From assembly GCA_944990035.1 (NCBI GenBank), contig CALYLX010000093.1, positions 124,001 through 188,000 of the forward strand: 64,000 bases of DNA, given 5' to 3'. This DNA comes from Clitopilus passeckerianus. Its lineage: Eukaryota; Basidiomycota; Agaricomycetes; Agaricales; Entolomataceae. This document shows positions 1 to 64,000 of the stretch, one piece after another. Both the position numbers and the translations under genes were made by a program. How positions within the stretch are numbered: position 1 is the stretch's first letter; each line of letters starts with the position of its first letter. The notes below the pieces were generated by a model. The model did not search any database, was not told the DNA's origin, and was given only the letters and a program-made list of their open reading frames with translations.

Positions 1-32
1 CACTCACCCTCCTTCAGACTCTTGAGCTCGCC

Positions 33-1553
33 ATGGACAAGTTCGTTGAACTTGGCAAATCCTCCTCGTCCGAAGTCGAACTTGTTCGTACATGGGACTC
101 TAACGTGGTCCGGACGTGGTTTCTTGCGCGTGGCTATCACCTGTATAACTTTCTGCCGCTCGAAAGTGGTGCCTATGACTTCTGCTACCCCGCTTCATCG
201 TCTGGCTACCAAGGCCCCGGGAACATCAAGGAGGATGAATATCCATACGCCTACTACTCCTACAGTGACGAAACGAAGCACCCTCTAGGAATCAGACTTG
301 ACCCCAAGGTGATATATCTGTGACATTTGACTTGTGTAAAGCTGATACAGAGACGAAAGGCCGTGGTCATGTTTGCGGAAAATGAAGATGGGAAGCATGT
401 TGCCATCAAATTTATGAAGGAGGAGACTCACGAATGCGAGGTCATCCGTACTTTGCATGAACAGGACTTGAGCGATAAGTGGAGGAAGCAGAGGCATGTT
501 CTACCTATACTTGACGTGCTCACTGCCGGCAAATACTCGTTCTGTGTTATGCCAAGGTGAGTGGGCGATTAGACATATCCTAATACTGGTTCATAACTGT
601 GTCTGTTGTAGATGGGGCATTTTTACCACAGTTTACCCCTTCATTTCAGTTCGGGAAGCTTTCCATTTTATACGCTGTATGTTACAGGTTCGTCCAATCA
701 CAAAGCGCGTGACGTCAACCTCATATCTCTTTAAGGGACTTACTTACCTGCATGGGAAACGTATATTTCACGGGGTGCGTCTGGCATTTTTTCAATCTCG
801 AGAGAGACCTCCGGCCTTATTTGCAGGATATCAAATGTCCAAGCATTCTCGTCAATCACTTCGACTGTTCTTATATAGGCTCAGATTCTGATGGTGTTGA
901 CCGTCGACAGCTAAGGTCTAATGGCCGGCTTGACTACGCTCTCTTTGACTTCAATATCTCGGTAAAATTCCCTCCTGAGACAGTCCTAGCAGACTGTCGC
1001 CTTCCAAGTAAGGAGGCTTGGCGAGGAACATGGGGCTACACTCCGGACGATACGTGTCAAGGAGAGTATGAATTTAACCCATTTGCTTGGGATGTCTGTG
1101 CCATGGGTCTAACCATTGGTGCAGTATGCACAGTAAGTACTCGAACTCCCTAGGGGTAGGGTCTTTTCACTGCTAAAATGCCCCTAGCCCATTATTCAGA
1201 AAGCGCCTATGCTTGCGCCTCTACTTGACCGAATGATGACCCGCAACACGAAAAGGCGATTTACAGCTGCAGAAGCTCTATTCTTCTTTGAAAATGAAGT
1301 CTGTCACCACACAACCCAACTTCAGCTTCAGCAACGCTATCCAGACATTCCTCACCCCAACTTGTGCAAGGCTGATGAAGATCGATGGGTTGGATTGACC
1401 GAAGATTTTGTTGCCAAATGGGGAGGTTTTCGCGAGCCTAGGTCATCCTGGGGTACTCGAATCCTTCGATATCTTTGCGATATCCGACCTCTACATTTAC
1501 TCATCCCCTTTTTGCGACGTTTGTGGTCTAAATTTATAAATGTAATTGCCTGA
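33..1553 (+). CDS. protein-kinase-like protein, degenerate active site
   Basis: Six exons can be joined by eye across short introns (for example starting near 309, 557, 689, 775 and 1133). The C-lobe is recognisable. A catalytic-loop equivalent reads HGDIKCPSIL, the DFG position reads FDFNIS, an APE-like segment is WRGTWGYTPDD, and the subdomain XI-like end is PLLDRMMTRNTKRRFTAAEAL. The catalytic-loop Asn is replaced by Ser and the DFG Gly by Asn, so catalysis may be weak or absent. An Ala-x-Lys stretch (HVAIKF) supports an N-lobe. The ATG at 33 is the first that opens this reading frame, but the window edge is only 32 bases away, so an upstream exon cannot be excluded. Substrates are unknown. 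Similar kinase-like proteins occur as expanded families in agaricomycetes (family knowledge). Confidence 0.7.
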
Positions 1554-1802
1554 GTCTGGTTGACAAATAGTTAATATATCCTTCATTTCTCCAAATGCCA
1601 CGAGGGGTGATTGATGAAGGTCTTCTCAGGGATCTAGAGGATAGCGAACAGAAAAACTTTTTGTCTATTTGTGGGCGTCCCACCTGCTTTGTCGGCACTC
1701 ATCCTCAACTCCGCTGTAATTGACCTTGATATTAAAACGGTCCTAAAAATATGAAGTGCTCAACACACGCACTCCCTCTTTACTACGTCTCCCTCCTCCT
1801 CA

Positions 1803-2660
1803 ATGCCGACTATGCCGACTAGGAAAACACCAGAGATCCCGAAGTATGAGGTATATCTTGGCTGTACCACTTGTGATCGCAGATTGCTAACCTGTTGCAC
1901 AGAAGGGTAAAAAATACCGCCTCGCCAAGGATGTCAAAATGTTGGCTGAAATCAAGTCTCGCAACATAAAGCTAGACGTGTCTTGCAAAGACCCGCAATT
2001 GGTCAAAGCGGGAACTGTCGTTGAGGTTATCGATGCCAAGCAAAGCGATGTGTTAACTGTGGGTTGAGCCTTTCTTGGATATGCACAGATGGGCTGATTG
2101 ATTTAGGATACTCCTTCGACTGGACTTCCGTCCAATCGCGTTTACAGACTCTCCGTGAAGGGCGTCCCGTTGATTGTGAATACCACAGCCGAGCAAAATC
2201 AGTGCCTCACCAACAAACTCCCCCATGTTGCTCTTGCTTTGACCCCGGGTGCAAAAAAAATACGAGGAGAACCCATTGGAGGTAACAAATGGCCTCTCAA
2301 AAATGATTGTGCGCCACACTTACCTGGCACCTTTCTAGCCGGGACTCCTTGTTTACGTTATTCAAGAGACAGCCGTTCAAAAACCCGTCAAGCACAGTAG
2401 GAAGGGGGAGCAGTTCAAGCCGGGTGACTCGGTTTGGGTCACGAACTTTCCGCAAACCGCAAATGTAAGTCCCTTCTTACCAATGCTTCACTAAGTCACA
2501 TCTCTTACACTCCAGTCAGAGCGACCAGCTAAAACCGAATTTCGTGAAAGGATTCTATAAATGGGCTGCAAACGTCAAGGAAGAGAAGCTGTTTACTTTG
2601 AAGACGCCTTCCACCCATTATCTTGAACACGATCATCTCCTACCTGGTGAACAGTTGTGA
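1803..2660 (+). pseudogene. unrecognised protein gene with an apparent homopolymer frameshift
   Basis: A small multi-exon gene of roughly 240 codons starts at the first of two close ATGs. Introns at about 1849-1901 and 2059-2107 join in frame and give a Lys-rich start (GKKYRLAKDVKMLAE), then VKGVPLIVNTTAEQNQC. The next intron (2282-2337) does not join in frame as written. With seven rather than eight A in the run at 2253-2260 the exon would end in phase 0 and run into PGLLVYVIQETAVQ and GDSVWVTNFPQTAN, then on to the TGA at 2658. The gene therefore carries either a one-base sequencing error or a real frameshift. I do not recognise the product; no signal peptide or membrane segment is visible. 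Confidence 0.45.
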
Positions 2661-2998
2661 ATAACCACTACATTTTGACTACGCGTATGGGTTACCTTTC
2701 CACAAGCAATGCCAATTCGGTTTCGCCAAGCAGATATGTACACAGTCCGCTTATACGAGTAGTGCCCTACCCGCTGTTATTTTTCTTGGAATCAAACTTG
2801 CACCGACCGCTACCGAGTTCCTGCGTCCCCATGCACAGATATCACTTCGGATTTGCGTCAAGAAATCATCCAGCCGTGTTAGGGTATGGAATACAATGAA
2901 TGAATATGGTACATTTTCGTGGTCATACAATAAGAATAAACAACACGAGCCCCAGAAGTGACCAATTTGAAGGCGATCACTCCACCTTTCCAAAAAGC
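2661..2998. other. convergent intergenic spacer
   Basis: This lies between the 3' ends of the unrecognised gene and the cellobiohydrolase gene. I see only short chance open frames and no RNA gene or repeat. Confidence 0.5.
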
Positions 2999-4668
2999 TT
3001 ACAAGCACTGGAAGTAGTAGTCGTTAAGCTTCTGGCAAGTGGTGCCGCTTGTGCAGACAGTCGGGCCAGACCAGCCGATACCACCGCTGGAAAACAAGTC
3101 AGTCATTATTTTTCGGATTAGAGATGAGAAAGCGACGTACCATTGGCCCCACTTAACTTGAGTGGCTCCGGAGGGAGGAGGGCTGGTGGTAGTGGGAGGA
3201 GTGGTAGTAGGAGGAGTAGTGGTAGGAGGAGTGGTAGTTCCACCGCTGGAGCCGCCATAAGTCGATCCGATATCACCAAAGCGGATGTTAGAGAAGGTGA
3301 CAGAGGCGTTGGGGCTGTTGGTCTCGACGTCGGTGGGCTTGCCAGAGGTGGTGGCGCAAGTACCACGAGCGATACCAGGCTTGGTTGGGTCGGCATCGGT
3401 GGGGTAGCTGGAGTCGAGCCAGAGCATGTTGGCTGCGTGGTCGTCCCAAACGGACATGACGAGGACAGCTCCATTGGCGAAGGACTTGCCCATACGTGCG
3501 AGGCCACCTTGCTTCTGGAACTGCTTGGTGTCGCCAAAGACGGTCTTCTGGGCGTCGCAGTAGTCTTGCGTGATAGAGTCGGCGGCGGTCATCCCGGGGA
3601 CGTTGACCTTGGAGTTCTGGATGACCTTGCCGTCCTGGACGTAGAGGCGGCGGATCTCCTTGAGGGTACCAGTGGCGGTGCCGTTGTCGGTGATGAACTG
3701 GGTGACGACAGTCATCTTCTTCTTGGTGTCGAGCTTCAAGCCAGGGCCGTAGAATGATTTGTCGCCCATGCGGTAGGAGTTGAAATCGCAGCCATCAGGA
3801 TCGCAGACAGTAGCGTAGCGGTCGGTGGTACCGCAGGAAGCGCCAGTGCAGCGGCTGAGACCGTTGACGTTGCAGGGGTGAGGGGTGTAGGCGGTGGAGA
3901 TGGAATTGGCTTCCCAGATATCCATCTCGTTACAGCAAGCACCCCAGTTACCAGTGCCAGAGTTGGGATCGCTGGGAGATCCGCCCCATCCAGCAACGTT
4001 AGCCTGTTGGTGTTTCGATTAACAAATGCAGAGAACATGGAAGTAGAAAGAAGTACCTCGCCGTTGATGAACTTGATGTCGCGGGGGCATTGAGAGTCGC
4101 AGTATCCAGTACCGTACTTGGCACCAGCTTTGTTGGTAGGGAAGGCAGCAACACCACCATCGGCATCCATCTCGGAGAAGTAGAGGGCACCGTTGAGACC
4201 GCAGGGAAGGTTGGAGACATCGACGTCGAAGGTGAACTCCTGGTTGAGGAGCTTGAAGATCTCGTACTTGGATTCGGAGTTCATGAGGTAGACACGGGAG
4301 CCGACGTTCGTGCCAGAACTCTTAGTGACGAACTTGAGGGTGAGGGCATTGCCACTAGTGGTAATACCGTAAGTGCCAGAGTAGTCGGCACCCTCGAGAG
4401 CGCAGTTCTGAGCGCAAGTCTTGCCGTCCGGGCAGTAGGCGGCATCCCACTTGTTACCAGTGTAACAGTTGGAGAAACCAGCGGTGTTGTGGGTCCAGCG
4501 CCAGTTGGCGTCGAGGGTGATAGCACCATTGCTTTGGGTGGTGCAACCGCTCTTGGTACACTTTTGCCAAGGGAGGGCGGGGTGCTTTTCAGCGGTAGAA
4601 GTTCCGACCTGCTGGGCAGAGGCGGCAGCAAGGAAAGAGAGGGCGAGGAGAGCAGCTTTAGGGAACAT
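2999..4668 (-). CDS. cbh1: GH7 cellobiohydrolase I with C-terminal CBM1 (exo-acting on cellulose reducing ends)
   Basis: Three exons (4668-4057, 4003-3141, 3086-2999) encode 520 aa. Residues 1-18 are a signal peptide ending ASA before [12 protein letters not shown]. The GH7 catalytic motif E-x-D-x-x-E is seen in [12 protein letters not shown] at about residues 227-238. After signal removal the three acids fall at 212, 214 and 217, the same numbers as the nucleophile, helper and acid/base residues of the Trichoderma reesei enzyme. A Thr/Pro linker of repeated TTTPP leads into a CBM1 with [13 protein letters not shown] and a terminal YYFQCL. Both introns have GT-AG ends, and the second interrupts the Cys codon of the CBM. 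The full set of domains and normal length argue for an active secreted cellulase. Confidence 0.97.
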
Positions 4669-4722
4669 TGTTGAGATAACAAGGTTTTCGTTGTTACTTC
4701 TTCCTCCTCGACGATGTCCAGC

Positions 4723-4729
4723 CTTTATA
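4723..4729 (-). promoter_or_regulatory. TATA box of the cellobiohydrolase gene
   Basis: TATAAAG on the minus strand lies 55 bases upstream of the ATG, a normal distance for a strongly expressed secreted fungal enzyme. Confidence 0.6.
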
Positions 4730-6130
4730 CCAGCGTTCGTGCGGATAATATCCGGGCAGCTAGGGCCTCGCTTGCCATGATGAAGTTGAACGATAGAGGT
4801 TCAGAGTCTCTGGCGAAACCGTCGACGATGGTGGGATGGGTGGTCAGGAACGAAAGGTCATCGACCTGGGGAACGTTGGGCTTGGTGTGCTTGGTTTCGT
4901 TCAGGCGATCAGACAACTGAGGTGTTTCCGAAGAGCCTCCGCCCTGCGAGAGGGTGTGGGACCTTACGCGATTGGCTGTTTCCCCGGGTGGATAGGAGTG
5001 CGATCCTTATGGTAACAATGCTAAGCATTCCTTGTGGTTATTCTTCGGACCTTGGCAGCTGAAGAGACTATCCTCGAGGAACGATTAGCTTTTGAAAATC
5101 AAGCAATTCGCATCATGAAATCACTAACGGCGATGCAGAGGGCTCAATTTGGGTGATTGGCACGGAGAAACTAACTTCATTATAGCAGCCGGTTCGTATG
5201 TTCCAGCCGTGGCTGGAGTGGCAATCTACAACTTCGAAGATTTGGGTATGTCCTAGGGCATGGTGTCGTTGTTCCTTGAGCTTAGTGGCTGGTTATTGAA
5301 ACCAATGATCAGCTTGAATTCTACGAGATTTCCATTGCATCAGACTTAGCCGGAGGTGCAATAAGTCTGAAGATTGGTTCACCTTATTTGATGCTACCAG
5401 TCGTGTATATTGAGGCCGTGTCCGGACCTGACATCTCTCCGCCCAATGTGCGCTCAGGAGGCGGCTCTCGATTATAAGCATTACCGAGAAATCCGCGTTC
5501 AGAACGAGTAGAAGATTTCCGAAGAAGGGTTACGAAGATAGCCGCAAAGACAAAACTGTGCTGATGACGAGGAGGGGAGGTGTGGCAATGGCGGTCAACG
5601 ATGACCCCGGCATGTCACGAGAATCAAATGGATTTGAACAATGCTTGATGTTATCCTCAATCTGGAGTCTGCGGCGATTAACCTCGGATTCCCGTCTCGA
5701 TAGTAGCGATACACGGCCCCCACACCACCGCTGAGAGTATCATTTGAACAATAATTTTGGTCATTTAACAGGGAGATGCCTACTGGCTAGCTGTGATTTT
5801 GGGATCACGGAGTAATCATTTCCGGCCCTTTCAAGTGTTCTACGGCACTCGTGAACGTCGCAGAGTCCAGACTGGGTTAATATTCAATCTGAATGCGACA
5901 TAGTAGCAAGGTATGAGTTTTCGAGGAGGCGTGACAGATCTGTCACAGTCCGCCGTGACACACTCAGTATGCGTCATGCAAGATGAGATTACCATCGCCC
6001 TAGTCAGCAATTCTCGTTCCCGAGTCTACAGTCTTAGCGCCTCGCCGATCTCAGGGTTTTCACCCGCTTTTATATCCTAAAACTCGTTGTAACCTGCAGC
6101 AACCGGCGTCTGCGTGTCTCTTAGCTCGCC
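4730..6130. other. long divergent intergenic region between cbh1 and LTN1
   Basis: About 1.4 kb without a convincing coding frame. It must hold the promoters of both genes. At 5937-5964 there are closely spaced inverted TGACA-type words (GATCTGTCACAG and GCCGTGACACAC). I did not find a repeat family or RNA gene. Confidence 0.5.
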
Positions 6131-9100
6131 ATGGCCAAAGGCAGTCATGGCAAATCCTCCGCAACCTCCGGGACACGAAAGAAGCACGCCAAAAAGGCAG
6201 CAGGACCAACCGGCGATGATTCTCATCCACCTCCGCCTAAAGAGAAGCGCGCTACGAAGAAGGAGAGAGGTCAGAAGAAGAAGGAGCCTAGGGTGAAGGT
6301 GTACATTCCGCCTGTGAAACCTGCACCAGTTCAACCCGATCCGCTGGAAACGACTGGGCTGGTACATAAACTACCTCCGGAGCTGTTGGTCGTGTTGAGG
6401 AGTTTCAACAAGAAATCGTCTACTACCAAAGTGAAGGCTTTGGAGGATCTACAAGTGCAGTGGATGGATAAGGCGAGGCGGGAGGGAGAGGATGGGGTTA
6501 CGGTTTACGTATTGATTGATATGCTGCCGGTTTGGGTAGGTTTCGCTGCTTCTTGCTCTCATATTCTCATGTTCAATATTCAACATTTTACCTCTTTGTG
6601 TAGCTGCACCATCTCCCGGGCCTTCTTACCCACCCATCACGCCGAGTCAGATCTCTCGCAAGCGGGGTCCATAATTCCCTAACTCAACTCCCACAAACCC
6701 GCGAACATCTACTCACTCACCTCTCCGAACTAGCCTCCCCTTCTCAACTCGAATTTGTACTCGGCACATGGTCTCTCACGACACACGACGTTGACCGGTC
6801 AACAGCCGTCATATCTTCAAGATCCTGGAATAGCTTCGTCTCCTACCAACCCCAACCAGATCGACTGTTGCTCAATGAGGGGCCATATAACTCGCTGGTC
6901 AGCTTCTTGCAAAGGGCGATTCTAGACCCGAATGGGATATATCAGTATTTGAATCCGGCGCAACCACCGCCTCTGCCTCCACCGACGGGAAAGAAAGGCA
7001 TACGGAAGGTGCAGGAACCAGAGCCACCTGCAAGGTTGAAGGCTGAAGATATCGAAGAGGAGGAGCAAGATAGGAATGCGCGGCTTCGTATTGAGGCTCT
7101 GGCTTCAATGAAGGATATGATAGGTGGGATTTCCCTCGTTGCCTTTCATACGCACACTCACGGACGCTCCTACCTATAGACGTTCTGCAAGGCGAGCCGA
7201 CGCCGGAAATCATGGAGCTAATAAAAAATCCGGCTCTATGGACTTCCTTATACTACGGCGAACATTCTCCAGCGACACCAGATATGGAATCTTTCGGCTT
7301 TGGGCAGCCAAATGTCAGGAAGGCCGGGTGGGGATTAGTTGGCGCCGTTCAGGAGAGATTGAAAGGTTCGTTACCTGCTGTTCCTTGAGCTCTCGGAAAC
7401 TGATTACTTTATATCTACTTTCCTCCAGATCGGTTTGACCAAGTCTTACCCATCCTGGCGCCGGCCATATTGCGCTCTGCATGGGTTGAGCCTGATACAA
7501 ATGTTCACGGCGTCATGCTACCTCAGCTTCTCAAATTCTTGAAGGGACATCCACATGCATGGGAAGTTGAACGTACCCATAAATACGAGGATGTCGAGGA
7601 CGAGGAAGATTCGGATGACGAAGATGACCAGCCTCCTGAGGAGAGGACGCCCGAGCAGCCTAAATCGGGATCATCTAGAGGGTACGAAGAGTTTCTGCTT
7701 TTCCTAGAGTGTGGATGCGCAGGCTCTGCCATTCAGGGATATCCGGCTGTCATCATCATCTTGTCCACTATTCCTTCTTCAGTAAGTGAGCCTTGGCCGG
7801 GATTACGAGTTTCTCTGATGCATGATGTTTAGGTGTTCTCGGGCTCATCATCGACACCACTTTCGACTCTGTTCACTTCATTCTGGAAAGCTTTAGACAG
7901 CAGGGCCCTCAGTGGTCTTCAGAGAACGACGACAGGCGGAAAGTTCCTAGAGGCCGTACTGGAGTGTTTGGTCTTCCTGGTCAGGAGAGTTTATCGACAG
8001 CTCACGCCTAGCGATAACGGAGGGACACCAAAAGAAGATGCACCAGAAGGCGCAGTAACCGCTGTAGCCCCGAAGACCACCTTGATCGGAGGGGGTTCTG
8101 AGGATGCAGAAGGAGCCGTCCGGGACCTTGTGGTTGAACAAGTTGGCAAGGTCTGGGAGACTGTAGTGGATAATGCTTCTTTGAAGGTCGAGCCGGATCT
8201 TGCAGGTGCCGCAGTCGCCAGGATGCTAGTAGGCTTGTCAGGTATCAATACCGGTGCGTCTTTGTCGACTATATGTGCATGTATTCAGGTACTCATGGTT
8301 TCCATTACGTTAGGCGTGTACGCTGTAACATGGGAGACTTTGTCCGGCAAGATTGAACATTCAGTCAAAGACAAACCTGACATCATTTTCGGCCTCTTGA
8401 GGACAATTGAGCGAGAGTTTTCTGCTGCCAATCAATCACAAAGCCAGGCCGATCAGCAGCGCCAGCTCGAAGATGCCACCCCGTTGCTTGCGAAAATCCG
8501 AATCCAGGCAGCCTCGGACTACAAGCAGCATGTGGAAACTGCGGTCAGCCAGGATGTAGAGTCGTTGAAGAAGGAAAGTGGGGAAGTGCTGGTCCAGTTG
8601 ATCACACAGTTCAGGCAGGATTTGTTTGCAGATGTTGCTTTCAGAGAGGTCAGATCTCCTTCTTCCCTTCCACCATCATCGACTGACTATATGCGCCCCG
8701 TTTCTACAGATTATAGACCCTCTCTTCGCCCAGCATGCGCTACTCATAATGAATCGCACGCCTGGCTTGTTCATGGCTTATCTTCGGTTCAGAAATGATG
8801 TTGCACCTACACAAGCAGCATGGCGGAACCTGCTTTCTACTATATCAGAGAACCTGGGGTTGGCGGAAGGATCGTTTGCTACCCTGCTTCAGGCCCTGGA
8901 CAAGGGGGACTTGCCTCAACATTTGACACCTGGACAGGGAGAGGTGGATGCCTTGATTCTCAGGCTTGTGGTTGAAGTTATCAACGGAGATGAGGGAAAG
9001 AAGTACGAAGCGTTGGTGCAAGGCGTACTTGGGCATGCTGGTAAGTCGATTTGGAGACGAACACCCATGCATATACTCATCAATATCAACTCAGATCAAT

Positions 9101-12100
9101 TCATTTCGGAGGCTGGCTACGCGGAAATTGCCCGAACCGTTACAACATCCCTGTCTAGTCGAGTCCAAGCAGCGCTTACAACCGATAGCGACGGCCTTCC
9201 GGATGGCCTGAACCAGTCCCTGTTGATTTTCGTGAACATGTTCAATCACCCACCCAAAGTATTACCTGCTGCCGACTTTACAACCGCCATGCCGGATGTG
9301 TTCTCCTACTCGTATCTACTTCCGGAGGTTTATGGAGAGGCGACGGAGACAGGGCTGGTCAATGAAGGTCGGAAAATCCTCATGGGGTGGACTGTCAAGA
9401 AATCCAGTGAGACCAAGGATCCGGTGCAAGTTGCAGTGATAGCCTCGTTAGGTGAGATGCTCGTGGATACAACTTCGAGGATAGTGTACGTTTTCCTTCG
9501 TCTCGTTCACGGGCTTCATTGTCTCACATAAATTTGGGTTTACAGACCACAGAGCATCTTCCGCCTCTTTTCTGAAGAGGCCGTGAAAATGCCCATCGAT
9601 ATTGTATCTGATCTCTTCCCATCACCGGAGAAGTTCGACCAACTACTCAACGATCTCCCCGACGAGCCATTACACCCCAGCCTCGCCGTTATCTTCCCCC
9701 TGATTCCACCACATTCCGAACCACGATCCGTGAAAGGCCAAGCATTTGACAGCCGAGGGTTTTCAACGTACGCCCGGGTGGTTGAAGGGCTACTGCAGCT
9801 CTTCGTTGAGCAGCGGCGACTTGCGAAACAGAATGTCTGGGCCCTTCGACATTTCCATGCGCTCAAGCTATACGCACAGGACCTTATATCTGTGTCGTCC
9901 GACAATAGCTCGGCTTTCAAGCCAGACATCGCACCCCCGGTTCTGGAAGCTCTCATCTCCAAAGTGGACCAGATCACCGCCTATATCTTGAATTCGGAGA
10001 CGAATGAGAGCTGGCACGACTCTGCGCTTTCCATGGTTCTGAACCAGCAAGCACCAGCTCAGGCTCTCGTACCACTGGCTGCTCTCCTGGTGGTCACAAT
10101 CAACGTTGCACGGCAGTCCGACAAACCAAGAGATGTCCGGGTACTCAGAAATCTGCTGCAGCACGTATTCCAGGACATTTCTAAGGAGGATGCGGATAGT
10201 TGGATTATGTTAGCTCGCAAGCTAGAATCGCCAGGTTCGTTTATATCTATGCTTAGGAGGGCTTTGTTCCTAACTCTATTTTGTCTAGCACCATACACAT
10301 CAATGGCCATTGTGTCAGCAATTTCGGAATATGCGCCAGAACCTCCACGGCTGGATCGCTATCGGAATGAGTTGGCGGCTTCCCTGCTTGGAATTCGACC
10401 AGCAAAGGCCAATACAGAGGGCCTTACGACTTTGCTGAAGCTTGCGTATAGTGCACCAGACCCGGAATCCGACATTGTCTTCCTGCCTCAGCCAAGAGCG
10501 GTCAACGTCATGAAGGCTTGTCAGCAATGGATCTCTTCGGATGAGGATATTGATGAGGAGCTTGAGAGTGCGATGACTCTGATTGCGTTCCACCTCGCGC
10601 CTCTGCTGCAAGATGTTCCTGGGGCTCACTGGGATCTTATTTTTGACCTCATTGAGAACAACCTTGAGGTGAACAGTCCGCTCAGCGCTGTGTGCGACAT
10701 ATCTGACAGTATTTTCTGTAGGCAGCCTCCCTCACGGATGACGATTCGCTCGTCGCTCTTGCTAGAACCTTACGCTTGATCACAATGGTCCAGAATCTCG
10801 CGTCCACCAACAAATCTCTGCGCGCAGATTGGGAGCCCAGGAAGAACGCCGCACTCAAGATGATCAAAGATCTTGCTACTGTTCCTCTAGGTGAGTTCGA
10901 TTTTCCAGATGATGAAGCTAGGAGCTGAAAGAACTACAGCAGGGCTCCAGCGGTCGCAGCCTCGGTCAACGTGTCGCGAGCTGATCCTGTCAATCATTCT
11001 GGAATTGCCACCTTCGTTGATTGATCATGAGATACTACCCAAAGTTCGTTTCTATTCCACCCCAAATTCTTGGTAATTAACTGTTTAACAGATGTCCCAT
11101 CTGATCACGGATCCCTCCATGGAAGTCCAAAAAGTTGCATATCAGTTCCTTCGGAGAGCTGCAAAGAAGACCACCGAGCATGCTGTTATCGAAGCTAGTG
11201 TGGACACGGAAGCAGGGGTCTCGGCGAAGCTTCCTGTCGAGATTATTGACATACTCCAGCGAGAGATTGATGTTGGTGAAGCATCAAGCGAAGTGAGTGG
11301 CCCTCAACATATTGTCGAAACTACGCTGACCTCCCACTAGTCTGTCTTTAGCTACCTATTGGGTTGGATGCTGCTATTCGACCTGTTTGAAGACGCTGTG
11401 CGTATATTGCTCTTGTCTACTGATCACCATTCATAACGTCATCCCGTAGAGCTTGAAAGTCCGTACAAGCTACATTGACCAACTTCGGAGCCTCGACCTC
11501 TTTGTGTCGCGGTTCATACCTGCGATCATCCATCTGCTGTCGCTGGATCAAGGGCCACTGAAGTCGTTCATGCTCAGTATTTGGAGCGTAGACGAATATT
11601 ATGTTGATCGTCAGTACGACTGTTACGTCGCATTTCGCCTTGCTGACCTTTCCCCCTCTCTGCTCAGACTTTGACCCTGCTCTTGACTTCAGCATCCCCG
11701 TCTTTGGAGCGCATCTTTATTATCGCGCTTTGCTCACCGTGCCGTCGCTGATTAGCTCCTGGGTCCTGGAGTTGAAAGACCGACAGCTATCTTCAAGCAT
11801 ATCCACATATACGGCCCAGAATTTCTCCCCCGTCCTTGTCCGCGCGGAACTGGATAACGTCAGAGCTCCGGAATCGATGGCTCAATTTGTGGACGCAAGT
11901 GACCCTGACAAGAGCCTCAAGGTCAGGGTAGCCAGCAATGTCAATGAAGTCAGCGCCGCATATGCCGTGGACGATCACCAATTGGAGATCAGACTCAAGA
12001 TACCGACTGATTGGCCACTGCACCGGATTGAAGTCAAGGATGCCAAGAAGATTGGCGTTGACGAGAATCGCTGGAGGGCGTGGTTGCTGGCGATTCAGCA

Positions 12101-12512
12101 GATTATTTGGAGTCATGTAAGTGACTGAAATTGAGGCTTGTGCGGCATTAGACTGATGCTATTTCTCCTAGAACGGTAGAATTGTTGACGGTCTCACCCA
12201 TTTCAAGAATAATGTAACAGGTCACTTCGAGGGCCAGGTAGAATGTGCAATCTGTTACTCGTAAGTGAACACAACTACGCAGTACATCCCCAGGTCCTGA
12301 CTGTTCTGCTTCAACAGTATTATCAGCGTCATGGACGGCACTCTTCCCAAGAAGCCATGTCGAACGTGCAAGAATCGCTTCCATGCAGGCTGCTTATACA
12401 AGGTGCGATTGTAATCCTGTCGTAAATGTTATATTACTCATGCCTTCCTGAATAGTGGTTCAACACCAGCCATTCTTCAAGCTGTCCTCTATGTCGTTCG
12501 GATATATTCTAG
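6131..12512 (+). CDS. LTN1: listerin, E3 ubiquitin ligase of ribosome-associated quality control
   Basis: A long multi-exon gene (about 1,750-1,850 aa, exact splicing not resolved everywhere). The N-terminus is Lys-rich and leads into [20 protein letters not shown] and KALEDLQ, the conserved start of listerin HEAT repeats that binds the 60S-NEMF complex. The middle is helical-repeat-like with an acidic insertion (7585-7650, [13 protein letters not shown]). The extreme C-terminus, built from exons ending at 12260, 12402 and 12512, is a RING-CH finger with [24 protein letters not shown] and [10 protein letters not shown], as in Ltn1/Rkr1. Listerin ubiquitinates nascent chains on stalled 60S subunits. 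The ATG at 6131 follows a typical fungal context (CTCGCCATGGCC). Housekeeping gene; no sign of decay. Confidence 0.93.
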
Positions 12513-12602
12513 TAGACGTTCACGATTTGTACATACACTTAGACACCATTGTAATCATACAATAGCATCGCATTTACGTCATCTTTATACCTCCCGAATC
12601 TT

Positions 12603-14103
12603 TCACAGCCTACTTTTCAGACTCATTTCCGCTGGCATTGGTGTGTTGTCGATACCAGCAAGAAGATTGTTGACAGCCAGAGTCGCCATGCCCCGTCTTG
12701 TCTCGAATGTGGCACTGCCGACATGGGGTATTACGATGCATCTGTAGCGGAGATTCAGCGTTAACCTGGAATACCGCTGTTACTACTGACCTTGGCTCCT
12801 TCACCAGCGGATGATCAGCAGTAACATTGGGTTCACCCTCTACCACGTCTAATCCTGCACCCCATATCCAACCTTTTTTCAATGCTTTTGCTAGTGCGTC
12901 TGAATCCACCAAGGTTCCTCTACTTGTGTTCACCAACACCGATGTCTTCTTCATCTTCTTCAAGAAGTCTTCATTGACGACATGTCTGGTGTCAGCACCA
13001 CCTGGAGCAAGGACGAAAACGACATCACTCTCCCTGGCTAATTCATCTAGGTCCACCCGGCGAAGAGACTGGAGGCCAGTGGTGGGAGAGCTACTACTGA
13101 ACTGTGATAGCAGCTGAGCATCGCGCTCGGGTGAAGGAGATGAATTGGGATTGGAGGTGTATAGGCAATGTGTGAAGCCGAAGGGAATGAGGCGGGACAG
13201 GGTGGCTTGAGCGATACGACCGAAACCAAGGAAACCTACGGTCCTAGTAGGCGTGGTTGGAGAGGGATCGGAGAGGGAGGAAAGTACCGGTGGAAGGGAT
13301 ACTTGAGGGCCACAAAGAGCAAAGGGCGACCAGGTTGTCTTGGGCCATTGGCCATTTTTGACCAGGGAGAATACTTCGCCGATATTGCGGCTTGCCATGA
13401 AGGCGAGCATGACTGAGAGATCAGCAACTGTTTGGGGCGACTGAGATTCAGAAGTTAGACCAAGAGAAGGAGATGAGGTATTTACCTGCATCGGTTAGGA
13501 CATCGGGGGTGTAGCCGAGCTTGACCTGTCTGCGAGCTAATTCCGCAAGATCGGCGTGCTCTGGGGACCTTTGATTAACCAGTCACCCGGCCGAAGAAAT
13601 AGGCATACCATATCCTACAGACATAGTGGAGACAACCTGGAGTGATGATCCAGCTAAAGTTGAAGGTGTTATTTGTGAGATTTGGGTGGCGTCTGAATCT
13701 TGAGCAGAATCATACCTGCATCTAGGAATTCATTATCGACCTGTCATGTTATCCCAGAAGATTAGCAAACAGATCCCCCTGGGAAAGGAGGCTGACCTAC
13801 TTTATCTGTCAGCATGATCAAAGCACCCGTTGCATCCTTCAGATTCTCCAGAACCCATTTACGATCTGCTGCTCGATCTTCGGGCCATAAAACTACCTGG
13901 AGAGAGTGCTCAATGAGCATGTAAGCTTTAAGTCATACTGTAATCCCACTTGGATATCTTTCCGAGCTTCAAGTATTGGCATAACATCTGGACCGAGGTT
14001 GCGAGTTACTACAACTTTTATCAGGCTAGATAAAAGGGAGAGAACCATGAATTAGTTCTGGGAGCTACTGCCAGAACGGAAAACTTGGTACCTACTTCGA
14101 CAT
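12603..14103 (-). CDS. D-isomer-specific 2-hydroxyacid dehydrogenase (glyoxylate/hydroxypyruvate reductase type)
   Basis: Multi-exon gene read on the minus strand. The first exon codes only Met-Ser plus two bases and splices to give MSNLIKVVVTRNLGPDVM. Later exons give ENLKDATGALIMLTDK, then the NAD(P)-binding G-x-G-x-x-G-like segment GFLGFGRIAQA. The catalytic Arg is in NTSRGTLVDSDAL, the Glu in GLDVVEGEP, and the His in the last exon PHVGSATFETRRGMA. All three residues of the family's R-E-H set are present. The C-terminus is NTPMPAEMSLKSRL. It probably reduces glyoxylate or hydroxypyruvate in the cytosol; the exact substrate is not decidable from sequence. It converges with LTN1, with only 90 bases between stop codons. 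Confidence 0.88.
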
Positions 14104-14651
14104 CTTGAGATATAACAAGAATACAGGCGTATGCTCGTTATCGAAAGGTGATGGAACCTAAGAGCAAGAGTCTGAGGAACGGCCCCCGGTGACGCTGGTG
14201 CAAGTGCCACTTCAATCAAGGCGCCTCATCGGACCGTCAGCGGCGTACGGGCCTGGCTGGTCTTTATTTAGCGGAATGCTGCCTTTCGTGGCAGTGCAAC
14301 CATTCATCTGAGCTCTCCCGTCGTGTTCCTCTTCGCACCGAGCCTCGCACCCCAACAATGTTACCACGTTCACACTTAAATGTCTCTTTGGATATGCTGA
14401 GATTCAGATAACTTAGGTTTAGTCGCGCACATGTTGTCAGGCGGCCCAGATGCTGGGCGGGTGTCACACTGTCACTTCCACGAGTCTCATTCGTGAGGTC
14501 TGCACGAGGCAACACGGGTAAATTAATGAATGGCAAGTTGGGTTCTGTTTACCACCATGCCGTTCATACAATCTCAAGCGCCTGGTGGTCTCATCAAGTT
14601 GTTAGGTCGGCTCCAACCTCCTACTACAATCTCGTACTATCACACCGCTCA
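14104..14651. other. divergent intergenic region
   Basis: About 550 bases between the start codons of the dehydrogenase (-) and the NACHT-like gene (+), which presumably share this as promoter space. No coding frame is supported. Confidence 0.5.
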
Positions 14652-16766
14652 ATGGAAAAGAATGGGCCTTCGGAAACCGCTGAGGGTGGCAATGACTCTG
14701 AATTGGATACATCGGCCTCCAAACCTACCTTCTGGAAATTGATGCGGATACACCTGCAAAATGTCCAGTTCAGGGCCGGAGGGTCGATAAATGTTACTCA
14801 AAAGCTTGTGTTGGTATGTATAATTTGTATAGGAATGATATCTCTTTGTTTCTCACGAGCTTCTAGCTTGACGCGGGCAGCTATGGGCCCTTCCTCGTCA
14901 TCCTGCTCCCCGGAGTCTTCGCAGGTTTAACTTTGGGGTATCGTCCACCATCAAATTCACAGCTAGGAATAGAGGAGCTGCAGAGACATATCCCTTGGGA
15001 TGCCTTGGCAAATGCTAATATGCCGGAGGTTCCTGATCATCATCCCATTACTCAGTCTCGCTCCTCCGTCCTCCGTAAGGTCAGAGAGTGGTCAGACCGC
15101 CCAGCTAGTAATATGTCAGATCCCATCTTCTGGCTCTATGGATCGTTGGGAACCGGAAAATCGGTAATCGCGCACACTCTTGTTTCAGAACTAGAGGAGG
15201 CGAAACAACCTGTTGCGGGCTATTTCATTACGAAGGCTCTTTCAGACCAAAATGTTGGAACAGGGCTGGTTCCAACCATTCTGCATGAGCTCCTTCAGGC
15301 CTACGATGCACTCGGAAACCCACTAAACGAGATCATCAATAATAACCTACGGATTCTACGAGCCAGTCCAGACACGGTCGTCAAAGCTCAAGCTCAGGCT
15401 CAAGCACTCATCGTCGAACCTTTCAAGCGATACCATCAGACGGCGTCGAAGGTCCAGAATGCCTTCATCTTGGTCGTCGATGGCTTAGATGAGATAGCGG
15501 ACGAGAAGGAGAAGGAGAGAATCATCAGTGTGCTCCACCTATTGGCTACGGAGGAGCATCTACCGTTCCGTCTGCTTCTTTCTAGTAGATATAGCTGGAG
15601 AATGGCGCGCGCGATCAATGGACCACCCACCAATACTTCTATCCCCTACATCGACCTGAACAAGGAACCCTCCAGCACTGTCGACATGGAAGATTACATA
15701 CGTTCGGCATTTCATCGTATCAGAGAGCTATCCCCTTCCCTAGACTCGACCTCTTGGCCTAACCCGGACGTGATTTCAATGTTAGCTCACCAATCACAAG
15801 GCAATTTCGGCTATGCTAAGGCTTTTCTTAGCCATGTCGAGCTGTCCGAAAGTCCGGAGCAAGCGGTCAATCAATTCATGGATCCTAACCAAGACCCAAA
15901 CTGCCTTCGTCGATGCGATAAGCTTACACCCTACGAAATGCTTGATGAAGATCACAAACGCCTGTTTTCCTCGTTACCGAAGGATACGTACCCAATAGCG
16001 CTTGACATTTTTGCGTATTGGTTCACTATTCCATCCTTACGAAAGCTCAAATACTACAGCACTTCTCAACTCCCCAACAATGAATCGCCCCGAATCTTCG
16101 CGGACAGACTGTTTGATCTGTCTGCAGAGCAGATGGAATCACATCTGCACGCTATGCATTCCCTGTTCACAACAATTGCTGCGAATCAGTCTACAGCTCG
16201 GAGGTTTATTCACCCAACTCACCGGTCTTTACTTGACTTCCTTGGTGACCAAACTCAAACACATGATCCACGATTTTTAAACCCAGATTTTCATCTCGAT
16301 GCTGGAAAGGCGCATGTTCGCATGGCCAGACTCTATGTTAGGCTACTACTGAAGGAGGTCTATGGTCAACGGGTCTCAAGCCCTTGGTCTGATCCTGATT
16401 TATTCGATGTCGCTCTCCAATATCACCTTCGACATGCTGCCATTGACAACGACCTATACCGAGGTTTGGTGGTAGCATCCCAAATGAATCTCGCCACTTC
16501 CGATCGGTTCTGGGAAATATTTCGACTCAAACGCCCTGGGAACATGCAAACTAACTCGCTGGAAGATATCGTATCACCTGAGTCGGTATACGAAATCATA
16601 CAATATTTCAAGGTCAGTAGTCGATTCTCCTACTTTGTCCGGGAAACCCACTAATTCAGAATACCAGAGGTTCCATGATCATCAACCAATGTCACTCAAT
16701 GCATTGTGGGCACGGTTGAAACTTGGTTTATTGACTTTTTTTCTATCTATGCTTTCTACGTTGTGA
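14652..16766 (+). CDS. NACHT-type P-loop NTPase with terminal membrane segments
   Basis: Three exons (14652-14813, 14867-16612, 16668-16766) join in phase 0 to give 668 aa. A hydrophobic stretch at the second exon start (GPFLVILLPGVFAGLTLG) is a likely membrane segment. Walker A is GSLGTGKS and Walker B is LVVDGLDE, followed by the sensor-like LLLSSRYS, as in NACHT/nephrocystin-3-like proteins that are abundant in agaricomycetes. The end reads LLTFFLSMLSTL, a second hydrophobic segment. No C-terminal WD40, ankyrin or TPR repeats are visible, unlike many fungal NLR-like receptors, so it may be a short form. A role in self/non-self recognition is only a family-based suggestion. Confidence 0.82.
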
Positions 16767-17339
16767 GTTATTCGCTCTAGTTTATTCATTTGCTAGGTTT
16801 CCTCAGATTCTCCTGCATACAGCTACGCTTTTTGTCCAACACGATGACGTTCGCCACTGCCGCTGTTATCAACGCATGTTCTGATGCAAATCCAGGGCTC
16901 CAGCAGTAGACGGAGTTTTTGTCCAACTCGTTGCTCATAGCAAGACATGACATCATGTATCCGCGTCGATGGCGTGAATGCACAAAGCTACTAAATATTC
17001 ACTGGTTCTGTTCTTGTCGTATACTGTTTACGTTTGAGAACTAGACTACGGGAGTCACGGTCATGGCCCATCTGTCGTTACAATGATCATCTTAGAGTCT
17101 GCACTCAACAATTGTGTTCTCCCGAAATCCAAATTTCTCTAACGTGAGGCAACTCGAGGAGACAAGATGTCATTTCAGACGGAGGTTGCGAACAGAGGAT
17201 ATTCAGATTTACCATAAACGCGGAATCCATCAACTCGATCCAGGATTTTACGCTTGCCTATACGTTATAATGACCAATTATCCCACAAGCTACCCTTGTG
17301 TAACACCCATCGTTTTTCCGTTCCCAGTAGATGGATGCA
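16767..17339. other. intergenic spacer
   Basis: Convergent 3' flanks of the NACHT-like gene and the Pro/Thr-rich gene. Only short overlapping frames; nothing recognised. Confidence 0.45.
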
Positions 17340-18707
17340 CTACATTACTTCGGGCACTGGTATGAGCCTAGTAAGCGCTCCAAGTCGTCTACTCCGCTTC
17401 AAGTCACGTCTGTGCAGAGGAACTTGATCTGGACCTCCAGTAGGCTCAAGCCAGACGGGTGGAGGAACTCGGGTTCTTGTATGCGTGGCCTTTATCTCTG
17501 GTGATGTGGTGGGAGGTGTAACACCAGGTGTAGCAGTCTCTCCTGGCGGGGTGATTGCAGAAGGAGTGACCTCCAGTGGGGGGATGGGAGGTATAACTTC
17601 GGGTGAAGGAAGGCCCGTGGTCCCCGGTGTTGTGGTGGGCGGTCTAACTCCTGGCTGGGTAGTCTCTTCTGGCGGGGGGATATCAAGAGGGGGTGTGGCC
17701 TCAGGTGGCGTGATGCGACGTGTGGTCTCCCCTGGAGGAGTATTAGGAGGGGTAGCCTCTTGGGGTGGAACGGTGGGTGTAGTAGGTGTTGTAACTTCCA
17801 GTGGCGCTGTGGAAGGCGTAACTTCCGGAGGAGGAATATGTTCTGAAGGACAAGGTGTAATTTCAGGTAGTGTATGGGGAGTGATTTGTGGGATGTCAAG
17901 AGGAGGGGGAGAAGTGGCAACCAGTGTTGTGTCAGGCGTAAAAATTGGAGGAGCTTTTGGTGTGGTATTAGATGAGGGAGGTATTTCAAGGAAGGGCGCG
18001 TCTTCGGGTGGTACGGTAGGCGGTGTAACCTCTGGAGGAGGCGTATCACGAGGAGGAGGTGTAGTGCTAGGGGTAGGTATTTGAGGAGGCGGCATAATCT
18101 CTGGTTGTGTGCCGGGAGGAATATTAGTAGACGTTGTAGTTCCACGTGATGGCTCCTCAGAAGGTAGGGAATCCGACGTCATGGTTGTTGGGGGGACGAT
18201 AGTACACGTTATTGCTGGAGGAGAGAGCTGTATGGTGGTATTACCGCGTGGTGGGATCAACTCCCTGTCCGGCATTGGAGGTGGTACCTCAGGCATTGCA
18301 GAAGTTGGAACCACAGGTATAACCTCCGCCGTCGTGGTCAAGGTCATGGTTACACCATCTGGTGGAGGTGTGATCATTGGGATCTCGATTGATGGAAGTG
18401 AAATGTCTGGCGTATATGTGGGTGTCCAAACCGTCGTCGTCGTCACAGAAGACTCGAAGGAATCCCAATGGATTGAAGTCAAGGATGATGTCGTGATACC
18501 ACTTGTGGGTGCATCTAGAAAGCAGGCTCGATGGGCCGTGATTGGCATCAGAGCTGGGCATGTCAGGGGATCCGTAACAGGGCATGTCAACCAGCCTTTC
18601 GGGTTGGACCAACTCGAGTTGGGAGTATGGCGGGGAGATGATAAGGCTACGATGGAGACGAAGAACCAAATTGTGGTTGGGTAAACGAATATCTTCGATC
18701 TATACAT
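17340..18707 (-). CDS. Pro/Thr-rich secreted or cell-wall protein
   Basis: An intronless frame of about 455 aa from the ATG at 18707 (the frame is open further upstream but has only a GTG there). MYRSKIFVYPTTIWFFVSIVALSS is a plausible signal peptide or anchor. A short Cys-containing region follows (NPKGWLTCPVTDPLTCPALM). Then about 300 residues consist of imperfect Pro/Thr repeats such as PPEVTPP, TPPGETT and IPPPEE, typical of heavily O-glycosylated fungal wall proteins. The C-terminus is basic (LHRRDLKRSRRLGALTRL) with no GPI signal. Function is unknown. The opposite strand shows long Gly/Val frames that are shadows of the codon bias. Confidence 0.65.
   Translation of the reverse strand: MYRSKIFVYPTTIWFFVSIVALSSPRHTPNSSWSNPKGWLTCPVTDPLTCPALMPITAHRACFLDAPTSGITTSSLTSIHWDSFESSVTTTTVWTPTYTPDISLPSIEIPMITPPPDGVTMTLTTTAEVIPVVPTSAMPEVPPPMPDRELIPPRGNTTIQLSPPAITCTIVPPTTMTSDSLPSEEPSRGTTTSTNIPPGTQPEIMPPPQIPTPSTTPPPRDTPPPEVTPPTVPPEDAPFLEIPPSSNTTPKAPPIFTPDTTLVATSPPPLDIPQITPHTLPEITPCPSEHIPPPEVTPSTAPLEVTTPTTPTVPPQEATPPNTPPGETTRRITPPEATPPLDIPPPEETTQPGVRPPTTTPGTTGLPSPEVIPPIPPLEVTPSAITPPGETATPGVTPPTTSPEIKATHTRTRVPPPVWLEPTGGPDQVPLHRRDLKRSRRLGALTRLIPVPEVM
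17480..18100 (-). repeat. imperfect Pro/Thr codon repeats
   Basis: Short imperfect units encoding TPPxxTPP-like words are repeated throughout this part of the gene. Units differ in length and sequence, so they look like an old, diverged repeat rather than a recent expansion. Confidence 0.55.
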
Positions 18708-19501
18708 GATAAGTCCATGAGAGACGATTTGGCAAGAGAGCACATCGTCCTCTCTGCCTTGAGCTGCTTTATAATCTTGAGAGGTGCCAGTCCCTGACAG
18801 GTTGCATGCAACATAGGCGCCTATCTGCTATTGATGGCCCGAAGTTTGCCACCTGACGATTCCCTTTCCTTTGTCCTCCGCTGGCCGTTGAGGCGCAAAA
18901 GTTGAATCATCTTCAGTACTGGAATGCGCTCGTTACAGGATGAGCATTGAACACACTCAGGCTGGTACCGTGACACTGTCAAATTATGTCATGCGCCACG
19001 CGGAACGTCACGTGGCGGTGCAAATCCTTGTGCTTCCCCGTTTTTCCTTGAGATAGGTCCTTGTGTTAACATCGAACACCTGGAAACATTATTTTTACGC
19101 TCGCGCGGCTTTTTTAAAGTTATGACTGCTTCCGCCTCCTAGTTGACAGGAGAAAAGGCTGAAGATTACAGTAATCGTTACGCCCGCATACTAGCCTTGG
19201 CGCCCGCCCAACTCTGCCCTGCCCCACCTCAACGAAACAAGGCTCAAGCTCACTCACGGAGTTTAGGACTCGTCGTCGAAGATATGTCGGCTTCCTGTCT
19301 ATATGCAATGATCGAAGATGATGCATCTGGCGATGCCGTAACTCTACTTGCCCTCGTGTGTTACCTCAGGTTCAGATGATCCAACAGAACACTGGAGGCG
19401 CCATGTTGAAAGCCTTTTTCGATGCCCCGAGTTCTCGAACGTTGATGATAAAATAAGCTTGTAGTGATTGAGGTTCTGACACCCTCTTTCTGCTCTACAC
19501 T
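18708..19501. other. divergent intergenic region
   Basis: About 790 bases between the starts of the Pro/Thr-rich gene and P450-1. No supported gene; promoter space for both. Confidence 0.5.
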
Positions 19502-21687
19502 ATGACTGACATAACGGCACCTTTCGCGACTCCAGTCCTGTGTACTGCTTTGGCTGCCGTCTATGGATTGCTCCGGTTGCGCAACTGGTGGAGAGCAGTC
19601 AAGAGACTTCCTCCTGGACCCAGGAAGATTCCGCTTATTGACAATCTCCTGGATATGCCAGCCAAGTTTACCTCTGAGCTCTTTACTGAAATGGGCAAAC
19701 GATATGGTAATTTCTTAGGGTTCCGAGCCGCGCCTAGGCCAACTGACTTAAACGTGACATCCAGGCTCTGACATTGTTCATCTTGGAGCTCTGGGCAAGT
19801 CAATCATTGTATTAAACTCGGTCAAGGCAGCTCGAGAACTACTTGAGAAGCGATCTGGTATTTATTCCGATCGGTAGGTGGAATAGCGAAACAAAACACT
19901 CACAGAAAGCTGACGTCAGGGAACTCAGACCGCACTTTGTTATGGTGGAGGAGCTGTGAGTGACTTTCATACCCGGAAGTTCGATGGCTTGATAGGATGG
20001 TTTGTCAGTTGTGGGTGGAACTGGACGTTCGGCTTCTATCCTTATGGCGACAAATGGAGAGAAGAACGCAGGGCATTGCAAAAATACATGGGTTTCGATG
20101 GAAAGATGTATCAGCCGATCGAGCTTCATCACGTTCGGCGGCTCCTGAATCATCTTCTCGACACTCCCGACAAACTCTGCGACCATTTCCGGCAGTGAGT
20201 CGAGAGTTCATTCAGCTTCCGATTTCTTGTCTCATCAATCCTAGTATGGTTGGGGCTATCTTCATTTCGACCGCCTATGGTATTAAAGTACGCCCCGAAG
20301 ATGACCCATACGTCCGCCTAGCGGAAAGGGCCACTCGTGAGCTCGCGGAGCTTGCAACCGGGGCATTTCTACCCGATATCCTTCCTTTTACAAAGTACCT
20401 TCCCTCCTGGTTGCCAGGCATTCAATTCAAGGAGATTGCGAGCCGGCACAGACCTCTTGCCCGGAGTATGAGGGAGGCGCCGTTTGAGGCCGCGCGGGAA
20501 CTTATTGTCAGTTAGTCTCCTCCATGGTATCGCCTGACAAAACTAAGTGAGCATACGCTGTGGGGTAGAAATCTGGCGACTCGCTTCCCTCTTTTGTTAG
20601 TGCGGGCCTTGAAGACATTGACCCCAGTGGAGCAGATCAGAATGACCCGGAGCTGTTGAAGAATGTAGCAGCGCAGATATTCATCGGTATGTTCTCTCAA
20701 CTCATATAACATAGCTAGTTCCCCACCTCACATGTCTTTAGCTGGTACCGATACGAGCTACTCCACGCTTATTGCACTGTTTTTAGCGCTGGTAAAGTAT
20801 CCCCGAGTGCAGAAGAAGGCACAAGAGGAGCTCGACAAAGCTCTTCAGGGAAGTGGCAAGTTCCCAGAGCATTCCGACATCCTATCGCTCCCATATTTAA
20901 CGGCATTGGTGCTGGAAGCTATGCGGTGAGGCTCAACGCCGGTTCCCATTACGGCCTTCACTCCTAATAAGTTTATTCCAACCAACAGATGGAGACCGGT
21001 TACACCTTTGGGTATGTATTCCCCTGGCCTGTAATATTAAAATCTATCAAATTATTGATAATGGTAACCAACCTCATTAGGTGTTCCTCATGCTACCTCA
21101 GCTGAGGACATATACGAAGGCTATTATATTCCGAAGGGTTCAGTTATCATCGCGAACCAAAGGTACGGTTTCAGTCTAGGTATTGTTGTGTAGTTATGAA
21201 ATTGCTCAACCTTACTTGTAGCGCTATGCTGTGGAATGAGGAGGAATTCCCTGATCCTCAAGAGTTCAGGCCAGAACGTTTTCTAAGAGATGACAAGATC
21301 GATGAGGAAGCGAGAAACTCGCTGGATATCGCGTTCGGTTTTGGGAGAAGGTCCGTTCGGAGCACTACTTTTGTAGTCAATCATACTAAGATGGCGTTAG
21401 AATATGCCCTGGACGCCACGTTGCACATTCTACTATAATGATTACAGTAGCTACCCTGCTTTCGAACTTCGACTTCTCGAAGAAAAAGGGTCCCGATGGT
21501 CAAACTATAGAGCCGGTGGACGGCTGGATGGACGGGCTAGCCCGGTATGTATCATTTGTTTTATTATTCTCCCTGAATCCTCACCCAAATACTTTTCAGC
21601 ACTCAGCTACCTTTCCAGTGTGCTATCACGCCAAGGTCGCAGAATGCGGTCGATGCTATCCATGCATGGACAGCGGCAGAGGAGTAG
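19502..21687 (+). CDS. cytochrome P450 (P450-1), membrane-anchored monooxygenase
   Basis: Many short exons. The N-terminus (TPVLCTALAAVYGLLRL) is an ER anchor followed by the Pro-rich hinge LPPGPRKIPLI. The I-helix motif is AGTDTSYST and the ExxR motif LEAMRWRP. Next come PERF (FRPERFLRDDKIDEEA) and, after splicing, FGFGRR joined to GVRICPGRHVAHST, so the heme Cys is present. The end is NAVDAIHAWTAAEE. Raw open frames around 21200-21440 appear to lose the heme loop, but this is an unspliced intron. It is clearly a paralogue of the gene at 40.3-42.5 kb. Relatives in agaricomycetes are often named after the O-methylsterigmatocystin oxidoreductase; the substrate is unknown. It could act on a peptide or terpenoid product of this locus (inference). 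Confidence 0.9.
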
Positions 21688-22463
21688 ACTAGCCTCCGAA
21701 ACCTACAAGATATTTTGCTTACCGGGACTAGAACTACACATCGATTACTTATCAACTACACGACTAAGCCCTACTTGCTGCGCCCTAGCGTTTCTGAACC
21801 TTTGACACCAAATTTGCACCAAATCGCACCATGACCCTAACATCCAACCGGATACCATGTTTATACATGCGTCAGGTGAAAGTACCCCGTCCAGGGCCTT
21901 AATATCCTTTGAGAGTCTGAGTGAGATTAAATCAGGGCAATACTAGTCCCAGGAAATTGGATGTTACAATAATACGCATGCACCACAGGGGAATCACGTG
22001 CGTTGCTGACGAATACATAGTGTCGTGAGACGCATTGGCACTGAAAATGTGTACTCACCAATGACATGCTGTTCTCGCTATCGTCGCCTCAATATCGTCG
22101 CCGAGAGCCCGATAACAGGGCTGAGCTTTCTTGGATAGATTGCAGTGGTTAATGAAACGGTTTCCACCGCAATACAGATTTGGTGACGCACCACTCCAAT
22201 CATGGCCACGTTCCGTTCGGTCTCCCAGCTCGGAGTACCACTATAGCCACCTTCTCTGTCAGAGAATTCAATTGAGCCTTGGAGGATTGGAGATCTGGTG
22301 GGAGAGCTAGTGGCTCAACTGAGGGCTGCATCCTTCAAGTACAGAAAATGGTAAGCCCCTCCGATGTCATACGAAGGCATGTATTTCAACTCATGAACTC
22401 TTGGATTGTAGGTTCATAGCCTACTTCATCCACGGCGTCAATCTCTCTGGACAACGCAGCGTC
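21688..22463. other. intergenic region
   Basis: About 780 bases between P450-1 and membrane protein 1. No supported gene, repeat or RNA. Confidence 0.45.
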
Positions 22464-23597
22464 ATGAGCAGCACTTTTGAATTTTGTCTCGACGCCAACC
22501 CCGACATAGCAGGTATCGGAGTCCGCTTCGCCATCTACTTTCAGGCTTTCGTCACAGTCATACCCCTTGGCCTGTTCGTGCTCGACGGCAAGCTTGATGA
22601 ACGAGAACGGAGAATCCTTCGATCTGTTTTCCTCAACCTGCTCCTCACGTCTACGGCATTGCTCATATGCACGTTCGTGCTGCTCGGTCGGAATGAAGTC
22701 AGCAAATATCACCTCTTCATTATCCTCGACCTGAGCTGGATTAATACCATCACCTCCTTGGGTCATGTTGGGGCCCAGTTCTTGGCCATGCATGAAGAGG
22801 GAGGCCAAATATCATCATATATTTCCTCAGGGAAAGATTGGTTCACCATTGCCTTCAGCTGTTTCCATATGTCCCTCACAGCCGCCCTTGGGATCTGGAC
22901 ATGGATTATCGTAGGGCCCCACGGCTCTGGTCTCAACTGTCCAGCCACCGTTTACAGTATCCTGGGATATTCCATTTCCGCCACCAACAACACCCTCCGT
23001 ATCGTTTCGTTGGCAGTGTATTCGGTGATCGCGTTCCCTGGATTCAACATCATGATAGCACTTCTCGTGCTTCTCTTCCCCTTTTCAATCCTCCTCCTAA
23101 GGGCCCTCCTCTTACTCCTCCTACTTGTCGAAAGCATCCTTCGATTGCTTTTCGCGCCATTCAACTCGACGACAGGCCGTAGGTTTTCGGATTCTAGGAT
23201 CGCGAATTGGCTCGGCTCGATGAAGGATGTAATCAAAAGCCCCGCTTCCACCCCTTTCACGTCGATCTTATTCGTCCTCGCTTGCCAGATTATCTTCGTC
23301 GCTGATGTGGAGCTTATCGTAAAGAGAAACCACAGAGTTGTTGGCCACTCGGAAAACCGTTGGTGCTTCGGTCAAACTCTCGCCATCCTACTCCTCGTTC
23401 TGCCCATCTCGGAGACCATCAAGCAAGGCATCGAGTGGTACAAGGACAGCAAAACGCCAACCGACAACTCTGGGAATAACTCCACCCATTCCGATGCAGA
23501 CTTGGCTACGCTCACTGGGAGAAAGGATGAGGAGTCACATGGGATCCACCACCAGCCTGACACTCGAAGTGAAATACAGAAGGCTTCTAACAAGTAA
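22464..23597 (+). CDS. multipass membrane protein 1 of an agaricomycete family
   Basis: A single open frame of about 377 aa from the ATG at 22464, chosen because the paralogue at 45.7 kb starts at the matching place. Both share NPDIAGIGVR near the N-terminus and later KYHLFIILDLSWIN / TYHILIVLHLSWIN, ALGIWTW and FGQTLAI, followed by a short cytosolic tail. Seven or so hydrophobic segments are visible. The C-terminal tail is hydrophilic and charged (GRKDEESHGIHHQPD). I do not recognise a functional domain. Proteins with this pattern are common in agaricomycete genomes without assigned function. Confidence 0.75.
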   Translation: MSSTFEFCLDANPDIAGIGVRFAIYFQAFVTVIPLGLFVLDGKLDERERRILRSVFLNLLLTSTALLICTFVLLGRNEVSKYHLFIILDLSWINTITSLGHVGAQFLAMHEEGGQISSYISSGKDWFTIAFSCFHMSLTAALGIWTWIIVGPHGSGLNCPATVYSILGYSISATNNTLRIVSLAVYSVIAFPGFNIMIALLVLLFPFSILLLRALLLLLLLVESILRLLFAPFNSTTGRRFSDSRIANWLGSMKDVIKSPASTPFTSILFVLACQIIFVADVELIVKRNHRVVGHSENRWCFGQTLAILLLVLPISETIKQGIEWYKDSKTPTDNSGNNSTHSDADLATLTGRKDEESHGIHHQPDTRSEIQKASNK

Positions 23598-24007
23598 TGA
23601 ATATTCACATGCCTTTTGAGCCGACTACGTTCTATCGTTCCACGTACTGTAAACTTCATCTAATGATTTATATATTGTTGCATTCTTTTACTAGCCACTG
23701 TATCTACATCATCCTCATGTCGACATGCTGTATCCTTCAAGTAGCCAATCCCTCCAATATCTCAATATTGATTTACCTCGCTATTGCTGAGCACCCAGCA
23801 ATCGTTAGGTGGCCGGTTTGAATGGAACCAGACCATTCCATGAGATTGGAAGCAGCCCCTCATAAATCCTTTGCACGAGTTTGTTCACAATTCCGAGTCA
23901 AGCAAAGCCACTCACATCTTGTTGCCTACGGCGAAGCTTACATTGTGCAGCCGCCAGAGTCACAGAGGCTTCACGGAATTGGATTTGTCGTTACATTATA
24001 GCTAGCA

Positions 24008-25178
24008 TTACACATAATTAAGGCCGCGGAAGAGGCGAGTTTGAGCCCTCATCCGAGCAGCTTGTCCTTGCGTGAAGCCATCCATACAGGAATCATCAGA
24101 GTAGTCCATGTAGTTAGCTGAGAACATAATCAAGTCAGGAGCAAGTCGAGTTGAAGTAAACAGCTGATACGCACTAACTGGGTCAGGGCCGCCACCTGGG
24201 CAAGTATCGCGGTTCTTGGGGCAACCACTAGCAGATGTAGCCTCAGGTGGTGTATCATCTACAGCGTCTCCTTCGCCAGAACAGCCTCCCTGGAAGGTGT
24301 GGTACAATCCCATCCAGTGTCCGACCTCATGGGTGAGCGTACGTCCAAGGTTGAAAGGAGTAGCTGAGCCATCCGGGAGTGTTGAGTACCGGATGGTAAC
24401 ACCGTCGTCCTTGGGGTTGGACTTGTAGTCTGCTGGGAAGGTAGCATATCCTAGGAGGCCTTGGGCGCTGGGGTCAGTAACGAATCTGTAGAGCGGGATC
24501 GTTTAGCAAAATGAGAGCAAAGGAATTGCGACTACATACCCAACAGTGTACACATTAAGGTCAGAGGAGTTTCCGGCCCTCAAGACCTGCTTCATGGCCG
24601 TCTGCTCTGGGCTGTGTGGCGATCACATCAGGGAAAGCCTGGAAAGAGTTGGAAGGAAAGCACACACCTTTCCGGAGCAACTTTATCGAACCAATCTTGA
24701 CTTATGACGCGAGTGGTATTGACGAGCTTCCAGCTTATTCCAGTACCGTTATAGTCATTGTTCAAAACTTCTATCTGCTTCTGGACCTGGATATCCCTGG
24801 AACACAATAATCTCGTCAGTCAAAACAATCTCCAGATCACGAGATATGCAAGAGAACTCACGATACCCATCCGCCTTCGATCGTCTGGTTTGCAGCAACC
24901 ACATGGAAGTGAACATCAATAACGGTGCTGGCGTTAGAGGGCAGTGGAGGAAGCCTGTTGGCCTGGAACTTCCTCTCGACAGAGGCAAATCTTTCGGGAC
25001 TTATATGAAAACCGCAGCCTCTATTGAACAGAACCAATCGATGTGCCCCGTCAGCAAACTGTTAATTGAACTCCTTCTATTGAGATCAATACCTTCTGAG
25101 TTCAACAGTCCGTGAGATGAGGTGAGGCGCAGCCAACACCGAGGAAGAAAGAAGCAGATTAAGAAGGATTGAAAACAT
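24008..25178 (-). CDS. secreted M43-family (pappalysin-like) zinc metalloprotease
   Basis: The first exon begins [20 protein letters not shown], a clear signal peptide. Downstream exons give [20 protein letters not shown] and NLNVYTVG-like sequence typical of fungal M43 enzymes. The zinc motif [11 protein letters not shown] (HExxHxxGxxH) is followed by [19 protein letters not shown], with paired Cys. The Met-turn region reads [18 protein letters not shown]. The protein ends FRGLNYV. All metal ligands are present, so it is probably an active extracellular endopeptidase of normal size (about 280-300 aa). It lies 3.6 kb from the secreted-repeat array; a role in trimming those peptides is conceivable but unsupported. 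Confidence 0.92.
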
Positions 25179-25253
25179 TATACGGCCAGCGTATGTCGTT
25201 CGTCAAGAAGGAGCGTCGGAGAAGCTAAAAACCACATTGTGGGGTTGGACGCT

Positions 25254-25262
25254 CTTTATATA
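25254..25262 (-). promoter_or_regulatory. TATA box of the M43 protease gene
   Basis: A TATATAAAG word on the minus strand sits about 76 bases upstream of the ATG. Confidence 0.55.
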
Positions 25263-25734
25263 CTAGTGTTTCATCGAAAGCGCTCAAGAGGCGAGGCGTG
25301 AAAGTTGCCAACAGCCGGCATGACGACGGGGAATTACTCGTCCTTCCTCGTGTCCACAACTGCTCCTGTTACAAGGGCTTGGGCACAGCAAAATTGATGG
25401 GGACTGATAAAAATAATTGGCTGCGGAATTCCTTGCATTAGGTCTACAGACATACAATTGTGTCGTTCGCAAAAGTGAAATAAGAAAAAACGGTCCAGGA
25501 CAGTCGGTATAATATGTGATAAGAGTAGAAATTTGTGACCACATCCCACTGGAGGAAATTTGGCCAGACAAAGCGATCTATTCCAAGCAACGAATAAATA
25601 TAGATCCGGGGCGGCGAGGATCAGTGTTACGAACATTAAAACGCGTAAAAATCAGAAGGAAGTTTGGGTATGTCAGTCATTATCAAATCGTCAGTTCGTA
25701 AGATATTAAACATTGTAAATAGTGAGAGGGTAGA
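25263..25734. other. intergenic region upstream of the protease gene
   Basis: About 470 bases between the protease promoter and the 3' end of the phosphatase gene; only short chance frames. Confidence 0.45.
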
Positions 25735-27829
25735 TTAAACAGAGTAAGAAGAGTACAAGCCCCAGCCGAAAGCATCGAAGGCCATAGGCAGAATTTCGCT
25801 GGAGAGTATAGATATGCCAGCATAGACAACAACCTTGGTAAGAACTGCAAGCAAGGCTCAGTCAGTACCTGCTCAGACATTAGCTTCGACATCCACGTAC
25901 CATCGGCGTCGTAATGCTTGATCGTTTCTCCGTCCTTGTCCTTCTTTCTCTTCTCCCCAGGGCCAGCGGTATAAGTCCCGTCCAGTTCATCCTCGTCATC
26001 TTCGTTCAATACTATCACACCATTGCGCTCCGCCTTTCCATTGACCCCATTTGCACCTCTCAACTTGATTTCCCTTCTACCGACCAGCTTTTTGTATCCG
26101 CTCCCACTTCCAATACCACCGATCTCAATACCTGCACTGCTGGGCAGATCAATGAGCGATGGAATAGGATGCAGGCCATCTCCACTAAATTCTGAAGGGA
26201 CGGATGTGTAGTCCGTAGCGGGAGTATAGAATCGGCGATTAGGGAGGGAAAAGATTCGTGCGAGGAGACGGAAGGTTGGGGGAAGGATCAAGTGCAGCAG
26301 GGATTTTGCAACGATACGCCAGGTGAAGATGACGATAATGCCTACAACAATAATCAGCAAAAGCTTCTCTGTAACGACGAGGAAAAGAACGAACCGAAAA
26401 CAACCTTGACACCAGCCGCACTCCACCAAATAAACGAGTCTGTCCAGAGCGCCTCCCTCCTCACCCATCCTTGCCCAACGTTTATCCAACCACTCCCAGG
26501 CATAACGCTCCCTGCACCGGGGAACCTGATCTTGAAGAACCCAGTGGCCCACTCTCCTACGAGTGCACCAAGCACGACACTCATAAACGCGATTGCATCC
26601 TCGAAGCAGGGGCAATCGTCCACCGGTTGAGGATGTTGGTTGACTGCAAGCAAGCAGAGAGGGACGAGGATGAGCGGGACGGACCACCCTCCCGTCTTGA
26701 TCCAGGTTTCCAGGAGGGACAACAGGCCGAAACCTTTTCCGAGGTGAAGCGTGATTTCTGGGGAGGCGGATGGCCAGAAAATTGTGTAGAGGGTGAAGAG
26801 AGGGTTGGATGATGATATTGAAACCGCGACGCCTGACCAGGTGGACAAGGCCCACCAAATTGAAGTACCGAGGACAAATCCCATGATGCAGTCGGTGAAG
26901 GAATGCATCGCGGTGTATATTCTGCCGAAGACGATGGAGAAGGCGTAGATGGAGAGGAAGACATTGATAAGGTGGTAAAGTCCAAGCGAGACTAGTGGTT
27001 CGGAGGTTTCAGTATTGATGGTCGATGCAAGACGGTGAACGTGTGCGAAGATAAATAGAGCAATAGATATCGCGTTTGTAGTGTGTGTAGACGGGAATCC
27101 GTATTCCAGATGATGTGTTCCGATAGCTGTGACGTACAGCATTTAGCATCCGTATATTAAGTAAAGGTGGGGGTGGGGACTTACTCAGACGAGTGACAGG
27201 AGGCGCAAAAGGACGGGGCGAGCATATAAGATCTTTCACGAACGATGAAAGGTAAACTCCAAATGCAAGCACGAGAAGAAGCCTAATCGACATAAAGTGT
27301 CAGACGATGTAATGAGCCTGTCTGGAAACACAGAAGACTCACTCTCGTCCCAGTTCTTTATGTCCGAAAAAGAAGAACATAGGAATAAAAATCATGAAAA
27401 ATGTGTGTGTCCCAAGAGATGAACTATAAACGAAATAGGCGTCCAACCAAGGAGTCCGTATCATTTCCTGACAGCTGGAAGTCAATGCAAGTAATAAACA
27501 GGACTTCTGTCAGTACATACCTGCATCCTAGCAATTACATCTGATTCCCATTTCACAGTCTTGACCAGCGTTCTTCTCGTAGCCGCCCTCCACCATGGAA
27601 GGGTGGCTTCATAAACATCCATCGCACGTCCACCAGGTGATGTATTGTTCATAAAATCGTCAAATTCATCTCTGGCTCGCAGGTTGTGCTTCTCTGATAA
27701 GGGAGATGGTGAAGCAGCACGAGAAGAGGCTTCTGAACCTGGCAAAGAGATAGTGAAGTGGACTCGGCTTGGCCGTCCACGCCCAGAAACGCCATTCCCG
27801 TTCAAGTTCCCGTTCTGCTGGCTGGTCAT
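25735..27829 (-). CDS. LCB3: sphingoid-base-1-phosphate phosphatase, PAP2 family (Lcb3/Ysr2-like)
   Basis: Several exons, starting MTSQQNGNLNGNG, with a Ser-rich cytosolic N-terminus. The three PAP2/phosphatase motifs are present: KDLICSPRPFAPP (K-x6-RP), PSTHTTN (the PSGH-type motif with Thr), and FGRIYTAMHSFTDC (SR-x5-H-x3-D-like, with Gly before Arg). Multiple membrane spans surround them. A charged loop near the C-terminus (NEDDEDELDGTYTAGPGEKR) precedes a final exon reading TKVVVYAGISILSSEILP and ending WGLYSSYSV. Lcb3-type enzymes dephosphorylate dihydrosphingosine-1-phosphate and phytosphingosine-1-phosphate in the ER. Gene length and motif order fit an intact housekeeping enzyme. Confidence 0.9.
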
Positions 27830-28816
27830 GGTGGCGGAGGGGATTCAATTAGACAGAGAAGCTAGGTCCTGAAGCTCAGAGAAGGCTTCAAGAGCTCTGA
27901 ATCAGGACTGCCTCGCACTTCCGTGATGAGCGTTGTTGAGGACGTTTGAGATGAGGTGAATGTTACGCCGTTACGTAAAATCGATGATGCAGCTTTGCGC
28001 CCACTCATGAATCCACCGACGATCTTCCGCGTCTACCACCAACTCGACGTTTTCTCGTCGTCGTCTGGATGCTCTAAATCGTCCAGAAAGGTCTCTGCTA
28101 AGTCTACTTCAGGTCTTTCGACGATGACGCGCTCGCCTTGTCTATTCGTCGACTTGCAGACTTATGAGTTTTCTGTCAATGGTCAAAAACTTTCCGGATC
28201 AACGGCTCTTGAACGGCTCTCTGAATCAGCTGAAAGAGAATGAATGTAGCCTAAGACCGATCGTTCCAGCTCTTGCAATTATTGACAGTCTATATCGAGA
28301 GCAAACCGTCGAGCAGGCACGAACTATGTGCAAAATGACCCAACTGCTAGTGACAATGGAAGATGGGGAACCTGGAAATGTTACTCGAGTCTCAACGCAC
28401 AGATCGACTACATGACGTCTAATAGAAACCCACTTCGACGTACGACCATGTGTACTCAGCTATCTATGACACTTGCCCGCCGCCGATGCGCCTTATGTCC
28501 CTCGATATCATGACTCTTTACCCCCTGTGGTTTGTCGTTATCTCGTACAATCCCAGAGTACTGTACGATCAACAAGTGACAGCTGGCAGCTTTCCACCGT
28601 GGAACCTCTTCATTCATATTCACCCCGCCTCTCAAGCGGTCGATTGACAGTACTCAATTCATTCTCGGCATATCCGACAGCTATGACAGAAATATTTCAA
28701 CCTTTAGGTCTCATGACTGTTGGCCACCATCACGGTGAAAGCTGGTACGGATACGCGTGCCGGAAAATGGGCATTGAAAAAGGACGTATCCACGTTCTTT
28801 GGAGACTCACTCGGAA
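27830..28816. other. divergent intergenic region at the edge of the secreted-repeat array
   Basis: About 1 kb between the phosphatase start and KEP-A. Overlapping open frames (for example 27956-28243) exist in several phases, but none has a signal peptide, recognisable domain or splice support. Confidence 0.4.
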
Positions 28817-29663
28817 ATGAAGCTATCCTCCGCCTTCGTTGCTCTTACTCTCGCTTACGCAGTGGCTGCTGCTCCTTCTCCCGCCCAGGCGGTCCGTGAT
28901 ATTTTTGTCTCGAACTGGATGCCACATTGATACTAGTTTGAAACAGGCCGAACGCAGCGCCGCTACCTACACCGACCCTCATTTCGGCAGCAAGCACTGG
29001 GCCAAGAAACCTCCCCAGGTGGGCAATTTCCATTATCATCCAGGTCCAAGACTCACCTAAAGCTCATCAAGGTAAAGCGTAACGATGCCGCTGAGACCGA
29101 TACTGCGTACGATCGCGGCAGGAGCTGGGCTGGGAAGAAGCTTGTTGCCGAGGTAAGTTTGCTACCGTCGTCAGATACATCCAAGGCTTACCGGAGGGTT
29201 GTCAAGGTCAAGCGTAATGAGGCTGCCTCCACCGACCCTCATTTTGGTAGCAAACACTGGGTCAGGACGATCTCCGAGGTGGGTTGATTACCGTTGTTGT
29301 ACACATCCAAAGACTTACTCAAAGCTTATCAACCCCAAGCGTAACGAGGCTACGGCAACCGGTTCTGAACACGGTAGCATCAACTGGGTCAGGAAGAAGC
29401 TTGCACGTGCGCTCGAGAGCGTCAGCACGGACAACTTATTCCTGTTCAACCAAGCTTGGATCAAGCCCCCTGTCGTGAACGGAAAGAGGGCTATCCTCGC
29501 TCCCGACACTGATAAACTTGAGGTCTGTCCATACTGGTGCCCGGGCCAAAACATCCCGCACGAGAAAAGGGAAGAGGTGGAACGAGCGGTCGCGAGCGCT
29601 GACACAGATTTGGCGGACGCAACTGGAACTTGGCATGGGTCTCAACATGTCAAGGATGAATAA
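28817..29663 (+). CDS. KEP-A: secreted repeat precursor with Kex2-type sites
   Basis: MKLSSAFVALTLAYAVAAAP is a signal peptide encoded by exon 1. Each following short exon carries one repeat and begins, after a phase-0 intron, with VKR or a related basic word. The repeats are TDPHFGSKHW, TDTAYDRGRSW, TDPHFGSKHW again, TGSEHGSINW, TDNLFLFNQAW, PDTDKLEVCPYW and ADTDLADATGTW. Dibasic KR sites lie before most of them (VKRNDAAE, VKRNEAAS, GKRAILAP, HEKREEVE). Five of the seven have exactly seven residues between Asp (Gly in one) and Trp. I infer Golgi processing into several different short peptides. Last two cores resemble KEP-F. No enzyme domain. Alternative: small secreted effector-like protein. 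Confidence 0.75.
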
Positions 29664-29879
29664 TTGTTGATTAATCGTTGTTTTGTACCTACTTAATGAA
29701 GTTCAGTGGTTCGCCACTCGTTTATTGCAACCTATCTCTTCGAGAGGCAGGCTTCACGTTGATCCGACCCGATGTTGTCCTTCGGCTTCGGGATACCGAG
29801 AGAAGACAAGGCATCGTGACATAGCTGACGTAAATTCATAGCGAGCTCATTTGAGGATTCCCGGCAACTGCGTTAGCGG

Positions 29880-30249
29880 CTTTCGATAAAGGGCGACTCG
29901 TGGGCCATTTCATGATTCTAATTCAGCGTGAGCCACACTCAGGGTAATCATGGGTTCGAAGATAATCAAACAGCAGCTTCTTTTCACGAATACAGCTTTG
30001 TTGATCACGCCGATAATGCCAAGGCAGACGCTCATATGATGATTCCTCGCGCCATGAATGCGTTGTGTTGGGGCTTTGGTACGTACGGCTCGGGCTTCAT
30101 ACACCATGTGCCGTATGGTCATTCTCGCGGCGCAGCAATGCTAAGAGGTATTACGACACTTCCAAATGGTGATCGATCAGTGGCAGCAAGTTTAAAAAGT
30201 CGAAGATGGTAACATCCAAATCTACAATTTTGGCGTATCAAGAATCAAG
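29880..30249 (+). promoter_or_regulatory. duplicated upstream block shared by KEP-B, KEP-C and KEP-D
   Basis: About 350 bases directly upstream of KEP-B are recognisably repeated upstream of KEP-C (from about 31250) and KEP-D (from about 32700). Conservation extends to the bases just before each ATG (AATCAAGATGA). This is the probable common promoter; no TATA box is clear. Confidence 0.5.
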
Positions 30250-30673
30250 ATGAAGCTCATTGCCTCTATCGTAGCTCTGGCTCTTGCTTGCTCTGTCTAC
30301 GCTCTACCAGTGAATGAGGTATGCCCTCAGTCTTCTGCTGCGTGACATAGCTCACTAAAAATATCACAAATGACCCCCAGGCTGACCTCAGTGAGTTACT
30401 TGATTCATTGGTGGTCAACGAGGTCTGAATTTCTGCGACGGCGTTGAAGAGGTAGCTAATACCGACGCGGCCTTTGTCCGTCCAGGTTGGGTTGACTCTG
30501 GGTCTGGGGGGTCGGGTGCTCTGGCCCAGCGAGGAACTGAAAGCGCCGACAGCGACAAGATCCTGATCCAGCCTCTCTGGAAATTGTCGAAGGACGCCAA
30601 GCGAGGAACTGAGAGCGCCGACAGCGACAAGATCTTGATCCAGCCTCTCTGGAAGTTATCGAAGGACGATTAG
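30250..30673 (+). CDS. KEP-B: secreted repeat precursor
   Basis: Signal peptide MKLIASIVALALACSVYALP in exon 1, a tiny exon coding ADL, then the repeat exon. Repeats read NTDAAFVRPGW, then two nearly identical copies of RGTESADSDKILIQPLWKLS. All three have seven residues between Asp and Trp. Sites for processing are AQR and AKR before RGTES. The precursor is about 100 aa and ends SKDD. It shares its upstream block, signal peptide and ADL exon with KEP-C and KEP-D, so the three are tandem duplicates. Likely secreted; product unknown. Confidence 0.75.
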
Positions 30674-30934
30674 CCTATCCCATCGGCTTATCGCAGTCTG
30701 ACCACGCAGGTAAGTATGCAGCTGCATCCCCCAATACTCTCCTCTAATCGTCATAGTCGACCTATTTGGTCCGTTCTTGTGTTTCATTCACCACTTTCAA
30801 GACAGGTGTAGATGTGGGACCTTCAAGACGATTAAATTGGAATTTGTATCTATTACTTAGTTCAAAACCTTGTTCAATGGCGATGGATATCCTTCTCGTT
30901 GTCGACATTCATTTAGAAAAAGCATTCAAGTTCT

Positions 30935-31180
30935 GTAATGTCAAAACTCTTCAGCGCTCAGTATTTCGTTGGACGTCGCTCTCACTCTCGTTTACGAGTG
31001 GGCTGTGGCCCCTTTCCCGCTCAGGAGATGTTTTCGTCTCCGCCTGGATGCCACATTGATACTGGATTTAAACGGGTCGAACGCAACGATTCTGCCTATA
31101 CGGACCTTCAATTCCATAGCAAGTACTGGGTCGAGCGACCCGATGTTGTCCTTCGGCTTCGGGATATCGAGATAAGATAA
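30935..31180 (+). pseudogene. relic of a KEP-A-like gene
   Basis: The nucleotide sequence matches the 5' part of KEP-A: the signal-peptide region is recognisable but disturbed (TCTCACTCTCGTTTACGAGT in place of the KEP-A words), the intron-like GGATGCCACATTGATACT word is kept, and one repeat exon reads NDSAYTDLQFHSKYW. Later repeats are missing. Spacing from Asp to Trp is still seven. I infer a decayed duplicate. Confidence 0.6.
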
Positions 31181-31597
31181 AGCATGGTACCATAACCGAT
31201 GTAAATTCGCCAAGAGGTCATCTGACGATTGCCGACAACAACGCTGCCGGCTTTCAATAATGGGCGACTCGTGAGGCCATTTCATGATTTAAATTTAGCT
31301 TTGGCCACACCAAGATCACGACGGCTCCTTTAAACGAATATAGCTTTGTTGATCAGGTCGATAATGTCAAAGCAGACGCCCATATGATGACTCCTCACGA
31401 CATGAATCCCCTGTACTGGTACGTACGACTCGGGCATCATGCACCATGTCAACACCATGTACCGTATGGTTGTTATCGCTGCCGGCAATGTCATGGACGG
31501 ATGACGACGCTTCCTAAATGGTAATTGACTGGCAGCAAGTTTAAAAAGGCAAGGTAGTGAGATCCAATCCCCCAGTTTTGGCGTATCAGGAATCAAG

Positions 31598-32010
31598 ATG
31601 AAGCTCATTGCCTCCGTCGTAGCCCTTGCCCTTGCTTTCTCTGTATCTGCGCTACCATTAAATGAGGTATGTACCCCGTCTTGTGTTGACGGACACGACG
31701 AACTAAGAGTATGATGAATGACCCCTAGGCTGACCTCAGTAAGTCAGTTAATTCTTAAGCGGTCAATGTGTTCTTATTTCTGCGATGGCGCGGTGGAGAG
31801 GTAGCCGATACCGACGTAGCCTTTGTTCATCCTGCTTGGCTTAAGAGTGAAAGGCGTGATACTGCGGACGCTGATAGTGATTCGATCCTTTATCCTCCTG
31901 CATGGGCGAAGGAAACCAAGCGAGATGCTGAAAGTGCTGATACCGACAAATGGGTTTTCCCACCTGTTTGGGCGAAGCATGCGGAGAAGGGGACTGAAAG
32001 CGCCAAGTAG
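31598..32010 (+). CDS. KEP-C: secreted repeat precursor
   Basis: Signal peptide MKLIASVVALALAFSVSALP, then an intron after NE, an ADL mini-exon and a repeat exon. Three cores are seen: TDVAFVHPAW, DSDSILYPPAW and TDKWVFPPVW, each with seven residues between Asp and Trp. Basic sites are SERR and ETKR between cores. The end is AEKGTESAK. Tandem paralogue of KEP-B and KEP-D; cores have diverged while spacer words (AWAKETKR, ESAD) are kept, as expected for multi-product precursors. Confidence 0.75.
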
Positions 32011-32299
32011 CCTATCTCATCGGCTTGTCACATTTTGACGCCACAGGTAAGTTTTCGAATGCACCTCTCGATACCCTCCCCTGATCAATTTAGTCTTGGA
32101 TTTTGCAGTACATTCTCCAGTTTCAGGAAAGAGGTCAATGTGAGGCTTTCAAGATGATCAGACTCCGGGGATTTTGTAAATTGGAATTATCATATCGTTT
32201 GGTCCCAAACCCTGTTCAATGGTGATAGATATCCTTCTTGTTGTCAACACTCATTCGCGCAAAAGTGTTGAAGTTAGCGAGCTTTTGTGAGGTCCAAGT

Positions 32300-32530
32300 C
32301 AAAGTCCTTCAGCGCTCAGTATTTTGTTGGACGTTGCTCTTAATCTCGTCTACGCAGTGGCCTCTGTCACCTTTCCCCTCGGGAAGTCCGTGATGTGTTC
32401 ATCTCGGCCTCGATGCGTTGATACTAGTTTTAGACAGGTCAAACGCAACGATGCCGCCTATACGGACCCCCATTTCGGTACCAAACACTGGGTCAAGGCG
32501 CCCACGGAGGTGGGCTCTTTGCGATTGCCT
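32300..32530 (+). pseudogene. second relic of a KEP-A-like gene
   Basis: The region keeps the decayed signal-peptide sequence (no ATG in frame; TTG at the aligned place), an intron-like segment and one repeat exon reading VKRNDAAYTDPHFGTKHWVK, with seven residues between Asp and Trp. A donor-like GAG-GTGGGC follows, but no further repeat exon. Interpreted as a truncated duplicate; a non-annotated upstream start exon could still rescue it. Confidence 0.55.
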
Positions 32531-33059
32531 TCCATGCCCACTCACTCTACATTCGATATCATTGAGGCGCAGAATCTTTCGACCCACTTCTCATTGATCC
32601 GACCTTAGGATTTACAGATAAGAGGAAGCATTGTGCGAGAGATTACGTGAATTCGCCGCCAGTCCAATGAGGATTACCGAAAATATCACCAGAGAGCCTG
32701 CCAGCTTTCAATAAAGGGCGACCCGTGGCGCCATTTCATAATTTTAATTCAGTATGGCCATGCTCGAGCTGATCATGCGTTCAAAGGTGATCATAGGCTA
32801 GCTTCTTTATACGAATACAGCGTTGTTGATCAAGCCGATAATATCAAGGCGGCGAGCCGTATGATGGCTCCTCACGACATAAGTGCATTAGATTGGGACT
32901 TGGTATGTATAGCTCGGGCATGTTGCACGTAAGCTTGGTCGTTATCGCTGGCCGGCGTAGTAATGCACGGGCGTACCATGCGACGTCCCACGTGGTAATC
33001 GACTGATTTTAAAAGTTGGAAGGTGCTGAGCTACAATCCTCCAGTTCTGCCGAATCAAG

Positions 33060-33574
33060 ATGATGGTCATTGTCTCTGTCATAGCTCTTTCTCTTGCTCG
33101 CTCTGTCTCCACGCTTCCATTGAGTGAAGTATGCTATCAGCCTTCTGTTGCCCTACATAGCTCACTAAAGGTATCACGAATGATTTTAGGCCGACCTCAG
33201 TGAGTTATTTGGTCCAGTGGTGGTTAATGTGTGCTTACTTGGACTTCCTGCGATGCTGCGTTGAAGAGGTAGCCGATACCGACGTAGCCTTTGTCCATCC
33301 CGCTTGGCTTAGGTCTGAAGGGTCAGACACTCTAGCCAAGCGCGTTGAAGGAATAGCCGCTACCGACGTAACGTATACCCATCTCAACTCGCTCAAGGCT
33401 GAAGGGTGTGCCAGCGCAGAGGCCGATAGTGATTTGATACGTGGGCCTCCCAACTGGGCGAAGGAGACCAAGCGAGGAACTGAAAGCGCTGATAGTGACC
33501 TGATACTTTACCCTCCCGCGTGGGCGAAGGAAGCTAAGCGAGGAGCTGAGAGTGCTGATACCGACTCCGTTTAA
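33060..33574 (+). CDS. KEP-D: secreted repeat precursor with one degenerate repeat
   Basis: Signal peptide MMVIVSVIALSLARSVSTLP, ADL mini-exon, then five repeat units: TDVAFVHPAW, TDVTYTHLNSL (Trp lost), DSDLIRGPPNW, DSDLILYPPAW and a truncated final TDSV. Kex2-type sites are LAKR, ETKR and EAKR. Intact units keep seven residues between Asp and Trp. The truncated last unit looks like an internal stop within an older, longer array. Third tandem copy of the KEP-B type. Confidence 0.72.
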
Positions 33575-33804
33575 CAACTTGAGGAGGTGAGTTTCCGGCT
33601 TAATCTCTCGATCTTCTTGTCTGATCGACGAAATTGACCTATTAAGGTGGATCATAAAGGTTGCAAGACAGTGCTAGTTGTGGAACCCGAAGATGATTTG
33701 ACCGTAAGTTACAATCGTCGTCGTCCTGTAGTTCAAGCAAGTGTTCGTGTGGGGGTAGTCTGAATTGATGCATCTTCTCATTCTTTTTGGGAGAAAGCGC
33801 TTGG

Positions 33805-33850
33805 CTTCAAAGTTCTTCAGCGCTCAGTCTTTTGTTAGAAGTTCGCAGGC
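33805..33850 (+). pseudogene. fragment of a fourth KEP-A-like 5' end
   Basis: The word TTCTTCAGCGCTCAGT seen here also occurs, with small changes, at about 30950 and 32308 at the start of the two KEP-A relics. Nothing after it aligns. Confidence 0.4.
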
Positions 33851-34799
33851 TTGAAAGGAAGGTTCCAAAACGCTCTCGGACTTCAAAGCTTCAAGCTTGG
33901 ATAGACAAGCGAAATGCCCCAGTCACATCCGCGTTACGGTCCAGAGCTGTGACACTGACATGTCAAATAGCCCACGCCCGACGCCACAACTCGACATGCT
34001 TCAGCCTCGAGTCTGACAAGTGCCACCGAAGGACCAATATGTACCTGTCTAGAAACCACCTCTTTCCTTGCTCGAGACTATGTGAATGGAAAGAGAACCT
34101 TCGGATGGCCCTCAGATACTAGTAGACACAGGATCCCGTACCCGGCCCAGGAGAAGAGTACTTGAAGAGTGCTCTGCACGACCGTCGCCTATGCCATGTC
34201 ATTTGATCGGACTACCTTAAACGTCCAGGTCTGACAGTCCTCAGTCTTTCAATACTTCGCGTGCTACTCCATCCCATCTTTCGTGCTATTTCTATTCAAT
34301 AGGAGCTGACCCGACGCATAATCTTCCTGTGCGACTATGACTACGCGGCTTTACTCATCTCTTGTATTTGCCGTGCTACGTATACGCATCTTTGGATCCT
34401 GCCGGTGGCTTGCCGAAGAACCCTACGAAAAGACGCCCCACTACTCAACCAAAGCACTATCCCACTGTGCTATTGTGCTAGTTGGGCAAACCAAACAAAG
34501 GTTCGTAGTATGAGACCTGACTGAGCCTTACGCCCAGCTTCGAGTGGGCTTACCCTGAGATAACAACTCATATTCTCAGTGGATAATATCCGTGAATTCA
34601 GCCCCTCTGACATACCCGTGCTATAGAACGCACGGCCGCTGAAATCTTTTTATAAGTTCTGTTGTGGCCAACAATGCCGTTGTTAATGGGCGGTAATATA
34701 ATCTCGTCGTCGGTGGAGCCCTTATATTTCTTGCAACTTAAAAGGGCATGGATGCGACGGATTTTTTCATCCTCATAAGTTAAATCAGTTTAAACCAAA
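33851..34799. other. intergenic region
   Basis: Nearly 1 kb between the last relic and KEP-E. Short frames only (one at 34336 starts with a weakly hydrophobic stretch but has no repeat, intron or basic site). Confidence 0.4.
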
Positions 34800-35189
34800 A
34801 TGAAAGTACTCTCCACTGCGCTCCTCGTCGCTACGCTCTCCTCCTTGGTTGTTGCCGTTGCCTTACCATCTGAAGGGGTAAGTCACCACATATCCAGTCT
34901 TCTCTATACCTTACCACTCCGCTGACCTGCCTGTCAATAGGGCGGAAACCCAGTTCTGGGTGGTGCGGACACCGACACTAAGTACAAGGATCATGTCCGG
35001 GCCGGCCGTGCTCTGGAGAACGCAGACACCGATACCAAGTACAAAGATCACGTTTGGGCTGGCCGTGCCCTAGAGAATGCAGACACCGACACCAAGTACA
35101 AGGACCATGTCTGGGCTGGCCGATCTCTGGAGAGCGCAGATACGGACACCAAATACAAGGATCACGTTTGGGCTGGCCGCGCTGTATAG
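34800..35189 (+). CDS. KEP-E: secreted precursor with four near-identical 19-residue repeats
   Basis: Exon 1 codes MKVLSTALLVATLSSLVVAV, a signal peptide; an intron follows EG. Exon 2 codes four copies of ADTDTKYKDHVWAGRALEN. The Asp-Trp spacing is seven. In the first copy Trp is replaced by Arg (HVRAGRA). No dibasic site lies between units; only GR-ALE/SLE occurs, so processing, if any, would be at a single Arg. The high DNA identity between units points to recent expansion. Ends GRAV. Confidence 0.78.
34952..35186 (+). repeat. four tandem 57-bp coding repeats in KEP-E
   Basis: Units encode 19 residues each and differ mainly at third codon positions, such as GACACCGACACTAAGTACAA and GACACCGATACCAAGTACAA. 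Confidence 0.8.
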
Positions 35190-35541
35190 AGGGCTCATAG
35201 AGTAAGCGCGTAATTTTTCTTTACTCTGAAGTGCCTGCTGACACTCTTCCTCAGAGATGTCGAGAACACTTCACTAGATTTATTGTAAATTACGCTTGAA
35301 TTACGAATCTGATTGCCAGTCTGTACATGTATTTCCGAGATCGGTCTCCAGGACCATCAACCTGATAGTTCTATTCATTGCCAAAATCTCGGGCTGTCAT
35401 TCTTGACACCGAGTTGAAAAGCTGCCACATTTACCTGTCAGGAAACAAAAGGACGTCTGCGAATATTCTCTGAGTGAATAAGATACGAGATCTAATCAGA
35501 GGCTCAGATATACCCCTCGGTGGAGGTGTCAACACCTTCGC

Positions 35542-35548
35542 TATAAAG
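35542..35548 (+). promoter_or_regulatory. TATA box of KEP-F
   Basis: TATAAAG lies 50 bases upstream of the KEP-F ATG. Confidence 0.55.
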
Positions 35549-35598
35549 GGCGCCTTAGAATCCATATCACATCTCGATATCTTAGTGAGAATTCGAGA

Positions 35599-35886
35599 AT
35601 GAAGATCATCCCAATCGTCTCTCTTGCCCTCGCATGGGTTATATCAGCTGCACCAGTCCCCGGTAGCCAGGTAAACTACGTTGCATTCCAGATAGGGTAT
35701 GATGGTTTACCGATGGTATAGATTCGTGCTGTACAAGGCGCAGAGACTGACCTTTTGTTCCTCTTCAATCAGCATTGGGCAACAGAGCCGGACAAGGATC
35801 GAGTTGCCAGGAGTTCAGAGGCAGACACTGACCTAGTCGATGCCATCGACGTATGGCACGGATCTGGAACTGATAAATTGAGCTGA
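35599..35886 (+). CDS. KEP-F: small secreted precursor with two cores
   Basis: Exon 1 codes MKIIPIVSLALAWVISAAP, a signal peptide, and PGSQ before an intron. Exon 2 codes ETDLLFLFNQHW (eight residues between Asp and Trp), a spacer with DKDRVARSS and ADTDLVDAIDVWHGSG (seven). These two cores closely match the last part of KEP-A (TDNLFLFNQAW and ADTDLADATGTWHGSQ). The protein is only about 75 aa. It ends TDKLS. No other domain. Confidence 0.7.
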
Positions 35887-36852
35887 GGTGCTGTTTACGC
35901 TTGTGCAAGCTGATTGTGCGTGTCACAGTACTGCCTATTTTTGAACGAATTATGACTGAGAAAGCATGCAGAACTATCCCGAGGATGGAGGGTGGTACTT
36001 GCATTCCTGGGGTATAGAGAACCACATTTTCTGTTGAATAAAATTTAGCTTTTACATGTCGAAAATCTTTTCCACCCTGCACATAGGTTAATCGCTTGGT
36101 TCAATTGATTTGGGCTCATGGCGTCAGCGAGGGACCCAGTCGGTTTTCGAATTCAAAGTCAGAGTCTGGACAGTGGAGATAGCCGGATGTCGGCAGCTTC
36201 GGCCATCATCTCAATGACGTATGCCAATGAGCCGTGCACAACTTGTGGTTACGTCAGTCCTTTGAATTCCACGATTGAATACTCTCCGAAGTGACCATGT
36301 GGACTTGAAGGCCACACAGATAATGATGTACCCTACTACCTTCTGACACCACGGATCCCAGGAATTCTATGGACACTCGGCTCCTGCTGAAACTCTCTGA
36401 CTAGTAGCTCTCGTCTCCTTTTGGCTAACAGATCACGATGCGTTTCTTGCAACTCGATCCGCTAGTCCATCCTATAACGAAGGTTTGCCCGGGCCTAACA
36501 GAGGGCTTTGAGCCTGATCTTCGGCTCTACTCTACTATTAGCTATCAAGAAGCCATGAGATAGCAACGTAAGATGACGATGTCTCTCCTGCCAACGGCAC
36601 AAAGGTGCTTGGTCAGTCACAAACGCGGGTGGGCGTCTTCAGGGACGCTATCTGTCGAGCTTGAACGCCCGTGCCGCTCTATCTGCTCGACTTGGACAAC
36701 TTGAGCTGGGTAACCCCACAACAATTGAGATGGACCATCTGGTCGTGTCAAAATGTATGGCAAAACTCAGTCGGTCACCTGTTCTACAGTCGAATAGAAA
36801 AAGGTATTTACCTCTTGATAGCCTTGGCTCGCAACCCTAAGTTCTTTTCCAG
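35887..36852. other. intergenic region
   Basis: About 970 bases without a supported gene; a short minus-strand frame at 35765-36082 is antisense to KEP-F and has no support. Confidence 0.4.
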
Positions 36853-37280
36853 ATGAAGCACACTGCCGCTGTTATCATTTTTTTCACCGTCCCCTTCTTT
36901 ATCGCCGCTGCTCCTGCTCCGGCGGAAGAGGTTGGTACTCGCCCCACTGTTCCATTGGTAGGACCATTCTAATCACATACTCAGGCTGCACGAGGTCTCG
37001 AGGCTGCTGATACCGACCTCGGATATGGCAGCGCTCATTGGACTGTCAATCAGAAGCGGAGCGTAGTCGCGGCTCTCGATAACGCAGATACTGATAGAAA
37101 TGGCGACGATAAATACTGGGTCAAACACAAGGAACGGTCTACTGCGAGTGCTGAGACTGATCAGGCGTTCGACTTCAGTTGGTCTGATGGACAGTGGAAA
37201 AAAGTTGTGCGTATAATTGTGCGCTGCTTTGTGTATTCTCTAAGCTATCTTTCCAGAGTGATTATCGCCGCAGTGAATGA
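36853..37280 (+). CDS. KEP-G: secreted precursor with three different cores
   Basis: Signal peptide MKHTAAVIIFFTVPFFIAAAP, intron after EE, then a repeat exon with ADTDLGYGSAHW, ADTDRNGDDKYW and AETDQAFDFSW. Spacings from Asp to Trp are seven, seven and six. Candidate processing sites are NQKR, HKER and a final DYRR in a small last exon that ends SDYRRSE. All three cores differ, so this gene would yield three distinct peptides. Spacing and basic sites match KEP-A to KEP-F. Confidence 0.72.
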
Positions 37281-38514
37281 GATGTCGAGTCATGTCGGTT
37301 GTAATTTCCATGGTTGACTATACATCCGTGGCTGTAGAACACCAAGCACGAAATAGCTCTGTTGCTGACTGATCACCGTTGTAAATTGAAGCCAATGCCC
37401 GAATTCAGTGAAAACGTTAATATCTTTTTCGAGATTATCGAGACCAGTTTGAGCCACTTGAGCTCCCCGCTATGAGCGTGTTTGTATGACAGAAGCACGA
37501 CTGCTGAGAATATGCGGGCCGCCGGTAATTACCCCATGCATGAGTTGGATAGGTATTTCCTCGGAGTCGTTCCAACTAAATTCTAGCCCCCAACTCAGAG
37601 CTAACTTATCTGCCGACGCCTGGCCACCCGCCATGATACTGAACTATCTGCTAGTGAACCCGACTCCACTTTTGACGTTCTCATCACCATAAATTCTGCA
37701 ACAAATACTACATTCTGTGCCTGATAGATACAATGTGCCGGACATACCCACATGATGAGGGTGAAGATACTGGACTCTTGTGAACTCGTAGCAAACTCTT
37801 GACATTGTCTTGTTCCTCTTCGTTTAATCGATCGGCCGACCAGGCTGATGCAACCAGCTACTACTACGGATGGCTTCAATTCATTCTTCGAACTTGGAAT
37901 CGTCTTATCTTATATGACAAGACCACTTGCGTTGTATGAGGAGATACGACGGTTGAAGCTTGAAGCTTCGACCGCACCCTCTTAGAATACCGAATCTTGC
38001 CAGAGAATCTACGAGTTAGGGTACATGCTCTTGTTACAGTTGTGGCCATGTCTTGCTTCACTGTGTTCTCTAACTGTTCAACGGGAAGCTGATCAATGGC
38101 CACACGTTATTTTCACGTCGCACTGGGGAAGCGTACACGACCTAAGCACAGGGTCCAGGCGATCTAGCACAATTTTGCCAAGCATTGTGAATAATATTGA
38201 TCAAGATATTTGGAAGTCTATCATTATTAACAGCCCGGCAGATGCGCCGACGGGATATTTTTAGATTTGACGGCTTTCCGGCTTGTCAGGAACGCAACTC
38301 CTGCATTCTGACGTCTTTGAGCCGGTTTACGTCCTTCAATTTACTAGGCCTCAACTCATTGCACGGTTATCGTCTGTTAACAAATGCTGCATGTGAGAAC
38401 GAGACCACCTGGTGAAGTCAAAGAATGACAGCACACAGATACTCGTGGATACTCTGGAACGGACGTGAAATGACTTGAACACCCTTTTTTGCTCCTCAGA
38501 GATCTATAAAGGTG
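37281..38514. other. intergenic region
   Basis: About 1.2 kb with several short frames on both strands but no signal peptide, (T/S)-D-x-W repeat or known domain. Confidence 0.4.
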
Positions 38515-38520
38515 GTTCGA
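38515..38520 (+). promoter_or_regulatory. TATA box of KEP-H
   Basis: TATAAA lies 55 bases upstream of the KEP-H start codon. Confidence 0.55.
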
Positions 38521-38575
38521 AATTTACCATTGGAAACATTCCTCAGTTCTAACACTACTTGTGAATACGTTTGAC

Positions 38576-39982
38576 ATGAAGCTCTCTGCTGCTTTTGTCC
38601 TTGCCGCTCTCTCTGCTCTCACCGTCGCTGCCCCAGCTTCGGAGGTGCGTTTGTTCGTCCCCCGTAATTATTCTCGTCCTTGACCATTACTGTCCACCAT
38701 AGTACTCACCCCCCGATACCGATATTACTTTCACAATCAGCCGCGCCGCCAATGCTACTAAATGGCAAGTCAGCGTAAGTGCCCGTCTTTGGACCGATAA
38801 CGGATGCAAAACTGAAGCTCAATTCACAGCGAGATCTTGAAGAGATCAAGCGTGCTGTCGAGGGTACCGCTGACACGGATATCACGTTCACTATCAGCCG
38901 CGCTTCTAGCGCTTCTACATGGAAGGTCAACGTGAGTGACTGGTTTATGAACACCGTTCTTTCAAAGTCTTACCCAACGCACAGCAAGCTAGAGATGTCG
39001 ACGAGCTTCATGACATCCTCAGGCGTGCCACCGATGGCACAGCTGACACCGATATTACTTTCAGCTTCAAGAGGGTCTCCGATCCCGCTGTAATCAAGTG
39101 GAAGGTTAAGGTGGGTAACTCTGCTTGATTAGAGAAGAACATCAAAGTGAACATATCCAAATATTTGTAGGCTCCTGAAGCTCGCAGGGATATCCTCGAA
39201 CGCAGCGAGGCCAATACCGACATTACCTTCAACTTTAAAGAGGCTGATACCGACTCTGATAAACCTGCTGCTATCAAGTGGAAGACCAAGGCGAGTGGTC
39301 CCTCCATCTTTGATAGAAACTGGCATTGACGGACACGAAGGCTCCCGACGCTCGTCGCGAGATTGACGGACGCAGCGAGGCCAATACCGACATTACCTTT
39401 AACTTTAAGGAGGCTGATGGGGAGAAACCTGCTGCTATCAAATGGAAAACGAAGGTTAGCTACGTTTCCGAAAGAGATGGTCGGAGTATTAATCATCAGG
39501 TAGGCGCCTGAGGAAAGTCGAGACCTCGAGGAGCGTGGCGAGGCCAATACCGATATCACCTTTTCCTTCAGAAAGGCTGAGAGCGACGGAGCTCGCCCTG
39601 CATGGGGTGTCAGTGTAAGTTACTTGCGTACTCTTGACATGTTAGGGCACGGGTTCTCATGTTCTATAGGCAAATCGCCGTGATATCAAAGAGCGAGGCG
39701 AGGCAAACACAGATATTACCTTCTCCTTCAGGAAAGCTGAAAGCGATGGAGCTCGCCCTGCATGGGATGTTAGTGTAAGTTACTTGCGTATTCTTGACGT
39801 GGGAGGGCATGAGCTCACAAATACTACAGGCGAATCGCCGTGATATCGAAGAACGTTCCACTGCGGATACCGATATTACCTTCACCATCAGCTCCCAGCC
39901 CAGCACTGGCAAATGGAGGTGCTGCGTAAGTATTCATGTTTGATCCACCTTGTGCTTCGCTGACCTTGCTACATAGTCTTAA
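38576..39982 (+). CDS. KEP-H: secreted precursor with eight repeats, one repeat per exon
   Basis: Signal peptide MKLSAAFVLAALSALTVAAP in exon 1. Eight further exons each carry one unit, starting with charged spacer such as RDLEEIKRAVEG, ANRRDIKERGE or APDARREIDGRSE. Each unit has a core opening TDITF: TDITFTISRAANATKW, TDITFTISRASSASTW, TDITFSFKRVSD, TDITFNFKEAD (twice), TDITFSFRKAESDGA (twice) and TDITFTISSQPSTGKW. Each unit ends with Trp near its 3' splice site. Asp-Trp distance is longer than in KEP-A to KEP-G (13 to about 19). Basic sites are RR and KR. A tiny last exon adds Ser and stop. One intron donor appears to be GC (AAG-GCGAGT at about 39290). Exon-wise duplication clearly built this gene. 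Confidence 0.78.
38700..39930 (+). repeat. exon-sized tandem repeats in KEP-H
   Basis: The exon plus its flanking intron is the repeating unit. The last three introns share GTAAGTTACTTGCGTA or close variants, showing that introns were duplicated together with exons. Confidence 0.75.
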
Positions 39983-40309
39983 AGCGGCATATCTCCGTGA
40001 CTACTGAGTCGGAATTCCTGATGGTGCTCGACTCGATTATTGCAGGAAAGGTCATACTGCCTCTGTAAATATTTCCGAACATGGCCTTTGTGTAGTCATA
40101 AACCCCAGAAGTTTTGATAGCTGAAATCAATTATACGGATTGAATTCGAATCGCATTATCCTGCGCTTGCAATCTAGGCCCTTGGGAACAGGGATAGATG
40201 TTGACACTGACCCGCTTATGATCATAGACTCCCGGTCAATGACCGGAGTTGCAAATGTGATTCTCATGAGTTGAGTGAGTACATGTTCTATTATGGGACT
40301 TTAAAAAGC

Positions 40310-42479
40310 TTAGAAGCTCGCCAAATCCTCTGCAGCCGTCCACGCGCGGATAGCTTCAACCGCGCCCTGTGACCTCGGGGTAATCTCGCATTGGAAGGGA
40401 ATCGGAGACCTGTAAGAACGCTACGTGAGTTTAGGGGAGACCATACAAGGAGTGAACCCGTACCGAGCTAGCCCTTCCACCCGGCCCTCCGCTGGCTCAA
40501 TAGTCTGGCCGTCAGGACCCTTCTTCTTGGAGAAGTCAAAGTTCGAAAGGAGCGTAGCAGCTGTGATCATCAAGGTTGAGAGCGCAACGTGGCGTCCGGG
40601 GCATATTCTGAATCCACTGTAAGGAATATGTCCAGCAACACGGAGTAGGAACTAACCTCCTTCCGAAACCAAACACGATATCCAACGAGCTGAGGGCTTC
40701 TTCGTCGATCTTGCCATCTTTGAGGAAACGCTCTGGTTTGAATTCGTGAGGGTCAAGGAAGTCTTCTTCATTGGATAACAAGGCGCTACAAGCAAATATG
40801 TCAGTGGTTGTGTGCCGCAATAGACTCCATTCATACCCCTGGTTAGCGATGACTACTGAGCCCTTTGGAATACGATATCCTTCGTATACATCATCATCTG
40901 TGACAGCATGGGGAACACCTAGAGAGGTCGGCCATTAATAACCCAATGATCCTTTCATCCAGAGGAGCCGACATACCCAGAGCTGTGACTGGTTTCCATC
41001 TCAAGGGGGAAACGTATCAGCACGAGTTGATTTGTGTCGGGGGGAGGTAGCTTACCGTAGGACTTCCATTATCAAGGCAGTCAAATACGGGAGTGAGAGG
41101 ATCTCTGAATGATCTGGGAACTTGCCATGGCCGTGAAGTGCGCTGTCTAGTTCCTCTTGTGCCTTCTTCTGTGCTCTGGGATATTTCACTAGGGCTAGGC
41201 ATAATACGAATAGGCTGGCCGTGATCGTGTCGACGCCGGCTAAAACAGTCTGGGTGATCAGAAAAGTTGCACTGCACGAAGTGAAAGACCGTACCAAGAT
41301 AAACCATGCCTGCCATGCTCCTTAACCGATCAAGGTCGGCCACATCATGATCTCCTTTCTGTTCAATGTCTTCGATACCAGAAGAGACAAAAGATGGCAG
41401 TGCATCCCCTGATTTCTACGTCAGATGAGTCTTAGTTAGGTCCGTTTTAATCACCACAAAGTGACAAGACTAACCAGAAGCTCCTGTGCGGCCTCAAATG
41501 GTACCTCCATAACCCTCGTAGATAGATCTTTATGGTAGGCTGCAGTCTTCTTGAATTTGATGCCTGGGAACCAAGAGGGGAGGTGCCTCGCAGCAGGCCA
41601 AATATCGGGTAGGAATGGGCCCTCCAACGCAAGCATCGATAGCTCGCGGGCGCCCTCTTCGACAAGGCGGACATATGGGTCGTCCTCAGAACGGACTTTG
41701 ATCCCGTATGCGGAGGTGATTAAGATAGCCCCAGCCATGCTAACAATCATCAGTACGTAACTTGGGTCGGGATAGACCCTTAACTCACTGTCGGAGGTGG
41801 TCAAAAAATTTGTCGGGGGTTTCGATAAGATGGTTTAGGAGTCGACGAGCGTGGTAGAGTTCTTTAGGGTAGTGAATCTTTCCATCGATTCCCATGTGCT
41901 TCTGGAAAGCCCTGCGTCGGTCCCTCCATTTGTCCCCGTATTGATTCAGAGCAAACGCCCAGCCCCAGCCACATCTGTAAAATAAAGAGATATAGTGGGG
42001 TCGCTTCAAAAGTCCGAAGTTACTCACAGTTCTGGCACCATGATGGTGCCCGGTCTGAATAGTGAATGTCAACTGTACGCTCGTGAGTAGGTACTCGTCG
42101 AATACCCACCGACTGGAATAGATGCCAGACCGTTTCTCTAGTAGTTCACGGGCTGTTTTGAGGGAACTTAGGACGACAATCGATTGACCCAGAGTCCCGA
42201 GGTGAATGATATCGGAGTCTAGAAAACGAATTTGGGTCAACTCGTATTCGCATAGGTTCAGTACAATAAGTTACCAGCTTGTCTGGCTATCTCAGCGAAA
42301 ATCTCGTGGTCAAGCTTGGTAGGCATGTTCAGGAGATTGTCAATGATTGGGAGCTTCTTGGGTCCAGGAGGAAGTTTCTGGACTGCTCTCCACCAGCTGA
42401 GCAGCCGTAGCAGTCCATAAACGCCAGCCAGGGTAGCGCATAGCACTGGTGTCGAGGAAGATGGTATTGTTCCAGTCAT
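40310..42479 (-). CDS. cytochrome P450 (P450-2), paralogue of P450-1
   Basis: Starts MTGTIPSSSTPVLCATLAGV (an in-frame ATG lies four codons upstream). Membrane anchor, then LPPGPKKLPIIDNLLNMPTK. I-helix AGVDTITASLF, ExxR in MEVLRWKP, PERF in FKPERFLKDGKIDEEA, and heme loop FGFGRR joined by splicing to GFRICPGRHVAL. The C-terminus is GAVEAIRAWTAAEDLASF. Exon structure and many segments match P450-1, for example LPSWFPGIKFKKTA and GPDGQTIEP. It lies 330 bases from the end of KEP-H and is transcribed toward it. Substrate unknown; modification of a peptide or small lipid product is possible. Confidence 0.9.
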
Positions 42480-43147
42480 ATATTGGGGCAAAGATTCAAG
42501 GCAGACTTTGAACCACTAGTGCTGTGTTATATGGCAGCTTCAAGCGGGCGCATAAAGATGCTTGCTTCCTGCTTCTGGGGGTTCTGTAAGGCATTCTGAC
42601 CTGGGGTGGGATGAACGCGTCAGAACTTAACCATTAATGGTGGGTTAGATCCCGAGTCTCCAACATGGCGATGAAGGCGAAGCTGACATGTCTTGTTCTC
42701 AAATGTGGCTCAAATGCGAGCTTTGAAATTTGATGGCGTGGGCTTGCAGTCGATAAAGCTTGTGCGGGCACCAAACACTTGATGTGAGTACTGTAAGGCT
42801 CTATCTGTGCTCTTGTCGAGTTCTTGGAAGCGGAAGCAAATATTGACTGTGCCGTTGCGAACTTGACGTTTAGGCTTTCCTGGTGGTGGCAGTGGCAGGT
42901 CAGGGCCATCCGAAACGCCTTAAGTCCAGTCTATTTGGTTTAGACCGATTTAACAAACAAAGCCCCCTCGGCTCCTGCTCCGATTCCGAAAAACGCTGGA
43001 TTTGGCTGGGTCACCGTGGCCTGGACGACCGTCAGCGCGGCCTACGATGGTTTATCGTCGCCAACACTGACCTGTCCACCGTCGAGGGCATCGAGGTGGT
43101 ATCTCAAGTGCTGGTGCAAGCAACTTAGCTGGTTCTCACAATTGTGA
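42480..43147. other. divergent intergenic region
   Basis: About 670 bases between the starts of P450-2 (-) and the GT90 gene (+). No supported coding sequence. Confidence 0.5.
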
Positions 43148-45356
43148 ATGTCGCCGCTACGGTCTAGAAATTTCAGGCGCAGATTCGCCATTTGCCTCGT
43201 CGTCGTTGCACTCATTCTTTACGCCCACCGAAGTCTTTCGGCGTCTCTTACGAATCTCAAGCTTCGCCTTACTCCAGATGTACAACAAGACGATGAGGAT
43301 CCTTCCCTAGATGAAATAGAAGACAAGGACCCACCCACACCAATCCAGACGCCCTTTTGTACACTTCCTGCCCAAGCAACTGCAGACCTAGAGGAGCTTG
43401 ATGAGGAATTGCCAGAACTTCCACATACCTGGAACTCAGATGGACTACTCGTAGTCAACCCGGACAGCACGACGCACCCAATTCTGGAGCTGATAGAGAA
43501 AGCCGAAGCGGAATGGCAGGCGAAGCAAGACAAGGCTAGCAAAACTCTTGACGATGCAGTCACTGAGTATAAACGAAGATACGGCAGGAAACCACCTCTT
43601 GGATTTGATGACTGGTGAGACCTTCGTTGTTTTAGTTCATTTACCCACCTAATACGAGTCTAGGTGGGATTACGCCCAAGAAAACAATGTTCTCCTGCCG
43701 GATGAATACGATACCATCAACCGTGAACTAGAACCTTTCTGGGCCATCTCCCCGACAGACCTCGCGCGCATACAGCGAGAACAAGAAAATACCCCAGATT
43801 CATTTACCCTTGCGAAGAACGATACCCACGACTCTCATCTTGCAGCTAAGGCATTTTCAGACCCAGTAAACTGGAAAGAAAAATCTTTGTTACGAGGATT
43901 GGACGAGATCATCAATCTCCTAGCTCCCATAGAGGACGCGTTGCAGCCGTTCAGGGCGACTTTTTCGCCTCATGACAATCCCAACCAACTGGCGGATTGG
44001 AACCTTAGAAAATTGCTGCTCAACACTGCTAAAGCAGGCGAATGTATGCACCTTCTTTCGCAACATTGTTCATGAAACTAACTGCCTCGCGCCTAGATAT
44101 CGACTTGAGCAAACTCGACGAGCCGAGGAATATTGGCTTCTCTTCCACATGCCCACCCAACTCTCCAGGCCGGCCGAAGGACCTAGATGCACCAATTGAC
44201 CAAACTGTACGCCCCGCACCCAGGACCTCTCCGAAGATGTTCATCCATAATCACCGCTTGTCAATGGACCCGTGTCAGCACCCCTCCATATTTTACCATC
44301 ATTCCCAATATGTTGCACACGATCTCTCTCCAGTCCCACCACTTCCCGCCTCCAAACTCTTCCCAAAATTCTCATACTGCACCACCCCTCTGTTCTTTGA
44401 TGTCCAAACGCCGGGATTCATATCTTGGGTCGACGAAGTCAATCCGAGGGAGAATGATCTGGAGTGGGAGAACAAGACAGATCATAGGCTGTATTGGAGA
44501 GGCAGCAACACTGGGATGAACGCCGATGAACGTACCAGATGGAGGCACTCGCAGAGGTTCAGGCTCGCGAATCTGGGCCAGACTGTTGACGGCAATACGA
44601 CAGTTCTCCTTCCCAGAAACGAGACCAGGAGCCAGCGTCAAAAGTTGGGCAATGGGACGTCGATCAGGAATTCTCTGTTAAACCCTGCCATCTTCGACGC
44701 CCAGTTGACAGGACACCCGCTTGGGTGCGCTGATGATTATTGCGGGCAGATGAAGAAGGAGTATGAGTGGTTGTCTCCCGTTGATGCGCACGGAGAGGCG
44801 GCAGGCAGACATAAGTATGTCGTTGATGTAGGTGTTGCTATCTCGGCTATATTTCTTGGGCTGATCATGGACGTTTTCGGTGGCACAGGTGGACGGTAAT
44901 GGATGGTCAAGCAGATTCAAGCGATTGATGACAAGTAATGCTCTCGTATTCAAAGCTACCGCATATCCTGAATGGTACTTCTGCTAACTTTTGTATCCAA
45001 GTTCTTTATCGCTTATCCCATCTCTCCTCCAGGTGGTTGGACTGCTCCCAGGCCTGGGTCCATTACGTCCCTATCCAAGTGGACTACTCTGATCTATACG
45101 ACACATATCTCTTCTTCCGCGGAGGATTGTATGGCGAGGGCAACCACGATGAATTGGCGAAGAAGATTGCATATGCGGGCCGGCAGTGGAGCAAGTCGTC
45201 TTGGAGAAAGGAGGACATGACTGTATATTTCTTTAGGTGAGTCCGACTAGCTGGGTGCAGTTGTTTGGTGTGTTAACCTTGTTGTTCTACAGGCTACTTC
45301 TGGAGTATGCAAGGCTTATGAGCCCAGATCGGGAGGCCATGTCATACGATGGATGA
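43148..45356 (+). CDS. GT90 (CAP10-like) glycosyltransferase, beta-1,2-xylosyltransferase type
   Basis: Type II membrane topology: a basic start RSRNFRRRF, then the membrane segment [17 protein letters not shown] and a long acidic stem. After several short introns the catalytic part shows [49 protein letters not shown] (after splicing) and [16 protein letters not shown], as in the Cryptococcus CAP10/CXT1 family that adds xylose to mannose in the Golgi. The gene ends DREAMSYDG. Exon joins near 43616, 44045, 44828, 44935 and 45239 have good GT-AG ends. Probably involved in wall or glycolipid glycan synthesis; donor sugar is family-based. Confidence 0.88.
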
Positions 45357-45676
45357 GGATTCTTGGAAGAATACGCTATGGTTTGCAGTGATGTTATTTT
45401 GCGCCGTCGGATACATCCTCGGGCTTATTGGGATGTTCGAGACTTTAAGAAGACCTGGGATAGATGTTATGCAACATCAGCGCCAGCGGGACAGGCGGCA
45501 TAGCTCCTCGCACGCGCATTCCTTACACTAAATGTAGTTTCTCCTGCGCCCGAAATACGTTTAATACTGGGTATCTTTCTACCTATGAGATATATCATTA
45601 TCGTAAGAGTGTATAAATGTGTCTACCTGATCAATTAGAGATTACGCCCATTCATCAATGGATCGTCAGTAAATTC

Positions 45677-46738
45677 CTACGTGGTATTCTGCCTTTTCAA
45701 CGAGATTTCGTCGCTACCGATGCCTACATCCACGTACTTCCCGTTCCCCGCATCTCCAGCCTTGTATTCGTCCTTGTACCAGGCCCTTCCTTGCTTGTAG
45801 ATCTCCAAAGCCGAAGGGTAAAGTAGGATGATGGCCAACGTTTGGCCAAACGTCCAATCCTTCTCACCCTCCTGTAGGAGGTCCTTATTTTCTCTGATCA
45901 TCGACTCAACATCAACAACCAAGAAAATGATTATGAGGAGGATTGTTGCATAAGAGGCTGTTAGCCAAGCTCTGGATTCCATGATGTCGTGATGGCGGAG
46001 AATACGCAGGCAGTCTTGAATGCGTGTCCTGATTCTCGGCATTATAAGATTGAGTGGTATATAGAAGATGGAGTAGATTATGTATGCAATGCATACCGTA
46101 AGGCTGAAAACTAGCCCAGCCACGACCCCTCCTAGAATTAGGATTGCGCAAAACAGGATGAAGATGTTTGCGAGAGGGATGGTGAATAAGGAGTATACCA
46201 CAATCGATGCAACCCGTAGTTTGGGATTGGTGGAGATGTATGGGTGGGTGAAGAGGCTGAACATCGTTGTGACATGGCATGCACCAGGAGTTTCCGCCGG
46301 CCGGGTGAGCCGAGCCCAGGTCCAAATGCCAAGGGCTGAAGTGAGGCAAACTTGAAAAATTGCATAAAAATATGCAGATCCTTCAATGAACTCCGAATCA
46401 TGTTCGCCAGGTAGGAGATAAACCAGAACCTCTTGGGCGCAGAATGCCATGGCGGTAATGCTATTTATCCAGCTCAGATGCAGAACAATGAGTATGTGAT
46501 ATGTGCTGAGCTTGCCGAGGCCTGCCTGCACAAAAGCTGAGGCGAGAAGCGCGCATGAAGTGAGTTGGAGATTGCGAAGCACTTCTCGTAGCACTTTACG
46601 TTCACGGGCAGTCACCTTCCCATCTGCAACTGCAATGCCAAGATTGAGGAGTGTAAGAGCTGCTTGCGCATAGATTGAGACACGGACTCCGATTCCCGCT
46701 ATGTCGGGGTTCGCTTCGATTTTGCATATCTCTGTCAT
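45677..46738 (-). CDS. multipass membrane protein 2, paralogue of the gene at 22.5 kb
   Basis: A single open frame of 353 aa starting MTEICKIEANPDIAGIGVRV. It shares NPDIAGIGVR, ITAMAFCAQEVL, ALGIWTWARL and FGQTLAIILLYPSALEIYKQG with the first paralogue. About seven hydrophobic segments; short charged C-terminal tail. The 22.5 kb paralogue is downstream of P450-1, and this one lies 3.2 kb upstream of the P450-2 start on the same strand. No recognised domain. Confidence 0.78.
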   Translation of the reverse strand: MTEICKIEANPDIAGIGVRVSIYAQAALTLLNLGIAVADGKVTARERKVLREVLRNLQLTSCALLASAFVQAGLGKLSTYHILIVLHLSWINSITAMAFCAQEVLVYLLPGEHDSEFIEGSAYFYAIFQVCLTSALGIWTWARLTRPAETPGACHVTTMFSLFTHPYISTNPKLRVASIVVYSLFTIPLANIFILFCAILILGGVVAGLVFSLTVCIAYIIYSIFYIPLNLIMPRIRTRIQDCLRILRHHDIMESRAWLTASYATILLIIIFLVVDVESMIRENKDLLQEGEKDWTFGQTLAIILLYPSALEIYKQGRAWYKDEYKAGDAGNGKYVDVGIGSDEISLKRQNTT

Positions 46739-47698
46739 GCACTATCGTCGGTGCAACGACAACTTGAACTTGAGGTGATGATAGCCAGGAAACAGGAAAT
46801 TTAGGTTGTTGATGTTTGGCTTTGTTTCGTTCGGTTACCCGTGCGCCACAGCATTCAACAACATTCATCATTCTCAGTGCTTGGCTCTTGCCCACAAATT
46901 GCCAGTGGTCCTACCCTGGCGGTTTAGGACCTTCAAAATGTTCAAGTTTCTCAGTGGAAGGATACGGGGTGAAATTGACGATCGGCTCCGTCCTGGGTGC
47001 AATCTCTACTTTATCATGTTTACTGGAACCTGGCAGAGTACGTTCAAGCTTGCGTTCAAGTTCATGTTGACCTTTCAAGTTTGAGTCGAATCAAGTCATC
47101 CAGACGTACCAGCATCTTTACTGTGCTCACTTCTCTACCCAGAACACGATACGGTTTCGAAAAAGATAGCATTGTCGCCTCCCATTGATTCTTACTTAAA
47201 AGCGGAAGTTCCTACCCTCCGTCTGTTGGACGTGCTGATTGGTGTAAGCGCGCGCTATTTGAATATCGGCTCCTGAAACTAATGACAGCTTTCGGTCAGC
47301 TGTATGTTTCTCTGAATGCAATCAGGTTCCCATGACCGATTCAGAGCATCTGAACTGTGTTATCTGGTTTCCGGTGAGATCACACCACCGTGATGCAGTT
47401 CTCCGGAACCGCTTCTGTATGTTGCCGTGGGGTCGATATCTCTCAAGAACATATCCTGTTCCAACTGTGTGACTTTCATTGAAAGCATTCATCCTGTCGC
47501 TGACTGACGGGTGGCAGGATGAACGACTTGGCGAACCCATCCCTCATGTCGTGACGCTCGCTCCTCTTTGGGCTGTTTTTAGGCTTAGGCTGCTACCTCT
47601 GGAGGATAAAAGGCTCGACGGTCGAATGGATTATTGATTACTGCCCAACCATCGCTACTGCCTACGTTTTAACTTCTAGTCAAATCACCATCACCATC
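46739..47698. other. intergenic region
   Basis: About 960 bases with only short overlapping frames (46816-47070 and others). No repeat, RNA gene or signal peptide recognised. Likely contains promoters for membrane protein 2 and the lectin. Confidence 0.45.
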
Positions 47699-48277
47699 AT
47701 GCCTTTTGCTGCTGGCCATACTTACCGCATTGTTAACGTCGGTACTGGGACTTTGCTCGATAGCAATGGAAGTTCGGGTGAGTTCTCTGCGTATGCCACG
47801 ATCCCATGGAGCGTGAAGTAATCCCACTTATCAACAGTCGTTGCATCGCACCGTAACGGAAGTGACAGCCAAGCCGTAAGCCTTTACAAACCACCGCAGT
47901 AACTTCAACCAATAGCGTTTTTGTAGTGGAAAGTAACCAAGGACTGCGACCAATACGTCTTCACCTCGACCAGTTCGGGATTATACCTCGCCCCAGATGG
48001 GCCAGCGAAGAATAACGGACGGGTTGTTGCTCAACGAACGTTTTTCTCTTGGCCAATGACGAGGGATTTGAATGATAGTGATGTTCTTCAGTGAGTTTGT
48101 TTGCGTTGTTGACGATGTAAAGGGCAGCGTTGCTAATTTGGATTTCTTCATTCAAGATTTAGGCATTCTATCCCAGGCCCGGATTATGTTCTAACGGCAT
48201 CGGAAAATGGTGATTCTGTAATGATTTATGCGCAAGGAGGAAGTAAAGAACAGTGGTGGCGGTTTGAGAGGATTTGA
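47699..48277 (+). CDS. ricin-B-like (beta-trefoil) lectin
   Basis: Four exons give about 130 aa without a signal peptide. The sequence starts MPFAAGHTYRIVNVGTGTLL and has typical beta-trefoil words: QAWKVTKDCDQYVF (a QxW-type motif split by an intron), GLYLAPDGPAKNNGRVV and EQWWRFERI at the end. Cytoplasmic lectins of this kind are common in fruiting bodies of mushrooms, and several act against nematodes or insects by binding glycans. Which sugar is bound, and whether it is defensive, cannot be told here. It may also be a general carbohydrate-binding protein. Confidence 0.75.
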
Positions 48278-48877
48278 GCCGGCGCTTGTGGGGTAATGGC
48301 TGCACGATCGACCTCATCGCTCTCGGACGTAAATCTAAGTTGAAGTTACAGTTGAAATACCCTGTAAAAGTTCCTACTCTTATCTGATTTTCTGGATTAT
48401 AATTATCCGCACGGAGACTAGTAAACCTGTCCATGAAAGGTTGACGAATTTAAGGCAGCAGATCGAAGATTGGCAGCATTGGCAGCCTCCCTCAACGTTC
48501 TAGTCGAAGCCAAGTCTGTTCTCGACCGGCGCATAGGGCCGTGATGCTCTCAAAAATGGCAAAGTCCGAACAGCTCTGATCGTCAGTCCAGCACATTCTT
48601 TCCCTGCCTCTCCCTCGGCAGTGGTCAGCACCTTCAATTTCCTCGGGCAGGTTAGGAACGACTACGGAACGATGAAACCCGAAGACTGGTTCTAGGTCGG
48701 ATACCCTTTTCTCGCTTCTATGGGCCCGGGGCCTTCGAACCAGTTCTACGTAAGATGTGCCAATTTCAACCTTGCGAAGGCTTCGATCAGGATTTCCAGC
48801 TTGTGAGACTTACGGCCGTCTTATCTGGCCCAAGATGTTAGCTTTCTCTCTTCATACTGTGACAGCCTATCGTCGCC
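48278..48877. other. intergenic region
   Basis: 600 bases between the lectin and the first UstYa-like gene; nothing coding is supported. Confidence 0.5.
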
Positions 48878-49877
48878 ATGCCTCAGTCAAACCAGGGCTA
48901 TACGCAACTACCAGTACATCTCAGTAATATCTTACAAACTGAAGAGGACGAAGGCAAGCTCGAACCTGATGAGCTAGAGAATCCTTCAAGCTCTCGAACT
49001 AGTAAACGGATCTCTAGAGAGAGACTGCTCTTCGTCGCTCTTGTCCTTCAGTCACTTGTCTTCCTTGGCTTTCTACTGTCCTCTAGGAGGAGCTCATATG
49101 CTGAGCGTGCCAATGATAGTCCTCGTCTGTACTGTAAGTTTGAACAACCTCTTGGAGTCGTCTAATGGCTCAATCCTTCAGCCCCCGTCACACCGCTTTT
49201 GCGTGAAGAAATCAAGGTTTTTTCTGGTGGATTTCAGCAACGCAGTATCTACCAAGGCGTCGGAGAAGATGTAGACCAAGCTTGGAACGAGCTGTACGGA
49301 GGTACGCGAATGAATCGGCACTCGTGCGGCACTGTTGATCACCGCGACAGAAACAACATTGAGACTTCCTTACTCTGAGGCCGTTCAGCTACCCAACAAG
49401 ACGTGGCCCATTGGGAGTGATCCAGGCTACTACATCGCTCAGCTCGATGTCTTCCACCAACTCCATTGTCTGGTGAGCTATCTCTGCGTCCTCTTTCGCT
49501 AGCTGGCCTGATCCCGTACCCAAGAACAAGCTCAGGAAAAAACTCGAAGACCCCGGGAATGCTAGTCCCCACGCAGAGCATGATCATACTTCCCACTGCG
49601 TGGATTCCTTACGTCAATACATCATGTAAGTGGTCGCCTCATTCTGCATACGAAATCTCTAACCTAGGTTAGGTGCAATATCGACATCTCCGTTGTAGTA
49701 TGGCAATGGAGTGAGGCTTCGAAAAAGGTGCTCCCGAACCTGTCCTATCCCCACAAGTGCTACAACTTCGAGGCGATACGTGAATATGCTAGGGCCAACA
49801 AGATTGACGGGTACATTAATCCAGACGTTTTTGTAGATGACGGCCTCCCCGATCCACCAGTGATACATACTACGTAG
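48878..49877 (+). CDS. UstYa-like protein 1 (DUF3328 family)
   Basis: Exons at 48878-49133, 49182-49301, 49351-49472 and onward. A single membrane segment lies at residues 49-68 (LLFVALVLQSLVFLGFLLSS). The lumenal part has EIKVFSGGFQQRSIYQG, AWNELY, then the two HxxHC motifs: FHQLHCL and DHTSHCVDSLRQYI. The C-terminal block is VVVWQW, YPHKCYNFEAIREYA and DDGLPDPPV. In ascomycetes, UstYa-type proteins oxidatively crosslink or cyclise Kex2-processed RiPP precursors in the secretory pathway (established for ustiloxin). All motifs are intact. It converges with UstYa-like 2 and lies 2 kb from KEP-I. Member of a large basidiomycete family, not all of which need be RiPP enzymes. Confidence 0.88.
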
Positions 49878-50404
49878 GAATTCTTGGAACACGCAATTTA
49901 GTCACGGTACGACCGGAGTTTACTAGAATACGATGTCTATTATTTCTTGAAAAAATACAGATCAATAGATTATACTACAATCAACTCAGCACAATTTTCG
50001 ATCCACACGTGCTTGGTGCTTCTCGTTTCGATATGTGTATTCGCGGACTGATCCAAAGCTTGTCGTAAAGCGTCGCGTACGATTCGTCCCAGCTGACAGC
50101 CCAGGACGGTCTCCGACGTTATCACTGTGACGTATAAGAACGCCAGGTCCTTCTTTATAGCCAGGTTCGGGGGAAAGCTTCCGACTTCTAGCCTCAATAG
50201 AGCCGAAGATAAGGGAAGGGGCCGAGCGGATGAAGGAGGCGACGCAGACGAAATTCTTCTAGCACGAACGTAAGATTGAATAGTGCGTTAGCAATCCAAG
50301 CTAGTGCATCGCGTTGAGTGTACTTTCTAGAACCCAGGTATTGACATGCACGGAAGAAATTAATCTCGTCACTGTATTGCCCCAATTTTGGAGATATGTA
50401 CCAA
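49878..50404. other. convergent intergenic region between the two UstYa-like genes
   Basis: About 530 bases between the two stop codons. A minus-strand frame at 49970-50197 has no domain and is probably chance. Confidence 0.45.
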
Positions 50405-51391
50405 CTACTGGATAATTACAGGTTCCGGAAGATCGTTCTCTACGAAGGCAAACTTGTTGAAGCCAGGTCGCACCTGATTTTCTCTCGCCCAACGATGGAT
50501 CGCCTCAAAATTGTTGCACTTATGGGGGTGGGTAAAGACCGGATTCGCTGCACGTTCCTCGGGCTCCCAGTTCCATACAATGACGGATACGTCAATATTA
50601 CACCTATATACCCCGGAATTAGCAGCGACATAATGGTCGATTAAACTGGGTACGTACATGATGTACTGACGGATTGAATCGAGGCAATGCGACAAATGTT
50701 CGGGGGTGAAACCTGGATGGTGATCACCGCCCATAACTCGTCTGATGGAATTCTGAGAAGATATCCCTTGAATCAGCACGAGTCTATGACGTTTGAAAGA
50801 GACCGACCAAGCAGTGTAGCTCATGGAAAACATCGAGCTGTGCGATGTAGTGACCTTGGTCGTTTTCAATCGGCCATGTGCGGTTTGGAAGCAGGAGGGC
50901 TTCTTCCCTACTAAGTCGCATCGTTGTTCCTATTAAGAAGTTGAGTCAGAAGAAAGACGTTTCGACCTGAAGGGATGCAGGCTATACCAAGGTATAGATC
51001 CTCCCAGGCGCTCTCTGCTTCAGTGCTGTTTCCTTGGTAGATCGTTAAGCCCTTGAGTCCGTCTGAAAACACCTTGATCTCATCGCGCAAAAGATGGCGT
51101 GCAGGAGCTTGAAAAAGTCAGCGCTGTCAGAGAATCATAGCTTTGCCTTTGCTCACAGAACGGAACACTCTCCGCGTCAGAACCCGGTCGCCTGATGGCG
51201 ATGAGGGTTAACGCAGCTACAAGAACGATGATGCCTTCTAAGGCTATGACAATCGTCAGGATCCTGTTTATGCGATACAGACGGGTTGCACGAGAGGATT
51301 CGCGATGGCAATAATAATCCTTCTCATTCTCGGGTAGCCCGGATGGAGAGGTTGGAACAAGAGGGAGCTCCTCAGAGGACCTGTCGGCCAT
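50405..51391 (-). CDS. UstYa-like protein 2 (DUF3328 family)
   Basis: Starts MADRSSEELPLVPTSPSGLP with a membrane segment at about residues 45-66 (LTIVIALEGIIVLVAALTLI). Lumenal part: HLLRDEIKVFSDG, LTIYQG, AWEDL, then AQLDVFHELHCL and EHLSHCLDSIRQYIM, giving both HxxHC motifs. The last exon holds CNIDVSVIVWNWEPEE, HPHKCNNFEAIHRWA and NDLPEPVIIQ. It is a diverged paralogue of UstYa-like 1, sharing exon structure, in the opposite direction. Its start is only 473 bases from the start of KEP-I, so the two probably share a promoter region. Two UstYa-type proteins near one precursor is the arrangement known from dikaritin clusters. Confidence 0.88.
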
Positions 51392-51864
51392 AGTCGAAAC
51401 TCAAGAGGGAGGAAGAGTGAGTCGGACAAGGTCGTGGTTCAGGTTATCTGAGCCGTAGTTCCATTCGGCCCCTTCAGTGTAACTGAATACGGTTAGCTTC
51501 TTTGCTGGAGATAACCACACGTCAATCACACCTAACAAGAAGAACGCACGCAAGAATTCCCTAAGCTCGATTTCTGCCGTGACAGAATCCTCCATTAGAC
51601 GTCAATGCATCTCCGAAGGTCCAATCCGAGGCATGAAAATGGAGTCAGCGGTGCACAGCACCTTTCATTATACGACAGGTGGAATACAGCAGTGTCGAAT
51701 GAACTTCGATGGATAGCTAAAGACCTCACTTCATGACTCCGCCCTTCAAATCCATTTTTGGCAGCCAGGACCATATAAAATGCCCCGGTATAAGAAGAGT
51801 TCCGTATTGGCCTCAATCCATACTTGTCTCTTCATCGACTTCAATTCATCCTTCACAAACGTTA
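51392..51864. promoter_or_regulatory. shared divergent promoter region of UstYa-like 2 and KEP-I
   Basis: 473 bases separate the two start codons. On the KEP-I side TATAAAA occurs at 51774-51780, 85 bases before the ATG. The frame at 51401-51595 on the minus strand has no support. Confidence 0.55.
51774..51780 (+). promoter_or_regulatory. TATA box of KEP-I
   Basis: TATAAAA 85 bases upstream of the start codon. Confidence 0.55.
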
Positions 51865-52459
51865 TGAAGCTCTCCTTGGTTTTGTTGACTGCTTTGGCTG
51901 CCTGCCTCACTCAGGCTGCGCCCACACCTCCAAAGGACCAGACGGCAAGTGATAACCCACTGCAGGGTAGAATGTTCAATGCTAATTCATCGTCGTACAG
52001 CTCGCCGCCCGTGACATGAACGGAGCCGACATCTTTTTCTATTCCTGGGGCGAGTTCAAGAAGGGAGCTTCTGCACCAAACACCGCGGACAAAAATTACG
52101 CCCATTTGGGTGACGAGGTTCAGGAGAAGCGCGAAGAGCACGCAGAGGACATTTTCTTCTACAACTGGGGTGAGGAGGTCAACGCCAAGCGTGCGCCTGA
52201 GGAGCATGCCGAGGACATTTTCTTCTACAACTGGGGTGAGGAGGTGAATGCTAAGCGCGCGCCTGAGGAGCATGCGGAAGATATTTTCTTCTATAATTGG
52301 GGCGAAGAGGCCAACACCAAGCGTGCACCTGAAGAGCATGCTGAGGACATTTTCTTCTATAATTGGGGCGAGGAGATCAATGCTAAGCGCGCACCTGAGG
52401 AGCATGCTGAGGATATTTTCTTCTATGATTGGGGCCAGCAAGCCGAGCGCTCTGAGTAG
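51865..52459 (+). CDS. KEP-I: dikaritin-like repeat precursor next to UstYa-like genes
   Basis: Signal peptide MKLSLVLLTALAACLTQAAP. Exon 1 ends KDQT, followed by an apparent GC-AG intron (51949-52003) with a good TGCTAAT branch site, and exon 2 starts LAARDMNG. Then comes a first degenerate unit ADIFFYSWGEF and a spacer ending EKR, four full copies of EEHAEDIFFYNWGEEVNAKR with small changes, and a last copy reading DIFFYDWGQQAERSE. KR sites separate the units, as in Kex2-processed RiPP precursors. The core is EDIFFYNW, with aromatic residues F, F, Y, W that are typical targets for UstYa-type crosslinking. Five residues lie between Asp and Trp. Strongest RiPP precursor candidate in the window. 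Confidence 0.85.
52133..52459 (+). repeat. five tandem 66-bp coding units in KEP-I
   Basis: Units begin at 52133, 52199, 52265, 52331 and 52397, exactly 66 bases apart. Base changes are mostly silent and the core codons are the most conserved part; the fifth unit is shortened after the core. Confidence 0.85.
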
Positions 52460-54655
52460 AGGCTTCGGACAATAGGGAGTAGTACGCCGCTTGGCTCTTC
52501 GAAGCTTTCACCGTCACGTATTTTTCATTCCGTTTCTCTTTCGCACAGTAGTGATAACTTTTTTGTACCGTTTTCCATGTCGAATGCATTCATTTACTGA
52601 ATCCGATATATTTTCTCCAACTCTACCATGAGAGCTATCACCAGCATGAGCTTCGGCGCAGGTGAGCAAGTAATTGGACAGAGATAAATTTATCGGATAA
52701 CGAAGTACCTGAACCAGTTATTGTCGTAGAGGAAGCTTTGAATCTTCCAGCTTCAACCCGATTGGACGTGCAGACCAAGGCTCAGACTGCCTTCTCAAAG
52801 GGACATGCCGACCGCGCGTTGCCGAGCTCAATCGTGCCGTTTGCTTTGGATTGATCCGTTCCAAGCCCAGGCCGCTGATCACTGGCTCCAGATACTTAAG
52901 GCTCAGAATACAGCACCTCCTACGTTACACGCTGTATCCGCATTCTACTCCTCTCTGGAATCATCTGTGACTGACTGGAGACGCTTTATTGCACATGCAC
53001 CACTAAGTTATGGATCTCCAGCCGAATTGGACAAACGGTAGTGCTGGCAATGCACCTTAGACCACACACATTAGAATAACTTCGGAGAGGTGGAAATGAG
53101 CACGCATACCAACGTCACTTCCCCTTCTCTCTCTCAAACCATCTGACAGTGGCCTCTATGAGTAAACAGTCAAAAAGTCATGCAGGTTTTGATGATTCGG
53201 AGATCAATGGTCCCGCAGCATTAAATTGAAACATGCGATCTAGGATGAGGTGCGGAGAGCTTTGACCCCAAGCCACTACGGCCACAAGAAGACTCATGTC
53301 TCTCGCAGCATTGACTGGATTCGCCGGTCTCTCATGTACGTTGAGTTGATTTACTCCTCGACGGTCTATATTTATCAGTAGACGTGCAATTGAAAACTAG
53401 GTGTAATGCATATACCTCTGTCATTCTTTGGCAGTGGGACTCAAAGACCGCTGTCGCTCGCCCGAGGTTCCAGTATCCACACGTCATTGTCGGAACTTTG
53501 AGAAAATACGGGAGGGTGAGGGAGAGGTATGTCGTGGAGTCTACCTGAGTCGATCCCTTGGTTTGGTAAAGCATCAAGAAACTCGTATCTGTTAGCTTCA
53601 ACAGTAGTGTCATGCTACTGTCAAACGGGCGTCAGATGAATCGTAAGCGAATGAATTTCGGATTTTGCTGGCATGAAATGGTTCGATTCTCGAACTTCAA
53701 GAAGTCTTGGTTGTCGCATCCATCATGATTCTATGGTTGGCGTCCCTTCCAAGCACAGAGATATGAGAACGTCCGTTGCTTCGGCCTCTAGAAAGTATTC
53801 ATTGAAGAACAGGACAGTTTGCAAGGAACGAAGCCCGGACCAACGGAGACTCCAAATTGATCTCGGAGCGCATAGTCATAGAGCGTCCCTGTTCCGACAA
53901 TGCTCGAGGTTGACACATGCCGTATATCAAGTCCTCGAGTTTCAGCAATGGAGAGCGAGGCTCATCCTAACAGATACAGAGAACCCGAGTAAAACATTCG
54001 ACGAGTGGGTGACTGGGTGGGTTCGGCCCAGCCCAGAGTGAGAACAATCTTGGGAGATATTCGTCACAGCTTCATCACTTTGCTCTCCTGTGACCACTTT
54101 CAGGGCTGGTTGCTGCCTTAAAGAGAGAAATTGGAGGTTAGAGTACCGTGACCGGACCGTCTAACGCAGTCCCTGGTCTAGTTTCCGAACGTGAGGATCA
54201 CAGACCCTCAGAAACGAAAGAGCTTCATTAGTTCATATGACTCAGGTTCCTCGTCCTTAGCACGTCTGGAGGGCTGGGGGTGGCGTAGCGTGTCGACACG
54301 TTCTCGGGAATTAGGCTCGTTCTCAAATGTCAAGAACCGAAGCGGACCTGTGCACTTGTTCTGAAAGAGTACGGGACAATGGGATGTCCAAATCAGTGAC
54401 CCAAGATAAACTCCGAGTTTGAGCCCAAAAAGGAAATTCATGGTTCTCCTGCTTTTGTACTGAGGCTCGGCAAAGAACAAAGCGTCGGTATGCTATATAG
54501 AGTGCCATGCAGACTCAATGGAGTCCCCGACAACGCTCTTTAAGGTCTTCCACTCGGTGCTGTGGAATTGACGCACAATCTTGGCCACGACGACTCGCTG
54601 GGTGTCGGAACTTGCACTGCTTAACCAGCCTACAGACAAGTAACTTCAGCGCACG
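52460..54655. other. long region without a supported gene
   Basis: About 2.2 kb downstream of KEP-I. Several frames of 60-120 codons occur on both strands (52805-53041, 53332-53613, 53673-54041, 54208-54480) but none shows a domain, signal peptide or convincing splicing. I see no transposon ends. Confidence 0.4.
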
Positions 54656-56231
54656 ATGAACCACCAACCACTATCTAGTTGTGAGTGCTCTCTACTTTAC
54701 CCCGAAGGCACCAAAGCTCATCTCTGCTGTAGTCTTTTCAAGGGATGCTTTCCTACAACGTCAGGGTCACATTCGCAAACGTTCATCAAGACGAATTCCT
54801 CAGCTGATTACAAGCATACCTCAACTCGACATTATTCTCGAGGAAGATGAACCAAAAAGCAGCATTACTATGGCTCCTTCTCCGTCAGTCTACTCGGTTG
54901 CTGAATCCCGGTGTGCCAGCCCGAGCGTCCACTCGCTCAGCGACATCAAAATAAAACGCAGAGACGCGGGTATGACTTTATCCGATGTCCTTGCTGCACA
55001 GGAGATCCTCTCGGACGTTGATAGCGATCTCGATGAAGAGGAGTCTCTCCTCCCTTGGCTTTCGTGCCCATACATCCCACCCACCCTAAGTCCGGTTCTG
55101 TCGACCCCTGAATCCATCACACTGACGTTCGAGGACGCCACACTCGATTTTCCTCAACCCCCACCCACCACTCCCACATCCATCGGGTCATTTGAGATTG
55201 ATAGGCAGGGGTCACTATCTCCCGCCTTTTCCAACTCATCCAGCTCCACCTCCTCCCCCAGTGCTGATTCACTGGACCTTCCTGTCACCCCACCCACTTC
55301 AGACGACGAATTGGAGCCACCAAGACCTCCTCCCCGCAACCCACTCCGCCTTTCAATCAAGCCCGTCAAGCCTCTTTCGATCAGCAAGCGCAATGGCTCC
55401 AAGCCAGACCTCACACTCTCCGAAGAAGAATTCGTGCTCTCCTCACCTCTCCTCAACGATCAAGAATGGTACACCCGAGAATTCTCCCAGTTCTACTCGC
55501 TCGGGTCCTCAGGCGACTCGAAATCTTCTCGTCGTACCACGATGATGATGAGCCACAAAGCCAGACCCGACTCTATCTCCTTCTTACCTCTCCCCGCCGT
55601 ACCGACTACTCCTGTATCTGCTGGGCATCCTAATACAGATCTGGACCCTGCGTTCCCTCGTATCCGCCATTCGCGTTCTCAGTCGAGCTTGCGCGGACCG
55701 AGGCCGCTGCCCCCAGTTCCTACTACGCCAACATCTGCTATCTTCAGCAGCGAGTCCCCAGGACTGCAACGTCGAGGATCCAGAGGGCCACTGCCCACTC
55801 CACCACCAGTGCGCCCGCCGCCGAGGACCAGCCTCCCCGCAGATTGTATTATGCATGAGGACGGCTTCGGATTTGACGATGATCAGTCTATGTTCCAGTC
55901 CTCTTTCCGCGACAGTATGATAACGCGCAACACTACCCGGGCAAGACATGGGAGGAGTTCATCGTTCCCCGAAAGCATCAAGAGTTTCTACTCGCAAGCC
56001 TCTTACCTCCCACCCGCGTACTCGCCTGGATTATCGTTCCTTGAGCCCAAGGAGATCGAGCAAGCCGAGGAAGTCGATTCTGGGGAACTTTCTCTAGACG
56101 ACCTCGAGTTCCAATTTGGCCCTGATGCATCTATGAGATTGCCACTCTCACTGCCCAGCTCCCCGATAGACCTGGAATCCGATGTGTTGGATGCATTTGA
56201 AGCTTTAAGGCTGAGAACTGCAACCGTTTAA
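54656..56231 (+). CDS. intrinsically disordered Ser/Pro-rich protein, unrecognised
   Basis: A first exon codes MNHQPLSS and an intron at 54681-54732 joins in frame to FFSRDAFLQRQG, giving about 507 aa. The long frame reads upstream through this intron only from a GTG, so the ATG at 54656 is preferred. The sequence is dominated by Ser, Pro, Asp and Glu with patches such as PPRPPPRNPLRLSIKPV, RPLPPVPTTPTSA and RGPLPTPPPVRPPPRTSLP, which resemble SH3-binding Pro motifs, and repeated SxxS phosphosite-like words. No membrane or enzymatic domain. Possibly a regulatory or scaffold protein; function unknown. Confidence 0.7.
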
Positions 56232-56658
56232 AATCATTCACTTTTCAATCCTTCGCATTTGATAATCATGATCATTCTTCATACGCTACATCGTTCTTTT
56301 AGGTTGTCTTCGTACACTCACGCTCCTTCAATTCCATAGACACCATACAAACATTGCCCATTCACACACTCCCTATTATTGTAGCAATTATTCTTATCAG
56401 ATACCTTGTAGCATCGCCATGTCTGGTGTAAAGACAAATACCACTGTAATCACCTTGTAATACACATTTAATCCATATCACTACGTATCATTGCTTCTAA
56501 AATAGTTTAACCCTAAGATTGATTGAGGAATAGAAACGTCTGCATCAAGAAACCGGTGTTGAATTACACGTTAGGACCAGGAATGCGCTCTATACAGATA
56601 CATGATATGCACAAATTTGATTATCACGCCAAGCCTTACGACTTGACGAAGAAACGAA
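56232..56658. other. convergent intergenic spacer
   Basis: About 430 bases between two stop codons, AT-rich, no gene. Confidence 0.5.
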
Positions 56659-58061
56659 TCAACCCCGCTTTTTCCAGGAGCCAACGCCAAAGCTGCCAAA
56701 AGCGCCGCCTCCTCCCGCTCCGCCGGCACTTCCAGGTGCCGACCCATCTGGCTGGAAGGAGGGCCGGAAGGAGCTGGTTGGTACAGCTTGAATCGAAAGG
56801 AACTTGTTGGGTTGAGGGCGGTCCTCCGTGTTGTACTGTAACAGAATCGGTAAATACGGTTACCAGTGGAGAACGGCAGCAGCGGAAACTTACCTGGAAT
56901 TCAAGGCCAATGCCATCAGCCTCGGACACGTCGAGCAACTTGACGAGCTTCTTCCCGATGCCGTTCAGCTTCTCGACATCATCCTTGCTACGCGTCCAGA
57001 CTTGGATTCGATCAACTTTGCTCCTCAGACTGACGACCGCCCCACAGATCTCATCGCTGTCCTCCAACTCCTCGCCGACAAGAGCCATAGTCACCCAGCT
57101 CCAGCACCGATCCAACAACTGCGGGTTGTTCTTCATGGTCAGGACCCATTTTCCGCCGTTGGCGTTCGCTTCATCTTCCCACATAGGTTTGATGCCTTGC
57201 TTGAACATGTGGTAGTTGGAGTTCTTCTCGAGGTGAGAAGGAGGCTTGAGCCAGTTGAAGTAGCGGCAGTATTCTTCAACGGTGGCGAATTCGCCAATGA
57301 CGGATAAACCTGCTTCGTATTCTGTGGATTCTGTGGGTGGAGGTGCTTGCGCTGAGAAATTGGTATCTGGTCCAGTGGCAGTGGCGGGGGTGAAGGGAAA
57401 TTTATTGGATTTGGTATCATGGAAGAGAGTCCTGTGGGGATTGGGGTCAACATTGGATCGCGTGAGAGTAAGTTAAGGAATGAACGAACCATTTGAACTG
57501 CAGGGGATGCTCGGGTGGCCTTACGTGGATTCCAGGAGTCTTGGGATCTTCGATCATCTCAGGCTCAGGCGGTTGGGAGGTCCCATCAATGCTGAGTGTG
57601 CGGTTCTTAACAAGGCGGGCTCTGATAGCATCGAGCGAAGGGACGTTCTTGTATCCTTTCACAAAGCTCTTGTTTGCCTTCACTGTACTGGAGGTTGTTT
57701 CTTCATTAAGCTTGTCGAGCCCTTCCGAAGTCAAAGGATCCCCAGCGCTGGGATTAACATCAGCGGGAATTGGAGTCTCGGACTGCGGTGGAGATGTCGA
57801 CAAATTGGACGGTGACGCCGCCCGAGTAGATCCTGGCGCATTTACAGCTGTAGAGTCCGCAGTCGAAGCCACGGTAGAAAGCGACGTGCTTGACCCAGTT
57901 CTGAGCGAACCGAACGCAGCGAGACGCGGGCGTCCAGCGGCCGGGTTGGCAGGATTGGATGAAGCTGCATCGGGCTTGATACGCGCAGCGAGTTGGTTCA
58001 AAGATGGCAGTCTTCCAGATGGCTTTGCTGGAACCTCGACCGACTGGGAGTCAGAGCTCAT
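56659..58061 (-). CDS. eIF4E-family cap-binding protein, class II (4EHP-like)
   Basis: Starts MSSDSQSVEVPAKPSGR with a long Ser/Thr/Pro-rich N-terminal extension (about 170 aa). The eIF4E fold begins at HPLQFKWTLFHDTKS after splicing. One of the two cap-stacking Trp is replaced by Tyr in TEYEAGLSVIGEFATVEEY; the other is kept in KQGIKPMWEDEANANGGKWV. Next follow DEICGAVVSLRSKVDRIQVW and the C-terminal exon with a Gly-rich tail ending GSWKKRG. The Tyr-for-Trp change and the words IGEFATVEEY fit class II (4EHP) rather than canonical eIF4E. Class II proteins usually repress translation of selected mRNAs. Intron positions around 57480 and 56895 have good ends. Confidence 0.88.
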
Positions 58062-58320
58062 GGTGGCAAGTTGTGGAAGGAAGATGCGTAAAGATGGTGG
58101 CAGCAGCAGAGGCTGGACGGCGCACCGCCACAATCGGTTTTCCCTTGTCTGCTGCCATCACCATCTCCGTTTGTTTCCTGACATGTCGGGTGACGACACT
58201 TGGAGCATAGCCATATGGTCGCTTTGAGGATTCGCGGTGCACACGATAGCTCTAAATTCTCTGTGCGCAGTCAATTGGCTGTCTTGGGGGATAATGAATG
58301 GATTATTTGGGAAATTTGCC

Positions 58321-59334
58321 TCATTTATGGCACATGATTTTGTGTGACGACCAATCAGCCCTCTGGCACTCCCGCGAGCAGTACACTGCGGATTTACAAC
58401 CCCCGCAAATCATTAACTTTGGGTTTCCAGGGCTCTGGCAGACGAGGCAGTGCCTCTCAGCTCTCTCGGCCTTCTCTGACTGCCGCTCAGCTAATGATCA
58501 GAGTGGAAAATTGAGGTTTGTTGACTGAAAGAAATCTAAGGATAGTAGATGCGACTCGCCTGCTTGCTTAATTCGGTTGAGGATCCTCTCTTGGTTGGCT
58601 GGGTGTGGCGTGTAAGCGAAGGGACAAGACGAAGGAATTTATCAGCTGGGCCCACCATAGGATCTCTCCAGATGCTCTTCGGACCTTAGATCTAGGCTAT
58701 TCGTCCTCATTGTTACTTCTCGCATGCCTGGCTATTACCAAGTACCAGATTATCATCTCGATCACTGCCAGTGTATGAACACTGCATACCTTGCGAGAAT
58801 ATAATTCCTCATCTCGCTCCCGGAGATATTTCCAAGTTTCTGAGTTGTAGAAGTCCCGCAGAATATTGCTCGCCACCTGCAAAAATCCAATAGGCACGTC
58901 CAGGTACAGACGGTGGCAGCCGAATCCACAGGTAGCTAATGTTGGACCCGGCCAAGCCTTCTCTCTAACGACGAAAAGATCTCCTCTGAATGTAGGCCGT
59001 GTTCCTGGTCTTTTAGGATCGAGTTGACGAGTTTTGTCAGGCAAAGGTTGATAGGCAGCTTTGGATCCACGTTGAAGTGAATATAATATTCCCCCTCCAT
59101 CTTTCTGATCCGCCACCTGTAGCCGCTGGAGATAGCCTGCAATCTCGTTCCTGCAATGTGCTTCCTGTATGCAGCGCGAAGGTCAAGTGCGGTGGTGTGG
59201 AAAGCCCAGGGACGCTAAGCACCTTCTATGCTGAATTCCATCTTCGCAAGGTGTGGATCATCGCCATTGGCGGGATAGACGAGAACATCTCTGGAGACCG
59301 TGTCAAATGGGCTGTGGTCTGGAAACTTCTCCAT
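58321..59334 (-). pseudogene. broken copy of a MYND-finger gene
   Basis: Reading the minus strand: MEKFPDHSPFDTVSRDVLVY and PANGDDPHLAKMEFSIE, a possible intron, then EGEYYIHFNVDPKLPINL. At about 59050 the frame shifts by an indel and goes on as LDPKRPGTRPTFRGDLFVV. The C-terminal exon carries a full MYND finger: HCLVCQSPGNPKLMICGGC and YCSRECQRADWSSHKIMC, ending HK. The parallel with the gene at 61.3-62.3 kb is clear over the whole length. A short frameshift within conserved coding sequence, with no room for an intron, suggests a pseudogene. TATA-like sequence precedes the start. Confidence 0.65.
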
Positions 59335-59766
59335 AGCGTCGAGGAGAAATGTTAGGTACGAACGGAAATGCACCAAGGGGTTGACTATATATACACCATA
59401 GAGGGGAGCCAGCCCAGAGCCAGATCCGTATCAGTGCGTACCTGCCACGCGTCGGCTACATGAATAGGGGCTGTTTCAAAGAAGTGATATTTAGCGGCTA
59501 TTGCCATATGACGCGCATCGTAGAGTACACCCCCCACATCCTCCTACAAAATCCAAGCAAAAGTATCCAAGAGGGGGTTTGCAAATACTGTTGCCCACCA
59601 AGAAATTATGGTATCCTCTGCCAGCTAATATCCTGCTACACCTCCTGAATAACTTGCACGCTACAAGCATGCAATGCAGAATCATTGTTAGTGCGCCACT
59701 ACTTGGTTTACTTGCCAAGGTTCGAGGATGCTCGAGAAATGATCACACTAAATATGCTGGCAAACG
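59335..59766. other. intergenic spacer
   Basis: About 430 bases between the broken MYND gene and the UbiA gene; overlapping short frames without support. Confidence 0.4.
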
Positions 59767-60777
59767 TCACCAGAACCTAGCCGGTACCAGAAAACTGAGT
59801 AAAACTGTATCCATAAAACCTATGTACATCGAGCTCACCAATAAAGTATGTGTATCGTATCTGGGGTCGTTGCGGCCAGTCCCCTGCAGGACACGATACC
59901 CAATGACGAGGTGTCCGACGACTATTAAGGACGGCGCCAGCCCAATGAGTCCACTGAAATACACCACGAGGAAGGCGAGTGGCTCGAAGGCAAAGGCAAT
60001 TATCAACCTACTCCCCCTGTCTCCAAACGCTATCGGTAAAGTCTTTCTGCCCACCTTCCGGTCGCCCTCGACATCTTTGAGATCCTGAATTTGCGCCATC
60101 AGGCCAATCCATATAATCCCCGCGTTCCTCCAACGGACGGCTTGTGGGTTAGTGGGAACCCCAATAGCTTGTGAAGCACCTTCGAGCGCTGCCCAGATAA
60201 TGATGGGTACCGCAATTGTGTTCTTCCCAAGCCAGTGGTGAGCCAGAGGCGCGTATATGAGGAAGGCGATCACTAGGATCCAGGTTATTGTAGCCGGTGC
60301 AAACGCAGGTTTCAAAACGGCTAGTCCCAGAAATACAGTCGTGACCACACCCAGGCGCACTTTCGCACCGAACATCGTGATCATGCCGGAGGCAAGGGGC
60401 CGGTGGGGTTTGTTTATCCTGTCTTCCTCTGGGTTCGAGGTTATCTGGGTCCAGATATTCGCAAAGCTTACAATGCTTGCGAACCAGAGGAAGAGGTAGA
60501 TGATGGAGCAACAGAGCTGTTCGGTCGGGAGTGGATGGAGAGAGTTGTAGGCCTTGAGATTAGACAGACCGTAGATGAATCCGGGGACGAAGGTGCTGAG
60601 GACTTCGAGACGAGAGAAGGCATATAGGATTTTGGCTTCGCTGGCCATGAAATTCAATGCTCGTCTCATGCAAGACATTGCACCATAGGTGCCAAGAGGA
60701 AGCTGGAGAACACGTTTAAAATCGGGCCACTCGGTGTTTACCATGTCACCTTGCTTGCCAAGGTCTCTCGCACCCAT
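59767..60777 (-). CDS. UbiA-family prenyltransferase or membrane terpene cyclase
   Basis: An open frame of more than 330 aa. The frame extends 30 codons further upstream only from a GTG, so I use the ATG at 60777 (another at 60744 is possible). Two Asp-rich motifs of the UbiA superfamily are seen: EEDRINKPHRPLASG and QDLKDVEGDRKVGRKTLPI. Eight or so hydrophobic helices lie between and after them, e.g. ATITWILVIAFLIYAPLAH and PIIIWAALEGASQAIGV. Enzymes of this group transfer prenyl groups to aromatic or other acceptors; related fungal members are membrane-bound terpene cyclases. Substrate unknown. It lies between two copies of the MYND gene and may belong to a secondary-metabolite set. Confidence 0.85.
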   Translation of the reverse strand: MGARDLGKQGDMVNTEWPDFKRVLQLPLGTYGAMSCMRRALNFMASEAKILYAFSRLEVLSTFVPGFIYGLSNLKAYNSLHPLPTEQLCCSIIYLFLWFASIVSFANIWTQITSNPEEDRINKPHRPLASGMITMFGAKVRLGVVTTVFLGLAVLKPAFAPATITWILVIAFLIYAPLAHHWLGKNTIAVPIIIWAALEGASQAIGVPTNPQAVRWRNAGIIWIGLMAQIQDLKDVEGDRKVGRKTLPIAFGDRGSRLIIAFAFEPLAFLVVYFSGLIGLAPSLIVVGHLVIGYRVLQGTGRNDPRYDTHTLLVSSMYIGFMDTVLLSFLVPARFW

Positions 60778-60867
60778 AATTTGAAGCCAGTTCCTGACGT
60801 GCGTGACGTTACTGCCACTCGTCACTTTCTTATGTAATATCTGGGACACCCTTCCCGTTTCGTTCAC

Positions 60868-61262
60868 TCGAATATTCTAGTCCATTTTGAGTCCATTTCC
60901 CTATAATTTCAAAATATTCGTTTCTGTTATCAGCGTATATGCACAATGCACAATGGCCGAGCAAGGTTTCAGCCGACGCCAGTCGGCGATTCACCAGTCA
61001 AGAATAGTGATGTATTAATCAGGACCAGAAGAGCCTGGACCCGTCAACGAAAGCGAATAGATGACTGACTGGTGTATCCAGAAGTGAAGTGGGCGGTACA
61101 GGTTGGCGCAAGGGTTGGCGTTAGCTATAGAACTAGTGCATCGCCCGGGGGGCAAAACCAGCGGAAACACGATTAGAAATGATGATGCTAATTGGTACAT
61201 GCACATTTATGCTGACTGACAGAGAATACTCTCGACAGCACTCGTAGTCCTACAGGACAACA
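60868..61262. other. intergenic spacer
   Basis: About 400 bases between the MYND gene's 3' end and the UbiA gene's 5' end; nothing recognised. Confidence 0.4.
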
Positions 61263-62257
61263 CTAACCCTCCTCCTCCCCGCGACTAGATCCACAGACCA
61301 TCTTGTGAAACTGCCAATTCGCCCTCTGACATTCCCGTGAACAGTACTTAGCAGATAAACACCGACTGCAGACCATAAGCTTTGGTTGGCCGTGCTTATT
61401 ACATCGGAGACATCGGCCTTGTTTCTCGATTCTTTCGGCTTGACGCTCCTCTGAAGGGAAGGTTTATTTTAAGTTGAAAGGACACCAGAAGTTAAAGCGG
61501 CAAGCTCACCGTATTTCTGAAGCCGTTGCATGGCGGCGGCGTCTTTCGCTGAAGGATGTTCTTGAATTTAGCCCCCGCAGTCACCAACCATTGCTGAGAT
61601 GGCGTTACCCATAAGTCGGAGTCTGTCCGGGTCTAGGTTATCAGTCCCGTTTTTGATTCTCAACTGTTTTGCCTCGGGCTGGAAGATGCGATCACTCAAA
61701 ATTAATGCAGTCCAAAAGGTGAAAGGCGGACGAACATTATTCTGCAGGTTTTCGTCCAAATGAAGGCGAAGGATCACCTCGTCTACAAACCGCGAATACT
61801 TCCACTCATCACTTCTATACCACGAAGAGAGCGTGCTGTTGACCAGCGGGAAGACGTATTCATGGTATCGGACGTCGGGAAAGGGCCTCTGTTCTTGTCC
61901 AATGAGCAGGCTTGCCTCTAACCACGGAGCATCCATCCCTATGAACATGTCACCTCGCCACGTAGGAACCGTTCCTGGTAGCTTAGGGTCAATACCAGCA
62001 GCTCGAGCAGCGTTCAGATTGATAGGTAGTCGTGGGTCTAGATTGTAATAAATGCTGTATTCTCCTTTTATCGGTTTAGGAGCCGTGTGTTTCTCGGTGA
62101 TGATGATTTGTTTGGTATGTGTGCTGGGGAGAGATCCTCGATACGCTTTTGAAAGATTGATTCCTGTTGGCCAGAGACCGGGGCGGTTCTGGGCGCCCTG
62201 CCAGCTGAATTCCATCTTCTTGATGTAAGGCTCATCTCCGTTGGCTGGGTAGACCAT
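61263..62257 (-). CDS. MYND-finger protein with an agaricomycete-specific N-terminal domain
   Basis: Exon 1 starts MVYPANGDEPYIKKMEFSWQ and continues through GEYSIYYNLDPRLPINLNAA and LPGTVPTWRGDMFIG. A small intron splices to AKDAAAMQRLQKY, and the last exon carries the zinc finger RCLRCNKHGQPKLMVCSRC and YCSRECQRANWQFHKMVC, ending GEEEG. All seven Cys and the His of the C6HC MYND pattern are present. A start homologous to the broken copy would lie further upstream, but the matching sequence there contains an in-frame TGA (LRLYK-stop-PYNPVS) just before the ATG at 62257, so the N-terminus may be truncated. Such genes occur in many copies in agaricomycetes; function unknown. Confidence 0.75.
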
Positions 62258-62479
62258 GACGTCTCTGAGGATGGTGGAGACTGGGTTGTAAGGTCATTTG
62301 TAGAGACGGAGATAGGCGCGGACTGGAGGTGGGAGGCGGTCTAAGGGAGACTCGGAGGTCATAGAAATGAGAAAACAACCCGCTTTGAAATTTCAAACTG
62401 CCATCATAGCATCTTTTCGTAACGTTCGGTTCCCAGGCAAATAGGTGCATGTGGCACGGAGAAATCCTTGCAATGACCG

Positions 62480-63510
62480 GAATTACGTCGCCTTATGCGT
62501 TGGAAAGCGTATATTCAAAAACGGTGGATGGGCAATCATCAGTGGGCTTCCAGAGGCAACATTGAGGCGAAAAATTGACCTGCCTTGAAGTTTCGGACGC
62601 TGTTGCCAAGTACAGTCAAATAAGGGTTCTTGCCCACACCTCCGAATCCCAAGGTGGCATCCCTTCTTTGGCAGGACGTGGAAGACGACAAAAAGACGTC
62701 GAGAAAAACAGTCGTGCGCCATAGTGTGGATGACAATCTCAGGCTCCCGTACTCTCAGGAAGTTGCTGATGAAAGTTGCGTGAGCAAACAAGAAACTACA
62801 TCATGAGTATATTCTTCCTCTGGGACAGATGCTTTTGTTGCGTAATTTACTCGTGTTTAAACGCCTCCGCTCCATTCTACTGCCCTTCTTCTGGACTAAA
62901 TCCCTCCGCAGCGGTTTCTGTTTCTGAGAATCAAATGGCATGGATCATCACTCTTGTTTCTTCAAATACTCCGATAAATTATAGGCCAACTTTGGGAAAG
63001 AAGAGACTTACTGGGTCATGCCATCCACCAGCGAAAATCTTGAAGACTACATCGGGAGATGCAGATTCGGGGCTGCGCTGGACTACCTTGCTCTTGCGCT
63101 ACAATCGCATTGTAATCCATAATCGGCGGTAATAAAGCGTTAGAAATCGGCGTACGAATGAAATCCAATGGCCGGGGAAAGGCATGAACGGCGGGTATAC
63201 AGCTGTCTAGCATCTTTGTATCATTGTCATTCAGAGAAGTCTTGAATTGTGGGATCGTGCCTGATAATGAACAGTCAAAGGTCGAGTTCAGCACGCCATT
63301 GTATTATGGAACATGCATGCATCATAGAAAGATGGATAGGAAGACACCTTTTCCCGCACATTGACAGACGCCAGGTAATGAATTCCTCGCACCCAGTATT
63401 AGTGACAGTTCGGCCGGGCAAGGTTTCTCCGTATTCTGATTCACTCCCCGGAATACCTAAGCGCAAGGCCAGGTGCGTGATGTAGAGAGCCGTAGATTGC
63501 TTGCCCATCG
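62480..63510 (-). other. unresolved minus-strand gene or gene remnant
   Basis: Several minus-strand segments look coding but I could not join them. One reads SGTIPQFKTSLNDNDTKMLD and AFPRPLDFIRTPISNALLPP (about 63050-63294), another RRDATLGFGGVGKNPYLTVL and FKAGQFFASMLPLEAH (about 62540-62700). A third upstream segment reads LGIPGSESEYGETLPGRTV (about 63400-63500). Frames change between them and stops lie in the gaps, so it could be a multi-exon gene or a decayed one. I do not recognise the family. Confidence 0.35.
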
Positions 63511-63784
63511 GGTCTATATGCCGGCGTACGTGCCGAGGGCAATGTTCTGACTACTCGTTAGATAACAAGACAACCACGCTGGTGATGAGAAGCGAGGTGG
63601 AAAGCCAGTCACCAAACAAAAGGTTCCTGAGAATTGGCAGCTGCACTCACACCACCATATGCACCATATGCAAACGACAGGGGATGCCCAGACAAATCTT
63701 GCCAGAGATACGCTTGCGATTGTATTGGCCCTTTGACAAGTCCGTGGTGGTTCTAAGAATAAACATATTCCAGAGAGTCGAGTT

Positions 63785-64000
63785 CTAATGGACAATTTCC
63801 GGAGTTGGGAGTCCGTCATCTACATAGACCATGGGATCAATATACTCGTCAATGTGCCTCTTCTCAACCCATTCTCTCAGCGCCTCGAAATTGACGCATT
63901 TGTGAGGATACTCCAGTCGTGGGCGCACGACCTTATCCTCTTTATCCCATTGCCACGGAATGACCGAAATGTCAGCGTTACACCTGTTGCATATACCGTT
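63785..64000 (-). CDS. UstYa-like protein 3 (DUF3328), 3' end only
   Basis: The last exon (63785-63983) reads CNADISVIPWQWDKEDKVV, YPHKCVNFEALREWVEKRHI, DEYIDPMVYVDDGLPTPEI and a stop. This matches the final exons of UstYa-like 1 and 2 residue by residue at CNxDxSV, W-x-W, HPHKC/YPHKC-x-NFEA and DDGLP. The acceptor just upstream (CAACAG) is at the same place as in the other two. The HxxHC motifs and membrane anchor must lie beyond the window. Whether another precursor gene sits next to it cannot be seen. Confidence 0.8.
   Translation of the reverse strand, partial: NGICNRCNADISVIPWQWDKEDKVVRPRLEYPHKCVNFEALREWVEKRHIDEYIDPMVYVDDGLPTPEIVH

Follow-up and report, generated by a model that had tools for sequence, protein, structure and literature searches.

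UstYa proteins (DUF3328) are the cyclase family of the dikaritins; a tyrosinase is encoded in the ustiloxin and phomopsin clusters but not in that of asperipin-2a. In the literature cited here the dikaritins named are from Ascomycota, with crosslinks at Tyr or, in victorin, at Phe (PMC9233826). Kex2-processed repeat proteins (KEPs) and dikaritins have been described already (PMC7329392; PMC6339444). The DUF3328-linked KEP type P-3 (Umemura 2020) has Trp and Pro in its repeat and a DUF3328 gene within 15 genes in four of seven members, and its hosts include Galerina, Psilocybe, and Coprinellus; among basidiomycete KEPs, 103 of 1680 had DUF3328 neighbors (PMC7329392). Trp-ended mushroom peptides were reported by Vogt et al. 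(2022), whose main text does not mention DUF3328: a Coprinopsis KEP expressed in Pichia yielded QMRPPSW and QYKAPSW, Lentinula and Pleurotus contained AADW-ended peptides such as SGVAADW, and BLAST found many basidiomycete KEPs carrying cores with C-terminal Trp; the peptides found by mass spectrometry were linear (PMC9769878). Side-chain crosslinks that can use Trp occur in the burpitides (lyciumin, moroidin), made by plant BURP-domain copper cyclases (PMC12186524); the likeness is a chemical analogy, and the plant enzymes belong to a different family from UstYa. The preliminary description of the locus analyzed here knew of no described family with its pattern, but KEPs, dikaritins, and type P-3 (PMC7329392; PMC6339444) and the Trp-ended mushroom peptides (PMC9769878) are precedents.

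The window analyzed was a 64-kb stretch of contig C93; positions are those of the window unless a contig is named. Eight plus-strand genes from 28817 to 39982 gave splice models encoding small secreted repeat proteins, KEP-A to KEP-H, so that the array proposed in the preliminary description is real. All eight models have a hydrophobic, signal-peptide-like N-terminus, judged by eye, and an early intron, both as it had claimed, and precursor status is well supported. The introns are GT-AG except KEP-H intron 5, which has a GC donor, and KEP-A intron 4, for which the initial model lacked an AG acceptor and the boundary was shifted by 6 bases. The 3′ ends or last exons of the KEP-G and KEP-H models are uncertain. 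The limits of two degenerate copies, identified from open reading frames (ORFs) and the sequence by eye, are approximate.

28817..29663, plus strand: KEP-A, splice model; five exons, seven units (TDPHFGSKHW, TDTAYDRGRSW, TDPHFGSKHW, TGSEHGSINW, TDNLFLFNQAW, TDKLEVCPYW, TDLADATGTW)
30250..30673, plus strand: KEP-B, splice model; three exons, the second of 10 nt; TDAAFVRPGW and two copies of SDKILIQPLW
30945..31180 (approximate), plus strand: degenerate KEP-A-like first exon and one unit, TDLQFHSKYW
31598..32010, plus strand: KEP-C, splice model; TDVAFVHPAW, SDSILYPPAW, TDKWVFPPVW
32310..32520 (approximate), plus strand: second degenerate KEP-A-like copy, one unit, TDPHFGTKHW; supported by a KEP-A probe match at C93:156435-156509
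33060..33574, plus strand: KEP-D, splice model; TDVAFVHPAW, TDVTYTHLNS, SDLIRGPPNW, SDLILYPPAW, and a truncated last unit
34800..35189, plus strand: KEP-E, splice model; four TDTKYKDHV(W/R) units, differences almost all synonymous
35599..35886, plus strand: KEP-F, splice model; TDLLFLFNQHW, TDLVDAIDVW
36853..37278, plus strand: KEP-G, splice model; TDLGYGSAHW, TDRNGDDKYW, TDQAFDFSW; last exon uncertain
38576..39982, plus strand: KEP-H, splice model; eight TDITF...W units on separate exons; last exon uncertain

The KEP-F units are similar to the end of KEP-A. A Pfam search, run on KEP-A, B, E, G, and H and on 15 chosen ORFs of the window, gave no above-cut-off match in the five precursors; sub-threshold matches in KEP-E and KEP-H were chance-like. 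An Rfam search returned nothing informative for the locus.

For KEP-A to KEP-G, the distance to the nearest Trp was determined for each Thr/Ser-Asp dipeptide past residue 22. Exactly seven residues preceded the next Trp in 18 of 30 cases; the remainder had spacings of 8 (n = 3), 6, 1, and 2 (n = 1 each), or no Trp within 20 residues (n = 6). TDKWVFPPVW, with a short spacing, also has a Trp at seven, which brings the total to 19 x7 cores. These represent 14 distinct strings, 12 of which are mutually identical at no more than three of seven positions. In 5000 composition-preserving shuffles of the mature parts, the spacing-7 count averaged 0.31 with a maximum of 4, and no other spacing gave a count above 4; array units are related by duplication and are therefore not independent events. 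The preliminary description was right about fixed ends with a variable middle. At the level of units, one in KEP-A has Thr-Gly, and one each in KEP-D and KEP-E lacks Trp; in the second copy of the locus, the KEP-D unit (TDVTYTHLNS) does carry Trp. The invariance of Asp and Trp in our alignment of 18 units is by selection, duplicates and units lacking either residue having been omitted. In KEP-H the distances from each unit's first Thr-Asp to Trp were 13, 13, 15, 19, 17, 16, 16, and 13; therefore, the x7 core in the title of the preliminary description does not cover KEP-H. We also rejected x7 as a general rule, with spacings of 5, 6, 8, 9, and 10 in similar units elsewhere; it is local to the array.

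Profile matches to PF11807 in the window placed no UstYa gene inside the array. The features downstream of it are as follows.

40420..42270 (approximate), minus strand: cytochrome P450 gene adjoining KEP-H (PF00067, E 7.7e-10 on one ORF)
48878..49878, plus strand: UstYa (DUF3328) gene; PF11807 match at 49665-49799, exons read singly and joints approximate; HQLHC and HTSHC motifs, hydrophobic N-terminal stretch
50408..51391, minus strand: second UstYa gene; PF11807 E 2.4e-13 on the largest ORF; HELHC and HLSHC motifs, hydrophobic N-terminal stretch
51864..52459, plus strand: UstYa-adjacent Kex2-type repeat precursor (the 52-kb gene), open spliced frame; Asp-x5-Trp units, for example KRAPEEHAEDIFFYNWGEEVNA
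63857..63982 (C93:187857-187982), minus strand: exon of a further UstYa gene running past the window (PF11807, 35.5 bits)

The UstYa pair, with two HXXHC motifs in each gene, lies upstream of the 52-kb gene and adjoins it. KEP-H is the array gene nearest to the pair, at 8.9 kb, and KEP-A lies about 19 kb away; one P450 gene and at least two other ORFs separate the pair from the array. The P450 is a possible tailoring enzyme or a bystander.

Looser Asp...Trp units, x5 to x10, were found in other Kex2-type repeat precursors of the genome. Examples are on C74 (unit KREEAAKADTDLGFRLGSPAGW) and at C93:38 kb (ADSDATFHRSSNGGW), C93:87 kb (ADDDIVFLPQSVGGW), and C93:94 kb (ADSDATALLYTNW); a C82 precursor, SEANSDIVFTYW, is reminiscent of SEANTDITF in KEP-H. 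All 10 sites from a precursor search of the genome had a PF11807 match within about 3 kb. Merging of copies reduced these to five distinct loci, or six with the 52-kb gene, which is the one such locus within the window. Strict Ala-Asp-x-Asp was present at four of the six; the other two, the 52-kb gene and C26/C123, have A-E-D or A-D-T. Relatives at C59, C139, C82, C79, and C141:286 kb had no PF11807 match within 100 kb among those listed, and no Asp...Trp precursor was seen near two UstYa genes, those at C93:59 kb and C93:188 kb; therefore, the linkage is neither universal nor one-to-one. The array and the UstYa-paired precursors share a short motif but no alignable protein sequence. In the public protein set, no homolog was found at E up to 1 for KEP-D (16 candidates), KEP-H (5517), or a shortened C93:87-kb precursor (99). 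For these three queries, the check proposed in the preliminary description gave no homolog in other species.

Because the Asp...Trp pattern recurs beside peptide-modifying oxidases, the array may constitute an expanded family of fungal peptides that become modified. We give about an even chance to its being a set of dikaritin-like precursors, expanded by tandem duplication and perhaps modified at Trp in trans by UstYa-type enzymes. Each precursor would be secreted and cut at basic residues into a number of short peptides that begin with acidic [T/S]-D, often as A-D-[T/S]-D, and carry Trp close to their other end. Enzymes of the UstYa type acting in trans would then oxidize or cyclize the peptides, and Trp would take the role of aromatic partner that Tyr has in most known dikaritins. 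Several similar precursors are paired with UstYa/DUF3328 genes, and oxidative modification or cyclization is therefore a likely fate of the array peptides, as judged from sequence. The shared modifying machinery suggested, but not named, in the preliminary description has a candidate, UstYa/DUF3328, 8.9 kb from the array and at six similar loci; the fixed distance does not carry over, the spacing having drifted. A stricter version, in which a UstYa enzyme grips the invariant acidic start and links or oxidizes Trp at a set distance, making the array a library of same-sized loops with variable middles, seems unlikely. The most plausible biological role would be chemical interaction with other organisms.

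Like dikaritins (ustiloxin, phomopsin, asperipin-2a, and victorin), the array has signal-peptide-like N-termini, repeated cores, and putative basic cleavage sites, the dibasic ones unevenly present among the genes; UstYa genes lie beside similar precursors and 8.9 kb from the array. Unlike dikaritins, it has recurrent Trp and irregular Tyr, and none of the 12 tyrosinase (PF00264) matches in the genome is on C93 or C142. Tyr, the usual dikaritin crosslink site, is absent from cores such as PHFGSKH, KILIQPL, and LADATGT. The description of type P-3 used here mentions no A-D-x-D acidic start (PMC7329392). If the proposal is true, the array and the similar UstYa-paired precursors could extend UstYa enzymes to Trp and to Basidiomycota. 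The array, with its constant ends and differing middles, also offers naturally varied cores for probing enzyme recognition.

The main alternative is that the peptides are linear, minimally processed signals or effectors with Trp at or close to the C-terminus, released and trimmed by Kex2, Kex1, and exopeptidases without UstYa chemistry. We consider this a distinct possibility, if short of probable. It agrees with the known Trp-ended peptides of Coprinopsis, Lentinula, and Pleurotus, with the proportion of basidiomycete KEPs that have DUF3328 neighbors, and with the array interior, where UstYa is missing. The short Trp-ended cores resemble those of Vogt et al. (2022), including Pro before Trp in KEP-B to KEP-D (YPPAW, FPPVW, and IQPLW endings), and STE13-like X-A runs occur in units at C93:94 kb (KREEAAKADADATFLYHW), a UstYa-paired locus. 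The cleavage sites, however, fit it less well. X-A/X-P dipeptide motifs precede the peptides of Vogt et al. (2022), but in the array no such dipeptide was seen in register directly after a Kex2 site; X-A occurs as the second dipeptide only, in two KEP-A units. Array units after KR instead start with GTES, DAES, NDAA, NEAA, VEGI, or AVEG, and Trp is trailed by residues such as AKET, KLSKDA, and LKSE before the next dibasic site. The pairing of similar precursors with UstYa also argues against purely linear products. Were the peptides linear, the array would nonetheless remain a sizeable tandem collection of secreted Trp-ended peptides of the mushroom type.

Action of the precursors whole or partly cut, as wall or surface proteins or effectors with structural repeats, is quite improbable. 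It would suit KEP-E, which lacks dibasic sites between units, and the long KEP-H units on separate exons; against it stand the dibasic sites and the brevity and diversity of the units in KEP-A to KEP-D, together with the Pfam result. Kex2-type sites between units, attributed to most genes by the preliminary description, precede many units in KEP-A to KEP-D and some in KEP-G and KEP-H, but KEP-E has only single Arg and KEP-F has R-x-x-R.

The locus has a second copy, colinear and about 90% identical to it, which is probably the other haplotype. In comparing the copies, codons gapped in the second were dropped, and the pairing of KEP-E repeats (four units versus two) is ambiguous. No Thr/Ser-Asp codon of 62 was changed in amino acid, with five synonymous changes, versus 48 of 533 spacer codons (Fisher p 0.006). 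Against the core, Thr/Ser-Asp alone gave p 0.14; pooled with Trp, it gave p 0.77 against the core and p 0.065 against the rest. Trp was changed in three of 31 alignable units, and we rejected the idea that it is more constrained than its surroundings. Drift of the spacing, a concern of the preliminary description, was thus answered both ways: x7 was held in alignable units of the two copies, but Trp was lost in those three, and distances run from 5 to 10 in similar precursors and from 13 to 19 in KEP-H. The second-copy KEP-A has a stop ahead of its last unit, and its intron 4, as lifted over, lacks a terminal AG. KEP-C of that copy is missing its start codon and has a stop for its last Trp and an intron 2 about 236 bases longer.

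That the array is mainly decaying duplicates with little function would account for these lesions (the KEP-C start loss and KEP-A stop), for the degenerate KEP-A-like copies between KEP-B and KEP-D, and for dN/dS values between copies of 1.36, 0.61, 0.55, and 0.50 for KEP-E, F, G, and D, each from few changes, but it is scarcely credible against values of 0.14–0.34 for KEP-A, B, C, and H (computed without stop or gapped codons) and KEP-E repeats kept almost wholly at the amino-acid level. Repeat units within genes differ almost only synonymously, with pN/pS of 0.02 in KEP-E, 0.01 in the 52-kb gene, 0.00 at C93:38 kb, and 0.05 at C93:87 kb; the units were picked by amino-acid pattern and comprised all of those in KEP-E (4), C93:38 kb (9), and C93:87 kb (8), and five of six in the 52-kb gene.

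The search covered the whole assembly (64.8 Mb in 160 contigs), in which the window is C93:124001–188000; positions without a contig prefix are those of the window, and other prefixes name other contigs. The genome has short introns, genes for UstYa (DUF3328, PF11807; the dikaritin cyclase family) and a GH7 cellulase, which points to a fungus, presumed to be a basidiomycete. The array of predicted Kex2-processed repeat proteins (KEPs), with labels taken from the first, sequence-only reading, was modeled as follows:

28817–39982, + strand: KEP-A to KEP-H, eight genes whose splice models give small proteins with repeat units

The signal peptide-like start and early intron proposed for each gene were recovered in all eight spliced models, as a hydrophobic N-terminus with an intron soon after it. 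KEP-B, KEP-C, and KEP-D have a 10-nt second exon in common and are close paralogues. Because degenerate KEP-A-like copies were seen by eye between KEP-B and KEP-C and between KEP-C and KEP-D, duplication probably involved an A-type and a B-type gene together. Separate exons carry the first units of KEP-A and the units of KEP-H; the lengths of these exons are multiples of three, so units could be gained or lost without a change of frame.

The preliminary description gave the units a Thr/Ser-Asp start and a Trp end, with seven residues between Asp and Trp (x7) and a few exceptions at six or eight. Beyond residue 22, KEP-A to KEP-G contain 30 Thr/Ser-Asp dipeptides. The predominance of seven stood (18 of 30, with eight in three and six in one), whereas the narrow range of exceptions did not: spacings of one and two each occurred once, and six dipeptides had no Trp within 20 residues. 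When the mature parts were shuffled 5000 times, neither the count at seven nor the best count at any spacing exceeded four, although the units are related by duplication and the test does not count independent events. The 19 x7 cores comprise 14 distinct strings, 12 of them at most 3/7 identical; thus the ends and their distance persist and the middle does not, as had been described. In KEP-H the ends are kept at a spacing of 13–19.

A second copy of the locus, C142:162001–191000, is colinear with the window, with 90% identity over one 16-kb stretch, and is most simply the other haplotype. Window gene models were lifted to C142, and units were defined by either copy. None of 62 Thr/Ser-Asp codons was changed (there were five synonymous changes), compared with 3 of 31 Trp, 13 of 285 codons in unit middles, and 48 of 533 other codons beyond residue 22. 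By Fisher's test, Thr/Ser-Asp alone differed from the rest with p 0.006 and from the middle with p 0.14; with Trp included, these values were 0.065 and 0.77. Two of the Trp changes are in units that lack Trp in the window (KEP-D unit 2 and KEP-E unit 1, the KEP-E repeat pairing being ambiguous) and have it at exactly seven in C142; the remaining change replaces Trp by a stop in the C142 copy of KEP-C, which has lost its start as well. The exceptions to the spacing may therefore be decay in part. Values of dN/dS between copies were 0.14–0.61 per gene, except for KEP-E (1.36, ten changes). The four internal repeats of KEP-E showed the reverse, with 35 synonymous and 3 nonsynonymous differences in sum (pN/pS 0.02). 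Unit number in KEP-E varies, with four at 34800–35189 and two at C142:171.9 kb.

PF11807 had 68 exon matches in this genome and none in 14 control genomes. Those near the array, and other genes there, are:

between KEP-H and UstYa gene 1: a P450; an ORF at 44.0–44.9 kb without a Pfam match; an ORF with a sub-threshold TerB match
about 48878–49878, + strand: UstYa gene 1, HQLHC/HTSHC
about 50408–51391, − strand: UstYa gene 2, HELHC/HLSHC

The first UstYa gene lies 8.9 kb from the end of KEP-H. Both are upstream of a further precursor gene (the 52-kb gene, 51864–52459, + strand), the second 0.5 kb from it. With its near-identical EEHAEDIFFYNWGEE units and two adjoining UstYa genes, this precursor forms a compact dikaritin-like locus by itself. 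Umemura 2020 took a DUF3328 gene within 15 genes of a KEP as the yardstick, with a mean distance of 3.09 genes (PMC7329392); by this loose test, which is weak here, the end of the array closest to UstYa gene 1 might qualify as DUF3328-accompanied. Tyrosinase had no match on C93 or C142 and 12 elsewhere in the genome.

Similar precursors occur elsewhere:

C93, 38, 87, 94, and 97.7 kb: units such as KREEATG-ADSDATFHRSSNGGWYYG, KREEATK-ADDDIVFLPQSVGGWAPG, KREEAVK-ADSDATALLYTNWST, and KADTDNVFVYLPHGWANP
C74: unit KREEAAKADTDLGFRLGSPAGW
C26/C123: unit KRSEAAEADTFLQRGIYW, second Asp missing
52-kb gene: unit HAEDIFFYNW

In genome probe searches, which scored the best candidates only, a protein probe found ten places (three each on C93 and C142, one each on C141, C74, C26, and C123), all with a PF11807 match within about 3 kb. 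Merging copies left five distinct UstYa-linked loci, or six with the 52-kb gene. Relatives at C59, C139, C82, C79, and C141:286 kb had no PF11807 match within 100 kb among the matches listed; this also held for two weak relatives on C83 (E values 0.16 and 1.1). The C82 unit KRSEANSDIVFTYW is intermediate between the 52-kb type and KEP-H (SEANTDITF). Probes from KEP-A, KEP-B to KEP-D units, KEP-E to KEP-G units, and KEP-H matched only C93 and C142, apart from a weak C83 match (E 0.29). Flank scans found no such precursor near two UstYa genes on C93 (59 and 188 kb), and no repeat ORF within about 1.5 kb on each side of ten other UstYa matches.

From this architecture and what is known of KEPs, the precursors would be secreted and cut at basic residues, releasing units with an acidic start and Trp near the end. 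Given that similar precursors are linked to UstYa and that DUF3328 enzymes have been described as dicopper oxidases (PMC12186524), we infer that UstYa enzymes might then act on the Trp of the released units. Alternatively, the products could be linear Trp-ended peptides, such as those detected by mass spectrometry from mushroom KEPs (PMC9769878). PMC7329392 reports DUF3328 linkage for 103 of 1680 basidiomycete KEPs, similar Trp content with and without DUF3328 (20.5 and 24.5%), and a KEP type, P-3, that combines Trp and DUF3328 (see also PMC6339444, PMC9233826, PMC12048977). Titles and abstract openings yielded no characterized Trp-based UstYa product and no characterized dikaritin or DUF3328 cluster product in Basidiomycota; subscription journals were mostly outside this scope, and the result is not evidence of absence.

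One precursor type is found at three similar places (C93:38 kb, C142:47 kb, and C141:556 kb), each beside a UstYa match, so parts of the region may be present in the assembly in more than two versions. Another type of secreted repeat precursor, with HHVAGHVQEADTVDKR units and no Trp, lies at C93:105753–106133 (locus L021). Related P450-like genes flank the array (19518–21696 and 40420–42270, only the second with a Pfam match); the first has 67% DNA identity to the C142 counterpart of the second. A metallopeptidase M43 ORF (24011–24502) lies about 4 kb ahead of the array, and an NLR-like gene, marked by NPHP3_N/NACHT domains in a large ORF, is at 14867–16654.
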